From a virus, in the IMG/VR virus record IMGVR_UViG_3300021138_001866, positions 1-56,551 of that record: a DNA stretch of 56,551 nt; one strand, given 5' to 3'. Within the stretch, counting starts at the first letter, position 1. Every line of letters starts with the position of its first letter. This document shows, in pieces, positions 1-56,551 of the stretch. A program made the position numbers and the translations under genes. The notes beneath the pieces are model-generated. The model did not search any database. It saw only the letters and a list, made by a program, of their open reading frames with translations, and was not told where the DNA came from.

Positions 1-55
1 GTGCCAATACCTTCTTCGTCCTTGGCAAAGCTACCCACGTTTCGTGGGTTTTCAT
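1..55 (-). CDS. possible 5' end of a gene running off the window
   Basis: An ATG at 55 opens a frame that stays open to the window edge (18 codons, starting M-K-T-H-E-T-W). An AGGT sequence lies about 11 nt upstream, and the frame starts 30 nt after the stop of the next upstream minus-strand gene, which fits tight phage packing. Too little is visible to name a product. The same bases form a perfect hairpin (33-49), so this may instead be non-coding. Confidence 0.25.
   Translation of the reverse strand, partial: MKTHETWVALPRTKKVLA
33..52 (+). terminator. 7-bp hairpin with short T tract
   Basis: ACCCACG and CGTGGGT are separated by TTT and followed by TTTT on the plus strand. This looks like a rho-independent terminator, but no plus-strand gene is visible upstream. 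It could also be a structure in the minus-strand mRNA. Weak call. Confidence 0.3.
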
Positions 56-85
56 AGTGATCAATTACCTGAGATGAGTATGCCA

Positions 86-397
86 TTAGTTTGGTACCAA
101 GGCCATTTTCTCTGTGCCTGTTTGTGGATCGGTAATCTGTTGCCAATGGTATCCTGGTGGTGGAGTCTGCGGTGTTGCCTGCGGTTGAACATAAACTACA
201 CTAGGTGGAGAAGTATAAACAACCGGAGGAGGTGCGTAATATCTAGGTTGGGCTAATTCATAACCAATAACACCGCCGATCAAGGCCGGAGCCACCCACC
301 CACCACGATAGCAACAACCACCACGCCAGTGTGCTTCGGCTGATGCTGATCCGACTAATGTTAGTGCTAAGATGCTTGTTAATATAATTTTTTTCAT
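86..397 (-). CDS. small exported Pro/Tyr-rich protein
   Basis: A 103-aa protein with a clear Sec signal peptide: MKK, a hydrophobic core, and cleavage probably after SASA at residue 20. The mature part begins with a Trp/Gly/Cys segment, then a glycine-rich hydrophobic stretch (ALIGGVIGYEL), then a Pro/Tyr/Val tail with PPPVVY and PPSVVY repeats. This layout resembles small periplasmic or envelope proteins of proteobacteria rather than a phage structural protein. A good AAGGAG site precedes the ATG, and a late-type promoter lies at 438-445. Function unknown; it probably acts on the host envelope late in infection. Confidence 0.7.
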   Translation of the reverse strand: MKKIILTSILALTLVGSASAEAHWRGGCCYRGGWVAPALIGGVIGYELAQPRYYAPPPVVYTSPPSVVYVQPQATPQTPPPGYHWQQITDPQTGTEKMALVPN

Positions 398-437
398 TGC
401 TAACTCCTTAAAGGTGAGTATACTATAGAGTATACTA

Positions 438-445
438 TATTTATA
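438..445 (-). promoter_or_regulatory. T4-type late promoter box
   Basis: TATAAATA on the minus strand, 41 nt upstream of the start codon at 397. It is identical to the T4 late promoter consensus. Confidence 0.55.
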
Positions 446-469
446 ATATTAGGTCAATGGTATTTTGGA

Positions 470-895
470 TTAACTACGATTGGATAAAGCACGATTTGCC
501 ATAGCGGAAACCGTTTTTTCTGGTGCTGTTTGTGTTTCGGCACCATCTTCGCCTGGAACTTCGATATCGGTATCAACCGGATTAATAAACACGTATTTGG
601 TTCCGTTTTCATCATCTTTAATATTTGCCACAATGCTCTTTACTGCGTCATTATGTTGTTTGGCGTTTTGTAGTGTTTCTAAAGTAAATGCTTCAGCACC
701 TGGTTTATTGCGAACCAAATTGATCAGTGCTTCAACAGAAATCTTAGGAACTGCAGCATGGTTACTACTGTATTGCAATTCTCTTAGGGTATTGATCAGT
801 GCATCAATGGCCACATGGTCAGCATCGTCTTCTACGTATGCTGACAAATCTTCATCGTCTTCAAATAAACGGCCACCGAATTCTGTAAATCTCAT
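470..895 (-). CDS. hypothetical virion-associated protein with MRFTEF N-terminus
   Basis: 141 aa. It begins with MRFTEFGGRLFEDDED, an N-terminal pattern shared with several neighbours, and holds an L-F-E site of the kind (I/L-x-E) cut by T4 prohead proteases. The rest is acidic and mostly helical. A short C-terminal segment (VSAMANRALSNRS) looks like a conserved tail. The start codon sits on the last base of the upstream gene's stop (895), so translation is coupled. Function unknown; a role as an internal head protein is inferred only from the N-terminus and location. Confidence 0.75.
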   Translation of the reverse strand: MRFTEFGGRLFEDDEDLSAYVEDDADHVAIDALINTLRELQYSSNHAAVPKISVEALINLVRNKPGAEAFTLETLQNAKQHNDAVKSIVANIKDDENGTKYVFINPVDTDIEVPGEDGAETQTAPEKTVSAMANRALSNRS

Positions 896-1584
896 TAACG
901 AGGCTCTCTACCTAATTCAGCTGTGCCGCCTGCAGCTGCATCTACAGCACCCATTCCGTCACCTTCAGGTTCCTCAGCGCCCATTGCAGGCTCAGGTGCC
1001 ATACCAGGCATCGTACCTCCCATGCCACTCATACCGCCCATGCTCATATCTGGAGTAGCTTCGCCAGTTAATGCACGAGCAGCTGAGTCAGCTTGTTCGC
1101 GACCATCGCTTAAGGTTTGCCATACTTGTTGTAGTAATGGAGTAACTGTTTGTTTAAATCCTTCAGCACGGTCTTCACCGATTTGATCGCGGATAGTATC
1201 TAATAATGCAGGTAACTGTTCGTTCTGCATTTTACCAATTTTTTCTAGCATGTCTTGAATGCTATCAACCATGTCTTTAGCAGCTAAGATTGCTTCGCTT
1301 TTAGCCATTTCGCTTTCTTGGATAAGAACATGACGGTTCTCTACCATCCAACGATTTAGACTTTCGCGGACCATAAACATTTCCATATACTGAGGATTTT
1401 TTTCAGCAGTATGAGCACCATGTGTGCGTTTAACTGCATCTAAACTTTCTGTAATACCTTTAGCCAATTTATATGCCTTAGGGAATGTTAAATTATCGTA
1501 GTCAATCTTAAAGCCAAAGCGGCTTTCTACTACTTGGTTAATTTTTTTAGCTTTTGGCTGATTGCCGATTTCTGTTAATCTCAT
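895..1584 (-). CDS. hypothetical helical protein, possible head-core component
   Basis: 229 aa beginning MRLTEIGNQPKAKK. The central 150 residues are strongly helical and charged. The C-terminus is rich in Gly and Met (GGMSGMGG-like) followed by an acidic Gly/Ala tail. The family looks like a conserved T4-like phage protein, but I cannot name it. The L-T-E motif at residues 3-5 fits the shared N-terminal tag of this block. Its stop overlaps the start of the downstream 141-aa gene. A scaffold or internal protein role is inference. Confidence 0.75.
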   Translation of the reverse strand: MRLTEIGNQPKAKKINQVVESRFGFKIDYDNLTFPKAYKLAKGITESLDAVKRTHGAHTAEKNPQYMEMFMVRESLNRWMVENRHVLIQESEMAKSEAILAAKDMVDSIQDMLEKIGKMQNEQLPALLDTIRDQIGEDRAEGFKQTVTPLLQQVWQTLSDGREQADSAARALTGEATPDMSMGGMSGMGGTMPGMAPEPAMGAEEPEGDGMGAVDAAAGGTAELGREPR

Positions 1585-1596
1585 GATTTTTAGGTC

Positions 1597-2130
1597 CTAT
1601 TCCGTCCAAACTTTTAAATATTTAGCTGATTCGATAGATTTCTTAAGAGTTTTTTGTGCTAACTCTAAACGCAACCTAGCGTCTTCAAATCTGGCCGTCC
1701 ATATACTTATGCCGATTATATTCTGATTCTTTATTGCACGATTTTTACTGTTTTCGTAGTGTGTTAAATCATTTTTAAATCGTTTAACTTCACTGTCAGC
1801 TGATTTTATTTCAGCGGCCAGATGGTCAGAATGCACCTGCTCACATAAACAATAAAAAATAGCTGACTGTTTACTGTCAAATTCATGCCGTAATTCACGA
1901 TTATGATCCAACAAATGCCAGTATCCTTCTGCAGGTACAACATATAATTTGCCTATACGATATCCGCCACTGGGCAAAGGCCAGATTAAAGGTATGTGTT
2001 TATTTTTTGATAACTGTGCAAATTCACGATGTGTCCAAGAGCTGATGTATTGTGCAGCGGCAACTATTACAGCATCGACTTGTTGTTTAGTAGGGTTATC
2101 TTGATCTTCTTTTATAGGTAATGCGACCAT
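1597..2130 (-). CDS. hypothetical protein
   Basis: 177 aa with no recognised domain. The N-terminal half is globular with many aromatic residues (WTHREF, GGYRIGKLYVVPAEGYW). The C-terminal half is a long charged helix, probably a coiled coil. It overlaps the 3' end of the upstream 69-aa gene by 35 nt in another frame. The start at 2130 has only a weak AAGAAA site, so initiation probably depends on coupling. Confidence 0.7.
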   Translation of the reverse strand: MVALPIKEDQDNPTKQQVDAVIVAAAQYISSWTHREFAQLSKNKHIPLIWPLPSGGYRIGKLYVVPAEGYWHLLDHNRELRHEFDSKQSAIFYCLCEQVHSDHLAAEIKSADSEVKRFKNDLTHYENSKNRAIKNQNIIGISIWTARFEDARLRLELAQKTLKKSIESAKYLKVWTE

Positions 2131-2305
2131 TTTCTTGAATTCTTAATAATACATCCTTGTTAACCAAATGATTTGCTACCAATTGCTGTCTTAGGTCTAA
2201 GTCGGCTTTAAACAGTTGCTGGTTATCTCGTAACATGTCTAAAACTTCAGCTTCCTCATTTGTTATTGGAAGTGTTATATTATTTAAGAGTTCTACAATT
2301 CGCAT
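2096..2305 (-). CDS. small protein with MRIVEL N-terminus
   Basis: 69 aa. It begins MRIVELLNNITLPITNEE, which reads very like the start of T4 Alt (as I recall it, MELITELFDEDTTLPITN). The I-V-E triplet could be a prohead-protease site. The remainder is short and charged and ends in a basic tail (YKRRSR). It may be a small capsid-targeted protein. The resemblance to Alt covers only the targeting peptide; there is no ADP-ribosyltransferase domain. Confidence 0.65.
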   Translation of the reverse strand: MRIVELLNNITLPITNEEAEVLDMLRDNQQLFKADLDLRQQLVANHLVNKDVLLRIQENGRITYKRRSR

Positions 2306-2309
2306 TATT

Positions 2310-2567
2310 TTATTTGAAGTGTGTGGCCAAAAGAGTTATAATACCAGCAACTAGCACACCTATTATAGTTGTACCAATGGTGATTAATGTTTTGTAATGT
2401 CCGCTGTCATTACCTGACAGACTATCTTTGATATCCACAATGTGACCTTCTAGCTTGTCCATGCGGGTTTCAAGGTTGGAAAGTTTAGTGTCCAAGTTAC
2501 TATACCTTTCAGCACATAATTCTACGTGCGCCTCAAGGCTTTTCTTTTCTATATCAGTTGAGGACAT
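2310..2567 (-). CDS. coiled-coil protein with C-terminal membrane helix (XhlA/holin-like)
   Basis: 85 aa. Residues about 8-50 form a heptad-like coiled coil (YSNLDTKLSNLETRMDKLEG), then a short linker, then one strongly hydrophobic helix at about 60-80 (TIGTTIIGVLVAGIITLLA). This N-coil/C-anchor layout matches XhlA/haemolysin-type and phage lysis-accessory proteins. A role in lysis or membrane attachment is likely but unproven; no endolysin gene lies next to it. Confidence 0.65.
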   Translation of the reverse strand: MSSTDIEKKSLEAHVELCAERYSNLDTKLSNLETRMDKLEGHIVDIKDSLSGNDSGHYKTLITIGTTIIGVLVAGIITLLATHFK

Positions 2568-2665
2568 AATGTCTCTTCGCTTTCATTGTTTAAGCGATGC
2601 GCTAATGTGCCTGTGTGAGCCGTAATAGTAAGCCATAATGGTGCCGTAGCATCAACTATTATTTA

Positions 2666-3106
2666 TTAAATATTGCGTATATCACGGTATCCATCTAGAA
2701 AGTAAATATTACGAATTGCACCATGGGGATAAAAAATAGGTAACATAAAACGTGCTGTTTCTTCCAGACCTTGTATAACGGGCACTTGTTCAAAATACTG
2801 TTCTAATAGAGCAACCGGATTATTACTGTTAGCATATACACCTGAGTGTTCAACTGCCCATATCCAGGCCCATACTGAGTGACACCCTTGAAAAAAATCT
2901 CCAAATTCGACCCAATCTAAATCTATACCGTCTTTGCGTATAGGACTGATTATTTCTATTGGTTGTGCACCAAGACCTATTGTCTGTACCACTGTTTCCC
3001 AATTACGCTGTTGATTACGAGCTAGTTCTTCACCGTTACGAGTTACTCCGGTGGCAGTAATATCTACTAGAGTGATGCCTGTGTAATAGTGTAACTGTGT
3101 ATTCAT
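2666..3106 (-). CDS. hypothetical conserved phage protein
   Basis: 146 aa, rich in aromatic residues, with a central acidic segment (GIDLDWVEFGDFFQG). No signal peptide or membrane segment. Its size and position beside a small structural gene suggest a virion or assembly role, but I do not recognise a named family. It lies downstream of the 3173-3592 gene, separated from it by a terminator. Confidence 0.65.
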   Translation of the reverse strand: MNTQLHYYTGITLVDITATGVTRNGEELARNQQRNWETVVQTIGLGAQPIEIISPIRKDGIDLDWVEFGDFFQGCHSVWAWIWAVEHSGVYANSNNPVALLEQYFEQVPVIQGLEETARFMLPIFYPHGAIRNIYFLDGYRDIRNI

Positions 3107-3123
3107 ACAGATACTTATGCCAC

Positions 3124-3150
3124 AAAAAAACCGACCATAAAGATCGGTTT
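3124..3150 (-). terminator. rho-independent terminator
   Basis: On the minus strand AACCGA and TCGGTT form a stem followed by a run of T. It lies 23-49 nt past the stop of the structural gene that ends at 3173. Confidence 0.7.
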
Positions 3151-3172
3151 CTTTTTATAGTTAAATTAACTA

Positions 3173-3592
3173 TTAAGCAAACTTGATACCACCAGTAGAT
3201 GATACTGTTGCTGTTACAGCATAAACGTTGCTTAAAGCACCGATGTTACCTGCACCGTCACCAGCTAATGTTTGACGAAGTGCGTTTTGTGCTGTTGTAT
3301 CTGTCCAACCTGAACGCTCTGTAATGATGCTGATCTGTGCACCAGAGTCAACTTGGTATGCTAATACAGTTGCGTTACCTTCTAAAATACGTAAAACTGT
3401 CTCAACTGCACCACCAGTTGTTAATTCAGCTGCTAAGTTACCGTTAGCACCAGCTGTTGGGAAAACAACTTTATATGCTGTAATAGGTGCTGCAATACCT
3501 GTGTTGATAATTGCGGCATTAGCAAATGAACGACCTGCGTCTGCGTTTACTACACCGGCTGCGTCGCCGTTAATTCTTGTGAATGTTGCCAT
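3173..3592 (-). CDS. probable virion structural/decoration-like protein
   Basis: 139 aa, rich in Ala, Gly, Thr and Val, with almost no charged clusters, as expected of an all-beta surface or decoration protein. It has its own CATAAATA late promoter (3638-3645), a strong AAGGAG ribosome site and a downstream terminator. It therefore forms a monocistronic, strongly expressed late unit, as capsid decoration genes often do. The structural call is inference from composition and expression signals. Confidence 0.65.
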   Translation of the reverse strand: MATFTRINGDAAGVVNADAGRSFANAAIINTGIAAPITAYKVVFPTAGANGNLAAELTTGGAVETVLRILEGNATVLAYQVDSGAQISIITERSGWTDTTAQNALRQTLAGDGAGNIGALSNVYAVTATVSSTGGIKFA

Positions 3593-3637
3593 TTTAAATC
3601 TCCTTAATTAAATGAGCCCTTAAGGACTACATGCAAA

Positions 3638-3645
3638 TATTTATG
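3638..3645 (-). promoter_or_regulatory. T4-type late promoter box
   Basis: CATAAATA on the minus strand, 46 nt before the start of the structural gene at 3592. Confidence 0.55.
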
Positions 3646-3660
3646 ATGATCAGTAAAAAA

Positions 3661-4755
3661 CTATAGCCTACCTTGAACATTTGCAGTGGAAAATACGCTA
3701 CGATCTACCAGCTTTATAAACCCGCTGGGAGTATCTATGTTGAATCCTTCGCCCTTGGGTTGTCCGCCCACCGACTGCTCTATACCTGTGACCTGCGAGT
3801 CTAACTGTTTTAATATAGCTAGTTTTAATACAGCTACTTTACTATATACCTGATCTAGTGCTGCCAAAATAGGCTTATTTTTCTTGTCTATTACTATATT
3901 AAATTGTGGGCGTGTTAATTTACTCTGTAGCCAATTACCATCCACTGCTTGATTGGTTGCCTTACGATTATAGTATTGCTGTAGTCGATCTTTGCTGGCC
4001 TGAGTCAGACTGCTTAAAAATTCATCACCACCTAAACTGGCAAAGGTATTTACTGCTCTTATGGCGTCGTTTTTGGCCTTAACCGGTTCTTTCATCTTAA
4101 AGGATGTGCCCATGTTGCCGGTGAATACGGTAATGTATTCGTTAGTGCCAGACAATCCACCTAGGCCCAGCAAACTTTGACGACCGACCAATGGACTGCT
4201 TTTAGACTTTTCTATGTCTGACCCATAGCTGTGTACTGCTAGACCTACAGCACGGCCGGCAATTTGTTTGCCTAGGTCACTGTGAGCATCTACACTATAG
4301 GTTACACCGTGTGGGTTTGGTTTAAACACAAACTTGCCTGCTACAGGAGTCAGTGGATCTGTCCACATTAGATCTCCTTGTACAAATCCTTTGAAATTTG
4401 CAGGGCATATACTGCCTACTGCATTAAACACCTTGGCCAGCATCTGTGCTACTTCTGGATTCTTGGCACGGTCACTAAAAAACTTTATTAGTTCTTCGGC
4501 ACTAGTAACCTGTCCGCCAGCTTCACCAATATACTCTTTATAGTTCATAGTGAAACGACCATCACTGGTTCTACGGCCAAATATAATAGCCGGCGATCCG
4601 TCCCATTTGATGCTGACAGTTTCGGGTTGTTGTACAGCACCAATCATGCCGGTAATAGCATCCATGGCCGCGGTACTACCGCCAAAGATAAAATCTTCAG
4701 GGTGTGGTGTTCGAGCACCTTCCATTAGATTTTGTATAAATTCTAATACTATCAT
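3661..4755 (-). CDS. KWDG-motif nucleotidyltransferase/ligase-like protein
   Basis: 364 aa. Near residue 50 it carries VSIKWDGSPAIIFGRR. K-x-D-G followed by a hydrophobic-Arg segment is motif I of the DNA/RNA ligase and capping-enzyme superfamily, where Lys becomes adenylylated. A later GKFVFKPNPHGVTY and QGDLMW could supply further ligase motifs, but I cannot assign motifs III-V with confidence. The N-terminus MIVLEFIQNLMEG fits the shared tag with an L-M-E site. It overlaps the upstream Pol-beta-like gene by 4 nt. Ligase or nucleotidyltransferase activity is likely from motif I; substrate unknown. Confidence 0.65.
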   Translation of the reverse strand: MIVLEFIQNLMEGARTPHPEDFIFGGSTAAMDAITGMIGAVQQPETVSIKWDGSPAIIFGRRTSDGRFTMNYKEYIGEAGGQVTSAEELIKFFSDRAKNPEVAQMLAKVFNAVGSICPANFKGFVQGDLMWTDPLTPVAGKFVFKPNPHGVTYSVDAHSDLGKQIAGRAVGLAVHSYGSDIEKSKSSPLVGRQSLLGLGGLSGTNEYITVFTGNMGTSFKMKEPVKAKNDAIRAVNTFASLGGDEFLSSLTQASKDRLQQYYNRKATNQAVDGNWLQSKLTRPQFNIVIDKKNKPILAALDQVYSKVAVLKLAILKQLDSQVTGIEQSVGGQPKGEGFNIDTPSGFIKLVDRSVFSTANVQGRL

Positions 4756-5762
4756 TGGAAGTATCCTCGGACCATATCAAGGCCTTGTTGTACTTTTTCT
4801 CTATCATCGTTGGCACGTGCTATTGCGGCTGGTGTTGTGGCTTTGTCGCGCTTCTTGGCTGTAATATCTAACATAGCTTTTTCTTCATAACGTTGCCAAA
4901 ACTTATTAATAAAATCTTGTGCATCTGTAAACTTAGCCAAGTCGCCTTGACCAAACATGCTGTTTAATTCACAGCTACGTGCAAATCCTTTGACACCAAT
5001 GACTAGTTTACTTATTTTAACATCTTCGATGTTGTTGCCAGGAAACTGTTTTAACATCGGATCAATTTGAGGATTGTCGATGCCCAACTGTTGAGCTTCG
5101 TAGACAAATGTATCTAGAATAAATGTTTCTGGATTAGTAGTAACTGTAACAACCTGTGTGCCTTTTTGTTTACTAAACGAAACGTGTTTACCGTCTTGTA
5201 CTTTTAACTGTACACCAGCATGTTGAATACTTAGATCAAGTATTTCGCCTAATACGCTGTATATATTACCTGTTAATAATCCTTTAACACCGCGCTCAGG
5301 AGTAACACGTGCGGCGCCCCATTTTTCTAAACGTTCTGGATGCCACATAAAATCTATTTGTACAAAGTCGTTGTTGCCAACCTGGAATGTAGGATGCCCG
5401 GGTTTGTCTCCTACTTCTACATAGGGTAAACCTGCGCTAATAAATTCATTGGTTAACTTATTCCAGTGTGCGGTAAATTGTGTATAACCTTGTCCTGTTG
5501 CTTCTGGCGCAATCATTTGCAAATCAATATCACCATAAATTTTTTCTGGATTGTCGCGAGCATCTTGTTCGTGATATGCGCTACTTCCTGTTGGCCGTCC
5601 GCGACGTATTTCTCCTACTTGTGCTCCGTATTTTTTGTTAAACTCAGCAACAAAGCGATCAACTACTTGTAAAGCTACACTAACAATCTTAGGGTGTAGG
5701 ACTGTGCCCTGTGTTTTAACAGAATCCCAACCGCCTTCAATAACAAATTCTCTTGCTCTCAT
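4752..5762 (-). CDS. Pol-beta-superfamily nucleotidyltransferase-like protein
   Basis: 336 aa. Around residues 52-82 it reads GRPTGSSAYHE followed by YGDIDLQMI. The G-S and D-x-D pair is the signature of the Pol-beta nucleotidyltransferase fold, and a third acidic residue may come from FVQIDFMW near residue 140. Starts MRAREFVIEGGWDS, again the shared N-terminal tag with I-E-G. It overlaps both neighbours by 4 nt (start and stop codons), so the three nucleotidyltransferase-like genes are made together. Substrate unknown. Confidence 0.7.
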   Translation of the reverse strand: MRAREFVIEGGWDSVKTQGTVLHPKIVSVALQVVDRFVAEFNKKYGAQVGEIRRGRPTGSSAYHEQDARDNPEKIYGDIDLQMIAPEATGQGYTQFTAHWNKLTNEFISAGLPYVEVGDKPGHPTFQVGNNDFVQIDFMWHPERLEKWGAARVTPERGVKGLLTGNIYSVLGEILDLSIQHAGVQLKVQDGKHVSFSKQKGTQVVTVTTNPETFILDTFVYEAQQLGIDNPQIDPMLKQFPGNNIEDVKISKLVIGVKGFARSCELNSMFGQGDLAKFTDAQDFINKFWQRYEEKAMLDITAKKRDKATTPAAIARANDDREKVQQGLDMVRGYFQ

Positions 5763-6559
5763 CGTAGTTTATTGGACCAGTGTCTTAACCACTCGGTTGG
5801 GTGAGCACTATCTTCTAATTGTGGTAGTTGTCTACCTGAACGTTCTAGATATTCCCGGAAATCTTTTAACTTGGTATCACGTTGGGGGTCGTTACGTAAG
5901 GCTGCAACAGTAGATTCAACACCGGCTAGATCTCGTACTGTGCCTGCAGGCAAAAACATCTTGGCCATTACTGCTGGATCATCTGTGACCAATTCATCGG
6001 TAAGACGGTCATGTACTCCGTCGTGCATGGCCACTTTAACGCCTAGTGTTTTGCCAATGCTGTTAAACAGCACAGCACGGTCAACACCTTTGAATTGACT
6101 ACCAGCTGGCATGGCTGCCATCATAAACCTAGTCCACTTCATTCTGTTTACAAAATTAAAATCTGTTTGCACAAACCCATTTTTGATATTGCCGTTTATT
6201 GGAGTGCGGAAATGTATTTCAATACCTGACTGATCAATCCAGCCGGCACGAAAGGCAGGTTGTTTACCTTTGGCCTTACGATTCATTATTTCTTCATCAG
6301 GAATACCGTTATGCTTACACCAGTTTACTAAGGTGCTCATTACTGCGTCTTTGGTTAATACGTTAGCATCTAACAGTAGATCTATATCACCAGATGTTTC
6401 GGTAACGCCGGTACTGCCAACCATGGCATCGCGTAGTGTCAAGCCTGTGATTTGTTCGAGCCAAGCAATGGTAGTAGGCACATCCACACGATTAATACGC
6501 TGTGTTAAAGGTACCTGTTGTTGGTCTTTAAAGACATTACCGCCTTCAAGCAGAATCAT
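5759..6559 (-). CDS. second Pol-beta-superfamily nucleotidyltransferase-like protein
   Basis: 266 aa from the ATG at 6559, chosen because it overlaps the upstream stop as ATGA; an in-frame ATG at 6574 would sit inside the upstream gene. Around residues 47-68 it reads VGSTGVTETSGDIDLLLD, the G-S...D-x-D motif of Pol-beta nucleotidyltransferases. A further acidic strand follows (GIEIHFRTP, FVQTDFNFV). It begins MILLEGGNVF, with an L-L-E-G site. It is likely paralogous or analogous to the next gene downstream. Function unknown. Confidence 0.7.
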   Translation of the reverse strand: MILLEGGNVFKDQQQVPLTQRINRVDVPTTIAWLEQITGLTLRDAMVGSTGVTETSGDIDLLLDANVLTKDAVMSTLVNWCKHNGIPDEEIMNRKAKGKQPAFRAGWIDQSGIEIHFRTPINGNIKNGFVQTDFNFVNRMKWTRFMMAAMPAGSQFKGVDRAVLFNSIGKTLGVKVAMHDGVHDRLTDELVTDDPAVMAKMFLPAGTVRDLAGVESTVAALRNDPQRDTKLKDFREYLERSGRQLPQLEDSAHPTEWLRHWSNKLR

Positions 6560-8796
6560 TTTATCTGATCCCACAGCAGTGCTGAAAAATCAATAGATGA
6601 TTCTTCTAATGCCGGTTTTTTGTTTATTTTACCAGAAGTAACCGGTGTCTTGATAGTATCAACTTGTTGTTGATTTTTTGTTCTTTGATCCGCGTAAAAT
6701 TGATCCATATTAGGGTTCAAAATCCTGCTCGGTTTGTATTTTGTTTGTGTTGGTGCTGTGGTATTTGAATAACTGCTAGGACTTTGACCATAATTTACAG
6801 ATGTGTTGTTGGTGCCGGGTACTGTTGTAGCTCCATTTTTAGATGTAACTGGCGGGTTAGTACCGGTTACATTAGGAACACCGGTGGGTACATTGTATGT
6901 AGGAGTTGCATAACTGCTAGGACTTTGACCATAATTTACAGGTGTCTTTGCCGGCTCGCCGGTTTCTTCATCATAATCAGGTCCGGCTGTGGGTTGGGTT
7001 GTTGGTTGTGTGGCTGTGGGTTGGGTTGTTGGTTGTGTGGCTGTGGGTTGGGTTGTTGGTTGTGTGGCTGTGGGTTGGGTTGTTGCTGGCGTTCCTTGGT
7101 TACGAGCAACCTTGCGACGACCAACATAGTCAGGACTGGTTGGAGTTTCTTGCGCTTGTTTGTCCAACATTGCAGCAACGCTTGCATCAACTGGTTTGTT
7201 GTCGAGCCCAACCCATTGATCGCCAAATTTTTTGTATTGCGTTGGTTTTCCATACCGGTCTTTGATTGTGACCATGTTTTTATCTGTGCCTTTATCGGCC
7301 ACACTTTGTCCAACAGGAGCAAATGCTCCGCGTTTGATTGCATCAGCTGCTCCTTTGGCCAAGTCACCAACCACATTACCAGCTTTGGTTCCTATACCAT
7401 CAGTGGCTTGATCGGTGTCTTGATCGGTGTCTTGTGATACCGTGGCAGGTGATTGCGCACCTGTGTGTGGGTTAACTGCCTGTGCTGGTTGCGCGGCAGG
7501 CTCTGTAGTTGCTGTAGTAGCAGGAGCGGCCTGCACTCTTGCTGGATTAGGTTCCATTGCGCCAGCGGCTTGTGTGGTTACTTGATCTGTATTCTCTGGC
7601 GGTGTCTGTGCTGTGCTAGTAGGAATTTTCATACTGGTATATATTTGATTAATAACTTCGGGACTAACTCCAGCCTGTTGTAATACTTGTGCTACTTCAT
7701 CGCTATCAGTAGGCGAACCAGCTTTCTTCCAGGCAGATTGTAATTTGTCGGCAGTAACCTTGGTAGTTAAGTTCTTGCCTTTGGTCCGTGCCCAATTACC
7801 AACTGCGCCAGCGGCCTTTTTAAACATATCGCCGATGCCTTCGTTAGTTAATTGAACACCACCACGCGGACGACCAATACTTTCGTGTAATGCCCAGGTA
7901 TAAACAGTTAACTTACGATCAACATATCGAGATTCTTTGAATCCACTAAAATCTTGGCCTGCAGCGCCTCCAACAGCTTTTGCAGACCCAAGCATACCTT
8001 CTTTACCTGCTGCACTTAAAAATGCTTTAGTGGCTTCAGCATAGTTAGGATCTGTAGGGCTAATTGTTTGTCCAGCCATTACAATGTCTCCTACTACTTT
8101 ACCATGATCAACTTGAGCAGAAAACGGAATTCCATTTTTAGACCAAGAAATATTATCAATTGATCCAGGAGCACCCTGCAATGCCTTGCCAATCTGTCCA
8201 GCACCGTAAGCCACAGCACCTGTCTTGGCACCAGCGTAAGCGGCACTACTAAACTTTTCACCTTGTAGCAGTTTGTCAGTCATTTTTAATAGACCCAGTG
8301 CGGCTGCACCACCTACACCAGCCCCACTGATACCTGCGGCCGCTATAAGGGCACTATATATTAAACTTTGAGCTATAGGATGTTTTTTAGCAAAATCTCG
8401 ATATTTTTGTATATACTGCATCACACCGGTATCGCCACCGGTTGCTTGCTTTAACTTTTCTGCGGCTTGGTCATACTTGGCATCAATGCCTTGAATAGGA
8501 CCAGAGTTTTGAACTTTAGTTTTTAAATCGTCCCAAGCCTTGTTTACAGCAATAGCAACATCTTTGCCTTGGCCAATCATGGTGCGGTTACCACCTGCAG
8601 CAGTAGCACCTTGTTCAGCTTGTTGGAATAACTGTTGAATTTGTGCTGGAGTTAATTGTGCTTCTATAATTTTACGGCCGGCCGATTCCCATAACTTATA
8701 TGTGCGGCTTTCTGTTAGATTAATGGTCTCACTCAAGTCTTTAGTCTTCTTGTTTAATGCTTTATGTTGCTCATTTACAATATCATTAATCCTCAT
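6556..8796 (-). CDS. large repeat-containing, possibly injected virion protein
   Basis: 746 aa, starting MRINDIVNEQHK. Residues about 145-175 hold an Ala/Gly-rich hydrophobic segment (LIYSALIAAAGISGAGVGGAAALGL in outline), possibly membrane-active. The C-terminal half is low complexity: Pro/Thr/Gln 9-residue repeats (T-A-T-Q-P-T-T-Q-P) encoded by a 27-bp tandem repeat, and a duplicated VNYGQSPSSY motif. Length, disorder and location suit an internal or ejection protein. The four-base start overlap with the downstream nucleotidyltransferase supports one operon. No catalytic motif seen. Confidence 0.65.
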   Translation of the reverse strand: MRINDIVNEQHKALNKKTKDLSETINLTESRTYKLWESAGRKIIEAQLTPAQIQQLFQQAEQGATAAGGNRTMIGQGKDVAIAVNKAWDDLKTKVQNSGPIQGIDAKYDQAAEKLKQATGGDTGVMQYIQKYRDFAKKHPIAQSLIYSALIAAAGISGAGVGGAAALGLLKMTDKLLQGEKFSSAAYAGAKTGAVAYGAGQIGKALQGAPGSIDNISWSKNGIPFSAQVDHGKVVGDIVMAGQTISPTDPNYAEATKAFLSAAGKEGMLGSAKAVGGAAGQDFSGFKESRYVDRKLTVYTWALHESIGRPRGGVQLTNEGIGDMFKKAAGAVGNWARTKGKNLTTKVTADKLQSAWKKAGSPTDSDEVAQVLQQAGVSPEVINQIYTSMKIPTSTAQTPPENTDQVTTQAAGAMEPNPARVQAAPATTATTEPAAQPAQAVNPHTGAQSPATVSQDTDQDTDQATDGIGTKAGNVVGDLAKGAADAIKRGAFAPVGQSVADKGTDKNMVTIKDRYGKPTQYKKFGDQWVGLDNKPVDASVAAMLDKQAQETPTSPDYVGRRKVARNQGTPATTQPTATQPTTQPTATQPTTQPTATQPTTQPTAGPDYDEETGEPAKTPVNYGQSPSSYATPTYNVPTGVPNVTGTNPPVTSKNGATTVPGTNNTSVNYGQSPSSYSNTTAPTQTKYKPSRILNPNMDQFYADQRTKNQQQVDTIKTPVTSGKINKKPALEESSIDFSALLWDQIK
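6985..7084. repeat. 27-bp tandem repeat, about 3.7 copies, in coding sequence
   Basis: The unit ggctgtgggttgggttgttg plus gttgtgt starts at 6985, 7012, 7039 and 7066, the last copy partial. It encodes a 9-residue Pro/Thr/Gln repeat in the 746-aa protein. The copies look identical, implying recent expansion. Confidence 0.9.
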
Positions 8797-9040
8797 TATC
8801 GCCCCTTAATTTGCGTACTCCTCGGATAAATTTATTAGGATCTTGGCTACGAATACTGTTTAATAGACGATTTTCCAACTGCTGTGCTATTTCACTATCA
8901 TAATTTTCTCTAATGTAATTCATTAGATTAATAGCACTGGTAATAACGTTATTAGCACGTGATTCCACGAGGTTTTCGCGGTCTCGATGTACTAACAGGC
9001 TATCGATTTCGTCTAATATGCTACGAGTACGCTTCTGCAA
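8786..9040 (-). CDS. small helical hypothetical protein
   Basis: 84 aa, almost wholly charged helix (MQKRTRSILDEIDSLL at the start, RGVRKLRGDNED at the end). It overlaps the 746-aa gene by 11 nt. The L-D-E near residue 10 loosely fits the N-terminal cleavage pattern of the block. A TATAAATA late box at 9062-9069 lies 22 nt upstream and probably starts transcription of the whole nucleotidyltransferase block. Function unknown. Confidence 0.65.
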   Translation of the reverse strand: MQKRTRSILDEIDSLLVHRDRENLVESRANNVITSAINLMNYIRENYDSEIAQQLENRLLNSIRSQDPNKFIRGVRKLRGDNED

Positions 9041-9061
9041 GATTTAACTCCGATTTAGTTA

Positions 9062-9069
9062 TATTTATA
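9062..9069 (-). promoter_or_regulatory. T4-type late promoter box
   Basis: TATAAATA on the minus strand, just upstream of the 84-aa gene. It overlaps the stop region of the SGNH gene and separates early replication genes from the late block. Confidence 0.6.
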
Positions 9070-9724
9070 GAAGTTTTGGTAATCTTAATTTTAACATTTC
9101 GTAATAATACCTATGTCCTTCGGGGCCGTCGTGGCCGTTCCACCCGTATTGATTAAAATCAACTGGCTTAATTTTAGTTACATTTTCTTGAAAATATATT
9201 CTAGCATTATCAAACCAATTTAATATTCTGGAATCTTGTTTAAAATATTGAACGTATGCATCACGCATGGGTAATTTCTCATTACTAAAATTTTTACCAT
9301 TGTTTATAATTAAAAATGGTTTATTTCTAGCTTTTAAAAATTCCATTAATCCAATTAACTTAGCATACAATGTACACTCGATAGTTTCAAAATCAAGTTC
9401 AGATACTGCGTCCGGAGTTAATATAGTATGCAACGTGTGACTATGCGGACTGGCTAAATCAAATCTAAATATAGTAGTTATATTAATTATATAAAGTGTT
9501 GGTAAGGTAGTATTTTCTAAACAATGTTGAATAACTAATTTTATCATCATATCATTACTACGCCCAGGACGGCTCTCATTGACAAAATCAGTACAATTAT
9601 AATCTTCCATTGCAATTTTATACCAATAATGATCCTCAACCTTAGGGCACCAAACTCCATTGGATGCATGACCATCGTCTACATTATAACAAGTGTGGCT
9701 ATCTCCGGTATTAAATAATATCAT
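9065..9724 (-). CDS. SGNH/GDSL-hydrolase-like protein
   Basis: 219 aa. Block I is GDSHT at residues 7-11, followed by a possible block III N in GRSNDMM (about 55) and a C-terminal DGPEGH (about 203-208) giving the Asp-His pair. This is the SGNH esterase arrangement. No signal peptide, so it is cytoplasmic or packaged. It overlaps the helicase gene by 4 nt at its start. Likely activity is hydrolysis of an ester such as an O-acetyl group on a glycan; this is inference. Confidence 0.55.
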   Translation of the reverse strand: MILFNTGDSHTCYNVDDGHASNGVWCPKVEDHYWYKIAMEDYNCTDFVNESRPGRSNDMMIKLVIQHCLENTTLPTLYIINITTIFRFDLASPHSHTLHTILTPDAVSELDFETIECTLYAKLIGLMEFLKARNKPFLIINNGKNFSNEKLPMRDAYVQYFKQDSRILNWFDNARIYFQENVTKIKPVDFNQYGWNGHDGPEGHRYYYEMLKLRLPKLL

Positions 9725-11163
9725 TCTGCTTTAGCCTTTAATCCAGCAAGCATGCTTTTAAGGCGACTGCTGTCAACAGTAGCCGAGGGCGGAGGTCCTG
9801 CGTCCTGTTCAACATTAAATCCTGACTTAGCTTTTGGAAAGTTATCAACTACAGTGGTTGTAGTTTTAATTTGATTCATAATACTTGCGGCCACACGCGG
9901 TGGGCCACCTCCTCCGTTGTAGCTTTCTTGTCCTTCTTCTCCAGGGTCGGTAATACGCATAGTTTCAATATTGTATTCCAAATCAATTTTATGTCCTACA
10001 CCGGTGCTGCTTCTAGATTTCATACATTGAAGTTGATACTTGCCACGTTCTTTCATAGCACGGCTTGTAAAGATACCAAACACGTTATCTGCTGTATTAA
10101 TTTTACTGATACCACCAGCAATATGACTGTGGTCAAATTCTACTTCTTCAACTGCACTACGATTCAGCTGACTTGCAGTTACCATTAGTATGTTTAGTTC
10201 TTTTGCTAGATTACGTAATTCTTCTGCCACATACTTGTCTTTGATAAACTGATCATTGGGGTTAACTTTAACACTCACTGGCATAACTAAGTCTAAGTAA
10301 TCTACCATAACAAAGTCAACTTTAATTCCTGTTTGTATTTGTACTTCTTTTAAATAACTGCGGATATCGTTTACGTTACTTTGAGCCGGCAATGCTTTAA
10401 CTCTATATTGTCCAGACTTTTTACTAACCAAACGCACCTTCATTGTGGTTGTGTCAATATCTTTGCGTATGTCTTTTGTGCCCATACCAGTTAACATTGC
10501 ATCTGTTCTCAAACTTGTTAATTCTTCGCTCAACTCTAGTGTAATATACACTCCACTAAGTCCGGCTTGCAACCAACTCAATGCTATGTTCATCATAACC
10601 AATGATTTTCCTGATCCGGATCCTCCAGCAAATATGTTTAGTTCACCTCTACTGAATCCACCATATAATAGTTTGTCCATTTGTGGCCAACCTGTGCTTA
10701 CCTGCCCGCCACTATTGAAATACTTATTAATACGTGTTGCAGGATCAGCAAAGTAATCTGTACCCATGTCCTTTTGCAAACTTATTTGTACTGCATCTTT
10801 AATTAATTTTTCCACAGGATCGTAATCACCTTTCTCCAACATGTCGGCGGCTTTTAGAATAGCACGTTCTAGTTCTTGACGTTTGGTAAAGCCTTCGAAT
10901 TCTTGCATGAACCATTCATAATGTCCCTCATTTAGTTCAGGCACTGGCTTTAATTCTACACCTGTTGTGGCTCGAATCTGTTCATAGCTGGGCAAAGTTT
11001 TGTGTGCATCTGTGTGTGTTTTAATAAAATCAGCAACTGCACGTAAACTACGATCAAAGTTTTCGGGATTGTAGATATTTTGTACACGTACATAGCTTGA
11101 TGCATCCTGCATCATCATTTCTAAAAATAGTTTTTGTAAATCTGGTGTATATTCTTTTATCAT
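9721..11163 (-). CDS. 41: replicative DNA helicase, DnaB/T4 gp41 type
   Basis: 480 aa. Unwinds DNA at the phage replication fork. An N-terminal helical domain (about 1-140) precedes a RecA-like ATPase. Walker A is GGSGSGKS (about 178-186), a Walker B-like VDFVMVDYLDL is near 290, and a DnaB-type segment with TASQLNRSA (about 335) follows. Its C-terminal tail is disordered, a possible contact for partner proteins. It is transcribed behind the primase and radical SAM genes with overlapping ends. The gene name follows T4 usage. Confidence 0.9.
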   Translation of the reverse strand: MIKEYTPDLQKLFLEMMMQDASSYVRVQNIYNPENFDRSLRAVADFIKTHTDAHKTLPSYEQIRATTGVELKPVPELNEGHYEWFMQEFEGFTKRQELERAILKAADMLEKGDYDPVEKLIKDAVQISLQKDMGTDYFADPATRINKYFNSGGQVSTGWPQMDKLLYGGFSRGELNIFAGGSGSGKSLVMMNIALSWLQAGLSGVYITLELSEELTSLRTDAMLTGMGTKDIRKDIDTTTMKVRLVSKKSGQYRVKALPAQSNVNDIRSYLKEVQIQTGIKVDFVMVDYLDLVMPVSVKVNPNDQFIKDKYVAEELRNLAKELNILMVTASQLNRSAVEEVEFDHSHIAGGISKINTADNVFGIFTSRAMKERGKYQLQCMKSRSSTGVGHKIDLEYNIETMRITDPGEEGQESYNGGGGPPRVAASIMNQIKTTTTVVDNFPKAKSGFNVEQDAGPPPSATVDSSRLKSMLAGLKAKAE

Positions 11164-12059
11164 AATTTAGGACAGTTAAAAGTACAATAGTCTAGAGAAT
11201 TTAATTCAATACTATCATAAAATGTTTGCATATTATTTGCTATTGTATTGATAGTAGTTTTACTTATATCATACAATTCTTGATCTTTATAAAATTCACT
11301 CTTGTAGTAAAACCTATGATCTCCTACATAACAACACGGCATATAATATCCAGTTGCAGATATGTAATGTTCTTTGTTATTTTTACATTTTGGGTTTATA
11401 TCAATTTTTCTATTACCTTTTTTCCACTGTACAATTGATTCTTGTCTTTCTCCAACAAATTCCAAGGGTTTGAGAGGATCATTATCAACCCATCTATCAC
11501 TTGGAGTTATTTCAAAATTTTTAATACCAAGCTCCTTGCTTAGGGATTTGGCAATTTCAATTGAATCAGTATTAAATGCAAACGGTATGTATTTCCAAGT
11601 TGTGCTTACTTGAGATTTGACTGCAATATCTATACCTTGTCTAATAGAGTCCCAGTTGGCATTTATTCTATATTGAGTAAAATTATCCGGAATACCATCA
11701 ATTGAAAAAATTATAGTATCATCTTTTGTTAAACAATCTGTCAACTCTTTCCACCAAATTGGTTTACGGTAACTACCGTTAGTAACAATTTTAATATTGG
11801 CTTTTTTATTTTTTAGCCATTGCACCATTGGGATTAAATTATCATAATAAATTGGATCTCCGTAATTACCGCATAAAGTAAATAGCAATTCGGTTAAATC
11901 TATATCAAAGAAATTTTTAAAATCTACAAAATCAAGTTGTTGATTCCCCCAATTTTTCATTTTAAAATCTTCAATAAATTTTGTCCTTGAACATCTAGGA
12001 CATTTTAATGTACAAATATTTGTAGGCTCAATATGAAATCCTTTTATGTTATTAAGCAT
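11160..12059 (-). CDS. radical SAM protein
   Basis: 299 aa. C16, C20 and C23 in ICTLKCPRC give the CxxxCxxC [4Fe-4S] motif that binds S-adenosylmethionine. A following GNYGDPIYY resembles the GGE-type SAM-binding segment. The C-terminal part has more cysteines (CKNNKEH, MPCCYVGD, LDYCTFNC), as in SPASM or twitch domains that hold auxiliary clusters. It is wedged between primase (overlap 8 nt) and helicase (overlap 4 nt). Substrate unknown; peptide or nucleotide modification are both possible. Its position in a replication operon is odd. Confidence 0.85.
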   Translation of the reverse strand: MLNNIKGFHIEPTNICTLKCPRCSRTKFIEDFKMKNWGNQQLDFVDFKNFFDIDLTELLFTLCGNYGDPIYYDNLIPMVQWLKNKKANIKIVTNGSYRKPIWWKELTDCLTKDDTIIFSIDGIPDNFTQYRINANWDSIRQGIDIAVKSQVSTTWKYIPFAFNTDSIEIAKSLSKELGIKNFEITPSDRWVDNDPLKPLEFVGERQESIVQWKKGNRKIDINPKCKNNKEHYISATGYYMPCCYVGDHRFYYKSEFYKDQELYDISKTTINTIANNMQTFYDSIELNSLDYCTFNCPKL

Positions 12060-13086
12060 GCGCTAGTTTCTTTTTCTTTAGTTCAATTTTTAAACGACTT
12101 GTTTCTCGTGCTTCAAGGATACTTTTTAACACAAACAGTTTTCCGTATTTGATTACAGCTTCATTGATATCTTTAAATGTACCAAACCATAATGGGAAAC
12201 TAACACTCCATCCATATTCTTGTGCATCACTAACCAGTTGCATCCCGGCTCGATCATAATCTGGGACCACAATGACTTCACGTCCCAAACTATCAATGAT
12301 ATCTGCTTGAGTTTCACTACACTCATTGCTTAATACCGCAACACCATCTATGCTCATAGCATCCATAGGCCCTTCACACACAATTACAAATTTGGCATTG
12401 GGCAATTGTTTATCTGTGTTAAACACATAATTAGGTTCGTAACTAGAATGATACTTAGGTTTAACCGTATCATATAGGGCACGAGCGGTGTATCCAACAA
12501 TTTCATTGCGCCAGGTAAACGGAACGATTACTCGACGGTTTAAGTTGTATTGTGTTTCCGGAGTCCAATAAAAATCATACCGATTCAAATCAATGTGCCT
12601 GCCAGCTGAGTATAATACTGCATCGTGAAACTCCTTATGCACATCCGAATCTTTTAAGGTGTACCAGCTTTCCCATTGGTAAAATGTCAGTGCTTCTGTG
12701 GGCAAAGCACGGGCTCGAAAGTTTATTTCTTCTTGCTCTACAATCTCTACCAGTTGCTCAGGTGCTACTAATTCTCGTATTCGAATAGCATCTATAACCA
12801 GTCGTTTGACCGTATTTTCATCGGCACCTAGCCATGACAACAGTTTACGGAATCGGTATGTTAAGTGACGACCAGGAACATAGCTGGCTTTAAAATTACA
12901 ATTAAAACAATGATAACTGGTACCACCATCTGCGTTCATTACTAAACCGCCACGACCACGTGTGTCAGCTGACTCGCCATTATGCTGACAGCAAGGTGCG
13001 TTAAAACTGATCCACCCAGAAGCGGCATTAGTCTTGCGTCGTGCTGGAAGTAGTAGTTTTACAGATTCTTGAATAGAGTTCAACAT
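12052..13086 (-). CDS. 61: DNA primase, T4 gp61 type
   Basis: 344 aa. An N-terminal zinc ribbon (PCCQH near residue 32 and YHCFNC near 59-64) is followed by a TOPRIM domain with FVIVCEGPMDAMSI (about 233-247) and VIVVPDYDRAG (about 272-283), the Glu and D-x-D residues that bind metal. It makes RNA primers for the gp41-like helicase encoded downstream. A sigma70-like promoter at 13094-13122 starts this operon, marking it as early. Confidence 0.9.
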   Translation of the reverse strand: MLNSIQESVKLLLPARRKTNAASGWISFNAPCCQHNGESADTRGRGGLVMNADGGTSYHCFNCNFKASYVPGRHLTYRFRKLLSWLGADENTVKRLVIDAIRIRELVAPEQLVEIVEQEEINFRARALPTEALTFYQWESWYTLKDSDVHKEFHDAVLYSAGRHIDLNRYDFYWTPETQYNLNRRVIVPFTWRNEIVGYTARALYDTVKPKYHSSYEPNYVFNTDKQLPNAKFVIVCEGPMDAMSIDGVAVLSNECSETQADIIDSLGREVIVVPDYDRAGMQLVSDAQEYGWSVSFPLWFGTFKDINEAVIKYGKLFVLKSILEARETSRLKIELKKKKLAHA

Positions 13087-13093
13087 TCTTAGT

Positions 13094-13122
13094 ATTATAT
13101 ACTAAAATATAATTAAACTCAA
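13094..13122 (-). promoter_or_regulatory. sigma70-like early promoter of primase operon
   Basis: TTGAGT, 17 nt, TATAAT on the minus strand, immediately before the primase start at 13086. Confidence 0.6.
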
Positions 13123-13138
13123 AAGACTTAATGCTCGA

Positions 13139-14983
13139 TTATGATACTACCACATTGCCCCAACGACCCAAATAAGCGGTATAGATCTGTGCATTACCAT
13201 AGGTATAATTATACACCATCATTCCCGGAACTGGTGTTAATGCGGCTATTTGAGTTTGAGTTAAGTTTGCCAAGGTGGTATAACCAGATACTACCAGATT
13301 TCCAGCAATATTAACCTGACCAGATCCAGCAACAGTCATAACAGTAGATGCATTTATTGTGTTATTGGCTGTGACATTAAACAGTAAATTAGTGCCTTGG
13401 TTGCTGTCTGAAAAATTTTGTGATGCTTGTATGACCATGCCGGGAGTTCGCAGAGGGGCATTTATGGTATAACTATTTGTTCCCCAACCGCGACCTAAAA
13501 ATGCACCCAATACATCGCCGGATTGACTGGCACTTGGACTGGTTGCTGTGCCACGAGCACTTCTGGCTACATATATAGATCCCACGGTACCGTCACCGTT
13601 ATTGTAAGTATCAGCTGTCACCTTAGCAGCTGTTCCAGATAACCCGGACACATACACTGTGGCATTACTGTTAATATTAATTGCCAATGATGGGTTTGGA
13701 CTAACTGTTAGTACAGCACTAGCACTTGGTGTACTGGTATTACCACCCAGTACTAAATTTCCAATAATAGTATGCGTTGTCCCAGTGACGCCTATATTTC
13801 CAGTAATTGATGTTCTGTAGCTAGAATGAGTCATAGTGGTAGAGGGAACATTACTGCCAATTGGGACATTTAAAAATTCAATAACTGTACCTTGTGCAGT
13901 ATCTGTGTAATTTTCTGTAGCCCGTATATGTATGCCAGAAGCATAACCGCTTTGGATAAATCCAGTGGTACCATACCCTCTTGTAGCAAATAAACCAATA
14001 ATATCACCACTTTGTGTTGCAGTAGGTGCTCCGCTGGTACCTCGTGCTGTCCTTAGGAAAATTCCAGAATTTACAACACTACCAAAACTGTCAATGCCAA
14101 GTCTGGCTATTTTTCCATCGGCACCACTTAGATGAACAGTATTATTTGCAGCCAATATTGGTACAGTATTATTGAGATTTATAGTTAAAATTGAGTCTGC
14201 CGAAGCAACAATATTAGCACCATACCCCAATACTAAATTGCCTAAAATGTTATGTATTGATGTGTTGTATTGACCAACATTGATATTACCCTGTATGCCT
14301 ACACCACCTTTGACCACCATGGTACCTGTACTGTTGTTAATAGGACTGGTATTAGGATTGAATATCTGCAGAGCAATGTTGGCCTGATCATGACCACCAG
14401 ACATAAAGGAAATGTGTTTACCTTGTGTAACTGCACCAACTAATAAGTTACCTCCTACATCACCAGGATTATTTCCCTGTGTATAAATGTAAGCATCATT
14501 GGCGTATATTGCAGTACCTAGATTGTTGGCTGGATGTGTGCCATCGTATGTGCTGCTGGCAATACCCATGTCAACATAAAACGTGCTATCGGTACCATTA
14601 TCAGCTGTGGCCACATAGTCTGTGGTTGCCTGCTGTCCAGAATTAATATTTTGTAAATTTAACTGTGCATAACTGTTGGCGTTGGCTGTAAACTGGCCCA
14701 ATAGATTAGGAATTAGATAATACCCAGACTGTAGGCCGGCAAAAATTGGACTAAAGCCGGTTGTTGTATCGCCCGATGCATATATAGTATTGGCCAAAAT
14801 AATGCCCGAAGCTGACTCCAATGGCCATCCGCCTGGAGTAACACCATCTTGTACTCGCAGAGTATTAAGTGTTGTATCAACAACAATTTCACCAACTGGC
14901 CCAACATAGCTTCCAGCTTCGGTTAAATTACCACGTTTTAATAGTATTTGTCTTAATTGAACATTTGCTGTAAAATTGCTCAC
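13139..14983 (-). CDS. tail-fibre-like protein with duplicated beta domain
   Basis: 614 aa, rich in Asn, Gly, Thr and Ser. The N-terminus (QLRQILLKRG, then GPVGEIVVDTTLNTLRVQDG) matches the head segment seen at the start of many phage fibres and major tropism determinants. Two related blocks follow: about residues 225-385 and about 395-560 both contain GNLVLG, an SARGT-like or TARGT-like motif, SQSGD and a GRGWGT/TRGYGT motif. The short C-terminus (GMMVYN...GRWGNVVV) resembles fibre tips. Probably a receptor-binding or accessory fibre. It overlaps the upstream gene by 4 nt. Confidence 0.75.
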   Translation of the reverse strand: MSNFTANVQLRQILLKRGNLTEAGSYVGPVGEIVVDTTLNTLRVQDGVTPGGWPLESASGIILANTIYASGDTTTGFSPIFAGLQSGYYLIPNLLGQFTANANSYAQLNLQNINSGQQATTDYVATADNGTDSTFYVDMGIASSTYDGTHPANNLGTAIYANDAYIYTQGNNPGDVGGNLLVGAVTQGKHISFMSGGHDQANIALQIFNPNTSPINNSTGTMVVKGGVGIQGNINVGQYNTSIHNILGNLVLGYGANIVASADSILTINLNNTVPILAANNTVHLSGADGKIARLGIDSFGSVVNSGIFLRTARGTSGAPTATQSGDIIGLFATRGYGTTGFIQSGYASGIHIRATENYTDTAQGTVIEFLNVPIGSNVPSTTMTHSSYRTSITGNIGVTGTTHTIIGNLVLGGNTSTPSASAVLTVSPNPSLAININSNATVYVSGLSGTAAKVTADTYNNGDGTVGSIYVARSARGTATSPSASQSGDVLGAFLGRGWGTNSYTINAPLRTPGMVIQASQNFSDSNQGTNLLFNVTANNTINASTVMTVAGSGQVNIAGNLVVSGYTTLANLTQTQIAALTPVPGMMVYNYTYGNAQIYTAYLGRWGNVVVS

Positions 14984-15477
14984 GAAATAGTACCTCCATC
15001 AAATACTGTATCATCAACTCCTGGTGCGCCTTCGGTTACAGCATAATAAGCTGGTAAAATTTCAAGATCCAGTGGTACACCATAGTTATCGTCGATATAC
15101 ACAGGTTGTTCGGTATTATCGCTGGTCTTTATGGTGCGAAATGTCAGTTTATAAAAACGATTTTCTAAACTGCTGATTGTACTGTTGTCTAATATAAAAT
15201 TACCTTGCCCTAATTGTATATTTGCCCAGGTAACAGCATAGGTATTAACAGTTACTTGATTAAGTGGATCCTGTATTTGTGCCTGCATACTGTATCCACT
15301 GAGATTAACAGATTTTTGATCTTGATTACGCACTATAACCTGTATGGGGTTGTCTATGCCTTGATAAACTTTTATAGGTCTACTATACACAACTAGGTTC
15401 CTTCTATTAAAAATTGTAGGATCAAAAACCTGTACTAGGGCAGTATTTGGATATAAATATGCTTTAACAGTGATCAT
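14980..15477 (-). CDS. baseplate/tail accessory protein, BppU-like fold
   Basis: 165 aa. The middle segment (GIDNPIQVIVRNQDQKSVNL, then MQAQIQDPLNQ) has the pattern of the N-terminal Ig-like domain of phage baseplate upper proteins. No signal peptide. It lies directly upstream of, and overlaps, the tail-fibre-like gene, so the two products likely assemble together. Fold assignment is from pattern only. Confidence 0.55.
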   Translation of the reverse strand: MITVKAYLYPNTALVQVFDPTIFNRRNLVVYSRPIKVYQGIDNPIQVIVRNQDQKSVNLSGYSMQAQIQDPLNQVTVNTYAVTWANIQLGQGNFILDNSTISSLENRFYKLTFRTIKTSDNTEQPVYIDDNYGVPLDLEILPAYYAVTEGAPGVDDTVFDGGTIS

Positions 15478-15512
15478 TATTGATTGCCTTTATAACATAT
15501 TTAGCGAGAAAC

Positions 15513-15884
15513 ATGGAAGAAATTAAACTGCTTTTAGAAAAATACCCGTATCTCACTTACTTGGTTTATGGAGGCAACGATTATGTTGGAATTGTACAAA
15601 ACAGCGACGAACAAATTACCACAATTTATGACTATGCTGCCTTAAAAGATTCAGACCAAAAAATTAGATTTTTACAATTTGCTGATGTTTGGTGGTGGGA
15701 AAGTAATAGGATTATTCCTATTAATGTGTTTTTAAAGGCTGACTGGTTAGAGTTTAAGTTTGCTGTTAAGACCATGAACAGCAAAGATGTAGAAATCAAA
15801 TTAGGTCCACAGGTAAGTCTTAAAGAAATGAGTCAAAAACGTAGCAAACGTCGTTCTATAACTCTAGTACGTAAAGTCAGTTAA
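15513..15884 (+). CDS. conserved hypothetical phage protein
   Basis: 123 aa from the ATG at 15513, preceded by GAG four nt away; the frame is open further upstream but without a good start. Aromatic-rich and beta-looking (YLVYGGNDYVGIV, FLQFADVWWW), ending in a basic tail (KRSKRRSITLVRKVS). It stands alone on the plus strand and overlaps the 3' end of the convergent HNH gene by 8 nt. Function unknown. Confidence 0.65.
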   Translation: MEEIKLLLEKYPYLTYLVYGGNDYVGIVQNSDEQITTIYDYAALKDSDQKIRFLQFADVWWWESNRIIPINVFLKADWLEFKFAVKTMNSKDVEIKLGPQVSLKEMSQKRSKRRSITLVRKVS

Positions 15885-16518
15885 TTAGTTGTAGTAGTTC
15901 TTCTACCGTAATAGTACTATTAGCACCTTTACTACTATTTTGTTTTGCTTCAAGTATCTGTAAATTAGCAGGATGATTTACAATGCTCTCCGGTAAGTTA
16001 GCGTGCCAAGCATCCAATATACTCAATTTATGGTCAACGTGATATGTTTGTTGTCCTAAGACATATCCTTGCTCTCTTGCCCAAATTTGTGCTCTTTGTC
16101 TAATTAGGCGAGCATAATGCTTGTATTCTTTAACATCTTCTGGAGTCACAAGTCCAGTTTTCTTTTTCTTGGTAGCCTTCATTTTTTCAATTACTGTTTG
16201 ATTATGCAAATACCTAGTAAAAGTTTTCCTGGCCTTTTCTCTTCTTTTGGTATCACCTTCCCATTGTTTAGTAACTCTATTAGAATGTTGTTTAATGTAC
16301 TCGGGACAATGCTGGGCAATAGCAACACAAGTGTATTTTCCGTGGGTATTCAATACTGTGGCTTGCTGATTGCATCCATGATCACAAAGCTGTCCCAAAG
16401 GAATAGGATTATGTGTTTTCTTATGATAATGGTACATTGATGGATTATTACTCACATAATCACAATGTTCACATTTGCGTGGGTATGGAATTTTAATGTA
16501 GTCTTTTGGTGCTGGCAT
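15877..16518 (-). CDS. HNH homing endonuclease with N-terminal zinc finger
   Basis: 213 aa. N-terminal C2H2 finger (C16, C19, then H29 and H32-H35 in YHYHKKTH), a basic middle, and a C-terminal HNH-like core: VDHKLSILDAWHANLPESI, then HPANLQILEAKQNSSKG, where D-H, N and the late N-S-S-K-G match the phage HNH fold. Free-standing nucleases of this kind cut and spread into related phage genomes. Interrupts the boundary between tail and replication genes. Confidence 0.8.
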   Translation of the reverse strand: MPAPKDYIKIPYPRKCEHCDYVSNNPSMYHYHKKTHNPIPLGQLCDHGCNQQATVLNTHGKYTCVAIAQHCPEYIKQHSNRVTKQWEGDTKRREKARKTFTRYLHNQTVIEKMKATKKKKTGLVTPEDVKEYKHYARLIRQRAQIWAREQGYVLGQQTYHVDHKLSILDAWHANLPESIVNHPANLQILEAKQNSSKGANSTITVEELLQLIN

Positions 16519-16523
16519 AACTT

Positions 16524-16531
16524 TATTTATG
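16524..16531 (-). promoter_or_regulatory. possible late promoter box before HNH gene
   Basis: CATAAATA on the minus strand only 5 nt before the ATG at 16518, so a transcript would be almost leaderless. It may still serve the gene but is less convincing than the other late boxes. Confidence 0.3.
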
Positions 16532-16552
16532 CCTTTAAAAAATCACATACTA

Positions 16553-17146
16553 CTAGGAATACCCTTGACTAATCTGCTCACAAATTAGGTTCATATGCAC
16601 TGCTACTAAATGTGCATAACTTATGGCGTGAGCTTTTTTGTAATGATATCCACTGTCTGGATCTGCGTCCCATACAGTTCGAGCTATTTCGGCCCAGGTA
16701 CGACCCACTAGGTTACGTTTCCCTGGGCGAATCAAGGCCAAAAACATGGCCATCCTAGGTATGCTATTAACTGCTTCTGGACATTTTATCAACAGATCGT
16801 AGTGGTTGCCAATGTGTATCAGCTGACTGCAAAACTCTGGATCATACAGCCTATCCCACTCGGGTTCTTTGGTCATTAAAGCCTGTAGATGTTGTTCGCT
16901 CTTTATCTGAGTATATAATGATACATTTAGAAAATCTAACTTTACATAGCCAAGTTCTTCGGCCACTTGATAATCTATGCTGGCTATGCCTGTAAAAGGA
17001 TCTGTGGGAATATCTGTTACATATATACCTGTGTTGTGTGGTATTAATTTCCCATCACGCACAATACCCGCAGGATGATGTTTTAGGTGTTGTAGCGCTG
17101 CTTCTCTGTCAGGAAAATCTATATCAATGTCTGATCTGAATTTCAT
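16553..17146 (-). CDS. DnaE-like mini-protein (Pol III alpha fragment-like)
   Basis: 197 aa from the ATG at 17146, chosen because it overlaps the upstream stop as ATGA. FRSDIDIDFPDRE at the start matches the DIDIDF catalytic segment of bacterial DNA polymerase III alpha; GYVKLDFLNVSLYTQI matches its K-x-D-F-L-G-L block; KKAHAISYAHLVAVHM matches its K-S-H-A-x-x-Y block. So three DnaE landmarks are present in a protein about one sixth of DnaE length. Full polymerase activity is unlikely. It may act with the zinc-finger protein just upstream. Confidence 0.6.
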   Translation of the reverse strand: MKFRSDIDIDFPDREAALQHLKHHPAGIVRDGKLIPHNTGIYVTDIPTDPFTGIASIDYQVAEELGYVKLDFLNVSLYTQIKSEQHLQALMTKEPEWDRLYDPEFCSQLIHIGNHYDLLIKCPEAVNSIPRMAMFLALIRPGKRNLVGRTWAEIARTVWDADPDSGYHYKKAHAISYAHLVAVHMNLICEQISQGYS

Positions 17147-17841
17147 AGGCCTGCCTTTACCAGTATGTCTTTGACCCATTCGGTATCGGCCATGTAATCT
17201 TTGAATTTGCGTTGCCAGTATTCTGGATCAATCCAGGGTAGTACTATTTGAATTTGTTCTTCAGTAAGTTGCTCAAGAAATTCCACGCCCGTGCTACAGT
17301 TAAACACAATCCATGGACTGATACGGCCAGTAGTGATATGGTGGCAAATCCGATTACTGTTAGCGTATTTAAAATAATCTGTAAAGCCATTTCGAAGATC
17401 AGGGTGATCGTCTGCATAGGTCTGCATCTCCTTTAGTGCTCGTTCTAGTGCGTCTTGTACTGCTTCTCTTTGTAAGTACCCAGGTAACCATTCTTCGTAT
17501 AATCGATCTGAACACCAGTTGTCTATTTTTTTATTATTTTTTAGTAACCATTCTAAATAATTATTAAAATTAATACAGCGTATATTTTGACAATACCTGC
17601 CAAATTTTACAAAGGCATTATAATAAGGACTAGCTACAAAATCTGCGTAGCTTTTTAATCGAGCCGATCCTTGTGTTATTTCATAAAAACGTAAATAGGC
17701 CTGTAGTCCTAACTGTACTCCAGATTCTCGTTCCTGTTGCCAACGACGTTTGTTTTCGCAAAGATGTACCGCAAGTGTTGATTCTTTACGGAAATCTTTT
17801 TCACAGTAACGACATTTAAACAAGGTCAATACGTCTGTCAT
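17143..17841 (-). CDS. C2H2 zinc-finger phage protein
   Basis: 232 aa. An N-terminal finger (C10, C13, then H26 and C28 in FKCRYCEKDFRKESTLAVHLCENKRR in outline) probably binds nucleic acid. The rest is helical, with Trp/Tyr-rich segments and no known enzyme motif. It is coupled at both ends: 4-nt overlap with the upstream SGNH-like gene and ATGA overlap with the DnaE-like gene. Likely an accessory DNA-metabolism factor. Confidence 0.65.
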   Translation of the reverse strand: MTDVLTLFKCRYCEKDFRKESTLAVHLCENKRRWQQERESGVQLGLQAYLRFYEITQGSARLKSYADFVASPYYNAFVKFGRYCQNIRCINFNNYLEWLLKNNKKIDNWCSDRLYEEWLPGYLQREAVQDALERALKEMQTYADDHPDLRNGFTDYFKYANSNRICHHITTGRISPWIVFNCSTGVEFLEQLTEEQIQIVLPWIDPEYWQRKFKDYMADTEWVKDILVKAGL

Positions 17842-18539
17842 ATTAGGTTATGTGTTCTCATATGATTTAAAAAATAATCATTTAAATGCACATACTCGTC
17901 ACCACCATAGTGTCGAGCAAATGGTTCCCAACGTTCTTCGGGTTCCGAATACTTGGCACCAAGATCATGTAAAAATAAATTGGCAATAAATCGATCCAGT
18001 GGCACAATGTGTGGATTGCGTTCAACAATTTTTTGATATTGACTGCTAACATTGGTAAAATATTCTGTATATCTTCTTTCGCAGAAATTATAAAACAGAT
18101 GGTTAATACCGCGATTAGACAAATAGCCACTTAACATAGTTAAGTCACATAATAGTTGATCTATGTGTTTGATGTCAACATCATAGGTATAAATGTCTTG
18201 TATGTATTGCTCAACATCTGTTTGAGAATTTTTATATACTGCATCTGCAGGAATAAAATGTCCTTGTATTCCATTGGCACTGTACTGTACCCAATTATCT
18301 TTATCTTTTTCTGTGGCCAAAAACGTGCCTTCACGTCGGCGCATAAAAGACAAACCCAATAATACAAATCCGATATCATCATGTTGCTCGAGGTATTCTA
18401 GGGTAGTGCGAATAATACGTCGATTGCTACTGCCACCAATGGCAATACTTTCAGCACTGTCTAGGCCAATCTGTCTGGCTAGATTATTTGCCAAATAATA
18501 ATTAGCACTGAAACTACAACCATTGACCAACAGCTTCAT
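17838..18539 (-). CDS. SGNH-like protein
   Basis: 233 aa. The N-terminus KLLVNGCSFSANYYLA has the N-G-C-S-F-S variant of SGNH block I with Ser as candidate nucleophile. GGSSNRRI (about 35-42) matches block II. VLLGLSFMRR may be block III. A late GGDEYVHLND gives a possible Asp/His pair. No signal peptide. Substrate unknown. It lies between the clamp-loader-like gene and the zinc-finger gene, overlapping both by 4 nt. Confidence 0.55.
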   Translation of the reverse strand: MKLLVNGCSFSANYYLANNLARQIGLDSAESIAIGGSSNRRIIRTTLEYLEQHDDIGFVLLGLSFMRRREGTFLATEKDKDNWVQYSANGIQGHFIPADAVYKNSQTDVEQYIQDIYTYDVDIKHIDQLLCDLTMLSGYLSNRGINHLFYNFCERRYTEYFTNVSSQYQKIVERNPHIVPLDRFIANLFLHDLGAKYSEPEERWEPFARHYGGDEYVHLNDYFLNHMRTHNLI

Positions 18540-19009
18540 AGTTCTTTCTTAATTTGTTTCTCATCCCAGCCATGTGCTCTTGCCAGTTCTCGAAGTTCTG
18601 TTTTGTCGTTTAATTCGGCCATCAGGGCTATTTCGTCGTCGCGAGCATGTGGGTATATTTCACGTAAAAACTTTTCTGCTTTGTTATTAGAAGAATCACG
18701 CTTTTTGGCAGCTAGCCAGGTATGTCGTTGTTGTCCCATACCAGGACTGACAGTGGTGGATAACAGCCACAGTAATTTTTTATGTTGAGTACTGCTTATG
18801 TCAAAAAAGTTTCGATTAAGTTTTTCATTACAGCTCATTAGATAATAGGCTTGAAAATCTGCATTGCCTTCTACCGTGGCGCCCCAGCGTATCATCAAAA
18901 ACGGGCTAAACTTTTTTTGTTCTTCGTTGGTAAGGCTATCATAAAAGTCGCGATCCTTCGAATCGAACTTGGCCATTTCATTTGCGATTGATAGTTTATC
19001 TGTTGTCAT
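18536..19009 (-). CDS. probable clamp-loader small subunit, gp62-like
   Basis: 157 aa. The segments FDSKDRDFYDSLTNEEQKKF, MIRWGATV and STTVSPGMGQQRH read like the small clamp-loader subunit of T4-like phages of cyanobacteria and other aquatic hosts. In T4, gp62 works with gp44 to load the gp45 sliding clamp; neither partner is in this window. Family recognition is from memory of the conserved motifs, so moderate confidence. Confidence 0.5.
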   Translation of the reverse strand: MTTDKLSIANEMAKFDSKDRDFYDSLTNEEQKKFSPFLMIRWGATVEGNADFQAYYLMSCNEKLNRNFFDISSTQHKKLLWLLSTTVSPGMGQQRHTWLAAKKRDSSNNKAEKFLREIYPHARDDEIALMAELNDKTELRELARAHGWDEKQIKKEL

Positions 19010-19229
19010 ATTTTAATTTATAGTACATTATAGCAGGTTCTAGTAATTCTTGCAAGCCAGGATCTACTCGAGCTTTTCTTCTAATACCATACCACAGTTT
19101 ATCCTCACGCATTTGTTCAAGTAGATCTGTTTGTTTGGATGAAACATGGTGTAATTTCTTATCTGTACTACCCGTGTTTCTGACATACACAGTTTCACCG
19201 CCATCCGGGCTTTCGTATATGTTAGCCAT
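18996..19229 (-). CDS. small conserved hypothetical protein
   Basis: 77 aa. It starts with a compact beta segment (YESPDGGETVYVRNTG) and continues as charged helix (LLEQMREDKLWYGIRRKARVD). It overlaps the gp62-like gene by 14 nt and follows the 155-aa gene by one base. The order is of the kind kept in T4-like replication modules. Function unknown. Confidence 0.65.
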   Translation of the reverse strand: MANIYESPDGGETVYVRNTGSTDKKLHHVSSKQTDLLEQMREDKLWYGIRRKARVDPGLQELLEPAIMYYKLKYDNR

Positions 19230-19697
19230 TTACCAAACTTTGTTGTAGTCTACTACTTCGCTTTGACGGCTAATGTCTTTGACAAAGTAAGCACACATAG
19301 GACCGTCCACACCTTCTTCTAGGGGTACTGCTAACATCTGTCCAGGTTTTAGTTTGGGAAAATACCATTTGACATCTTGGTAAATGTCCACAATTTCTAC
19401 AGGATAAAAATCTGGACGAAAACTGGTTTTAGGATTAAAGGCAAAGGCCGAGAACCCACGATCATTGATGCTTGTCAATGGAATGACTTCTAGGTCGCCC
19501 ATGTCTTTTTCACCAATTAAAATTTGCCAATCCACTGGCATTTTAATCACGTGATTACCAATCTTTAATACCAATGCCGGACTATTAAAAGATTCCATAA
19601 AGATCAACGGAATATAAAAGTAATCAGGTTCTTTAGGATTGCTATTATCTAATACACAGAAATTAAGTTCGTCAATTTCATTAGGTATTTCGTTCAT
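19230..19697 (-). CDS. conserved hypothetical protein of T4-like phages
   Basis: 155 aa, all-beta in appearance (PDYFYIPLIFMESFN, ALVLKIGNHVIKMPVDW, VKWYFPKLKPGQMLAVPL). It resembles a conserved T4-like phage protein of unknown role that sits near replication genes. First gene of a run to 16553, served by a sigma70-like promoter at 19757-19786. Confidence 0.65.
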   Translation of the reverse strand: MNEIPNEIDELNFCVLDNSNPKEPDYFYIPLIFMESFNSPALVLKIGNHVIKMPVDWQILIGEKDMGDLEVIPLTSINDRGFSAFAFNPKTSFRPDFYPVEIVDIYQDVKWYFPKLKPGQMLAVPLEEGVDGPMCAYFVKDISRQSEVVDYNKVW

Positions 19698-19756
19698 TTC
19701 GTAACTACGATTTTCAAGTGTTAATATACGAATTTTGATTCTCCAATATTTTTAGT

Positions 19757-19786
19757 AGTATAACAGATTATACAAAGTAGATGCAA
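19757..19786 (-). promoter_or_regulatory. sigma70-like promoter
   Basis: TTGCAT, 18 nt, TATACT on the minus strand, upstream of the gene starting at 19697. Weaker -35 than its peers. Confidence 0.45.
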
Positions 19787-19829
19787 CCTAATTAGATATC
19801 TTTTAATAAATTGATACTAAATAAGGGTG

Positions 19830-19861
19830 TAGTTCGCGATCCTGGCAGATCCAACTACTCT
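19830..19861 (+). other. leader hairpin before GIY-YIG gene
   Basis: GTAGTT and AACTAC enclose a nested GATC...GATC pair in the 5' region of the plus-strand GIY-YIG gene. It may limit early translation, as hairpins do before phage homing nuclease genes, or may simply end read-through. Confidence 0.4.
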
Positions 19862-19887
19862 AACACTTGAAAAGGAAGTATCAGCAA

Positions 19888-20433
19888 ATGTATTTACACT
19901 ATTACATATATGCCTATATAAGAAAAGACGGTACACCGTATTACATCGGCAAGGGCAAAGGTACAAGAGCTTGGTCAAAAGCTCATTCTGTCACAGTTCC
20001 AAAAGATCAATCCCGTATTATCTTACTTGAAACAAAGTTAACCGAAGTTGGTGCATTGGCATTAGAGCGTCGGTTGATTGCCTGGCACGGCAGAAAAGAT
20101 TTAGGCACAGGCCGTTTACTAAACAGGACCGACGGCGGCGAAGGTGTTGCAGGCTTTAAAAGAACAAACCCTGTTTGGAATAAAGGACTTAAAGGAGTAT
20201 ATACACAATCAGAAGAATCTAATGTCAAGAGATCACTGGCATTAAAAGGATGTGTTTCGCCCAATAAGGATAATTACGGAGAATTAAATCCATTTTATGG
20301 AAGAAAACACTCTGAAGAAACTATACAAAAAATTAAAGAAAAAACAAAAGGTAGGATTCCTTGGAATAAAGGATTAAAAGGTTCACAAGTGGCGTGGAAT
20401 AAAGGATTAAAACTAAAATCTACATCCAATTAA
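19888..20433 (+). CDS. GIY-YIG homing endonuclease with NUMOD-type repeats
   Basis: 181 aa from the ATG at 19888, preceded by AAGGAAG at good distance. [20 protein letters not shown] (residues about 5-24) contains the Y-x-Y and Y-I-G elements; R ([11 protein letters not shown]) and E (EVGALALE) of the catalytic core follow. The C-terminal half repeats a WNKGLKG motif three times ([25 protein letters not shown]), the NUMOD3-type DNA-binding repeat. Stands alone on the plus strand and overlaps the convergent UvsW gene by 14 nt. Confidence 0.85.
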
Positions 20434-21877
20434 CTTTTTCTATAGAAATTGGGTATCCGGCCTCAGCATAAAATTTCTTACGTACTGTTAGATGTCGTTT
20501 AGCGAATTTACAAGTACTAGTTATATCGTAAATGTTAACAAAGTCCTTATCTTCTGCTTTTCTTAATCCACGCCCGATACTCTGGATGACCCTAACAAAG
20601 CTCTTTCCCGGCTCAAGCATGATTACATTAAAAAGTCGAGGAACGTTAATACCCACAGCAGCAACACCATACGTGCAAACCAAAATTTTATCATCACTTG
20701 TAGCAACATCATCATATTCATCTTTTCTCGCCTTTGCTTTGGTACTGCCCGACACAAACACAGCCCTGTCGCCCAGTCGTTCTAACAGTAACTTTCCTGT
20801 GGCAATACGATCTACAAGTATAAGAGTATTACCAGTTTCATTTACCGACTGTATCAGTTGAGATAGATAGTCTAATCTACCCGCAGTTTCAGTCAAGTAT
20901 TTAAGTTCGCTTTGATAATCTCGGTATTCTACATGATCTATTAACTGTACTATATTTACATGACAGTTGGCCAGGTGTCCGGCTTCTTGAAGTTCTGATG
21001 CACTTAGTTTTCCCACTACACTACCTAGACTACAAAAGATACTGGTACGTTCATAATCTTCTTTAGGTATAGTTCCAGTTAATCCCCAGCGTATTGGTAC
21101 GTGACCAAACACCCCAGTTAATAGTGTTTTAAGTGCATCAGCCTTGGCCATGTGTACTTCGTCCACCATGACCAACACTACGTCTTCAATAAATTGGCCA
21201 ATGGAGACATCAGCCTCTGCTGACTTTGTATTCTTTAACAAAATGTTTAAACTTTGCCAAGTACAGATGGTATGCGTTCGCCCAAACTCCTTACGGTCTC
21301 CAAAATAAACACCCACATCCAATCCCAAGTTACGATAATCATCTTCTGTTTGTGTTACTAGGCTTTTGTTGGGCACAATAACAATGCTGCGACCATACTG
21401 TTCTACACTCTTACTCAATGCCGCGGTCATGATAGTTTTACCAGCACCTGTGGCTATTTCTTGTACGCTCTGCGGATTTTTTAAGAAGTTGTTGATGATC
21501 TCAACTTGATAATCACGGAACACAATAGGCTCACTGGCTCGAGGATGTCCCGCAGGCCAAGTTTGGTCACTAAACGAATCTTCTTGAAATTCTGTAAACT
21601 CAAACTGTGTTTGATAGTCACGAACATCCTCCAGCTCAACATCATATCCTTGAGATTCCAGGATGGGCAAGATGTCTGGTAACAGATTCACATAACTGGT
21701 GCCACTCAATTGAAAGAACGCAACCTTGCCGTCCCATCGACCTAATCTCACCGCGGGTTGATATCTAGCACCGGGTATTTCAAACTTGAATCTATCTACT
21801 AATTTTTTACGTGTGGCCAGATCAAGACCTTCGATCTTGATATTGACTTCATCGCGTATCACCAGTTTAGCTTTCAA
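20420..21877 (-). CDS. uvsW: DNA helicase UvsW, SF2
   Basis: 485 aa. T4 UvsW handles branched DNA and R-loops and switches replication to the recombination mode. The N-terminal domain (about 1-115) contains the [10 protein letters not shown] segment typical of UvsW. Then FRDYQ (Q motif), ATGAGKT Walker A near residue 140, DEVH near 240 and motif [11 protein letters not shown] near 437. It overlaps by 4 nt the HARP-like gene upstream, a pairing that may be functional. Confidence 0.9.
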
Positions 21878-23004
21878 ATATTTTTTACCTTGGAATTTAT
21901 TTTTTTATTATACACGTCTTGAGCACAGTATACAACCTTTTCAGCAGACTGTAACATCATTTGTTTGTCTCCACCAAACACCATGCCAGCACTGCTGATC
22001 AGTAGTGGAATTGTTTTTAGATTATGCACAGGTTTGATAGTATGTATGTATTTACCCTCTAGATCGTCTCCGTATCTATTACGTAATTTAGTTAGCATAC
22101 GACCGCTAAGGTCAGGCTCATATACAACCACCGGCCAACGTTGCAGAGCATCTGCATAGTCTAACACGCTGCCAAAATCGTTGCCCTGTACCAGAGTATT
22201 AGGATTAATTTTAATTTCTCTATTAGACAACAGGTTATAGAACCTGGGACCGTATTCGTTGATTACAGCATCGGCTAGGTCTTTGTTAATTGTATAACCC
22301 AGTATACTACTGTAATCCATTAATTGTAAAAGATTGCCGTGGTCGAATCCGCCTAGAAAATCTTGTATGTAGTCTAATAAACTATTTTCTGCATTAGCAA
22401 TAGTAAGTCTATTGTTGGCGAATTGCAGTTCTATTGCGTATCTTGACTGTTCCACTTGATTTAATTTGAGCATTAGTTCTTGTACTGCTGGGTCTATTTC
22501 AAATTTTTTCACAGTTGCCCAGGCATATAGCCAACTTAGATTATATTCGGTTAAGGCCACAGCCCATACTTTTTGGTCGCGATCCCACTGTGCAGGTCCT
22601 TGGCTTTCGCGACTAAAGGTTTTAATTGCATCGACCATTTCTTTGTTGAAAGGAAATTGTACTATTAACCGATCATCGATTATCCTGAGACTCTGCGTAT
22701 AATCCATTTTGCGTAATGGTATGCGCCACTTGGCATCGCGAACTGGTGTTACATCTATGCCCAATGCAGATAACTGCCGTGTGTAGTTTAATATAATTTT
22801 ACAAAGTAATTGAGCCTGTTTTTCAGTCAAGGCCTGGTTATTGGTAACAGAATTGGTCATGCTATCTAAGACCTGAACATCATATCTGGCTAAATTAATA
22901 ATAGGGTTAAATTCTAAATACCAAGTGCCAGCTTGTCCGGTCACTGGATTGCGATGACCGGCAATAACTTCCAAATAGTCTTCAACGTAGGTAAAAGTCT
23001 TCAT
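21874..23004 (-). CDS. HARP-like domain protein paired with UvsW
   Basis: 376 aa with no ATPase motifs. Residues about 115-170 (LIVQFPFNKEMVDAIKTF, then WDRDQKVWAVAL and YNLSWLYAWA) match the HARP-type pattern of SMARCAL1-like annealing helicases: a hydrophobic strand, a predicted ik-helix, and d-x-x-x-x-W. Most of the rest is globular and unassigned. It is directly upstream of UvsW with a 4-nt overlap, suggesting that DNA-binding and motor parts are split over two genes. The HARP call is by eye. Confidence 0.5.
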   Translation of the reverse strand: MKTFTYVEDYLEVIAGHRNPVTGQAGTWYLEFNPIINLARYDVQVLDSMTNSVTNNQALTEKQAQLLCKIILNYTRQLSALGIDVTPVRDAKWRIPLRKMDYTQSLRIIDDRLIVQFPFNKEMVDAIKTFSRESQGPAQWDRDQKVWAVALTEYNLSWLYAWATVKKFEIDPAVQELMLKLNQVEQSRYAIELQFANNRLTIANAENSLLDYIQDFLGGFDHGNLLQLMDYSSILGYTINKDLADAVINEYGPRFYNLLSNREIKINPNTLVQGNDFGSVLDYADALQRWPVVVYEPDLSGRMLTKLRNRYGDDLEGKYIHTIKPVHNLKTIPLLISSAGMVFGGDKQMMLQSAEKVVYCAQDVYNKKINSKVKNI

Positions 23005-23031
23005 AGTATATTATAACAGAAGTAATTGAAT

Positions 23032-23058
23032 AAAAAAAGCCCTACAGTTAAGTAGGGC
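23032..23058 (-). terminator. rho-independent terminator
   Basis: GCCCTAC, six-base loop, GTAGGGC, then seven T on the minus strand. It closes the transcription unit 24616-23103 before the UvsW unit. Confidence 0.85.
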
Positions 23059-23102
23059 CGGAAAAACTGTGACTCAGGAGCTAGAGAGAATCACAGCAAT
23101 AC

Positions 23103-23279
23103 TCATTGAAGGCGCTGACGCCAAAACACAAAATTAAGTACAATGATACTAAAACTAAACAAGGCCTCTGTGTATTGATTGGCACCAATACCGTTTAACA
23201 TATCTAATGTCATAAACCCGATTAAAAACCAAGTTATGTTTGAATAGTTTTTTGAATACCAAGCATTAAATCGATTCAT
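23103..23279 (-). CDS. 58-aa membrane protein
   Basis: A short frame starting MNRFNAWYSKNY, whose ATG overlaps the upstream TGA (ATGA) at 23279. It carries two hydrophobic helices, ITWFLIGFMTLDML (about 15-28) and ALFSFSIIVLNFVFW (about 39-53), and a short basic end (RQRLQ). Coupling to the upstream gene and the terminator 45 nt after its stop support it as real. Possible small inner-membrane protein; function unknown. Confidence 0.6.
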   Translation of the reverse strand: MNRFNAWYSKNYSNITWFLIGFMTLDMLNGIGANQYTEALFSFSIIVLNFVFWRQRLQ

Positions 23280-23545
23280 TTTTGAACTCCAAAATGTTGT
23301 TGAATCTTACCGATACATTTGAGTATGCCATTCTTTTGTCCCACTCTGATGCCAGTGGCTCTTGGATCACGGAATGGATCATCGTCGGCAACGGATTCTG
23401 CGTTTAACTCATACCATTCCTGCTTACATTCCGTGATACATTCTGCTACAATCAACTGGGCAAACCGTTCAACAAATTCTGGTGGAATATGAAACGGTTC
23501 TCCTTGTCCAGCCTGTCTAGCAAGTTGTCGAATCTTTTCGTTCAT
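23276..23545 (-). CDS. small conserved hypothetical protein
   Basis: 89 aa from the ATG at 23545, which has GGAG six nt upstream; a longer frame from 23557 would bury that site. The body (FHIPPEFVERFAQLIVAECI, then GIRVGQKNGILKCIGKIQQHFG) looks like a common small phage protein family with a C-terminal helix. Sits just after the AAA+ ATPase gene. Function unknown. Confidence 0.7.
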   Translation of the reverse strand: MNEKIRQLARQAGQGEPFHIPPEFVERFAQLIVAECITECKQEWYELNAESVADDDPFRDPRATGIRVGQKNGILKCIGKIQQHFGVQK

Positions 23546-23569
23546 AGTATTCTCCAAAAAAGACTGCTG

Positions 23570-24616
23570 TTACACAGTCTTCATACAAGTTACTTCAGCC
23601 ATTGACTTCCACTTTAACGGAAAGCTCTTACGCAAGTCTGCGATCTTGATCGCCATACGCAAGCTCATTTCACGGAACTTGGTCTTGTTAGTTTCCATAA
23701 ACTCAATAATCTCATCTTGAACAACTGGTTCAAAATCGTAGTCGGCAAACAGTGCTCCATCTTGTGCGATTTGCTTGATACGCAGGACCTTGTCTCTCAT
23801 GGTGTCTAATGTCAAATCCAAATAGTGACAACGACTCTGTAGTGCTTCCAAGTGATCACGCAACTTCTGACTCTTCATAGTGTCGAATTTGAGGTTAGTG
23901 ATAAAAATTACTGAACCCTTGAACTCAAAACTGTCAGGAACGCCTTCACGTCTCAGCATATTACTGTCACTCAACCACGAAATCTTACGTTTCTTACCAG
24001 AGTCTAATGCACCCTTGAGCAAGTTTAAACTCACATCATCAACTAAGATTGAATCGCAGTCATCAAATACTAATACACAATTTGGATCTGAATACTTGTA
24101 AAGTGTGCAGTATAAACCTAACGCAGTAGAACTACCTTTAACAACTTCGGCACGTAGACGCTTACCAGCAACTTGATCAAACAAACAGGCCTTCTCAACA
24201 ATACGCTCTACACCAAAACTTTTACCAACTCCTGGAGGACCTGACACAATCATTGCACGGATGTCACCGTTAGTAGCGGCAGTGGTCATTTCGTCCAAGA
24301 TCTCAAAACGAGTACGAATACGCTCAATAGCCTGTTCGTCTGACTCTTTGGCTGTTTCTAATGCCACTGCTTCGGCAACCGGTGTATTACCTGCGTCAGC
24401 AAACTCTTGTTCGCTCACAAATTCATAATCACTCATTGCATCAACTTTAACACGGATATCTTCAGGGAAACCAGGAAAACGACCGCCATTTTTTACAGTC
24501 ACATAACCACCTTTGGCAGTATTTTTGTACTGCTCAACTAATTGAAAAACTTGACCGCTTACGTCTGAAGTACGATAAGCACCTGTTTTAATACGGATAA
24601 AAGATATGTTACTCAT
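23570..24616 (-). CDS. AAA+ ATPase
   Basis: 348 aa. An N-terminal beta domain (1-95) is followed by an acidic linker. Then the AAA+ core: SGPPGVGKSFG Walker A near 124-134, VLVFDDCDSIL Walker B near 180-190, FITNL sensor-1 near 240 and a possible Arg finger in LQSRCHYLDL. Such single AAA+ proteins are common in large phages and act on DNA or protein complexes; the exact role is unknown. First gene after the sigma70-like promoter at 24648-24676. Confidence 0.8.
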   Translation of the reverse strand: MSNISFIRIKTGAYRTSDVSGQVFQLVEQYKNTAKGGYVTVKNGGRFPGFPEDIRVKVDAMSDYEFVSEQEFADAGNTPVAEAVALETAKESDEQAIERIRTRFEILDEMTTAATNGDIRAMIVSGPPGVGKSFGVERIVEKACLFDQVAGKRLRAEVVKGSSTALGLYCTLYKYSDPNCVLVFDDCDSILVDDVSLNLLKGALDSGKKRKISWLSDSNMLRREGVPDSFEFKGSVIFITNLKFDTMKSQKLRDHLEALQSRCHYLDLTLDTMRDKVLRIKQIAQDGALFADYDFEPVVQDEIIEFMETNKTKFREMSLRMAIKIADLRKSFPLKWKSMAEVTCMKTV

Positions 24617-24647
24617 TTTAGCTCCTACTTTTGTTAATATACATATA

Positions 24648-24676
24648 TTATAGCAAATATGGAATTATGGGTCAAC
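24648..24676 (-). promoter_or_regulatory. sigma70-like early promoter
   Basis: TTGACC, 17 nt, TATAAT on the minus strand, upstream of the AAA+ gene. Near copy of the promoter at 25346-25374. Confidence 0.8.
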
Positions 24677-24705
24677 CGCCCATTTTGTCTGTTGTTTTTT
24701 TACAA

Positions 24706-24885
24706 CTAGGAATTTACTGTGTTAAACGGGCTGAATTCGTCGATGTAAACACGGGTTCGGTTAGTGACCACTAACTTTGCACGATGCTCTGCTTCTTCGG
24801 CGTAATCCTGTTCTATCCCGTTAATCCAAAGATCGTACTCTTGATCTATTGGAAATGCTGACTCATACTCTTTATTGATAATCAT
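24706..24885 (-). CDS. 59-aa acidic hypothetical protein
   Basis: Start taken at 24885, where AAGGAAG precedes the ATG; upstream in-frame starts lie inside the cyclotransferase gene. Acidic and helical (IEQDYAEEAEHRAKLV). It overlaps the upstream gene by 14 nt. Function unknown. Confidence 0.55.
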   Translation of the reverse strand: MIINKEYESAFPIDQEYDLWINGIEQDYAEEAEHRAKLVVTNRTRVYIDEFSPFNTVNS

Positions 24886-25336
24886 AGTAATAACTTCCTT
24901 TTGTGCCAACTGCTGATTGATAAGAATTGATATAGTCGATAGCGTCAACGATTTGGTATGCTCTAACATCGTGTTCAGCATATCCTTCGTATAACATCAG
25001 TAAATAACCGTCGTTGGGCAATGAGTCGGGATGACCTTCGACCATATAGTAAGTTATGGCATCAACTTTGTTGCCCTCTTGATCCGTGACTGTGACTGTT
25101 TTACGATCATAGTAAGTAGGATAGCCTTCTAATCTGTCCAAACTCTCAAGACATTGATCAGTTATTTCCCATAATACTCCGTGTGCCACACCGCCGGGCG
25201 ATTCTACAATGTCAGCGTGAGTAGCAAATCTAAATTCGTAATCTTCAAGTTGGGCAGGCCCCAGGCTACGAGCCTGCGGGCACCTATATGCCATTTCTGA
25301 AGAATTAGTATTCATACCATAAGCAAAATATTTCAT
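24872..25336 (-). CDS. gamma-glutamylcyclotransferase-like (AIG2/GGCT) protein
   Basis: 154 aa. The N-terminus KYFAYGMNTNSSEM matches the YG-x-N start of the GGCT fold. LDRLEGYPTYYDRKTVTV (about 80-97) contains the catalytic-region Glu within L-x-x-L-E-G. The family turns gamma-glutamyl amines into 5-oxoproline or acts in antibiotic and glutathione metabolism; the phage substrate is unknown. Driven by the sigma70-like promoter at 25346-25374, with the start only 10 nt from the -10 box, so the leader is very short. Confidence 0.75.
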   Translation of the reverse strand: MKYFAYGMNTNSSEMAYRCPQARSLGPAQLEDYEFRFATHADIVESPGGVAHGVLWEITDQCLESLDRLEGYPTYYDRKTVTVTDQEGNKVDAITYYMVEGHPDSLPNDGYLLMLYEGYAEHDVRAYQIVDAIDYINSYQSAVGTKGSYYYDYQ

Positions 25337-25345
25337 AATACAAGT

Positions 25346-25374
25346 ATTATAGCAGTATTTGAATTATTGGTCAA
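25346..25374 (-). promoter_or_regulatory. sigma70-like early promoter
   Basis: TTGACC, 17 nt, TATAAT on the minus strand. The -35 end abuts the T tract of the upstream terminator. Confidence 0.8.
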
Positions 25375-25398
25375 ATAAAAAGCCCACTACAGTGGGCT
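25373..25398 (-). terminator. rho-independent terminator
   Basis: AGCCCAC, TACA or TGTA loop, GTGGGCT, then a T-rich tail on the minus strand, following the gene that ends at 25420. Confidence 0.85.
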
Positions 25399-25419
25399 TG
25401 TAGGTTAGTGTAGACTAAC

Positions 25420-25716
25420 TTATTCTGCGGGTGGAGTCCAAACCGGAGTAGCAGAAATTGCGGCTTTAACAGCATTGATTTGATCTGCATTCATCTGCAT
25501 AATTCCGTCGCCTTCGGCAAACTTAATTAGTTCGCCTTGTGTGTTAATTTCAAACAAAACTGGCTGAATTGTTAAATTGTTCTGTGTTAAAATTTCTTGT
25601 GCGCTGGGTTCTGTGTCTGTATACCAATGTTCAACGGTTATCCCATTATTTTGTAACCAAGTTAATACTTCACCGATGTGATCGCCTTGTGTGCTGAGTC
25701 CGTATAAACGTATCAT
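25420..25716 (-). CDS. glutaredoxin-like protein lacking the active-site cysteines
   Basis: 98 aa from the ATG at 25716, which has AGGAG nearby; the longer frame lacks a site. MIRLYGLST (strand 1), then helix, then TVEHWYTDT, then QPVLFEI suggests the thioredoxin/glutaredoxin fold with the cis-Pro region TIQPVLF. Where CxxC is expected the sequence reads STQGDH, so redox catalysis is unlikely. A CATAAATA box lies 23 nt upstream. Might bind glutathione or a partner protein. Confidence 0.5.
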   Translation of the reverse strand: MIRLYGLSTQGDHIGEVLTWLQNNGITVEHWYTDTEPSAQEILTQNNLTIQPVLFEINTQGELIKFAEGDGIMQMNADQINAVKAAISATPVWTPPAE

Positions 25717-25738
25717 TGTAATTCTCCTAATATACAAA

Positions 25739-25746
25739 TATTTATG
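25739..25746 (-). promoter_or_regulatory. T4-type late promoter box
   Basis: CATAAATA on the minus strand, 22 nt upstream of the ATG at 25716 and next to the groEL terminator. Confidence 0.55.
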
Positions 25747-25789
25747 AAAAAACCCGCCAAAGTGTGCATCGTTGAGAGGCATGGCGGGT
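25745..25789 (-). terminator. rho-independent terminator of groESL
   Basis: ACCCGCCA and TGGCGGGT pair across a 23-nt loop and are followed by six T on the minus strand, shortly after the groEL stop at 25813. Confidence 0.75.
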
Positions 25790-25812
25790 GTGTCACTAAT
25801 ACTTAGTTACAA

Positions 25813-27734
<1,922 letters not shown>

Positions 27735-27769
27735 GATCTCCTTTTAAAATGAATAAATTTAAGTTTTTT

Positions 27770-27799
27770 ATTGTACTACAGAAATTGTCAGCAAGTCAA
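27770..27799 (-). promoter_or_regulatory. sigma70-like promoter of groESL
   Basis: TTGACT, 18 nt, TACAAT on the minus strand, 36 nt before the groES start. Confidence 0.6.
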
Positions 27800-27813
27800 T
27801 ACTCTGCTGACAA
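27785..27813. promoter_or_regulatory. 9-bp inverted repeat over the groESL -35 region
   Basis: TTGTCAGCA, 11 nt, TGCTGACAA: perfect arms with the groES -35 box lying in the spacer. The layout mirrors CIRCE (9-bp arms, 9-nt spacer) but the sequence differs. It could be an operator, or a weak terminator for the gene ending at 27827. Confidence 0.6.
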
Positions 27814-27816
27814 AAA

Positions 27817-27824
27817 TATTTATC
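27817..27824 (-). promoter_or_regulatory. possible late promoter box upstream of groES
   Basis: GATAAATA on the minus strand, 83 nt before groES; it would give late expression in addition to the sigma70-like promoter. Confidence 0.35.
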
Positions 27825-27826
27825 TC

Positions 27827-28594
27827 TTAGAAATATTGGCAATTGGGTCTAGGAAAATAACATTCATTGTACTGTAAGGGTTTTATTTTGATTGTTTCCA
27901 GCACTGTATCTTTGCCCAGTCCCATGGCTAAACTGTACACAAAATTTTGATTTGCCATAATCATATCTGCTCCAGCCACGATTCCGGCTAGTTGTAAAAA
28001 ATCAGTAACCGGACGATAGGGAATGCGTTGTCTTGCAACACGTTCAAAATCTGCATGTTCTTTTTCTGTGCCAACAAATACTGCTGTTTTAGAAAGATCG
28101 ATATCTCGAACCATATCATACCAAACGCTGTCACCGTTAGGATCTCTATAACGGAAGGTGCGACTGATTACAATGGGTGCTAGTTCAATTGGATCAGCTT
28201 CTAACCACACAGTATTATAGTCATCAGCAGTAAATGGTATATTAAACGCCCTATGATACGCTTCTACATAGTTGCCTTCAAAGCCGCGAAATAGTGTGCC
28301 ACGGAACCGATCTAAATCAACATCAGGTTCAGGAGTACCCTGAGTCCATGTGCCTACATCGGCAATGTAACTTTGATGTTGAAGTAAAGGTCGTAGCCAT
28401 TCGTAGTCTTGAAATGTAAAGCGACCTTTATGTGCTGGATCTACTTCTTCGGGACGATATCCGTATTGTGCCACACAGTTTTCAATGTTGTTTAGTGCAA
28501 CCAGGAAATGAGCATTGTTGTTTGACATCTTTTTTACAATGCTTAGGCTATAGATAAGGTCGCCTAATGTACCTGAGTGTTTATAAGTATTCAT
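27827..28594 (-). CDS. glycosyltransferase-like protein, GT9/GT-B type
   Basis: 255 aa. The start KHSGTLGDLIYSLSIVKK matches the G-x-x-G-D-x-I/L-x-x-x-P segment of heptosyltransferase-like proteins. The C-terminal ending DFLQLAGIVAGADMIMANQNFVYSLAMGLGK matches their nucleotide-sugar-binding region. Shorter than full GT9 enzymes (about 320-350 aa). Its start overlaps the FkbM gene by 14 nt. Likely transfers a sugar to a surface glycan. Confidence 0.65.
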   Translation of the reverse strand: MNTYKHSGTLGDLIYSLSIVKKMSNNNAHFLVALNNIENCVAQYGYRPEEVDPAHKGRFTFQDYEWLRPLLQHQSYIADVGTWTQGTPEPDVDLDRFRGTLFRGFEGNYVEAYHRAFNIPFTADDYNTVWLEADPIELAPIVISRTFRYRDPNGDSVWYDMVRDIDLSKTAVFVGTEKEHADFERVARQRIPYRPVTDFLQLAGIVAGADMIMANQNFVYSLAMGLGKDTVLETIKIKPLQYNECYFPRPNCQYF

Positions 28595-29387
28595 TGATTT
28601 TTGATTTGTGTATTAGTATTAGATCTGGAATTACCTGGTCAATTTTAGCAGGTTCTAGGGTTTTAGGATCAAACGCCAGATAACCAATCTGTTCAATTAT
28701 ATCAAATTGATGTTGATTTTCAGCGTGTGTGTAATTTGCAAACCACTCCATGAATATAACTGGGCGTATGCGGTCAATAAACTCTCTGCTGGAATCTAAG
28801 ATGCTGACATCATGTCCTTCTGTATCAGTTTTAATAAAACTAATATTATCTATTTCTACATCAGATAGATATTTTTTGCAGATACTGGCCAAGGTTAGTC
28901 CTTCTACTTTTATTGACTGTGTGCTGATCTGGCCCATGCGTCGTTGTAGCTCGTTACTCCAGCTATCGTCAATAATACCACCATTTAATAATCCATTGTT
29001 ATGATCAAAAATTTCTATTTCTGCTATATTGTCTGTGGTAACTGCTTCCGCGGCTGTGATAAATTTACCTAAGTGTTTATTGGCTTCGGCATTCATATCT
29101 AGCACTTGTTTATTTGACGGTATAGGTTCAATGGCCAATACTGTTCCTTGTGCTAGATATTGCATAGGTATAATGGTATCGCCGGTGTGTGCGCCAATGT
29201 CAATAACAGTTGAACCAGGCTGTATAAATCTATGCCAATTATTGTCGGCTAAGAAGAAACTAAAATGTTCAAGATAACTGTTACCACCATGACTAGCCGG
29301 ATGATCTGTGTCAAAATAGGTAACATCAGCGTTGGGCAGGGTTAATCTAAAAACTCGTCGGCCATTTTGTATATCTATTGTTTCCAT
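28581..29387 (-). CDS. FkbM-family SAM methyltransferase
   Basis: 268 aa. TVIDIGAHTGDTIIPM (about 59-74) is motif I of the Rossmann methyltransferases, and VLAIEPIPSNK supplies the acidic residue that holds the ribose. SFIKTDTEGHDVSIL (about 180) is the FkbM signature block. Family members O-methylate sugars of polysaccharides and natural products. Sits among glycosyltransferase genes, overlapping the upstream one by a base. Confidence 0.85.
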   Translation of the reverse strand: METIDIQNGRRVFRLTLPNADVTYFDTDHPASHGGNSYLEHFSFFLADNNWHRFIQPGSTVIDIGAHTGDTIIPMQYLAQGTVLAIEPIPSNKQVLDMNAEANKHLGKFITAAEAVTTDNIAEIEIFDHNNGLLNGGIIDDSWSNELQRRMGQISTQSIKVEGLTLASICKKYLSDVEIDNISFIKTDTEGHDVSILDSSREFIDRIRPVIFMEWFANYTHAENQHQFDIIEQIGYLAFDPKTLEPAKIDQVIPDLILIHKSKINEYL

Positions 29388-30280
29388 TAATTATCTTTCA
29401 ATTGCAGTAATATTGCGTTGGCTATACTGTCTGTGTCAAAATTACCAGTACATGGGTAGTTGCCTTTTTCACAGACAATTTGTCTAATAGGTGTTACTTG
29501 TTGATCGTTACAGCCAGCACAATCTTCTAATGTTGGTATAGCTGTAGCATTCCAGTTGTTATCTAGTCGTCGATGTGGTATAATACGTTCAGGTCGTAGG
29601 TGTGTGAGTAGTGCCACAATATGTGTTTTACTTGCAGCCGCACATTGAAATGGTCCTGAATCTATTCCTACAAATGCCCGGGCATGATCACAAAGATATT
29701 TTATTTGTTGGCTGTTATATTTGTCTCTAGCATCAAAAAATAGTGGGTGATCAACATAGTGGTCAGTACTACCACCTACACATACCACATGGAAATCTGT
29801 TTTTTCTTCAAAAAGTCTAGCATATATTTCAAACCATACATCTAAATTGATATTTTTAGCACCCCAGTGCCAGTTACGCATATGAACTACAATGTATTTT
29901 GGTCCAATGTCCATCCTGTTTCGATCAACAATCTGCATATCTTCCACAGTGGGAAATAATTCTACACTTCGATTTAAAGTTGTAGTGCCAAATGCTCGAT
30001 AAAAATAACTGTCTACATAGTGATTCTTAGGATTTAATTCGTAAGCATCGTCAAGGTTAATGTAGACTTCATACTGCCGAACATCAACTCCGTCTACAGC
30101 AATGATATTGCGAACATGTGGATTATTACGATATACTTCAAAACAGTCTGTGGCTACATCTATGTTAGCATTGTTGCCATAACGCAGTTTTAATTCGCGA
30201 ACTACACCTGTGGTCATTATAACGTCACCGATTGCGGCACGTCGTTGCACTAATATGTTAATAGGTTGTTCAATCTTCAA
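29387..30280 (-). CDS. GT9 heptosyltransferase-like glycosyltransferase
   Basis: 297 aa. AAIGDVIMTTGVVRELKLRYG (residues about 15-35, in outline) is the GT9 N-terminal block. YIVVHMRNWHWGAKN starts the C-terminal domain, and FVGIDSGPFQCAAASKTHIVAL is the conserved D-S-G-P-x-H/Q nucleotide-sugar block. Several Cys near the C-terminus (DCAGCND, CEKGNYPCTG) could bind a metal. Overlaps the next upstream gene by 11 nt. Confidence 0.8.
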   Translation of the reverse strand: MKIEQPINILVQRRAAIGDVIMTTGVVRELKLRYGNNANIDVATDCFEVYRNNPHVRNIIAVDGVDVRQYEVYINLDDAYELNPKNHYVDSYFYRAFGTTTLNRSVELFPTVEDMQIVDRNRMDIGPKYIVVHMRNWHWGAKNINLDVWFEIYARLFEEKTDFHVVCVGGSTDHYVDHPLFFDARDKYNSQQIKYLCDHARAFVGIDSGPFQCAAASKTHIVALLTHLRPERIIPHRRLDNNWNATAIPTLEDCAGCNDQQVTPIRQIVCEKGNYPCTGNFDTDSIANAILLQLKDN

Positions 30281-30983
30281 TTGCTACTCCGTTTGGTCCA
30301 AGTAATCCACGTAATCCTACCGTGGGTCTTTGTACTATTAATTCTTCGGGCAAATAATAATACAGCATGTGTTCAATATCAAAGTACCCACCAGCATCTA
30401 ATCTCTGTGCCATGCCAACAAATCCACGTTGGTAACTGTCAACGATTTGATCTGTATGCTTGGCCGGCCATGACCAAAGTCTGCTCATAAATTGATATTC
30501 CATACCGTCTGTAACTTGTAGAGGGAATTGGCTAGTTTTTCTTTGTAATACCACAATGTTATCCGGAACTGTTTTGTAATAAGCAGGATCAAACTTTTCA
30601 GTCAATTGATAACGCCCAGACATTTTAAATATTCTATCAAACTGTTCAGGAATTCGTGCTTCCATCATCTGTGATAACAGTTCGCCAAATATCATTACTT
30701 CTGTAGTATTTTTTACAATGTCCCAGTTATCGGTACTGTGAAATATACCTTGTACTGCTTCGTTTTCGCTAAAATTGTAGTAATATTCTACTTGGGATTC
30801 TATAATAGCAATTTGAGTTTTGGTAGGTGGAAAGCCGCCCATCTCTACGACAGCAATACTGGCACCAGGACAGTATTTGCATATAGACGCAATACTGTCC
30901 AGTGTTTGCTGTAGTCGTTGTTCGTTTGAGTGTACGCCAAATTTGGTATTTAAGGCACTGGTTAGAATAAAGAGTGGTTTCAT
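30270..30983 (-). CDS. putative glycosyltransferase-like protein
   Basis: 237 aa. The start (FILTSALNT, then RLQQTLDSIASICKY and SIAVVEMGG) has the pattern of nucleotide-sugar GT-A folds, and RIFKMSGRYQL (about 117-127) resembles the region around the substrate site of related phage and capsule proteins. No clear DxD. First gene of the minus-strand glycan group, directly behind the divergent promoter. Specific role unknown. Confidence 0.5.
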   Translation of the reverse strand: MKPLFILTSALNTKFGVHSNEQRLQQTLDSIASICKYCPGASIAVVEMGGFPPTKTQIAIIESQVEYYYNFSENEAVQGIFHSTDNWDIVKNTTEVMIFGELLSQMMEARIPEQFDRIFKMSGRYQLTEKFDPAYYKTVPDNIVVLQRKTSQFPLQVTDGMEYQFMSRLWSWPAKHTDQIVDSYQRGFVGMAQRLDAGGYFDIEHMLYYYLPEELIVQRPTVGLRGLLGPNGVAIED

Positions 30984-31007
30984 TGAAGTTTTCTAATAGT
31001 CGAGTAT

Positions 31008-31036
31008 AGTATATTTAAGTTTGACTTAAAAGTCAA
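31008..31036 (-). promoter_or_regulatory. sigma70-like promoter, minus arm of divergent pair
   Basis: TTGACT, 17 nt, TATACT on the minus strand, 25 nt before the gene starting at 30983. Confidence 0.7.
31021..31036. promoter_or_regulatory. inverted repeat between divergent promoters
   Basis: TTGACTTAAAAGTCAA, 6-bp arms and 4-nt spacer; one arm is the -35 box of the minus promoter and the site lies 16 nt from the plus -35 box. A regulator binding here could control both halves of the glycan island. Confidence 0.45.
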
Positions 31037-31051
31037 TAAACTTTTTTATCA

Positions 31052-31080
31052 TTGACATTTGTTTAGTGTAAATATATAAT
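31052..31080 (+). promoter_or_regulatory. sigma70-like promoter, plus arm of divergent pair
   Basis: TTGACA, 17 nt, TATAAT on the plus strand, a perfect consensus, 23 nt before the ATG at 31104. Confidence 0.85.
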
Positions 31081-31103
31081 AATTCAACTATTACAGGACT
31101 TCA

Positions 31104-32069
31104 ATGAACTTACTCATAACCGGTGGAGCCGGGTATATTGGCTCCAAACTTGTTCCATATCTGGCACAACAAGGACACACAATCACAGTAGTAGATAAAT
31201 TTGATTTTGGCTGTAACCTAGATTCTATGCCCGGTGTCACTGTTAGACAATTAGACGTATTTGACAGTACCGCAGACGACTATCGTGGCTTTGACACAGT
31301 CATACACCTAGGCGGATTAAGCAACGATCCAATGGCCAATTTTAAACCCAGTGATAATTTTGTCCAAAATCTAGCCGGAACTACACTGGTAGCATATCAT
31401 GCCAAACAGGCCGGAGTGCCTAGATTTATATTTGCCAGCAGTTGTAGCGTATATGGTAAAAACGACAATTTGCTGTTAGACGAATCTATGGTTCCAGCAG
31501 TAGATTATCCCTATGGGCTTAGTAAAATACAAAGCGAGCACGGATTTAACTATCTCAGTGACGATAACTTTGAAATCATTTCCCTGCGTCAGGCCACTGT
31601 CTATGGTTGGGCACCACGTATGCGAACCGATTTGGTTGTGAACACCATGACCAAAACTGCTATACTAGACGGTACCATTTATATCAATGATCCTAGAGTA
31701 AGCCGTCCATTAATACACGTTAACGATCTGGTACAGGTATATGGACACGTACTTAATCTGCCCAAATGGCCAAAGATACTCAATGTCAGCACCGGCAACT
31801 ATAGTCTAATTGAAATTGCCAAATCAGTACAGCGTGCCTTAGCTGGATCATTGCCCAATTTAGAAGTAATCAGTCGAGACCTAACTGACCCTAGAAGTTA
31901 TCGTGTTAACAATCAACTGATGGTTGACTTAGTGGGGTCTTGGTCTTATACTACTATAGAACAATCAGTGGCAGAATTAATCTCAAAAATACCAGTCACT
32001 GATCTAGATACCTGGGCCAATCCCGAATATACTAACTTACACATGTACAAACAACGTATAGGACAATAA
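31104..32069 (+). CDS. NAD-dependent epimerase/dehydratase (extended SDR)
   Basis: 321 aa. TGGAGYIGS (6-14) is the NAD-binding glycine motif, and YPYGLSKIQSEHG (about 136-148) gives the catalytic YxxxK. HLGGLSNDP replaces the usual HLAA. Converts a nucleotide sugar by epimerisation or dehydration; the exact substrate cannot be read. First gene of the plus-strand sugar operon. Its stop is immediately followed by, and overlaps, the ATG of the RfbH-like gene (TAATG). Confidence 0.85.
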   Translation: MNLLITGGAGYIGSKLVPYLAQQGHTITVVDKFDFGCNLDSMPGVTVRQLDVFDSTADDYRGFDTVIHLGGLSNDPMANFKPSDNFVQNLAGTTLVAYHAKQAGVPRFIFASSCSVYGKNDNLLLDESMVPAVDYPYGLSKIQSEHGFNYLSDDNFEIISLRQATVYGWAPRMRTDLVVNTMTKTAILDGTIYINDPRVSRPLIHVNDLVQVYGHVLNLPKWPKILNVSTGNYSLIEIAKSVQRALAGSLPNLEVISRDLTDPRSYRVNNQLMVDLVGSWSYTTIEQSVAELISKIPVTDLDTWANPEYTNLHMYKQRIGQ

Positions 32070-33388
32070 TGGAAGAAATACTACGCTTAGTCAAAGAATA
32101 CATTGACAATAAACAATCCACCAAAACCTGGACAGCCGGCCAAGATTTGGTACACTACGCTGGCGCACACTTTGACAGCACAGAATATGTGGCCGCTGTA
32201 GAAAGCCTGCTCAAAGGTTGGCTAGTTATGGGCGACAATGGTATGCGATTTGAGCGTGCCTTTCCGGCACAGTTTGGTAAAACTGGCGGAGTATTAACTA
32301 ATTCTGGTTCAAGCAGTAACTTATTAATGATGGCTGCTATGACCAGCAAGCGTGGATATAATTTCCCTAAAGGCACCAAGGTTCTAATGCCTATTGCAGG
32401 CTTTCCAACCACAGTTAATCCCACAATTCAAATGGGTTTTCAGCCGGTATTTGTTGACATTGAGTTAGACACACTTAATTTAGACCTAGATCAAGTTGAA
32501 CAGGTATTGGCCAATGATCCAGATATCAAGATTATTACGTTTGCTCACGTGTTAGGTAACTGTCCCAACATGGACCGGCTAATGGCTTTGATTAAAAAAT
32601 ACAATTTGGTGTTCTTAGAAGACTGCTGTGACGCACTAGGATCTACCTATGATGGTCGTCCATTGGGCAGTTTTGGGCTAATGGCATCCTGCAGTTTTTA
32701 TCCAGCTCACCATATGACTATGGGTGAAGGTGGCTTTGTTGCTACCAGTGATCCACAACAAGAAATTATCCTGCGCAGTTTCCGTGAATGGGGACGTGGT
32801 TGTTATTGCGTAGGGCCAGAAGCCAATAAACTTAAATGTGGTACCTGTAACCAACGCTTTAACGATTGGATTCCTACACTACCTGGTGAAATATTTGATC
32901 ATAAATTTGTCTATGACGAAATTGGCTTTAATTTAAAACCAATTGAAGTTCAATGTGCCATGGGTATGCAACAACTTAAAAAGTTACCCGAGATACACAA
33001 TCTGCGTAAGCGTAACTATCAACTGTTGTTTGATATCTACAGTAAGTATGAAGAGTTTTTCCACTTGCCCAGAGCACAGGACAAAGCAGATCCAAGTTGG
33101 TTTGCGTTCCCACTGACTATAAGAAAAGGTGCTCCATTTACTCGTAATGAAATTGTAGATTACCTAGAAGAAAATCTAATTCAAACTCGTCCATATTTTG
33201 CCGGCAACATTATGCTACAGCCAGCCTACAGCCATTTGATGGATCCACAGTTGGCCAAAGATAACTTTCCAGTGGCCACACACGTTATGCTTAACAGTTA
33301 CTTCCACGGAACCAGTGCTGTTATTACGCCTGAACAGATTGCCTGGATTGGTCGTCAGGTTGATGGTTTTATGAGTTTATACATTTAA
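32069..33388 (+). CDS. rfbH: RfbH/E1-like CDP-4-keto-6-deoxyglucose 3-dehydrase
   Basis: 439 aa, PMP-dependent aspartate-aminotransferase fold. In this family the Schiff-base lysine of DegT aminotransferases is replaced by His: here CSFYPAHHMTMGEGG puts His at 214-215. Cysteines C245, C247, C257 and C260 (GCYC and KCGTC), perhaps with C186 or C187, fit the [2Fe-2S] cluster used by E1 in C-3 deoxygenation of CDP-sugars. No gene for a reductase partner (E3) or for the earlier CDP-glucose steps is visible, so host enzymes or another locus must supply them. The exact sugar is inferred. Confidence 0.8.
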   Translation: MEEILRLVKEYIDNKQSTKTWTAGQDLVHYAGAHFDSTEYVAAVESLLKGWLVMGDNGMRFERAFPAQFGKTGGVLTNSGSSSNLLMMAAMTSKRGYNFPKGTKVLMPIAGFPTTVNPTIQMGFQPVFVDIELDTLNLDLDQVEQVLANDPDIKIITFAHVLGNCPNMDRLMALIKKYNLVFLEDCCDALGSTYDGRPLGSFGLMASCSFYPAHHMTMGEGGFVATSDPQQEIILRSFREWGRGCYCVGPEANKLKCGTCNQRFNDWIPTLPGEIFDHKFVYDEIGFNLKPIEVQCAMGMQQLKKLPEIHNLRKRNYQLLFDIYSKYEEFFHLPRAQDKADPSWFAFPLTIRKGAPFTRNEIVDYLEENLIQTRPYFAGNIMLQPAYSHLMDPQLAKDNFPVATHVMLNSYFHGTSAVITPEQIAWIGRQVDGFMSLYI

Positions 33389-33400
33389 AAAGGATATATT

Positions 33401-34285
33401 ATGGCAGTATTTGATTGCACTATGTTTTTTAACGAAAACGATTTATTTGAAATACGTTTGAATCAACATTGGGATTTTGTCGATCGGTTTATTGTGGTCG
33501 AAGCCGGAGAAACACATACCGGACTTAAAAAACCTTTTAATTTTGATCACGAGCGTTTTCGCCCCTGGGCCAGTAAAATTGAATATCGCACCTTTGATAG
33601 TTTTGAAGAAACCATGCGGGCTCATCCTGAACTAACTGACAGCAACAGTTTTGCCGACAGAGGCAGTAATAAAAATAGCATGGACTGGGCCCGTGATGGA
33701 TTCCAAGGCAACTATGCTTATAAAGTTCTTGCTGAATTAGGCGCCGAGGACGAGGACATTATACTGGCCAGTTGCTGTGATGAAACAATCAAACAGTCTG
33801 CATTTGATGTCTGTTGTGATAAAATTAAGCATAATCCCGAACTGGATCCTATTTTTATGTTCAGACTCCGACTGTATGCATATAAATTTAATGCTCTTTG
33901 GAAACCGTGGCAACAGGCCGACACCACTGGACTGTTACTGAGTTATAAAACTGCTAAAAAGAGATTGATAGCCACTGTTAGAGAACACAGAGCCTGTACT
34001 GATATTATAGACAATGCTGGCTGGCATTTTTGTTCTATGGACAACGGTGACGGAGATATGATATTACAAAAGTTCCGTGCCTGGGGACACAGTAGAGATA
34101 TTGTTGCTGGACAAAAACAAAAATTTGAAAGTCAGACCAAAGAAGAAGCCATGGCAATTTTCTTGGAAGATGTAAAATTTAATAAGATAGTAGAAATTAA
34201 TTATGAAAATCATCCAGCCTACATAGTGGATCACCAAGAAAAATTTAAAGATTATATTTTACCAGTATTCGATTTAGACCAATAA
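33401..34285 (+). CDS. GT17-family glycosyltransferase
   Basis: 294 aa. The start VFDCTMFFNENDLFEIRLN and FVDRFIVVEAGETHTG are the conserved beginning of GT17 (beta-1,4-N-acetylglucosaminyltransferase-like) proteins, which bacteria and large viruses use on surface glycans. DIILASCCDETIKQ takes the place of the donor-binding DxD region. GWHFCSM near residue 208 is also typical. An AAAGGATAT site precedes the ATG. Confidence 0.75.
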   Translation: MAVFDCTMFFNENDLFEIRLNQHWDFVDRFIVVEAGETHTGLKKPFNFDHERFRPWASKIEYRTFDSFEETMRAHPELTDSNSFADRGSNKNSMDWARDGFQGNYAYKVLAELGAEDEDIILASCCDETIKQSAFDVCCDKIKHNPELDPIFMFRLRLYAYKFNALWKPWQQADTTGLLLSYKTAKKRLIATVREHRACTDIIDNAGWHFCSMDNGDGDMILQKFRAWGHSRDIVAGQKQKFESQTKEEAMAIFLEDVKFNKIVEINYENHPAYIVDHQEKFKDYILPVFDLDQ

Positions 34286-34305
34286 ACTAACCAAAGGAAA
34301 CTATT

Positions 34306-35103
34306 ATGAATCAACAAGAACGTCAAATGCTCGACATCCTCAAAAGGGGTAAACAAGAATTTGGATATGTGGCAGTAAAAGCCGAATTCGAAGCAGAAGG
34401 CACACGTACCGATGAACTGCTCAGGCTATTAGAAATTGCTCGCAGAGCAGATGTAAAAATTGGACTTAAAATTGGCGGATGTGAAGCCATGCGTGACCTA
34501 ATGGAAGTTAAACAATATGGTGTTGACTACATTATTGCTCCAATGGTAGAAACAGGCTATGCGTTATGGAAATTTATTGACGCTAAAAATAAAATCTACA
34601 CAGCCGATGAACAAAAAGATACTAAATTTTTAACCAATATAGAAACTATTACCGGTTATAATAACCTAGAAGACAAAATTGAAAAAGCCAAAAATGGTCT
34701 AGACGGACTGGTATTTGGTCGTGTTGATTTTGTTATGAGCATGGGCATGAACGGTCGTGAAGATATTAACAAAGACGAAGTTACACAATACGTGATTAAT
34801 ACAGCACAGGCCACTAAAGATGCTGGACTTGAACTAGTCATGGGCGGTGGTATTTCTATTGATGCTATTCCGGCTATCCGTGCTGTACAGGCTGTTCATT
34901 TAGATCGTTACGAAACACGCAAGATTATTTTTGATGGTGCTGCAATTAATTTGCCAACAGCTGAAAAAGCTCTGCTGTCAGCAGTTGAATTTGAATTACT
35001 GTGGTTAAAGAATAAACGCGAATACTATGGTAATATCTTTGCTGAAGATAATAAGCGTATTGACATGCTGGAAGCACGTTGGAGAGCAATTATCGGGCAG
35101 TAA
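34306..35103 (+). CDS. HpcH/HpaI-family aldolase-like enzyme
   Basis: 265 aa, TIM-barrel. [12 protein letters not shown] (about 76-87) places the metal-binding Glu, and [14 protein letters not shown] (about 135-148) places the Asp, as in HpcH/HpaI and citrate-lyase beta-type class II aldolases. [10 protein letters not shown] holds the usual phosphate-side Gly segment. Such enzymes join or split pyruvate or oxaloacetate and an aldehyde. In this context it may extend or trim a sugar carbon chain. AAAGGAAAC lies ahead of the start. The gene converges on and overlaps the cyclase gene by 14 nt. Confidence 0.7.
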
Positions 35104-36121
35104 TTGGAAGATCTGTTAAGGCACTACGGATTGACTCCCACAGTGCCGGGGAATTTTCAAATCCCTGTTTTTTAATAGTCAAATTAGCGGGCAGAATAAG
35201 ATTAATCTTACTGCCCGTATTCTTTTTGTCTTTGGTCATTGCACCACACACTCGATCAATGTCTATAAAAACATCAACAAACTCTTGATAATTTTCATAT
35301 AAGGTCTGATGAGTCAATTGCCATTGGGATTCTGTGATCAGTCCCTGTAGGTAAGCAAATCTATTTACAGCATCCATGCCAATGGTGATGGCTATGCCAT
35401 GTGGTATAGCAAAATCTGTAGAACTTTCTATGCCGTGCCCGATACAGTGGCCATAATTTAATATTTGACGTATGCCTTGATCAAACTCGTCTTGTTCAAT
35501 ATAGACTTTTTTAATCATTAGTGCTTGATATACATAACTATCTATATTGCTTCTAGTAATCTCACCAGGTGCAGGACATTGTCCACTGATTAATAGCAGT
35601 TTAATAATTTCACCAATGCCAGACTTTACATCAGAATCTGCTAGAGTATCTATAAATCTACTGTTAATTATAACCCGATCAGGTGGTGTAAATGATCCCA
35701 GTAGATTCTTATACCTACCAAAGTTAATACTGCTTTTACTGCCAATGCAACTGTCGGCCTGTGCCAATACTGTGGTAGGAACAAATGTCCAGGCAATACC
35801 ACGCATGAATGTAGTGGCAATAAAGCAGGCAATATCCTGTGTGATACCTCCACCAATGGCAACCAAATGGCTATCGCGTCTAAGATTCTTTGACAGTAAC
35901 TCTGTAATAATTGGTTCGATACCCTGATAACTTTTAGTATCCTCTGTGGCATCTATCAGTACCACATTATCTTGCCAGGGAATATCCAGACCCGCTGTTA
36001 AATTGCTATCAATGATATAGTGTGTGCCCAACTCAGGATTGAACTGATCCTGAAACTGCACGGTATAATCACCGCGATGGCTGCTAACAACAAAATCAAG
36101 CACGTGTAAATCCTCCATCAA
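35090..36121 (-). CDS. dehydroquinate-synthase-like sugar phosphate cyclase
   Basis: 343 aa. [19 protein letters not shown] (about 90-108) is the NAD-binding and Arg region; [19 protein letters not shown] and KNLLGSF hold substrate lysines. The three zinc ligands are kept: Glu in GIGEIIK, His in [12 protein letters not shown] and His in PHGIAI. True AroB has G-K-T-G-I-N where this has S-K-S-S-I-N, so a substrate other than DAHP is likely, giving a cyclitol or carbasugar. Coupled with the SDR gene: their ends overlap by 26 nt. Confidence 0.75.
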
Positions 36122-36797
36122 TTGATAAGTTTTGTCCAGATATATAGGTATTTTTTTCGCTGGCTAAAAAAGCAACAAACTCGGCAATTTCCGTGGCTTT
36201 AGCCAATCGTTTAGCTGGCACATTTTCTAGCATACGTGCAACACCAGCTTCGCCGAGGTTACGCCAGGTCATTTCGGTGTCAATAAATCCAGGAGCCACA
36301 GCATTAACCAGAATGTTGTGCTGAGTAAATTCATGTGCTAATGCAACTGTTAGTCCATCGATGGCAAACTTACTGGTAGAGTAGCTAGCACGTCCAGTTT
36401 TACTTTTCTTTCCCCAGACACTACTGATATTGACTATACGACCCCAGCCCTGTTCAACCATGTGTGGCAGGACCATTTGACACAGCCTAAAAGGTGCATA
36501 GACATTTACCTGTTGTATTAGGCAAAACTCTTCTGCAGGAATTTCGCAGAAATTACGTACAACATTAATGCCGGCATTATTGACCAAAATATCAATGTCA
36601 GCTGATGCCAGAATATTTTGTACAGAGTCTATTTGATCTTGTTTGCTAAAATCACAATCTAGATACTGGTCCAAATATTCTGGGGTCGCTACGGGCTGTG
36701 TGCCCATGCCCATGACCCAGGCTCCGCCTTGTTTAAACTCTTGTGCTATGGCTTGTCCAATACCACGAGTAGCACCGGTAACTAAAACTCTTTTCAT
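36096..36797 (-). CDS. short-chain dehydrogenase/reductase (FabG-like)
   Basis: 233 aa from an ATG at 36797 (36800 also possible) preceded by AAAGG. VLVTGATRGIGQAIA is the NAD(P)-binding TGxxxGxG; NNAG follows near residue 80; Ser in NISSVWG and YSTSKF give the Ser-Tyr-Lys triad. The C-terminal [20 protein letters not shown] is standard for FabG-like SDRs. Likely oxidises or reduces a sugar or cyclitol made by the neighbouring cyclase. Confidence 0.85.
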   Translation of the reverse strand: MKRVLVTGATRGIGQAIAQEFKQGGAWVMGMGTQPVATPEYLDQYLDCDFSKQDQIDSVQNILASADIDILVNNAGINVVRNFCEIPAEEFCLIQQVNVYAPFRLCQMVLPHMVEQGWGRIVNISSVWGKKSKTGRASYSTSKFAIDGLTVALAHEFTQHNILVNAVAPGFIDTEMTWRNLGEAGVARMLENVPAKRLAKATEIAEFVAFLASEKNTYISGQNLSIDGGFTRA

Positions 36798-36836
36798 CAT
36801 TGACCTTTTTGAATATTTAACGTCATTATAATAGCA

Positions 36837-36844
36837 CATAAATA
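36837..36844 (+). promoter_or_regulatory. T4-type late promoter box
   Basis: CATAAATA on the plus strand, 56 nt before the TTG start at 36901; offers late expression in addition to the sigma70-like promoter. Confidence 0.4.
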
Positions 36845-36873
36845 TTTACAAATCAAATTTAATACCTTATAAT
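36845..36873 (+). promoter_or_regulatory. sigma70-like promoter of the TPP enzyme gene
   Basis: TTTACA, 17 nt, TATAAT on the plus strand, 27 nt before the TTG start. Confidence 0.65.
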
Positions 36874-36880
36874 AAGGTAT
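36862..36880. promoter_or_regulatory. 19-bp palindrome over the -10 box
   Basis: ATACCTTAT, one base, ATAAGGTAT: perfect 9-bp arms enclosing the -10 hexamer. This is a classic operator position for a repressor. Confidence 0.65.
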
Positions 36881-36900
36881 ATTTCTAATAGAGGATAACA

Positions 36901-38673
36901 TTGAAAGTAAATGACTATATTGCCCAAAGGCTAAACCAAGCCGGTGTTACCAAAGTGTATGGATTAGTCGGTGGTAGTACCGCAGGATTAAATGACGGGT
37001 TTATTAAAAATCCCAATATTGATTTTATTGCTTTTCATCACGAACAAGGTGCTGGACATGCTGCAGTAGGTTCAGCAAGAACAAATAATCGACTAAGTGT
37101 CTGTAATGTCACAGCCGGATGTGGTGTAACCAATGCTATGACCAGTTTGTTAAATGCCTACGAAGAAAGTGCGCCAGTGTTATTTCTCAGTGGTAATACA
37201 GCCATGAGCAATCAGGCCAAGTACATTAATCGTAACAAAGGCATACAGATTAGAAAATACGGTATCCAGGACCTAGATGCTCTACAGACTGTCAAGCACA
37301 TTTGCAAATATGCTGTGGCCATTGAGCGAGCCGAAGATGTTCCTTACGCATTAGACTGTGCTATATATCTGGCTGAATCTGGTCGCCCGGGTCCAGTCTG
37401 GATTGACGTTCCTGGTAACCTGCAGTCTGCAGAAATACCCGAAGGATACCCAATATACCAGCCCACTGACAGCAATACTACAGATTCTGCAGAAGGATTT
37501 CCTGGTGCATTAGAAATAATTCAAAATTCACTGCGTCCGGTAATTGTTGCCGGTAATGGTATTAATCTTGGCAACGCTAGAAGTCAATTTAGAAAGTTTG
37601 TTGATAGGTATCAAATTCCGTTTGTGACAACATTCTTATCGCGAGATCTAATAGCATACGAGCATCCACAAAACCTGGGCATGATTGGAGTTAAAGGTGC
37701 CCGTGCTGCAAATTTTGCCATGCAGAACGCAGACTGTTTAATCATACTTGGCTGTTCCATGAATGTAACACATATTGGGTACGATACTAAAACATTCAGT
37801 CCAGCAAGTAAAAAAATAATGGTAGATATTGATGCTAATGAACTTGGTAAGGACGTATTCAAAGTTGATCTACCAATTAACGGTGATGTTAAAGATTTCT
37901 TTGACACTGTCGATTTAGGTTCTGAATACCAGGTTAGTTCTTGGGCCGCTAAGTGCCAACATTGGAAAACTATGTGGCCCATATATGATCCTGAGGTACA
38001 TAGATCTGACGAAGGCGGATTGAACCTGTATGAAATTGTGGAAAGTATTAATCGCAATATGCAACCAAATGACTGCTTTGTTGTAGATGCAGGCCAGCCC
38101 TGTTACGTTCTTTCCAGCAATGGCAAGTATAAAGAAAATTGTCGTTATATGGCACAGGCCGCACAGGGTGATATGGGCTATGCTGTTCCAGCATCCGTAG
38201 GCGTTCATTTTGCCGATCCCGAATTAAATATCACATTAGTCATCGGCGAAGGTAGTTTTTATACTAACTTACAAGAACTAGCAGTAATCAGACAACACAA
38301 TATTCCTGTAAAGATCTTTGTGATCAATAACGATGGCTATATGAGTATTAAACAAACTCAAGACAAGTTTTTTGGCGGACGACGTTGGGGCGTCAGCAAT
38401 TCAACCGGAGTTTATTTTGCCGACATTGGTAAAATTGCAACAGCATTTGAAATACCTTATGTTAAGATCTCCAATAACCAAGAGCTCGATCAACAGATGA
38501 GTAGTCTGCTACGTGCTACTACTCCAATTATTGTTGAGTTTATAAGTCAAAATACTCTTGATGTATTACCTGCACAGGCATTTAAACCAGATGGTCTGCA
38601 GGGCGGTCTACATGATATGTCTCCGTTTTTACCACAGGCAGTACTTGACCAAGAAATGATTGTTCAAATATGA
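36901..38673 (+). CDS. thiamine-pyrophosphate enzyme, acetolactate-synthase-like
   Basis: 590 aa with a TTG start, supported by GAGGA five nt upstream. FHHEQGAGHAAVGSAR (about 46-61) carries the catalytic Glu of the TPP family. The TPP/Mg motif reads GEGSFYTNLQEL...FVINND (about 450-480), Glu where GDG is usual. Length and fold match acetolactate synthase. With an RfbH-like dehydrase in the same operon, a YerE-like role is attractive: YerE adds a two-carbon unit from pyruvate to a 4-keto-dideoxy sugar to make a branched sugar (yersiniose). The role is inferred. Overlaps the next gene by 4 nt. Confidence 0.8.
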   Translation: MKVNDYIAQRLNQAGVTKVYGLVGGSTAGLNDGFIKNPNIDFIAFHHEQGAGHAAVGSARTNNRLSVCNVTAGCGVTNAMTSLLNAYEESAPVLFLSGNTAMSNQAKYINRNKGIQIRKYGIQDLDALQTVKHICKYAVAIERAEDVPYALDCAIYLAESGRPGPVWIDVPGNLQSAEIPEGYPIYQPTDSNTTDSAEGFPGALEIIQNSLRPVIVAGNGINLGNARSQFRKFVDRYQIPFVTTFLSRDLIAYEHPQNLGMIGVKGARAANFAMQNADCLIILGCSMNVTHIGYDTKTFSPASKKIMVDIDANELGKDVFKVDLPINGDVKDFFDTVDLGSEYQVSSWAAKCQHWKTMWPIYDPEVHRSDEGGLNLYEIVESINRNMQPNDCFVVDAGQPCYVLSSNGKYKENCRYMAQAAQGDMGYAVPASVGVHFADPELNITLVIGEGSFYTNLQELAVIRQHNIPVKIFVINNDGYMSIKQTQDKFFGGRRWGVSNSTGVYFADIGKIATAFEIPYVKISNNQELDQQMSSLLRATTPIIVEFISQNTLDVLPAQAFKPDGLQGGLHDMSPFLPQAVLDQEMIVQI

Positions 38674-39470
38674 AAATAGCTGTTTTAGGTGCTCGTGGTT
38701 TTGTTGGATCCAGTCTGGTTAATAGCCTTAGTCGGGATCATGTAGTTTATCCATTGACCAGAGATGTTGTAGATCTACTAGATCCTGCGTCAGTTCGCAG
38801 TTGGCTACTGGATCGACATCCAGACGTGATTGTTAATGCTGCTGCTATAATGAAAGACCGAGACGGTCTAGGTGATACCAGAAACAATCTTGGCCTGTTT
38901 ATGAATTTTTATAATAATCGTGCTTTGTTTGGCAAATTTATTAATCTAGGCTCGGGTGCTGAGTTTGATACTGCCGCTGATATCGATCAGGTCACTGAAA
39001 GTCAAATCTTTGATCGATTGCCTGCAGACAGTTACGGTTTTGGTCAAAATATAAAAAGTCGTATCTGTGCTGACACTGATAATTTTTATACCGTTAGGAT
39101 TTTTAATTGTTTTGGCTTTGGAGAAATTACAACTCGCATATTTCCAAGATTTTTAAACCGTAGTGCTACACTGGCTGTAACTAATAATAGATACTTTGAT
39201 TACTTTAGCATACAGGATTTATGTTTGGTAATTGACCACTGTGTGGCTAATTCATGGACTGTTAAAGATGTCAATGCTGTTTATGAAACAAAATATTTAA
39301 TCAGTGAAGTATTAGCAAAATTCTGCACACTAAACAATTTAGAAAAAGATTTTGAAATTGTATCCGCCAGTGCCAACAACTATACCGGCAGTGGCGCTAA
39401 TCTAAACAGTCTTGGCATCAAACTCAAAGGTCTGGATCACGGACTCTCTAACTATCAAATAACATTATGA
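38670..39470 (+). CDS. NAD-dependent sugar reductase/epimerase, RmlD-like
   Basis: 266 aa. VLGARGFVGSSLVNSLS is the glycine motif; VINAAAIMKDRDG corresponds to the R/D-N-x-A block of RmlD-like enzymes. At the active site it reads SYGFGQNIKSR, so Tyr is kept but the Lys four residues on is Gln. In YerF-type chemistry a reductase follows the TPP step, which fits its place right after that gene, but the changed lysine is a reason for caution. Confidence 0.65.
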   Translation: MKIAVLGARGFVGSSLVNSLSRDHVVYPLTRDVVDLLDPASVRSWLLDRHPDVIVNAAAIMKDRDGLGDTRNNLGLFMNFYNNRALFGKFINLGSGAEFDTAADIDQVTESQIFDRLPADSYGFGQNIKSRICADTDNFYTVRIFNCFGFGEITTRIFPRFLNRSATLAVTNNRYFDYFSIQDLCLVIDHCVANSWTVKDVNAVYETKYLISEVLAKFCTLNNLEKDFEIVSASANNYTGSGANLNSLGIKLKGLDHGLSNYQITL

Positions 39471-40264
39471 AAATTACTATATCTGCACCAACAGTATTAA
39501 ATCAATTTGAATTTGCTCCTGATCGTCTTGATGTATTCCAAAGTAGCGTAGGCAATTATACTTTTGCCAGGACAGTCACAACATTTGATTGGCCAAACTC
39601 GCAGGTTTGTGTTGGCGACACCATACTAGGCCCTGGAGAAGATCCAAGAGCATTTGACTTATTTGGAACACCGGCCTGTTACTCGGTTCGCTTCAATGAA
39701 TGGGAACGATTTGTTCCTCAGCTGTTTATACAAAACGACGAAGACTGGATCTGTTTAAAACTTCAGTTAGCCGATGCTATCCCAGCAGGAAAGAATTGGG
39801 GACCATTTACCTATAACGGTGAAGTATATTTTGTGCATGAAATCAGTCCGTTTAGGGTATTAAACCTCACCGGAGACACAGTTTCTACAGCATTTACCGT
39901 TGATTTAACCACCGATATGATGCCTATTGATAACTACCCTTCACTGCGCGGTGGCTGTAACGGTTTAGACATTGGTGGAGGCCTGGTACTGGGCTTTGGA
40001 CATGATAACTATGCCAGCGATGCCAGAGATATCAACACCATACAACACCGACCTTATGGTTGGTGCATTGACATGAATAACCCGTCGGCCACTAAAATAA
40101 TCAATTTGGACTTTGAGTGGGATAATAAATATAAAATAATTGACCCAACAGCGTTTATCAAACAAGACGGAGAGTATTACTTAATGACTTGTGAAACTGA
40201 ATGGCAGTGGAAACAGTTAAATCAAACAGGGCGTAATTGCTTATACCCTATCAATATCAATTAA
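39467..40264 (+). CDS. predicted beta-propeller-like protein of the sugar operon
   Basis: 265 aa with no signal peptide. The start KITISAPTVLNQFEFAPDRL and repeating beta segments (GEVYFVHEISPFRVLNL, GCNGLDIGGGLVLGFGH, DPTAFIKQDGEYYLMTCE) recall five-bladed-propeller glycosidases and phosphorylases (GH43/GH130 clan), including the G-H-D-N-Y segment. I cannot place catalytic acids with confidence. Overlaps the reductase gene by 4 nt and is followed by the epimerase gene after 9 nt. Role unknown. Confidence 0.5.
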   Translation: MKITISAPTVLNQFEFAPDRLDVFQSSVGNYTFARTVTTFDWPNSQVCVGDTILGPGEDPRAFDLFGTPACYSVRFNEWERFVPQLFIQNDEDWICLKLQLADAIPAGKNWGPFTYNGEVYFVHEISPFRVLNLTGDTVSTAFTVDLTTDMMPIDNYPSLRGGCNGLDIGGGLVLGFGHDNYASDARDINTIQHRPYGWCIDMNNPSATKIINLDFEWDNKYKIIDPTAFIKQDGEYYLMTCETEWQWKQLNQTGRNCLYPININ

Positions 40265-40273
40265 GAGGAATAT

Positions 40274-41305
40274 ATGTTTTTTAAAAATAAAAGAGTTTTG
40301 GTTACAGGCGGTTGCTGTTTTATTGGCAGTTTTTTAGTTGAAAGTCTGCTGGCAGATGGTGCAGAAGTCACAGTGGTAGATGACCTTAGCAGTGGTAAAA
40401 TTGAAAATATCAGCGGTGTTCGAAATCAAATCGATTTTGTATTAGGTGACCTGCGTGATGCTGCAGTTGCTCGAGAAGTTACTCAAAATAAAGACATTGT
40501 ATTCCACCTGGCCAATATACACGGAGGACGTGGATTTATTGAAACACACCCAGGAGAAATTAGTCAAAACTTCCTAATCGATGGTAATGTATTTTATTAC
40601 AGTCACTTGAACAAGGTTGATCGTATAGTATATACTTCAAGTGCCTGTGCTTATCCAACTAACTTACAGGAAGATGGACCGGACCAACAACGCTACCTAA
40701 GCGAAGAAATGGCAGATCCATTTACCAAAGGTGCTGCACTCAGTGATGGCGAATACGGTTGGGCCAAGTTCATGGGCGAAATGGCTCTTAAAGGATATCA
40801 CAAACAGTTTGGCACTAAAGGTGTAAGTTGCCGACTATTTACTGTATATGGTCCGCGTGAAAACGAAAGCCACGCTATTATTGCATTTATTGCCAAAGCC
40901 ATGATCGAACAAAATCCATATGAAGTCTGGGGTAGCGGACAACAAGATCGTAACTTTACCTATGTAAGCGATATTGTTACAGGACTAAAACTATCCTGCG
41001 AAAAGATCACTGACTGTCGCAGTATTAATATTGGTACCAGCGAAATTACTAAAATTGCCGACGCTGTACAAACAGTGTGCGACATTATGGGCTACAGCCC
41101 CAGCGAAGGATTCTTCTTTGATCGTAGCAAACCAGAAGGCGTACACGCTCGTGCGGCTGATACTCGTAATCAAGAATTGTGGTTAGGGTGGAAGCCTGAA
41201 GTGACGTTTAAAGAAGGCATTGCAAAAACCATTGAATGGTATCAGGCCAATCGCAATGCCACTGATCTTAAGAAAGACTTTGAGCGTAAACTATTCGAAC
41301 GTTAA
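40274..41305 (+). CDS. NAD-dependent nucleotide-sugar epimerase/dehydratase
   Basis: 343 aa. TGGCCFIGS (11-19) replaces the usual TGGxGFIGS; the active site EYGWAKFMGEMALKGY gives YxxxK; RLFTVYGPRENESH and GSGQQDRNFTYVSDI are typical of GDP-mannose 3,5-epimerase and UDP-glucuronate epimerase groups. Produces a nucleotide sugar for the glycan. GAGGAATAT precedes the ATG. Last gene of the plus-strand operon; it overlaps the convergent small gene by 4 nt. Confidence 0.85.
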   Translation: MFFKNKRVLVTGGCCFIGSFLVESLLADGAEVTVVDDLSSGKIENISGVRNQIDFVLGDLRDAAVAREVTQNKDIVFHLANIHGGRGFIETHPGEISQNFLIDGNVFYYSHLNKVDRIVYTSSACAYPTNLQEDGPDQQRYLSEEMADPFTKGAALSDGEYGWAKFMGEMALKGYHKQFGTKGVSCRLFTVYGPRENESHAIIAFIAKAMIEQNPYEVWGSGQQDRNFTYVSDIVTGLKLSCEKITDCRSINIGTSEITKIADAVQTVCDIMGYSPSEGFFFDRSKPEGVHARAADTRNQELWLGWKPEVTFKEGIAKTIEWYQANRNATDLKKDFERKLFER

Positions 41306-41466
41306 TCGTTTGATTCGTCTCGGGCAACACGTTCGCCAAGGTATTGTTTAACCACACGAACTAGTTTACGTTCAGTATCATAAACAAATTCTTTTGAATC
41401 TTCTTCGGTATTTACTACCAAAATAAAACCATTTGCTGCTCTGCGGATTTCTAAACTTTCAAACAT
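41302..41466 (-). CDS. small conserved hypothetical protein
   Basis: 54 aa from the ATG at 41466 (AGGAAATATC ahead). MFESLEIRRAANGFILVV, then EDSKEFVYDTERKLVRVVK reads as a compact beta-beta-helix unit common in T4-like aquatic phages. It has its own consensus early promoter. Role unknown. Confidence 0.65.
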   Translation of the reverse strand: MFESLEIRRAANGFILVVNTEEDSKEFVYDTERKLVRVVKQYLGERVARDESND

Positions 41467-41496
41467 GATATTTCCTATAAGTGTTGAACTGTACAC

Positions 41497-41525
41497 AGTA
41501 TAACATAGACCGAATTACAGGTCAA
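41497..41525 (-). promoter_or_regulatory. sigma70-like early promoter
   Basis: TTGACC, 17 nt, TATACT on the minus strand, 31 nt before the small gene at 41466. Confidence 0.75.
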
Positions 41526-41526
41526 T

Positions 41527-41550
41527 AAAAAACCCGCCTAAGCGGGTTTT
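41527..41550 (-). terminator. rho-independent terminator of the porin gene
   Basis: AACCCGC, four-base loop, GCGGGTT, then T run on the minus strand, 17 nt past the porin stop. A/T tracts on both sides could also stop plus-strand transcripts. Confidence 0.85.
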
Positions 41551-41566
41551 ATTTGTTCTAATTAGA

Positions 41567-42277
41567 TTAGAATGATTTGCTGGCAGATACTACCAATGCG
41601 TTTTTGGTTAGGTCTAAACCGTTGATAGTATTACCACTAACAACACCAGAACCCAATGAACTATTTGTGTAATACTTGGCACTAATTGCCCAACCAGATA
41701 AATCGTATGTTGCACCAACATTATAATCATTATAATTTAATGTTGAGTTATTGGCAACACTGGTCATACCAGCATGAGCATTTAGTGTTATCTTAGCGGC
41801 AACTGGGAAGGCTACATCTGCTTGATAGTAACGTGATCCTGTGCTGTTTGCTGCACCAAAATAATCACTCACTGATTGACTTGCTTTAAGTGCAACTGGG
41901 CCACGTGAGGCACCAATGTAAACTTCGTTGGTGTCGAACCGAGCACCATTGGCGGCAGAGGCACGTGGATAGAGATAGTTGTAAGAACCAACGTCAAATG
42001 TAATTCCACCAAACTCTTTTTTGTATCCAGCATAGAAATCGCTTTCTAATCCTGCGCCGTTAGTGTACATCTGACTGCTAACTGAACTATTCCAGTTACC
42101 AATATAGAGTCCGCTTTTATCGGCAAAATCAATTCCACCTTGTACTGCTGGTGCCAATTGAGTTTGACTGATACCACGGAAGCGATAGTCGCTAGTTACG
42201 CCCAAGTTTGTTGAAACCTGCGCTTGTGCTACAGTTATACCTGCTACGATTAGTAATGCGGTTAATAATTTTTTCAT
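41567..42277 (-). CDS. outer-membrane porin-like protein (Gcw_chp/TorF type)
   Basis: 236 aa. Signal peptide MKKLLTALLIVAGITVAQA, then STNLGVTSDYRFRGISQTQLAPAVQGG in outline, the start of the Gcw_chp/TorF putative porin family of proteobacteria. The rest alternates polar and hydrophobic residues in beta-barrel style and ends in Phe (VSASKSF), as needed for outer-membrane insertion. A monocistronic unit with its own promoter, palindrome and terminator. A phage-encoded outer-membrane channel would change host permeability or surface; this is a rare cargo. Confidence 0.85.
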   Translation of the reverse strand: MKKLLTALLIVAGITVAQAQVSTNLGVTSDYRFRGISQTQLAPAVQGGIDFADKSGLYIGNWNSSVSSQMYTNGAGLESDFYAGYKKEFGGITFDVGSYNYLYPRASAANGARFDTNEVYIGASRGPVALKASQSVSDYFGAANSTGSRYYQADVAFPVAAKITLNAHAGMTSVANNSTLNYNDYNVGATYDLSGWAISAKYYTNSSLGSGVVSGNTINGLDLTKNALVVSASKSF

Positions 42278-42298
42278 TCTTAATTTCCTTTTTGTTAT

Positions 42299-42313
42299 GA
42301 CACCGTTGGTGTC
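42299..42313. promoter_or_regulatory. perfect palindrome in the porin leader
   Basis: GACACC-GTT-GGTGTC, lying 3 nt downstream of the -10 box, around the likely transcription start. Operator or 5' mRNA hairpin. Confidence 0.5.
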
Positions 42314-42316
42314 AGT

Positions 42317-42346
42317 ATTATATAGTATTTGGCCTATCCAAGTAAA
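42317..42346 (-). promoter_or_regulatory. sigma70-like promoter of the porin gene
   Basis: TTTACT, 18 nt, TATAAT on the minus strand, about 40 nt before the ATG at 42277. Confidence 0.6.
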
Positions 42347-42418
42347 ATATTCTTATATCAAAAGTTCCGTTATTGATAAATGTGATTTCTGGGTGTTTTT
42401 GAACAAAAATCTATAGAT

Positions 42419-44035
42419 TTACATCAAAAGACTGGATAAATCTATGCCTTGTTGCTCAAACCACTCAGATTGTGTGGGACTCTGTTTGGCTCTTAGGTAA
42501 TTGATGTCACTGAAGGATTTAAACCATTTATCTGCTATTTCTAAAGTAATTGGATCACTTTGACGACATCTACGTGCCATATCTATATTATAATATATTG
42601 CTGTATTGTAATAAAAATGATCTTGCCAAGGTCTAAAGGTGCCATCCCTCATCGAGGCCGGTGTGTGTTTGTAATCTGACAGTATATCAAATAAACGTTC
42701 TTTAAAATTGTTTTGCAAGGCTATATCATGATTACGTAGCCAGTAATTGCTACTGGATCTAGGTGCTAGTCCAAAACTAAAATCTAATCTTTCGCAAATG
42801 CTGTCTTGAGTTTCTAACAAAAAACGACTAAAATCCTTTGGTACATAATTACTGCCTACTGGATCATTTATAAATTTTATTAATTGTAGAATTTGTAATA
42901 TTTGCAGTAAAATGCCGCTGGCATCAAATGCGTCAACAAAACTTGATGCTAGACCTACTAGGCAATAATTTTTACTCCAGGAATTTTCATAACTACCCGG
43001 ATCCCATTTTACCACCAAAGGGTCATGCAATCTTGTATTCGAATCACTACTTTCGACCATTTCGTCTAGAGCCTGATCTACTGTTCTATCAGCTGAATTG
43101 AACACATATCCATAACTTTTTCTATCCAATAGTGTAATGTCAAATAACCAACCGTATTCCATTGCTGTGGCATTGGTAACAGTTATTAATGATTTTTTTA
43201 AATCTTCGGTTGTACGATGTCCATTTGCTATGATTACAGCAGTATTGTGCCGTATACCTGCAGATGCTGTACACCATTTTAAATTTAATTTATGCCCGAG
43301 TACTCTCTTAAAACCAGTACAATCAACATATAAATTACAATTAATTTCTCGACCCTGGTCAAGGAGCAAGGTACTAATAGATCCCGAATCGGTTAATTTA
43401 ATATCCTGCACTGTACCGGTGACCCAGGTATCAATGAGATTACCATATGTTTTTTTTAACCACTCACCAGTTTTAAAACTATTAAGATGTGTGCTAACAT
43501 AGTTATTACTAAAGCGATCTTCAACCCAATTTAATTTATTACCTTTATTGTACCAATAAAATGGGTCATGATGTGACTGGTAATCTTTGTAGTTAATTTT
43601 TCCAGCTTTATATAACTCGTACCATAGGTCATACAATTTATAAGCAGTATTGCCAGGTTCAAGCCAGCTCATTGGCATTTCTTCATCTGACATGTCATTA
43701 TTAAAAATAATTTTATGGTCGGGTGCCAGTCGCATTGGACTATAAAATCCCGAATCGTTCTTGTGCAGGAAATCTTTAAATTCAACACTATATTTGAGAG
43801 TACTACGAGATTCTGTTAGGAACTGGCTTAACCATTTGGGTTGATCGGCGTTAGATATTTTTAAAATTTTAATCATCCATCGAATAAACTCCCCAGGAGC
43901 AGATTCGCCAAATCCAGCATTCTTGGGTTCAACAGGACTATCAATTAAGGTAACGTGTGCGCGAGGACAGTTTTTCTTAATAGCGATTGCTGTAAGAATC
44001 CCAGTGAAACCCGATCCTATTATGCAAATTTTCAT
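42419..44035 (-). CDS. flavin-dependent halogenase-like protein (tryptophan halogenase family)
   Basis: 538 aa. CIIGSGFTGILTAIAIKK (residues 4-21) is the FAD-binding GxGxxG; NAGFGESAPGEF (39-50) matches the G-E-S-T/A segment beside the isoalloxazine; LVGLASSFVDAFDASGILLQ matches the G-x-A-x-x-x-x-P-x-x-S-x-G block near residues 320-340. Where halogenases have W-x-W-x-I-P the sequence reads GWLFDITLLDRKSYGYVF, so halogenation is not assured. Length is typical (about 500-540 aa). Such genes occur in marine bacteria and a few phages. Substrate unknown. Confidence 0.75.
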   Translation of the reverse strand: MKICIIGSGFTGILTAIAIKKNCPRAHVTLIDSPVEPKNAGFGESAPGEFIRWMIKILKISNADQPKWLSQFLTESRSTLKYSVEFKDFLHKNDSGFYSPMRLAPDHKIIFNNDMSDEEMPMSWLEPGNTAYKLYDLWYELYKAGKINYKDYQSHHDPFYWYNKGNKLNWVEDRFSNNYVSTHLNSFKTGEWLKKTYGNLIDTWVTGTVQDIKLTDSGSISTLLLDQGREINCNLYVDCTGFKRVLGHKLNLKWCTASAGIRHNTAVIIANGHRTTEDLKKSLITVTNATAMEYGWLFDITLLDRKSYGYVFNSADRTVDQALDEMVESSDSNTRLHDPLVVKWDPGSYENSWSKNYCLVGLASSFVDAFDASGILLQILQILQLIKFINDPVGSNYVPKDFSRFLLETQDSICERLDFSFGLAPRSSSNYWLRNHDIALQNNFKERLFDILSDYKHTPASMRDGTFRPWQDHFYYNTAIYYNIDMARRCRQSDPITLEIADKWFKSFSDINYLRAKQSPTQSEWFEQQGIDLSSLLM

Positions 44036-44048
44036 TATCTAATTTTCT

Positions 44049-44225
44049 TTATCTGCCTCGACCAGCAGATCTTTTGGCTGGTTTATTGCCTTGAACCTGA
44101 GCACCGAACTTAGCCGACTGAACCTGTGCTGTCTTGGCTCCAGGTATTTTAGGATTTGCGGCAACGGTCTTAGCGGCCTGTGCAGCCGCTATAAATGGAT
44201 TTTTACTTTTCTTTTCTTCGGTCAT
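44049..44225 (-). CDS. 58-aa basic Ala/Lys-rich protein
   Basis: A short frame MTEEKKSKNPFIAAAQAAKT... ending RSAGRGR, starting at 44225 as ATGA overlap with the upstream stop. Low complexity, strongly basic, Ala/Gln-rich; resembles small nucleic-acid-binding tails. Its stop lies 13 nt before the halogenase gene. Likely real because of the coupling. Confidence 0.55.
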   Translation of the reverse strand: MTEEKKSKNPFIAAAQAAKTVAANPKIPGAKTAQVQSAKFGAQVQGNKPAKRSAGRGR

Positions 44226-44419
44226 TCTGCAACTTCTTCTTTGGGTTTTACATATCCTGGACGACTTTGTAATTCTTTGATACGACGATTAATTTTATCT
44301 CGCTCTTTTGGTTTACTAGATTTAGACACCATGTCTTCCAATTGCTTGATATTTAATGGTCCTAAAAGTGTTCGCCCGGTTTTAGTATGACTTGATGTTT
44401 TTTTTGCGTTTGTTGCCAT
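44222..44419 (-). CDS. 65-aa basic hypothetical protein
   Basis: MATNAKKTSSHTKTGRTLLG, then a charged helix (KQLEDMVSKSSKPKERDKINRRIKELQ) and RPGYVKPKEEVAE. A perfect AAGGAG precedes the start. It follows the tRNA-Ser gene by 20 nt. Probably binds RNA or DNA; no named family. Confidence 0.6.
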   Translation of the reverse strand: MATNAKKTSSHTKTGRTLLGPLNIKQLEDMVSKSSKPKERDKINRRIKELQSRPGYVKPKEEVAE

Positions 44420-44439
44420 TTAGATCTCCTTGAAAAATT

Positions 44440-44534
44440 TGGCGGAGTGTGTTGGATTCGAACCAACGATACAGTTTTTTGACCATATACTTTCTTAGCA
44501 GGAAAGCGCCTTCGACCGACTCGGCCAACACTCC
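44440..44534 (-). tRNA. tRNA-Ser(GCU)
   Basis: Acceptor GGAGTGT/ACACTCC, T8-G9, GCCGAG D-arm start, anticodon stem CTTTC/GAAAG with loop containing TGCTAA (anticodon GCT), a long variable arm, T-arm GTTCGAATC, discriminator G and encoded CCA. All identity features for Ser are present. Confidence 0.95.
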
Positions 44535-44544
44535 GTATTTTGTG

Positions 44545-44589
44545 TGGTGCCCAGAAAGAGACTCGAACTCTACTAGGGCATAAACTATA
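44545..44589 (-). tRNA. 3' half of a split tRNA-Leu
   Basis: Reading the minus strand from 44589: TATAG (anticodon-stem 3' strand), a variable region, TAGAG-TTCGAGT-CTCTT T-arm, TCTGGGC acceptor strand, A73 and encoded CCA. No GCCCAGA partner exists next to it. The partner is found about 680 nt upstream at 45246-45277. The tRNA is thus interrupted in its anticodon loop by 44590-45245. Confidence 0.8.
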
Positions 44590-44640
44590 TTGTAACTGGA
44601 ACAGTACTCCAGTATCTACATAAAGGTACCTCTATGTCGT
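44590..44640 (-). other. two hairpins just before the tRNA 3' half
   Basis: ACTGGA-GTACTGT-TCCAGT (44596-44614), a 6-bp stem with a 7-nt loop like an anticodon arm, and CATAGAGG/CCTTTATG (44619-44636). They occupy the 3' end of the insertion and may be processing signals or remnants of a lost tRNA or intron. Confidence 0.5.
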
Positions 44641-44669
44641 GTTATCTAGTATTACACTATACAAAACTT

Positions 44670-44754
44670 TGGTGGGCAAGGAGAGACTCGAACTCTCACG
44701 ATTTTACTCGCTGGAACCTAAATCCAGTGCGGCTACCAATTACGCCACTTGCCC
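44670..44754 (-). tRNA. tRNA-Leu(UAG)
   Basis: Acceptor GGGCAAG/CTTGCCC, anticodon arm CTGGA-TTTAGGT-TCCAG (anticodon TAG), variable arm CGAGTAAAATCGT, T-arm GAGAG-TTCGAGT-CTCTC, A73, CCA encoded. Every stem is fully paired. Its first 15 nt double as the last codons and stop of the HNH gene. Confidence 0.97.
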
Positions 44755-45198
44755 TTTTCTCTTCTCCCAGTGTAACTTAATACTCTCGGAGATTTTTTTC
44801 TTTTGATCCGCTGACTTTGGCTTATCTTTGTTTCCAGAACCGTGTGTGTTACCTTTCTTGCCTTTAGCGTTCATTCTACAGGCTTCTTCGTAACCATATT
44901 TCTCAACCATTCTGTCCCAAGGAGAAGTATTATGCCCTTGATCTAATCTATTCTCTTGTGCTGTTCCCCAATATAGGTGTTTTGGATTACTACACTTTTC
45001 ATTGTTACAGGCATGACATACATGTATCTTATGACCACTTGGTATAGTAGTATCCAATAAATGTGCCATTAGCCCTTTACAATAACTTGATAGTCCGCCT
45101 TTCTGCGGACCACCTCGTTCTACACACGGATCAGTTAAATCTATGTGCGTTTGTCTCTCTACCTTTGATTGTGTAATGTATTCTTCTATTAATAGCAT
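44740..45198 (-). CDS. HNH homing endonuclease inside a tRNA-Leu
   Basis: 152 aa from the ATG at 45198, chosen for the GAGGAG site eight nt upstream; an upstream open frame to 45507 runs through non-coding RNA and is spurious. HVCHACNNEKCSNPKHLYWGT carries the zinc-binding Cys and HNH core of the phage HNH_3 type, followed by ENRLD. A C-terminal LHWEKRKGQVA resembles NUMOD DNA-binding motifs and is encoded by tRNA-Leu sequence. Own late promoter at 45216-45223. Likely the agent of the insertion. Confidence 0.85.
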   Translation of the reverse strand: MLLIEEYITQSKVERQTHIDLTDPCVERGGPQKGGLSSYCKGLMAHLLDTTIPSGHKIHVCHACNNEKCSNPKHLYWGTAQENRLDQGHNTSPWDRMVEKYGYEEACRMNAKGKKGNTHGSGNKDKPKSADQKKKISESIKLHWEKRKGQVA

Positions 45199-45215
45199 TT
45201 TACTCTCCTCATGTT

Positions 45216-45223
45216 TATTTATA
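45216..45223 (-). promoter_or_regulatory. T4-type late promoter of the HNH gene
   Basis: TATAAATA on the minus strand, 17 nt before the ATG; lies within the sequence that splits the tRNA-Leu. Confidence 0.65.
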
Positions 45224-45245
45224 CTAAACATAAAGAAAACACTAA

Positions 45246-45277
45246 TATAGCGTGTATACCAATTCCACCATCTGGGC
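45246..45277 (-). tRNA. 5' half of the split tRNA-Leu
   Basis: Minus strand: GCCCAGA acceptor, TG, GTGG-AATTGGTATA-CAC D-arm, G26, CTATA anticodon-stem strand. The D-arm has the Leu pattern. GCCCAGA pairs perfectly with TCTGGGC, and CTATA with TATAG, of the 3' half at 44545-44589. Confidence 0.8.
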
Positions 45278-45282
45278 AAAAT

Positions 45283-45562
45283 GCAAACAGTTTGGGCACA
45301 TCTGTTTGCTTTACAACCGCGGACCCCAAACCCCCCAGACCGTCTCTGGGTCGGGCACATATCACAAGTACTGCTACCGTGCAAGCGGCTAAATGCGACT
45401 GTTGTACAAGGACTATAAAACTTTCGTGGCTTTAAAATATTGGCGCCGCTTCGGGGACACCCGATATTAGTATTATTCGAGCGACTTGAACTCTTGCAAT
45501 GCCACATACTGATTCTACCACTGGTATCAAACGGGCGTCACCCCTGTACCCAAACTGTTTAC
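45283..45562 (-). ncRNA. structured RNA of about 280 nt closed by a 17-bp helix
   Basis: On the minus strand the first 17 nt (45562-45546) pair with the last 17 (45299-45283) in one unbroken helix with two G-U pairs. Inside: GACGCCCG/CGGGTGTC (45532-45539 with 45456-45463), AAGCGGC/GCCGCTT (45445-45451 with 45383-45389) and hairpin CCCAGA/TCTGGG (45345-45350 with 45334-45339). A third copy of GTTTGGG (45324-45331) could compete for the 3' arm. Transcription should begin 5-8 nt before the helix. No coding potential. Not tmRNA, RNase P or a riboswitch I recognise; large phages place ornate RNAs (GOLLD, ROOL) beside tRNAs, but this one is smaller. Confidence 0.7.
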
Positions 45563-45574
45563 ATCTTAGTAATA

Positions 45575-45603
45575 ATTATAACATAGCAATACTTATTGGT
45601 CAA
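45575..45603 (-). promoter_or_regulatory. sigma70-like promoter of the ncRNA/tRNA locus
   Basis: TTGACC, 17 nt, TATAAT on the minus strand; start site expected near 45568, just ahead of the 17-bp closing helix. Confidence 0.85.
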
Positions 45604-45604
45604 T

Positions 45605-46849
45605 TTATATTTTCACAACTTTAAGTTTTTTATTTTCTACTGCAATTTTATTAGATTGAGTTAAATAATCTCTGTTTATAAATCCTGGTTGATTTAATTC
45701 TGCTGTACTTGGTCCTAAATAGTATAACGTAGAACAGTTTATGTTTAACCCAACCGGTTTTCCCAATTCATATGTAAAATATTTTGGATCAATTTTATGT
45801 AACAAAAAATTTAGTCCCGATTCCCACGCAGAATATAAATTAGTACCGGTTAAATTTGTATAAAACCAATGATCCATTTCGTTGTAAAAACTGTTTGTGG
45901 GTTTAACTGTTTGCCAAGTTTCTACATCATAATCCGGGTATATAATAGATTTTATAACTTGCTCATATGCAGTACGGCGAGCAGGACTGCCCTGTATTCC
46001 TTGAACAAGATGGCCAATATGCCGATTGTGAGGCATATCAAACCAGGTCTTGATTATATGTGCTTGTTTAGCCACTAGTTCAGGTAAGTCCGGAGTCCAA
46101 TAAAACAATTCTGTGGTAATATTTGTGTGATCACCTATTATAGGACATGGGTTATTTGCCTGTAAATCCATGAAGTACAAATACCACTTATTATCAATTA
46201 CAGCAAGTTTAGGTTTGTCAATACCGTGAAGCACACAGATCTTTTTGTTAGAATCTGCTAATTTACGCTGTTCTTGAGTATTAAAATTACCAAACTTGAT
46301 TCCGTGTCCAGGTTGAAACCAATCTCTGGTGGTAAAAACCCATGACTCGTCCCGCAGGTAGTCATCTTTTAATAAGTTTTCACTGTAATCCTGAATGGTG
46401 ATTTTTACCTGTGGATAGTTTGTTTTAATCCAATGTAGCAATGGTTCTGCTGCGTATTTTCTTTCACCTAGGGTATTTTCAGCTCGAGTATTCCACGGAG
46501 CATCAACAGAATCTTTATCCACCTGCTTTGGATATCTAAACATTACTTCGTCGATGTGTATGCCATTTAATAGAAAACTAAAAAGCGCAGTAGCACTATC
46601 ACCTCCGCCTGAACATTCTAATCTAATATAGTCATACCTATCACGTAATTGTTGGGCACGTTGACGATATAATTCTCGTAAATTAGTCTCAGGCTCACTT
46701 TCCCAATTAAATTTAGCAAACTCAATAGGATTAAACTGCCAATCTGGCAGTTCTCCTGTCTGTGTGGCATATATATAGGCGTCGGGTTTTAGATAAAAAA
46801 TTCTATTACCAACTCGATAATACCCAAGTTTAGAATTATGTTCAATCAT
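45605..46849 (-). CDS. PP-loop ATPase-like protein, paralogue 1
   Basis: 414 aa. LRDRYDYIRLECSGGGDSATALF places the PP-loop (SGGxDS, here S-G-G-G-D-S) at about residues 85-90, the ATP-pyrophosphatase motif of asparagine synthetase, QueC and TilS-type enzymes. A family-specific N-terminal region (KLGYYRVGNRIFYLK, WQFNPIEF) and the block ELYRQRAQQLRD are shared with the genes at 47948 and 49204. Later blocks: KKICVLHGIDKPK, YWTPDLPELVAKQAHII, NEMDHWFY. Such enzymes adenylylate a carboxyl or carbonyl group before adding N or S. Starts 4 nt after the TctC gene's stop, so the two are cotranscribed. Confidence 0.75.
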   Translation of the reverse strand: MIEHNSKLGYYRVGNRIFYLKPDAYIYATQTGELPDWQFNPIEFAKFNWESEPETNLRELYRQRAQQLRDRYDYIRLECSGGGDSATALFSFLLNGIHIDEVMFRYPKQVDKDSVDAPWNTRAENTLGERKYAAEPLLHWIKTNYPQVKITIQDYSENLLKDDYLRDESWVFTTRDWFQPGHGIKFGNFNTQEQRKLADSNKKICVLHGIDKPKLAVIDNKWYLYFMDLQANNPCPIIGDHTNITTELFYWTPDLPELVAKQAHIIKTWFDMPHNRHIGHLVQGIQGSPARRTAYEQVIKSIIYPDYDVETWQTVKPTNSFYNEMDHWFYTNLTGTNLYSAWESGLNFLLHKIDPKYFTYELGKPVGLNINCSTLYYLGPSTAELNQPGFINRDYLTQSNKIAVENKKLKVVKI

Positions 46850-46852
46850 CGA

Positions 46853-47758
46853 TTAATCTAATTTGACACCAACGGTTAAATTAGTCCAATATCGATTTTG
46901 ATCATCCCACCAGGCTGGTAAATCTTTTTCTGACACTTGAAACGGTTCGCAGTAATCTGGTGCATAAGAGTCACGTACAGATTTTTTATTTTCTACCTTT
47001 AACAGTATTTCGCGTATTTCGTGTGCTTTTTCCTCGGAAAATGAACGTGGCACCATGAGGTTATAGGGAGTATTCATTTTTGCCAGTGTAGGAGAAAAGC
47101 CCTGACTTGATAAATTAGGATACTGTGACACATACTTAGGGCCAGTTGTCCCAAGAATAACAAGTTTATTTTTAGAATTTTCACTGGTAAATTTTTCTAG
47201 GTCACCGACAAATCCAACTGCCAGGTCGACCTGTTTGCCCATTGCAGCTAATAAAGCATCAGTAGTACTTTTAAAAGGAATTACTCTGGCGTTAGGATAA
47301 TTTTTTATAACAGCCAGTGCAGTTAAATGACTAACAACCCCAAGTCCGCTAGTAGCAATAGTAACAGGACTATCTTTAGGAACTTCTTTCCATGTACTAT
47401 ATTTTCCCGATGCTACTGCAAAAGGAACACTACATTGTGTCATAATAGTTCTCATTTCGTGTACATCATAACTTTCTGTAGGATAAAAATTAGGTCTTAC
47501 CCAGTAAGCACCCGATGTCATAAAAATAGTATTAGGTGTATTTTTTATGTAATTAAATGCTACAACCTGTCCGGCACCAGGCCTGACGTCAAAAAGAAAA
47601 TTATATCGATCTTGAATTTTATTGGCTTCTTCGGCCAAGGTTCTGGCATAATTTGCACTATTATCGCCGGCACTAAATCCGTAAATAATTGTAATATTTT
47701 CTCGCGCCTGTGCAGTTAATGCGAAAAATGTAAGTAAGATTGCTAAAAATTTTTTCAT
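46853..47758 (-). CDS. TctC/Bug-type periplasmic solute receptor 1
   Basis: 301 aa. Signal peptide MKKFLAILLTFFALTAQA. The mature part follows the tripartite tricarboxylate transporter receptor fold: ITIIYGFSAGDNSANYARTLA, DVRPGAGQVVAFNYI (the R-x-G-A/G-x-G ligand loop), PTESYDVHEMRTI, VTIATSGLGVVSHLTAL, ALLAAMGKQVDLAVGFVGD. These proteins bind carboxylates or small amides in the periplasm. No TctA/TctB membrane genes are nearby, so it must use host transporters or act alone. Consensus promoter at 47779-47807. Confidence 0.85.
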   Translation of the reverse strand: MKKFLAILLTFFALTAQARENITIIYGFSAGDNSANYARTLAEEANKIQDRYNFLFDVRPGAGQVVAFNYIKNTPNTIFMTSGAYWVRPNFYPTESYDVHEMRTIMTQCSVPFAVASGKYSTWKEVPKDSPVTIATSGLGVVSHLTALAVIKNYPNARVIPFKSTTDALLAAMGKQVDLAVGFVGDLEKFTSENSKNKLVILGTTGPKYVSQYPNLSSQGFSPTLAKMNTPYNLMVPRSFSEEKAHEIREILLKVENKKSVRDSYAPDYCEPFQVSEKDLPAWWDDQNRYWTNLTVGVKLD

Positions 47759-47778
47759 AAAATCTCCATTGAAGTATA

Positions 47779-47807
47779 AGTTTACGATGTTACTCGTAAT
47801 TTGTCAA
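47779..47807 (-). promoter_or_regulatory. sigma70-like promoter of TctC receptor 1
   Basis: TTGACA, 17 nt, TAAACT on the minus strand, about 20 nt before the start at 47758. Confidence 0.7.
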
Positions 47808-47809
47808 GT

Positions 47810-47945
47810 TAAATTGCTTGTAGGAATCTACTTACGGAAATCGGCGTTCTAGGTGTATCACACTAGTAAAAGAGTTTTGCTACTCTAGGCGTCAATGTAA
47901 ACCCGACGTCGGACGACCCGGCGTTGCTTAAATTATTTATTACAG
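47810..47945 (-). other. hairpin-rich intergenic stretch
   Basis: The gap between the PP-loop gene ending at 47948 and the promoter at 47779 has no gene. It folds into several stems on the minus strand: CCGACGTCGG palindrome, AGAGT...ACTCT, and CTAG-TGT...ACA-CTAG, with AACGCCG present twice. Could be a terminator region or a small RNA. Confidence 0.4.
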
Positions 47946-47947
47946 TA

Positions 47948-49144
47948 TTAAAAACGATCTTTTAATTCAACTTCGTATCTTTTATTAGTCTGTGTGTAGT
48001 GTGCTGGCCCTATATGATAAAATGGCGTTAAAAACCCAACAAATCCCACAACACGGTCAAATTCTATATTAAAGTATTTGCGATCTATGTTCTCTTCGAC
48101 AAAGTTTATACCAGCCATCCAACTTTGATAAAGTTTATGATCTTTGTATTGACTATAAAACCAATAGTCCATCTCACTATAAAAATTAGTACCAGGTTTG
48201 GCAACTTGAAAAGTTAAATGATCATAGTCGGGGTATACCAATGGTTTAATTGTTTGTTCGTAGGCAGTACGTTGAGCATTACTGTGGTTAGGCCAGCGAG
48301 CTAAAAATTGTAAATGTTGATTAGCAGGTGTATTAAACCAATTGCGTATGATGTGTGCTTGTTTTACTGTAAGAGTAGGAAGGTCAGGAGTCCAAAAGAA
48401 ATATTCGTTGGTAATATTTGAGTACTCACCTATGTCGGGATTAGCATAATTAGCCTGAAAGTCAATAAAATATGCGTACCATTGGTTATCTTTTATACAC
48501 AATTTTGGCTTATCTATGCCGTACAATATACAGATCTTTTTTCCTGTGTCGGCTAATAGTCTATGACCAATGGTTTGGTAATTGGTAAATTTAGTAACGT
48601 GCGCCGGTTGTAAAAAATCCTTGGCTGCGTACACCCATGATTCATCTCTATCAGAATCGGCCAACATATCAGCTGAGTAGTCGTGTATAGTTATTTTAAT
48701 ATCAGGATAGTGTGTAGCTAACCAATTAAATAAAGGCCTGGTGGCAAATTCATATTCGCTTAAATGGTTTTCTGTATTATAAGAAAGTGACACCGGTACC
48801 TTGCCTTTACCGGCTTCAGGAAATCGAAATACAATTTCATCTAATTTTATATTGTTTAATAAAAAACTAAACAAAGCCTGTGTGCTGTCACTTCCGCCCG
48901 AACACTCTAATCTAATGTAATCGTATTGGTCGCGTAGTTGCTGAGCACGTTGACGATATAATTCTCTAATATCAATATCTGGTTCAGTATGCCAATCTTG
49001 AGCTTGATAAATTTTATTGTTAAAATCCCAGTGCGGAAATTCATTGGTCTTGGTTGCATCAATAAGGGCATTTACTTTACTGTAGTGAATGCGGTCACCT
49101 ACAGTATATAGGCCCAGTTTTTGGTTTTGTTCTAGAGTTATCAT
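47948..49144 (-). CDS. PP-loop ATPase-like protein, paralogue 2
   Basis: 398 aa. PP-loop in YDYIRLECSGGSDSTQALF (S-G-G-S-D-S, canonical). Shares blocks across its whole length with the gene at 45605: QKLGLYTVGDRIHY, DIRELYRQRAQQLRD, KKICILYGIDKPKL, FFWTPDLPTLTVKQAHII, AYEQTIKPLVYPDYDH, SEMDYWFY. Internal Asp/Glu positions match, so all three paralogues probably act on related substrates. No signal peptide; cytoplasmic. Confidence 0.75.
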   Translation of the reverse strand: MITLEQNQKLGLYTVGDRIHYSKVNALIDATKTNEFPHWDFNNKIYQAQDWHTEPDIDIRELYRQRAQQLRDQYDYIRLECSGGSDSTQALFSFLLNNIKLDEIVFRFPEAGKGKVPVSLSYNTENHLSEYEFATRPLFNWLATHYPDIKITIHDYSADMLADSDRDESWVYAAKDFLQPAHVTKFTNYQTIGHRLLADTGKKICILYGIDKPKLCIKDNQWYAYFIDFQANYANPDIGEYSNITNEYFFWTPDLPTLTVKQAHIIRNWFNTPANQHLQFLARWPNHSNAQRTAYEQTIKPLVYPDYDHLTFQVAKPGTNFYSEMDYWFYSQYKDHKLYQSWMAGINFVEENIDRKYFNIEFDRVVGFVGFLTPFYHIGPAHYTQTNKRYEVELKDRF

Positions 49145-49203
49145 TGGCAGTTAAAATTTAGTATTATGCATTTTTATAAAACAGGTTGGTATATTTTATT
49201 AAT

Positions 49204-50346
49204 TTAATCAACCCTGCCAACAAACCAATGCGGGCTATCGTGACCTTTAATTCCTTTATTATTAAGTAAAGGGTCTAAAAATGAAGGATCTAGGTTGTTG
49301 GTTAAAAAGTCTATTCCAGCATTCCAGTTCTTTATAAGTTTGGTATTTTTAAATTGCCTAGTAAACCATAGGTCTAGTTCGCTTTCCCAATCTAACATTG
49401 GTTTTTTAACCTGGAACCATGTGGTGTCCCAGGTGCTAGAATAAATTATACGCTTTAACAAAATTTCTTGTGTTGCACGATCGATCATCAGTTGCGGATA
49501 AAACAATGGTATATATTTAGGATTTTGTTTGAAGTATTTTAATATAACATGAGCTTGTTTAACTAACATATCACAAGATTCTGGTGACCAATAAAAGTAC
49601 TCTATCTCAGTATTGGTATAGTCAGCAAAGTGTTGAGAAATAGGCGTAATATTTGTAAGTTTATCAAAGAAATACAGGTAAAGTTCATTGGTACGATTAA
49701 CATATATCCTAGGTTTATCTGTACCAGTTATTATAGCAATACTTTTATAATGATCAAACCTATTATGTAAATTTTTCATCCCAATATAATTATATCTTTG
49801 TATTACAGCCGGATTAATAGGATCTTTATAATCAAGTACCCAGGATTCGTCTTGAACATTTTTAAAATAATCAATTATAGCACGACTACAATCAAAAAAT
49901 GTTATTTTTGTAGCAGGCATATTGTCGGTGATCCATTGCAATCGTGCTCGAGTATGAAGTTCATATTCGGCATTAGAATTCCAGGGTGTGGTTATTTCTT
50001 TATCAAGTATAGTAAAATTTTTTGTTGCTTCGAGAACCCAATTAGTTACAATTTCGTCTATATGCAGTCCTTGCCGATAAAAGCTCATTAAGATATTATT
50101 ACTGTCGCTACCGCCACTATAGCTTAATATAATGTAATCATATTTTTCTCTAAGTTCTCTGGCACGTTGGTCGTACAACTCATCTAAAGATTTTTCAGGT
50201 TCTTGAGCCCAATTAACCGCATTAAATATATTGTCGTTGAAAATCCACTGAATTGATTGTTTTATTTCAGTTGCGTAAAGATACGCTTGAATCTTGCTTT
50301 CAAATTCTTTCCCATTGCAAAAATAATAGCCTAGTTTTTTATTCAT
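49204..50346 (-). CDS. PP-loop ATPase-like protein, paralogue 3
   Basis: 380 aa, the most diverged copy. PP-loop in YDYIILSYSGGSDSNNILM (canonical). Shares KLGYYFCNGK, LDELYDQRARELREKYDYI, SIAIITGTDKPRI, YWSPESCDMLVKQAHVIL and SELDLWFT with its paralogues. Start overlaps by 4 nt the stop of TctC receptor 2 (ATGA-type), so like paralogue 1 it is coupled to a receptor gene. Function unknown. Confidence 0.75.
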   Translation of the reverse strand: MNKKLGYYFCNGKEFESKIQAYLYATEIKQSIQWIFNDNIFNAVNWAQEPEKSLDELYDQRARELREKYDYIILSYSGGSDSNNILMSFYRQGLHIDEIVTNWVLEATKNFTILDKEITTPWNSNAEYELHTRARLQWITDNMPATKITFFDCSRAIIDYFKNVQDESWVLDYKDPINPAVIQRYNYIGMKNLHNRFDHYKSIAIITGTDKPRIYVNRTNELYLYFFDKLTNITPISQHFADYTNTEIEYFYWSPESCDMLVKQAHVILKYFKQNPKYIPLFYPQLMIDRATQEILLKRIIYSSTWDTTWFQVKKPMLDWESELDLWFTRQFKNTKLIKNWNAGIDFLTNNLDPSFLDPLLNNKGIKGHDSPHWFVGRVD

Positions 50347-51248
50347 TGTTGTTTAAGTGAATTTAGTTTTTCTGGCCAATACTTTGACCATTGGGTATAT
50401 AAAATATCGGTATCTTTAAGATCAACGTCTGCACGACTGCATCGATCAGCGTCATATAATTTTTGTAGATCTGGTGCTGTGCGAGCAGCTTTGCGTAAAA
50501 TTTCATGTAACTCTTTTCGTACTGATTCTTTGACTGTAATAGGCACTACCATTTGATAGTTACCAACCAATCCAGTAAATCCTTTTGTACCTTGACTATA
50601 CCATGTCTGTAATCCAGGATACTGCCTAGTACCGCTGGCACCAATTACCGAGATCTTTCCTATTTTTTCAAACTGTTCTATATCGTTTGGCAAACTGACA
50701 TTCAGATCTAATCTTCCAGCTAACACTTCTTGTAATCCTGACATTGTACCATTATAACCAACTAGTGTTAGGTGTGTATCTGGCAATAAGGTCTGTAGTT
50801 CTCGGGCAACAGCTTCGGTTAAACTACCATAAAGTACACCAATGGTTATATCTTTTTCTTTGCGTAAATCTTCTAGTGATTTATATTTTGTACTAACTAT
50901 GCTGTATGGCTGCCCTGTACACTCAATTAGTACTGGTTTAAAATCTGCTATATTATAACTTTCAGTTGGATAAAACACTGGACGTATAAAGTAACTACTG
51001 CTATAACTTAAAATAGAAATACCGTTATAGGATAATACATATTTGGCAGCAATAGTTCCGCCAGCTCCTACTTTGTTATCATAAACAAATGTATATTTGG
51101 TTTGGTCTTTATTGGCTTGATCAATTATAACTCTAATATAATTTGCCTGTGCTGATCCAGTGGCAGCTGGCCAAACAATAGGCACTACCTGCCCAGCTCG
51201 AACCGAGAGTGAAATAAATGCCAATGCAATAGCGATTATTTTTTTCAT
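50343..51248 (-). CDS. TctC/Bug-type periplasmic solute receptor 2
   Basis: 301 aa, the same length as receptor 1. Signal peptide MKKIIAIALAFISLSVRA. Mature blocks: VVPIVWPAATGSAQANYIRVI, YDNKVGAGGTIAAKYVL, YPTESYNIADFKPVLIE, DITIGVLYGSLTEAVARELQ, LQEVLAGRLDLNVSLPND. The ligand loop G-A-G-G-T is kept, but pocket residues differ from receptor 1, so ligands may differ. Cotranscribed with PP-loop paralogue 3. Confidence 0.85.
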   Translation of the reverse strand: MKKIIAIALAFISLSVRAGQVVPIVWPAATGSAQANYIRVIIDQANKDQTKYTFVYDNKVGAGGTIAAKYVLSYNGISILSYSSSYFIRPVFYPTESYNIADFKPVLIECTGQPYSIVSTKYKSLEDLRKEKDITIGVLYGSLTEAVARELQTLLPDTHLTLVGYNGTMSGLQEVLAGRLDLNVSLPNDIEQFEKIGKISVIGASGTRQYPGLQTWYSQGTKGFTGLVGNYQMVVPITVKESVRKELHEILRKAARTAPDLQKLYDADRCSRADVDLKDTDILYTQWSKYWPEKLNSLKQQ

Positions 51249-51257
51249 TGTAAATGT

Positions 51258-51286
51258 ATTATATTTTAAAATTTATTTTAAAGCAA
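51258..51286 (-). promoter_or_regulatory. sigma70-like promoter of TctC receptor 2
   Basis: TTGCTT, 17 nt, TATAAT on the minus strand, 9 nt before the start at 51248; very short leader. Confidence 0.6.
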
Positions 51287-51290
51287 GAAC

Positions 51291-51313
51291 GATAGCGACT
51301 AATAGTCGCTATC
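51291..51313 (-). terminator. perfect 10-bp hairpin after the diiron gene
   Basis: GATAGCGACT-ATT-AGTCGCTATC on the minus strand, 8 nt past the stop at 51322, followed by a weak T-rich tail. Likely terminator; the palindrome could also bind protein. Confidence 0.6.
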
Positions 51314-51321
51314 TGGACAAT

Positions 51322-52014
51322 TTAATGTAATTCAGACATTGGGATATGTTGTTTGATGCAACGTAGATCCCATAACACTTCTATAAATTGGTTGGCAAGA
51401 TTTTGAGCACGAGCTTGTACTTCTGGATCAACTACCAACTTTTCTAGTTCAGCACGACCTAAACTTGCATGAAATTTCTCATCTCGGGCAATTTCGGCAT
51501 ACTTTTCTGCGATTAACGCATTAGGAGCACACTCGGCCTGCATCACCCAGTTACGATGTGCCATACCTTCGGCAATGTATTGGTATACTGCTAGTGCAAG
51601 TGGATCTTCGCTACATTCAAAACGTTCTAATAATGTAGCAGGACGAATAGTTTCTTCATCATTATTTAATTGTGCTTGACGTATACCTTCTTCGATGGCA
51701 ACAATATTAATAGGCTCACCGGCCATGTCTTCGACAATTTCTTTTAAGAACCAAAAATGTTTAGCTTCATCATGTGCTTGTTTGCTTAACAAGAACATAT
51801 CTTCCGGGCTAGTGTCCATAGCACATTTAGAAACACGCTTAGCCAACTGTATACAATTGATACGTTCGTTAATCATACGACGACTAAAGTAACCGATCAT
51901 TTCTTCACGACTTGGGTTAGATTCGAAGTATGATTTTACACTCTGCTCATGAAACTGATATAATGGTTCGCAATCTTGTGCTAATTTTGCTGTAAATTCT
52001 TTTGCATTTAACAT
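51322..52014 (-). CDS. ferritin-like diiron protein (TenA/AurF-like oxidase)
   Basis: 230 aa, all-helical. Metal-ligand pattern: E50 (INERINCIQL), DEAKH at 82-86, E149 (YIAEGMAHRNW), DEKFH at 178-182, the E-ExxH-E-ExxH signature of ferritin-like diiron enzymes. Members hydroxylate, N-oxygenate or desaturate small molecules. The start overlaps the TRAP-like gene's stop, so the two are made together. Two paralogue groups exist with this fold (haem-oxygenase-like TenA and ferritin-like); the DExxH pairs favour the latter. Substrate unknown. Confidence 0.75.
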   Translation of the reverse strand: MLNAKEFTAKLAQDCEPLYQFHEQSVKSYFESNPSREEMIGYFSRRMINERINCIQLAKRVSKCAMDTSPEDMFLLSKQAHDEAKHFWFLKEIVEDMAGEPINIVAIEEGIRQAQLNNDEETIRPATLLERFECSEDPLALAVYQYIAEGMAHRNWVMQAECAPNALIAEKYAEIARDEKFHASLGRAELEKLVVDPEVQARAQNLANQFIEVLWDLRCIKQHIPMSELH

Positions 52015-52973
52015 TATTTTTTTCCTGCAATAATTTGATTTAATAGACCTGGACTAAAGTAACTATCTAATGCTGTATATAATCCTTTAGTAGCAGTAAC
52101 AAACTTTGCTTTTTCTTTACTGGTCATTTTGATTGTGGCAATACCCTGTTTAGTGGCCTGTGCTTCAACAATTAGGTTGTCTGCTAAACTATCTTCGCGT
52201 TCAATTTTAGCAGCTCTCATTGCAGCACAAGAAAATATTTGTTGTACTTCTTTGCCTAACGATTGCCATAGTTGTTCGTTTATAACTAAACTTGTTAAAA
52301 ACAAACTATGCTCGTTGTCATTGATGTAATTGGTATGCCGGTCTTGTTCTAGTATGAAATAACGTGTGTATGTTGTTTCGCCGCCGACAATGTCACCGCT
52401 GGCTAATTTTTTAGTAATATCTTCAATCATTACAGGAATTGGATTAGCACCAACAGCTTTGATAGTACCAATTGATACTGGATTATTAGTACAACTGAGA
52501 TTCAATCGATAAAAATCTTCTAATGTTTCAATTGCCTGTTTGCTTGGGATAATTTTAAAACCACCGCTATAAGTAAATGTTAATCCACGAATGTTGCTGT
52601 GTTCTGCAACCTTGGCCAATAAATGTTGTCCAATTGGGCCATCGATGATATTACTTGCTTCTGTGTGATCATTGAACAAAAATGGCATAGCCAAAGCATT
52701 AATATCTTTGTCAATTTTACCTAGCGTACTGGCATAAACAGTGGCTAAATCAATAGTACCGTTGTCAATTAAACTGATAATTTTTTCACGATCTGTGGTA
52801 TGATTTGTTAAATTTGTATGTGCTAATTCGTTCCACTCTTTGAGACTAACAACATTAATAGTGTATTGACCATTGGTTTCTGCGGCTACTTCTGCAGCAA
52901 AACTTTTAGCTGCTTTAATAAAAACATGGTATGGCTCGTGAGCTAGTACCCAGTTTAATGTAAATTTTTGCAT
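52014..52973 (-). CDS. TRAP DctP-type solute-binding protein without signal peptide
   Basis: 319 aa. Matches mature DctP proteins from the first strand: KFTLNWVLAHEPYHVFIKAAKSFAAEVAAETNGQY, IDNGTIDLATVYAS, INALAMPFLFND, GLTFTYSGGFKIIPSK, GDIVGGETTYTRYFI. The start at 52973 (GGGAG ahead) lies directly at mature-domain position 1 and nothing upstream encodes a signal peptide, so it stays in the cytoplasm. The usual Arg contact near residue 150 (R-x-P/K) is altered. It might bind a small acid substrate for the diiron enzyme encoded next. Confidence 0.75.
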   Translation of the reverse strand: MQKFTLNWVLAHEPYHVFIKAAKSFAAEVAAETNGQYTINVVSLKEWNELAHTNLTNHTTDREKIISLIDNGTIDLATVYASTLGKIDKDINALAMPFLFNDHTEASNIIDGPIGQHLLAKVAEHSNIRGLTFTYSGGFKIIPSKQAIETLEDFYRLNLSCTNNPVSIGTIKAVGANPIPVMIEDITKKLASGDIVGGETTYTRYFILEQDRHTNYINDNEHSLFLTSLVINEQLWQSLGKEVQQIFSCAAMRAAKIEREDSLADNLIVEAQATKQGIATIKMTSKEKAKFVTATKGLYTALDSYFSPGLLNQIIAGKK

Positions 52974-52975
52974 TA

Positions 52976-53134
52976 TTTCTCCCGAATTGGATAGTTATTT
53001 GATATATTTATTTATCAAAAACGCAGAGAGAAGGTTTCTGATTCAGGATTACCTTCAACCTGGTATAGACAGCCCATCCCCGGTTTCGTCTATAGCGGAT
53101 GCTGAATAACAACCTTGCGGTGCGGGGTCAGCAG
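52976..53134 (-). ncRNA. structured leader upstream of the TRAP-like/diiron operon
   Basis: On the minus strand two hairpins follow one another: TGCTGA/TCAGCA and ATAGAC/GTCTAT. The loop of the first has CCCCG, that of the second CGGGG, allowing a 5-bp loop-loop pairing. Then come AAGGT...ACCTT and a GATAAATA late-like box (53009-53016) before the start codon. Could be a cis-regulatory RNA for the operon or the 3' end of the phosphoesterase transcript. Confidence 0.4.
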
Positions 53135-53737
53135 TTACATAGCAGGACCGTTTCCATTACGGAAGCCAACAATACCGCCCTCTTCGGTAATCCTCTTTAA
53201 TACATCTTCAAAGAGAATCGGTGCGAAGTCTGGAGTTTGTTCAACACAGACACAGTGATATCTTGTATCAACTTCATCACTGTATAATGTCTCTCCGGTG
53301 CGAGCATCAACACCGCGAGCCTTCATAACTCTGTTAGCGTGAAGGTGTCCGTGAATATTCGTACCAAACCTACCAAGACTTGCTTCGTGTAGAGGAATGT
53401 GGGACAAGATAAGTCCGTTCATAACGTGGTAAGCACGTAGTTCACGAAAGTACTGTCTGTATTCATCATCACGGAAAATATCGTGGTTACCGCGGATAAG
53501 AACTTTATCCCCGTTAAGGCGAGCAAGGGTGCTCATAGCCCGACGGTTAATAACAACATCTCCGAGAAAATAAATTTTATCGTTCGGCTTTACACGCTCG
53601 TTATAGACTTTAACAAGGTGCTCGTCCATTTCCTCTGCGGTGTCCCACGGGCGAAGTTTTGTGCCATCGGCCCGGAGGAAACGGCATACCCCCTGGTGCC
53701 CAAAATGGGGATCTGAATAAAGAAAAACTGAAGGCAT
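53135..53737 (-). CDS. calcineurin-like metallophosphoesterase
   Basis: 200 aa from the ATG at 53737 (GGAG nearby). Metal-binding motifs in order: SDPHFGH (D-x-H), FLGDVV (G-D), IRGNHDIF (GNHD), LSHIPLH (H) and NIHGHLHANR (GHxH). This is the phosphodiesterase/phosphatase set seen in many phage enzymes. Composition is more GC-rich than its neighbours, suggesting recent transfer. It may cleave cyclic or RNA-linked phosphates. Confidence 0.9.
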   Translation of the reverse strand: MPSVFLYSDPHFGHQGVCRFLRADGTKLRPWDTAEEMDEHLVKVYNERVKPNDKIYFLGDVVINRRAMSTLARLNGDKVLIRGNHDIFRDDEYRQYFRELRAYHVMNGLILSHIPLHEASLGRFGTNIHGHLHANRVMKARGVDARTGETLYSDEVDTRYHCVCVEQTPDFAPILFEDVLKRITEEGGIVGFRNGNGPAM

Positions 53738-53753
53738 AATACATCTCCTAAAT

Positions 53754-53761
53754 GATAAATA
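53754..53761 (+). promoter_or_regulatory. possible late promoter box
   Basis: GATAAATA on the plus strand, 18 nt before the GIY-YIG gene. Confidence 0.4.
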
Positions 53762-53779
53762 ACTAAACAAAGGACAATT

Positions 53780-54436
53780 ATGATTGACGCTTATGTTTAT
53801 ACAATAACTAACAAAATTACCGGTGAGTTTTATCACGGGTATCGATACAGAAATCAAACTCTGGGTATTGTCCCAAACGATGATCTTTGGATCACTTATT
53901 TTACATCATCTAATAGAATTAAAAATGATATAAAAAAATACGGAAAAAATTCTTTTACTGCTACCATTATATACGAAAACACTGATTCTGTCAAGTGCTG
54001 GCAACAGGAGCAAATAACCATTAGACAGGACTGGGGAAACCCACTCTTACTAAATGGTAAGTATCACGATCCAGACTCTAATGTTGAGATATTCCGAAGG
54101 GTTAATATGCTCACCGAAGAATCCAGACTTAAAATGTCTATGGCCGGTAAAGGTCGTCCTAAATCTGAAGAGCATAAGAGAAAAATAGCACTGGCCAACA
54201 CCGGAAACATTGGCTCAGTGCAAAAATGTGCTAAAATTTCTGCGGCTAGGAAAGGTAAGCCTCCATCAAACAAAGGAGTTACTCCCCCTAAATATTCTTG
54301 CCCGCATTGTAATGTATTAGTATCAAACGGTAATCTTAATCGCTGGCACGGTAATAACTGTAAGTTGATTGATCCTAAAGGGCATGCCAAACGTACTATT
54401 CAAGTGGCCTCCATCAACCGGATACAGGAAGCATAA
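53780..54436 (+). CDS. GIY-YIG-type homing endonuclease with NUMOD repeats
   Basis: 218 aa. YVYTITNKITGEFYHGYRY (residues about 5-23) is a GIY-YIG variant, H-G-Y in place of I-G. The conserved Arg/Glu region may lie in the WITYFTSSNRIKNDIKKYG segment. Then NUMOD3-like repeats (TEESRLKMSMAGKGRPKSEEH, SAARKGKPPSNKG) and a C-terminal zinc-finger-like CPHCNVLVSNGNLNRWHG...C. AAAGGAC precedes the start. Free-standing mobile nuclease, convergent with the next gene. Confidence 0.75.
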   Translation: MIDAYVYTITNKITGEFYHGYRYRNQTLGIVPNDDLWITYFTSSNRIKNDIKKYGKNSFTATIIYENTDSVKCWQQEQITIRQDWGNPLLLNGKYHDPDSNVEIFRRVNMLTEESRLKMSMAGKGRPKSEEHKRKIALANTGNIGSVQKCAKISAARKGKPPSNKGVTPPKYSCPHCNVLVSNGNLNRWHGNNCKLIDPKGHAKRTIQVASINRIQEA

Positions 54437-54448
54437 GCGCCTCCTTTC

Positions 54449-55546
54449 TTAATTTAAAAAATGTTGATCTACTATTTCTTTGGTAACCGGAAATTGCTCA
54501 TGTATTATAACACTATTATCAATTTCTTGCAACACAGATAGTAAATGGCTGTATATGCTGTTGGCTACTGTAAAAAAATGCTGTCTATTGTGCTGTCTTA
54601 CTCTGACCGATTCGGCTGTGATGTTGTTTTTACACGTCATCATGGTGTTGGCCACTGCTGTACCTCTTTCAGGAGGCCATTTTACATTGTCATAGCTTTC
54701 ATCTATCCAATCACCAAAAGTTTGAAATCCCATGTTGCGTAACTGTGATAAGTATCCAGGACCACCATAGGCTATAAAAGGATGTCCTAACATTAGACTT
54801 TTATAGACTTTTTCTGTAGGAAAGAATTCTTCTTGCGAAGTTTCACTGACAATACTGACGTCGGTTAGATGATAGTGACTGGGGTAATAGGCATAAAATC
54901 TAAAATCGTAATGCACAAATGGATCTAACCAATCTTCTTTAGGGCCAAGTCCTGTAGAACTTTTACTGCCACGATAACTCCAAATACTAGATTCTAACAG
55001 TCCAGCAGTTCGAACCAGCTCAAATAAATGATCGCGCATACCACGTTGTTCGCCATTGAGAAATAAAAATTGATATGGCTTTGGGTCTGTGTCAATTTTG
55101 GTGTGCGTATAGGCCAAACGTGCTAGATTAAATTCATTGACCAACATCCAGGCAAAAAATTCAGGAAAATTGTAATTTTTTACAAATCCAGCAATATCTC
55201 GATCGCCATTTTTAATCAAATAACCTTCTACACCTTTTTCCGTAAGTTTTTGTCCAGTGGGATTGAAACTGGCACCCAAGGTGGCTTCACATTCGCTAGG
55301 ATAGTAAAACACCAGACGATTTTGATTGTGGCTGGCCTGTTCAATTAAGTCAATGGCCATGCTATGACCAGGGTCGTTAAATGGAGTTTCCATAACAAAA
55401 CAGTCGGTTATTACTGTTACTCCAGGGGGTATTTGATTTAGTGTAGTAACTACGTATTCTACACCTGACATGGTCAAGGTATTGTACAATAATTTAATCT
55501 GTCGTTCCACTGGACGAACACTGGGGTTGGCTAGGATATATAACAT
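54449..55546 (-). CDS. putative glycosyltransferase (GT10-like C-terminal block)
   Basis: 365 aa. No N-terminal signal. The C-terminal part VSIVSETSQEEFFPTEKVYKSLMLGHPFIAYGGPGYLS (about 230-268, in outline) matches the E-K-x-x-x-x-L-x-x-G-x-x-P-x-x-Y/F-x-x-P block of GT10/fucosyltransferase-like enzymes. A phage-typical FLFLNGEQRGMRDHLF near 165 recalls similar viral proteins. The stop/start of the upstream gene overlaps at 55546. Likely a surface-glycan transferase. Confidence 0.6.
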   Translation of the reverse strand: MLYILANPSVRPVERQIKLLYNTLTMSGVEYVVTTLNQIPPGVTVITDCFVMETPFNDPGHSMAIDLIEQASHNQNRLVFYYPSECEATLGASFNPTGQKLTEKGVEGYLIKNGDRDIAGFVKNYNFPEFFAWMLVNEFNLARLAYTHTKIDTDPKPYQFLFLNGEQRGMRDHLFELVRTAGLLESSIWSYRGSKSSTGLGPKEDWLDPFVHYDFRFYAYYPSHYHLTDVSIVSETSQEEFFPTEKVYKSLMLGHPFIAYGGPGYLSQLRNMGFQTFGDWIDESYDNVKWPPERGTAVANTMMTCKNNITAESVRVRQHNRQHFFTVANSIYSHLLSVLQEIDNSVIIHEQFPVTKEIVDQHFLN

Positions 55547-56412
55547 TAGATATTTTGTATGCGTTGATCAATTACTTTAGCGTAGTAGTCTATGTTGTCA
55601 ATTGATACTGGAACGTTCCAGCTTTTACTATCAACATTTAGACAGTTTAATCTGTGTATATTGATACTGTCTAGTTCTGATTCTAAAGAATTGTGTAGAT
55701 TAGGCCAAAATCGCTGTTGTTTTATTGTCTGTGTATCAGGCCTTAGGTGCATGACCCAATTGCCTAAAAATTGGTATTCGCTGAAATTTAATCCACCGTG
55801 TTCGGTCTGCGATCTTGATACTAACTGTTTTCTTAAGGCCACCATCCAAGGCTGACCAGAACGTGATTCAATCAGTGTCTTTAGTGCCTGCCAGTCGGTT
55901 TTTAATATCGGAAAAAATTCTGACACAAATACATTATTTGGGTGTTGTTCAATACCAGTAAGGTCCTGAAAACTTGATCCCCAACAACCGGGATTTTCAG
56001 TGTATTCATTGTCCAGGTACAATACCGGCAGACCGTTGACAAAATACTCATGCGGACGAATTCTGATGCTGTCGCAATCGGATATCACAACCTGTGTATC
56101 TTGACAGACATCTAAGGCCATAAACTTTAAAAATTGCTGTTTTATCCATGCAATATTTGGATCTGATAGCCAGGTTATAGTGTCAACTAACGACTCGCGA
56201 TTAAACTGCTCAACCAGCTCACTGTCGTGAACAAACTCAATGCGACTCATATCAATATTGTATCTATTGAATGCAGATCGGATATCTGCCTGAGGAGTGC
56301 AATGATGTATAATAGTTCGTTCAAATTCGGGTATTAAAAATCTATCGTATTTGAGACATAAAGTAGCATCGGGGATACGATTATTCCCAATAAACATTAA
56401 TCGAGTAGCCAT
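55546..56412 (-). CDS. GT-A-like glycosyltransferase, unassigned
   Basis: 288 aa. TQVVISDCDSIRIRPHEYF (about 105-123) has the D-x-D used by GT-A enzymes, and a following PVLYLDNEYTENPGCWGSS fits their acceptor region. WIKQQFLKFMALDVC just before it is common in DUF6492-like sugar transferases. The start at 56412 has no clear SD site. A TATAAATA box lies at 56418-56425, only 5 nt before the ATG. Confidence 0.55.
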   Translation of the reverse strand: MATRLMFIGNNRIPDATLCLKYDRFLIPEFERTIIHHCTPQADIRSAFNRYNIDMSRIEFVHDSELVEQFNRESLVDTITWLSDPNIAWIKQQFLKFMALDVCQDTQVVISDCDSIRIRPHEYFVNGLPVLYLDNEYTENPGCWGSSFQDLTGIEQHPNNVFVSEFFPILKTDWQALKTLIESRSGQPWMVALRKQLVSRSQTEHGGLNFSEYQFLGNWVMHLRPDTQTIKQQRFWPNLHNSLESELDSINIHRLNCLNVDSKSWNVPVSIDNIDYYAKVIDQRIQNI

Positions 56413-56417
56413 ATTGT

Positions 56418-56425
56418 TATTTATA
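56418..56425 (-). promoter_or_regulatory. late promoter box before the GT-A-like gene
   Basis: TATAAATA on the minus strand, between tRNA-Cys and the gene starting at 56412; it would give an almost leaderless mRNA. Confidence 0.4.
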
Positions 56426-56428
56426 TAG

Positions 56429-56506
56429 TGGAAGTACGGGAGAGATTCGAACTCTCGGTTGTTCAGCTTTGCAGGCTGTTGCTTTGGGCCACTCAGCCAC
56501 CGTACT
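56429..56506 (-). tRNA. tRNA-Cys(GCA)
   Basis: Acceptor AGTACGG/CCGTACT, anticodon arm ACAGC-CTGCAAA-GCTGA (anticodon GCA, first pair A-A), T-arm GAGAG-TTCGAAT-CTCTC, U73 as required for Cys, encoded CCA. Confidence 0.93.
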
Positions 56507-56508
56507 GT

Positions 56509-56551
56509 TGGCCTCCCCCCACGGAGTCGAACCGCGGCCCCGAGTTTTGGA
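56509..56551 (-). tRNA. partial tRNA, probably tRNA-Trp(CCA)
   Basis: The 3' part only: anticodon region CCAAAA, T-loop TTCGACT, acceptor strand ending GGGGGAG, G73 and CCA. The anticodon and G73 point to Trp. The 5' part lies beyond the window. Confidence 0.65.

Follow-up and report, generated by a model that had tools for sequence, protein, structure and literature searches.

A stretch of about 290 nt beside tRNA genes in a virus sequence encodes a structured non-coding RNA, one of a family whose existence and fold we regard as practically certain. The window analysed was IMG/VR virus record IMGVR_UViG_3300021138_001866, taken whole (56,551 bases). The RNA family is new by sequence and fold, and the new class suggested by the original prediction is borne out by relatives that show covariation and by the lack of any match in Rfam 15. 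The best explanation, which we think likely, is that the window copy belongs to a new family of non-coding RNA genes of large freshwater phages, with one gene per genome and a stable product acting in trans; we infer the freshwater setting from the kind of metagenome and from the relatives. The long tRNA islands of large phages contain unexplained RNAs, of which GOLLD and ROOL are the known ones, and a compact family with a covariation-supported fold and promoters of its own is a much smaller object for work on structure and function.

Locus, promoter and folding of the window copy

The RNA and its neighbours lie on the minus strand of the window, in the following order of transcription:

45575-45603, minus strand: sigma70-like promoter with 11 of 12 consensus matches, TTGACC-17-TATAAT, extended -10 (TGn)
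45279-45568, minus strand: structured RNA, ~290 nt, starting at the predicted transcription start region and with a predicted 3' end; represented in the family alignment A7 of 20 members
45242-45277, minus strand: tRNA-Leu 5' half, immediately following the RNA; the HNH unit interrupts this tRNA gene
44740-45198, minus strand: HNH homing-endonuclease-like ORF, 152 aa, with weak Pfam matches below the cut-off
44670-44754, minus strand: tRNA-Leu (UAG)
44440-44534, minus strand: tRNA-Ser (GCU)

That this is a promoter-driven structured RNA beside tRNAs, as predicted from the window alone, was upheld by the promoter and by the covariation among relatives. The near-perfect sigma70-like promoter expected just before the closing helix is present, with a 17-nt spacer and the extended -10, and none of 300 shuffled sequences equalled its score of 11/12. 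Promoters of at least 10/12 were found within ~45 nt upstream of the closing helix P1 in 7 of the 16 distinct members, compared with an expectation of 0.22 from shuffles, and in the clear cases the predicted start falls within a few bases of P1. Promoters were unclear in four members (L210, L207, L213 and L218). No credible ORF was found in the RNA region, in agreement with the predicted lack of coding potential; the long minus-strand frame at 44740-45507 is the frame of the HNH gene extended upstream past its likely start codon (ATG at 45198).

On the minus strand, positions 45566-45545 (AGATGTAAACAGTTTGGGTACA) pair with positions 45300-45279 (TGTGCCCAAACTGTTTGCATTT) to form P1. Closing arms of 17 nt with two G-U pairs had been proposed; the two G-U pairs lie within a 20-bp core, but the helix is longer, at 22 bp. 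For the RNA region the folding energy is -102.8 kcal/mol (z = -3.4), which none of 100 shuffles matched, while the opposite strand gives z = -1.55. The 244-nt interior alone is no more stable than shuffled sequences (z = +0.52), and the closing helix is thus the source of all the excess stability. Folding alone was therefore insufficient as proof, and relatives were required.

Elsewhere, the window encodes phage replication genes, including a DnaB-like helicase (45-46% identity to its counterparts in Agrobacterium phage Atu_ph07 and Pseudomonas phage PA5oct), as well as a GroEL homologue and further host-like genes. Pfam identifies a tryptophan halogenase at 42419-44035 and GroEL at 25813-27432 (both minus strand). 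Just after groEL (25752-25788, minus strand), a 50-bit Rfam match to abiF (CCCGCC...GGCGGGTTTTTT) looks like an ordinary terminator and is probably not a true abiF RNA. The region 45605-50346 (minus strand) contains three related, asparagine-synthase-like proteins of ~400 aa with an SGGxDS motif, together with two TctC-like periplasmic binding proteins; the one SGGxDS protein tested (45605-46849) had no Pfam hit. Relatives also occur near other copies of the new RNA.

Relatives of the RNA

We compared the window RNA with the whole of Rfam 15 and obtained no match to a known family even at E-values up to 10. Two other members had no GOLLD or ROOL match up to E = 1, and the sole match for one of them was a chance hit to a CRISPR repeat. 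No description of this RNA was found in the openly available literature, preprints excluded.

Direct sequence searches recovered little. Compared by blastn with sequenced phages, the window RNA matched essentially through the downstream tRNA-Leu half alone, and other members had nothing significant in phages or plasmids. A pattern requiring the exact helix gave zero matches over IMG/VR, and patterns built from the 5' motif only gave unrelated matches apart from the known L064/L071 copy. A blastn search against the whole records of 42 related phages revealed one diverged copy (record G001; 78% identity over 50 nt, E = 9e-5), in which both P1 arms are in place and differ from those of the window compensatorily. 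A covariance model of these two sequences then identified two more copies in lineage records (E = 7e-26 and 2.6e-15).

A pattern built on the conserved 3' block returned 22 stretches from IMG/VR. Those scored with a four-sequence model were members, with E-values of 1.6e-25 or better at full length; one partial copy was clipped in the excised locus and is full length in its own record. Among 84,980 prokaryote species the same pattern matched 12 stretches, all of them non-members. In total, relatives were found in more than 20 IMG/VR records, which include near-duplicates, so that the independent members number ~16 (distinct at <97% identity) plus one divergent short form. In the 20-member alignment, the identity between the window and each other member is 46-58%, and the aligned length across the family is ~273-306 nt.

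Searches of whole records found exactly one copy of the RNA in each of 21 records. It is absent from four large related records (G004, G008, G076 and G042) and is therefore dispensable. The short form (L244 1501-1712, minus strand, record G041) is a diverged 212-nt sequence that retains P1, P3 and P4 around a much shorter middle, and is recognized by the 20-member model at E = 2.9e-12. Model matches in PA5oct and LR756504.1 were rejected as plain terminator-like hairpins. A resemblance of the conserved blocks to the 790 loop of 16S rRNA was attributed to chance, as nhmmer did not detect 16S and 13 of 40 shuffled sequences did equally well.

Fold and covariation across the family

The elements of the fold, with their positions in the window, are as follows:

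45545-45566, minus strand: 5' arm of P1; 19 of 22 pairs changed on both sides
45533-45544, minus strand: P2 hairpin, stem GGG/CCC and loop GUGACG; pair 33-40 covaries UA/CG/GC
45516-45532, minus strand: conserved 5' block GUUUGAUACCAGUGGUA, forming the 5' strands of P3a and P3b
45451-45464, minus strand: P4 hairpin UCGGG-UGUC-CCCGA; pair 127-132 covaries GC/AU/CG
45429-45439, minus strand: conserved stretch around AUUUUAAA, apparently unpaired
45409-45411, minus strand: 5' strand of P5 (CCU), partner 45326-45324
45304-45327, minus strand: conserved 3' block GGGGUCCGCGGUUGUAAAGCAAAC, forming the 3' strands of P5, P3b and P3a
45279-45300, minus strand: 3' arm of P1, pairing with 45566-45545

Alignment A7 was made with MAFFT, blind to structure. 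From it, RNAalifold predicted 43 pairs, 25 of them with compensatory changes, in P1 (22 bp), P3a (5 bp), P3b (7 bp and a bulge), P4 (5 bp) and P5; P3a and P3b are long-range inner helices. A separate count on the same alignment found that 26 of 45 pairs had changed on both sides, giving 130 double-change cells, and that 96.5% of cells were paired, compared with 34-43% when the structure was slid along the alignment (0 of 500 shuffles as good). The P2 hairpin, recognized on four sequences and with a loop that is mostly GUGRCG in the family, holds in the larger set.

Covariation was assessed against a null from our own tree-aware script rather than R-scape, redistributing substitutions to give 40 null alignments of 16 sequences. 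In the whole alignment, the seven column pairs with the strongest covariation were all located inside the structure, two at E = 0 and five at E = 0.075-0.2 (that is, not below 0.05), and the first pair outside it appeared at E = 0.5. We also drew the core structure from four sequences and tested it on 12 other members, in which pairing reached 95.8% for P1, 100% for P3a, 98.8% for P3b and 100% for P4; in P1 of these held-out members, 70 cells differed from the window in both bases of the pair. The 3' strands of P3 and P5 are biased towards conservation because they partially overlap the 3' block used for the pattern search, while P1, P2 and P4 are free of this bias. Cells with G-U pairs (n = 40) exceeded those with A-C (n = 7), and the minus strand is therefore the RNA strand. 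Helices P1 to P5 are thus supported by covariation among homologues, the check proposed with the original prediction.

In the fold shared by the family, which it can adopt, the window RNA has a folding energy of -96.2 kcal/mol, 6.6 above its own free minimum. An 8-bp internal helix proposed earlier (GACGCCCG/CGGGTGTC) is possible in the window but contradicted by the relatives, in which 62% of its cells are paired and three of its eight pairs almost never form; its halves fall within P2 and P4. Further inner helices are supported in the larger subgroup, including a 4-bp hairpin with mostly GNRA-type loops, and the interior is less well resolved in the window's own subgroup.

Genomic neighbourhood and possible role

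The 5' half of tRNA-Leu in the window begins at 45277, one base past P1. The region 45277-44545 (minus strand) appears to be a tRNA-Leu split by the HNH ORF and the complete tRNA-Leu(UAG), with the matching 3' half (...TCTCTTTCTGGGCACCA) at ~44590-44545. The arrangement of 5' half, HNH ORF and tRNA-Leu(UAG) recurs in phages L027 (98.6%), L031, L034, L036 and L037, and resembles a homing endonuclease unit with tRNA-Leu as its target. In four other members (L219, L202, L211 and L205) the tRNA-Leu right after the RNA is intact, and the interruption in the window is thus probably secondary. HEARO/omega RNA adjoins HNH nucleases, and the new RNA likewise has an HNH gene downstream in the window; however, this gene is a small homing-type ORF belonging to a neighbouring unit separate from the RNA, and other phages have this unit but lack the new RNA.

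Elsewhere in the family, P1 begins 3 nt past the end of a tRNA-Ser in three copies (L175, L209 and L215), and a tRNA begins 8-21 nt after P1 in seven (L209, L201, L215, L219, L202, L211 and L205). The link to tRNAs is real but not obligatory, since some copies (L200, L213, L212 and L064) lie 1.5-3.4 kb from the nearest tRNA. Neither ARAGORN nor Rfam gave a tRNA or tmRNA hit over the RNA, and a degenerate tRNA array was rejected, there being zero tRNA model hits inside it.

Starts at a promoter or a tRNA-Ser, ends adjacent to tRNAs and varying downstream genes fit a stable RNA that acts in trans and is produced along with the tRNA operon, a reading that we consider well supported. Transcription would begin at the RNA's own promoter or run through from the preceding tRNA, and the ends of the RNA would be set by the transcription start and by host tRNA-processing enzymes cutting at the adjacent tRNAs. 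P1 could then shield it from exonucleases, allowing it to accumulate like a tRNA. The least certain step is that it might act during infection as a stable scaffold or RNP and not as a controller of the adjacent gene.

A different role in the same place would be that of a helper or decoy, in which the RNA helps the phage tRNAs to mature or protects them, or sequesters a tRNA-cutting or tRNA-processing enzyme of the host. The position in tRNA islands is consistent with this, as is the fact that several copies start after tRNA CCA ends and stop before tRNA 5' ends. We nonetheless consider it unlikely, as the four copies distant from any tRNA retain the same structure and the RNA contains no tRNA-like fold.

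Less probable still is a cis-acting element (a leader, attenuator or riboswitch) that regulates whatever lies directly downstream through two alternative folds. The promoter just before P1 is compatible with such an element, as are two features of the window copy, namely a third copy of GTTTGGG at ~45335-45326 and a local hairpin at the 3' end (GCAAACAG/CTGTTTGC). In addition, a few copies (L176, L206, L208 and L064) extend nearly to where a protein-coding gene begins, and a cis role is conceivable for these. However, what lies downstream differs between members (tRNA-Leu, tRNA-Thr, tRNA-Pro, half a tRNA or different ORFs), and the members compared share no particular gene or function at that position. 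The competing GTTTGGG that had been noted is indeed present in the window, but it has no counterpart among the relatives in A7, and the hairpin was likewise found in the window copy only. With the 8-bp helix also not conserved, the competing arms exist solely in the window copy and there are no conserved mutually exclusive folds; the suggested switch between two folds is thus unsupported as a family trait, while P1 is maintained by compensation across members.

A shortened or diverged GOLLD or ROOL was considered because of the similar neighbourhood and the occurrence of GOLLD in related phages. The GOLLD covariance model (RF02032), which represents its conserved 3' region, had no match to the window at E up to 10, nor did the ROOL model in the scan of Rfam 15. 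Moreover, GOLLD is present in 5 of the 21 records holding the new RNA (G001, G057, G097, G098 and G107) and in 3 of 24 others (G028, G041 and G042, where G041 also has the short form), and where a record has both, the two share a strand and are separated by 3-10 kb. As five genomes carry both as separate genes, the new RNA is neither GOLLD nor a simple replacement for it, and this reading is highly improbable. Equally remote is a DNA element without RNA function, the terminal inverted repeats of a small transposable element, for although nearly perfect inverted repeats of ~20-22 nt flank a non-coding stretch, the repeat sequences vary between members while their complementarity is kept, the inner helices covary as well, G-U cells far outnumber A-C cells and each genome has one copy.

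In phage T4, the tRNA gene cluster encodes two stable non-tRNA RNAs, C and D (species 1 and 2), in a general arrangement comparable to that of the new RNA but with a length of ~120-140 nt. Like GOLLD, the new RNA is a phage RNA in or near tRNA islands with an elaborate covarying structure; unlike it, the new RNA is compact (many GOLLD members exceed 800 nt, and the Rfam model has 416 positions) and without detectable similarity. ROOL is also a phage or prophage RNA often found near tRNA islands, but the solved one is 659 nt long and its predicted structures include several pseudoknots (PMC12286853). Both GOLLD and ROOL form RNA-only cages of unknown function, and the level of GOLLD rises during phage lysis (PMC12286853). 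By analogy with these two, a scaffold role for the new RNA is a tentative guess. With similar reserve, it may be a further, unrelated class of tRNA-island RNA that is abundant in infection and forms an RNP for assembly or host takeover, perhaps together with GOLLD of the same island. The family suggests that tRNA islands may be a wider store of undescribed RNA classes.

Two further observations concern tRNA islands of related phages. A GOLLD match in L037 (4042-4504) has a tRNA-Lys inside it. Other long, apparently non-coding and structured-looking stretches lie between tRNAs in L028 (2640-2853), L031 (~2317-2600), L036 (~2328-2562) and L037 (~1520-1939); none had an Rfam match above the gathering score, and they may represent further RNA classes.

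Follow-up and report, generated by a model that had tools for sequence, protein, structure and literature searches.

The DNA analysed here, referred to throughout as the window, is the whole 56,551-nt stretch of the IMG/VR virus record IMGVR_UViG_3300021138_001866. Between positions 45605 and 52973, its minus strand carries seven ORFs encoding three PP-loop proteins, two TctC receptors, one DctP-fold protein and one diiron-type protein; the ORF coordinates bear out the place and order that an earlier note had given these genes. At the upstream end lies the DctP-fold gene (52014–52973; TRAP solute-binding, PF03480, Pfam 2.9e-43), whose product has no signal peptide and is predicted to be cytoplasmic, followed by the gene for a four-helix diiron-type protein (51322–52014), so assigned from its ligand set and a sub-threshold rubrerythrin match. 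Then come TctC-2 (50343–51248; PF03401, 6.7e-10), a tripartite tricarboxylate transporter (TTT) receptor with a signal peptide; PP-loop-3 (49204–50346), an N-type ATP pyrophosphatase-like protein with an SGGSDS motif; PP-loop-2 (47948–49144), with the same motif; TctC-1 (46853–47758; PF03401, 4.2e-8), again with a signal peptide; and PP-loop-1 (45605–46849), with an SGGGDS motif. TctC-2 overlaps PP-loop-3 by 4 nt and PP-loop-1 starts 3 nt past TctC-1, in agreement with the earlier claim that each TctC gene is coupled to a PP-loop gene. A promoter-like site, a consensus match only, is present directly upstream of TctC-1 (47807–47779).

The island extends past these limits, with two further minus-strand genes in its recurrent neighbourhood: one for a tryptophan-halogenase-family flavoenzyme (42419–44035; PF04820, 1.2e-45) and one for a Gcw_chp/TorF-type outer-membrane porin with a signal peptide (41567–42277; PF09694, 1.1e-45). 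The porin gene is 3.3 kb from the seven-gene island, and a homologue lies beside the island in 5 other contigs. The window also codes for DnaB-type, UvsW-type, GroEL and tail genes, as well as aminotransferase, DHQ-synthase-like, TPP-enzyme and aldolase genes, and has tRNA genes about 1 kb from the island.

Protein families of the island

The two TctC proteins score 33.5 and 39.4 bits against PF03401 (cut-off 27). Export is predicted from a hydrophobic N terminus in 97% of 96 dereplicated phage TctCs, which are only 20–28% identical to plasmid-borne homologues. In beta-proteobacteria it is normal for TctC receptors to be orphans, lacking a permease of their own (PMC5812351), and such orphans are common in the family (PMC5812351, PMC5994714). 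TctC could act through binding alone, and its family is the one pointer to a beta-proteobacterial host.

The DctP protein of the window is a full-length family member that aligns to solved TRAP receptors. The earlier note had called it a cytoplasmic binding protein, and the family supports this prediction: none of 81 dereplicated phage DctPs has an N-terminal hydrophobic segment. TYSGG, Arg201 and His219 (L012 numbering) are invariant across the phage proteins, and in about ten contigs the protein is split at the hinge. The arginine of the TRAP carboxylate clamp, present in 64 of about 80 relatives, is replaced in the window protein (by Ser in the alignment), so that the ligand of this DctP may not be a carboxylate. 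DctQ and DctM are absent from the island, and neither was seen among the annotated recurrent neighbour families.

PP-loop-1, PP-loop-2 and PP-loop-3 are paralogues, the other two being 52% and 35% identical to PP-loop-1; PP-loop-2 served as the reference of the family alignment. The SGGxDS pyrophosphate loop is present in 113 of 120 dereplicated PP-loop proteins. No family match was found for the three proteins in Pfam, NCBIfam or PDB, and alignment against PDB sequences returned zero matches. Their relatives number 351 in viruses and 4 in 84,980 cellular genomes. One cellular match lies on a short phage-like contig inside a Methylococcaceae MAG; the other three lie on Bacteriovoracaceae contigs, adjoining S-adenosylhomocysteine hydrolase-like and RpiB-like genes (identified by eye). 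We considered these neighbourhoods as a source of function, and all four lacked a functional clue. A few members match QueC weakly. A second phage PP-loop family, which aligns with the first by hhalign (95%, 52 columns), has weak matches to LarE, NAD synthetase (NadE), TilS, QueC and AsnB at the SGGxDS motif, and pairs with DctP in other phages (26/59 dereplicated loci).

The diiron protein has the ligand set E50, E83xxH86, E149 and E179xxH182, invariant in 8 dereplicated relatives. This E, ExxH, E, ExxH series on four putative helices fits a ferritin-like diiron protein, and the rubrerythrin-like Pfam match (3.6e-4) falls under the curated cut-off. MiaE-like tRNA hydroxylation was rejected as its function, a family match being absent. 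The family is widespread in phages rather than tied to the PP-loop set, and about half of the sampled dereplicated members lie near TctC, TctA, DctP or PP-loop genes.

Linkage across viral contigs

The earlier note had proposed that a co-occurrence survey could refute any meaning in the arrangement. We surveyed dereplicated IMG/VR loci, and the linkage held: 59 of 65 PP-loop loci have a TctC or DctP gene within 3 kb, and 50/60 TctC loci and 38/46 DctP loci have a partner. Strands agree in all 59 linked PP-loop loci, and matches around the PP-loop gene fall from 62 per kb to 2–3 beyond 3 kb. The median gap is −4 nt where TctC precedes PP-loop (23 pairs) and 8 nt in the opposite order (32 pairs). 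The pairing of TctC with PP-loop as a repeated unit likewise recurs across dereplicated contigs, the TctC-1–PP-loop-1 pair in 7 and the TctC-2–PP-loop-3 pair in 4, the window included in each case.

Clusters of these families occur in hundreds of further viral contigs of up to 374 kb, and the families recur in 98 distinct gene orders. The survey confirms that the island is a real cluster, beyond chance. Its genes sit on bona fide viral contigs and are rare in cells, as in a phage auxiliary metabolic gene cluster; the carriers are large freshwater phages in which the gene set is much shuffled yet tightly clustered. Among the isolate phages of INPHARED there were zero relatives of PP-loop, TctC-1 or diiron proteins, and DctP matches were weak, many in bacterial-looking records.

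The idea that the genes came together by accident, at a hotspot piling up unrelated auxiliary genes, can draw on the many relatives that hold the island at one place, between phoH and lysis-type genes, by shared descent. Against this stand the sharp fall of linkage with distance, the agreement of strands throughout, the coupled start and stop codons and the 98 orders, together with the recurrence with a second PP-loop family in other phages. Because the linkage exceeds hotspot expectation, we reject accidental clustering, which we regard as most improbable.

Permeases and other neighbours

The earlier statement that no membrane transporter genes accompany the set holds for the window, where neither ORFs nor Pfam matches revealed TctA or TctB permease genes, but fails for relatives. 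TctA is encoded in 19 dereplicated relatives (PF01970, 6e-34), where it adjoins an exported gene resembling those of solute-binding proteins (SBPs), and in some relatives an MFS permease gene adjoins DctP; TctB was identified in neither window nor relatives. In L020, L021 and L022 the halogenase gene is flanked by a PP-loop gene on either side and overlaps each by 4 nt. Other neighbours in relatives include 2OG and TauD oxygenase, sulfotransferase-like, methyltransferase-like, asparagine-synthase-like and glutamine-amidotransferase genes. NAD-synthetase-like genes lie about 5–7 kb off in five loci; uptake of NAD precursors, as by Bug27/Bug69 (PMC11452294), was rejected because most loci lack them.

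A proposed uptake-and-activation module

Capture outside and ATP-dependent activation inside is the reading that the anatomy favours, and the porin and TctA genes of relatives strengthen it. A phage-encoded uptake-and-activation module for a small molecule is our best explanation, at close to even confidence. The sequences establish the gene identities, the export of TctC versus the retention of DctP, the conserved linkage and the conservation of catalytic motifs; from these we infer the direction of flow, the adenylation chemistry and the role of DctP. During infection, exported TctC receptors would capture a periplasmic small molecule, perhaps helped by a phage porin in some phages, including that of the window. 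A carboxylate is the likeliest ligand, this being the class that TctC proteins usually bind. TctC would hand it to a TctA-type permease, phage-encoded in some relatives and here assumed to be the host's, since no inner-membrane permease is encoded in the window. Once in the cytosol, the ligand would be adenylated by the PP-loop enzymes at the expense of ATP, with release of PPi, and joined to a nucleophile such as an amine. DctP, lacking a signal peptide, may bind substrate or product there, whether as a carrier, as a partner subunit or as a binding protein turned enzyme. Tailoring would be optional and fall to interchangeable enzymes: the diiron protein, the halogenase, 2OG-Fe(II) oxygenases, sulfotransferases and methyltransferases. 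A more specific version, which we regard as speculative and on balance doubtful, is a two-compartment uptake-and-ligation pathway in which a binding protein moved into the cytosol came to work, as enzyme or carrier subunit, with a virus-specific PP-loop ligase fed by exported TctC receptors. If true, it would be a kind of metabolic system for which cells offer no known example.

The same genes could instead make a tailored small molecule (an inhibitor, a signal, or a group on virion glycan or DNA) rather than serve nutrition, with TctC supplying a precursor, PP-loop enzymes forming an amide or related bond and tailoring enzymes decorating the product. The halogenase, oxygenase, sulfotransferase-like, methyltransferase-like, asparagine-synthase-like and glutamine-amidotransferase neighbours are of the tailoring type, and the aminotransferase, DHQ-synthase-like, TPP-enzyme and aldolase genes of the window fit such biosynthesis. 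However, no NRPS/PKS, export or self-resistance genes were seen, and the tailoring genes differ among phages while PP-loop, TctC and DctP persist; we judge this reading unlikely, at roughly one chance in four.

A lower probability still attaches to interference or sensing, in which TctC would vie with the receptors of the host for TctAB, and a metabolite would be sequestered or sensed by DctP in the cytosol, for uptake shut-down, superinfection control or counter-defence. That the window lacks a permease, and that a cytosolic DctP cannot deliver to a periplasm-facing one, agree with this; the permease and porin genes of relatives point toward more uptake, and the PP-loop enzymes are left unexplained. 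PP-loop enzymes include many tRNA thiolases and lysidine synthases, and with tRNA genes nearby and weak QueC matches in a few members, the PP-loop proteins (TilS/TtcA/QueC-like) and the diiron protein (MiaE-like) might modify tRNA or DNA, the SBP genes being unrelated cargo. The 4-nt coupling and the linkage to SBP genes across two PP-loop families argue against this, as does the failure to find an RNA-binding domain, and we think it very unlikely.

Should the uptake-and-activation module work as proposed, these phages would alter which dissolved organic acids their dying hosts take up, and the island would yield new ligases of the PP-loop type and, in a receptor that turned from periplasmic to cytosolic, a natural experiment. 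The set is present in hundreds of aquatic phage contigs, its core enzymes fall outside the families of Pfam, NCBIfam and PDB, and the orphan annotation 'TctC in a phage' becomes a testable pathway.

Comparison with known systems

The earlier note knew of no phage system with this set, and the literature that we searched likewise yielded no published description of it, nor any phage module of receptor and PP-loop enzyme. Phage-encoded PstS is a periplasmic binding protein supplied by the phage during infection, and in this the island resembles PstS and other auxiliary metabolic genes; PstS, however, is a single gene, for phosphate, and is not known to have a cytosolic receptor or a PP-loop partner. 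A viral TTT membrane gene has been seen in SUP05 viral contigs, as a single protein-domain match to tctA for which no clustering with PP-loop or DctP genes is described (PMC4164917).

Unlike a complete TTT transporter, the window lacks TctA and TctB genes, and unlike a TRAP transporter, the island has no DctQ/DctM and its DctP is not predicted to be exported. Phage TctC shares its Pfam family, signal peptide and PGAG motif with the TctCBA/Bug receptors of Bordetella, but is phage-borne and coupled to a PP-loop gene. Phage DctP has the fold family of the TRAP receptor DctP/SiaP, from which it differs in lacking a signal peptide, in its own invariant residues and, sometimes, in being split at the hinge. 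Finally, the phage PP-loop proteins have SGGxDS in common with the N-type ATP pyrophosphatases (AsnB, beta-lactam synthetase, QueC, NadE and LarE), but PP-loop-1, PP-loop-2 and PP-loop-3 have an N-terminal region of their own and are essentially confined to viruses.

Gene content of the island

ORF positions bear out the seven genes that the earlier note had placed, in this order, on the minus strand. A DctP-fold protein (52014–52973; TRAP solute-binding protein fold, PF03480, strong Pfam match) has one base in common at its junction with a diiron-type protein (51322–52014; rubrerythrin Pfam match below the cut-off), and these are followed by TctC-2 (50343–51248), PP-loop-3 (49204–50346), PP-loop-2 (47948–49144), TctC-1 (46853–47758) and PP-loop-1 (45605–46849). 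Both TctC receptors have Pfam matches (PF03401), and their proposed coupling to PP-loop genes holds, with a 4-nt overlap for TctC-2/PP-loop-3 and a 3-nt gap for TctC-1/PP-loop-1. The three PP-loop proteins are paralogues of one another and gave no family match in Pfam, NCBIfam or PDB sequence searches.

Within 3.3 kb of the island lie a Gcw_chp/TorF-type porin gene with a signal peptide (41567–42277, minus strand) and, on the island's strand, a Trp-halogenase-family gene. The 56.5-kb window, a viral record, also encodes a DnaB-type helicase, a UvsW-like helicase, Mtd_N-type tail genes and a full-length GroEL (Cpn60; 25813–27432). An HNH homing-endonuclease-like ORF (44740–45507) directly follows PP-loop-1 and adjoins tRNA-Ser and tRNA-Leu genes, and positions 31104–41305 encode successive enzymes of sugar/cyclitol type (epimerases, DegT aminotransferase, HpcH/HpaI aldolase, DHQ-synthase-like, SDR and ThDP enzymes).

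Linkage across viral contigs

Co-occurrence elsewhere had been set as the test against an accidental arrangement. IMG/VR was scanned with PP-loop queries (25 loci from PP-loop-1, then the best 80 of 351 relatives), DctP (best 80 of 464), TctC (79 loci from 89 relatives), the diiron family (best 80 of 250) and PPb, a second phage PP-loop family (best 80 of at least 461); the loci taken are the closest relatives. Among them, after dereplication, linkage held: TctC or DctP lay within 3 kb of the PP-loop gene in 59 of 65 PP-loop loci, on the same strand in all 59, and a partner lay within 3 kb in 38 of 46 DctP and 50 of 60 TctC loci. Matches to TctC or DctP fell off by successive kilobase from the PP-loop gene (62, 41, 14, 2, 3, 3, 2).

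Common descent accounts for part of this linkage. Nevertheless, the many orders, the coupled pairs and the recurrence with the other PP-loop family favour the view that selection has acted on the gene set as a set. Pooling all loci gave 98 distinct gene orders of island families; TctC>PP pairs overlap (median gap −4 nt, 23 pairs), and PP>TctC pairs have a median gap of 8 nt (32 pairs). Counting the window, TctC-1/PP-loop-1 is kept as a unit in seven dereplicated contigs and TctC-2/PP-loop-3 in four. DctP lies within 1.5 kb of PPb in 26 of 59 dereplicated PPb loci (among the best 80 of at least 461), often with PPb directly after it. One contig (L312:2563–8550) carries five PPb-family genes in tandem.

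The diiron family, with its complete ligand set (E/ExxH/E/ExxH), is a wider phage family extending beyond the island; any one of TctC, TctA (the TTT permease), DctP, PP or PPb lies within 3 kb in 28 of 52 dereplicated loci (among the best 80 of 250). A second island type, on other viral contigs (L344–L356, L377, L401), joins the diiron gene to TctA (and TctC) and to sulfotransferase-like and methyltransferase-like genes.

Relatives of the island add TctA (PF01970, 6e-34; 19 after dereplication), with a solute-binding protein (SBP) or PP-loop gene within 3 kb of 17 of 33 TctA genes and an exported SBP-like gene directly after TctA. Further additions are an MFS permease, a DUF2061 small membrane protein adjoining DctP, 2OG and TauD oxygenases, and sulfotransferase-like and methyltransferase-like genes. 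Porin homologues adjoin PP/TctC in five other contigs (L008, L011, L025, L040, L086), PP-loop genes flank the halogenase on both sides in L020–L022, and an NMT1/phosphonate-binding-like SBP-fold protein without a signal lies between PP-loop and TctC genes in L001 (7918–8901). By eye, this last protein is similar to an enzyme with the SBP fold, 4,5-dihydroxyphthalate decarboxylase.

PP-loop proteins and compartments

Of the 120 PP proteins left after dereplication, 113 have an unbroken SGGxDS motif. Their putative membership of the PP-loop superfamily rests on this motif and on an indirect profile link: PPb weakly matches known PP-loop enzymes (LarE, NAD synthetase, TilS, QueC, and GMP and asparagine synthetases, at SGGxDS), and PPb in turn aligns with PP in a profile comparison (95%, 52 columns). 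The sole clearly cellular relatives found are divergent homologues (25–29%) in three Bacteriovoracaceae contigs (L179, L180, L181), each near S-adenosylhomocysteine hydrolase-like and RpiB-like genes. An NAD-synthetase-like gene (SGGIDSAVVS) lies about 5–7 kb upstream of the island in L008, L045, L066, L067 and L074.

A hydrophobic N-terminus is present in 97% of 96 dereplicated TctCs, the three exceptions looking like over-extended start calls, and in 0 of 81 dereplicated DctPs, which start with the mature N-terminus or close to it (..IRWVLAHEP..). Some ten contigs (L017, L019, L025, L030, L038, L039, L046, L047, L049, L051, L082) have a DctP gene broken at the hinge into two ORFs, which overlap by 4 nt (ATGA) or 17 nt and have a conserved junction, MKIRTNRNPVAQ, with the second ORF beginning MKIRTNRNP; L046 has two C-terminal halves in succession. 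Export is hard to square with these split genes, which fit a cytosolic DctP. About 80 phage DctPs share invariant W8, H12, T131–G135 (TYSGG), R201, H219, E255 and R256 (numbering of L012 8060–9007); the conserved carboxylate-clamp arginine of TRAP receptors is kept in 64 of them and replaced in the window's DctP.

Proposed function

A typical PP-loop enzyme activates its substrate by adenylating a carboxylate or amide oxygen, then swaps AMP for a nucleophile. TctC ligands are mostly carboxylates (PMC5812351), so that the two functions fit together. Orphan TctC receptors without their own permease are typical (PMC5812351). Inward flow is the only reading that employs all parts of the set, and we put it at just short of an even chance. 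A substrate would pass from porin to TctC to TctA (the host's, for the window phage), then to cytosolic DctP and the PP-loop ATPase, with oxidation, halogenation and sulfation as optional last steps. The same anatomy would serve a biosynthetic purpose, a different aim that we regard as unlikely. Under inward flow, DctP may be a carrier, a ligase subunit or a receptor turned enzyme, for which other SBP-fold enzymes provide precedent.

Comparison with known phage systems

Full-text search of openly accessible journal articles returned no description of a PP-loop/TctC/DctP set, in keeping with the earlier note, which knew of no described phage system of this kind; the only match was a single tctA domain in SUP05 viral contigs (PMC4164917). 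The island is a new variant of auxiliary metabolism in phages, widespread and with core enzymes specific to viruses, and possibly more than that.
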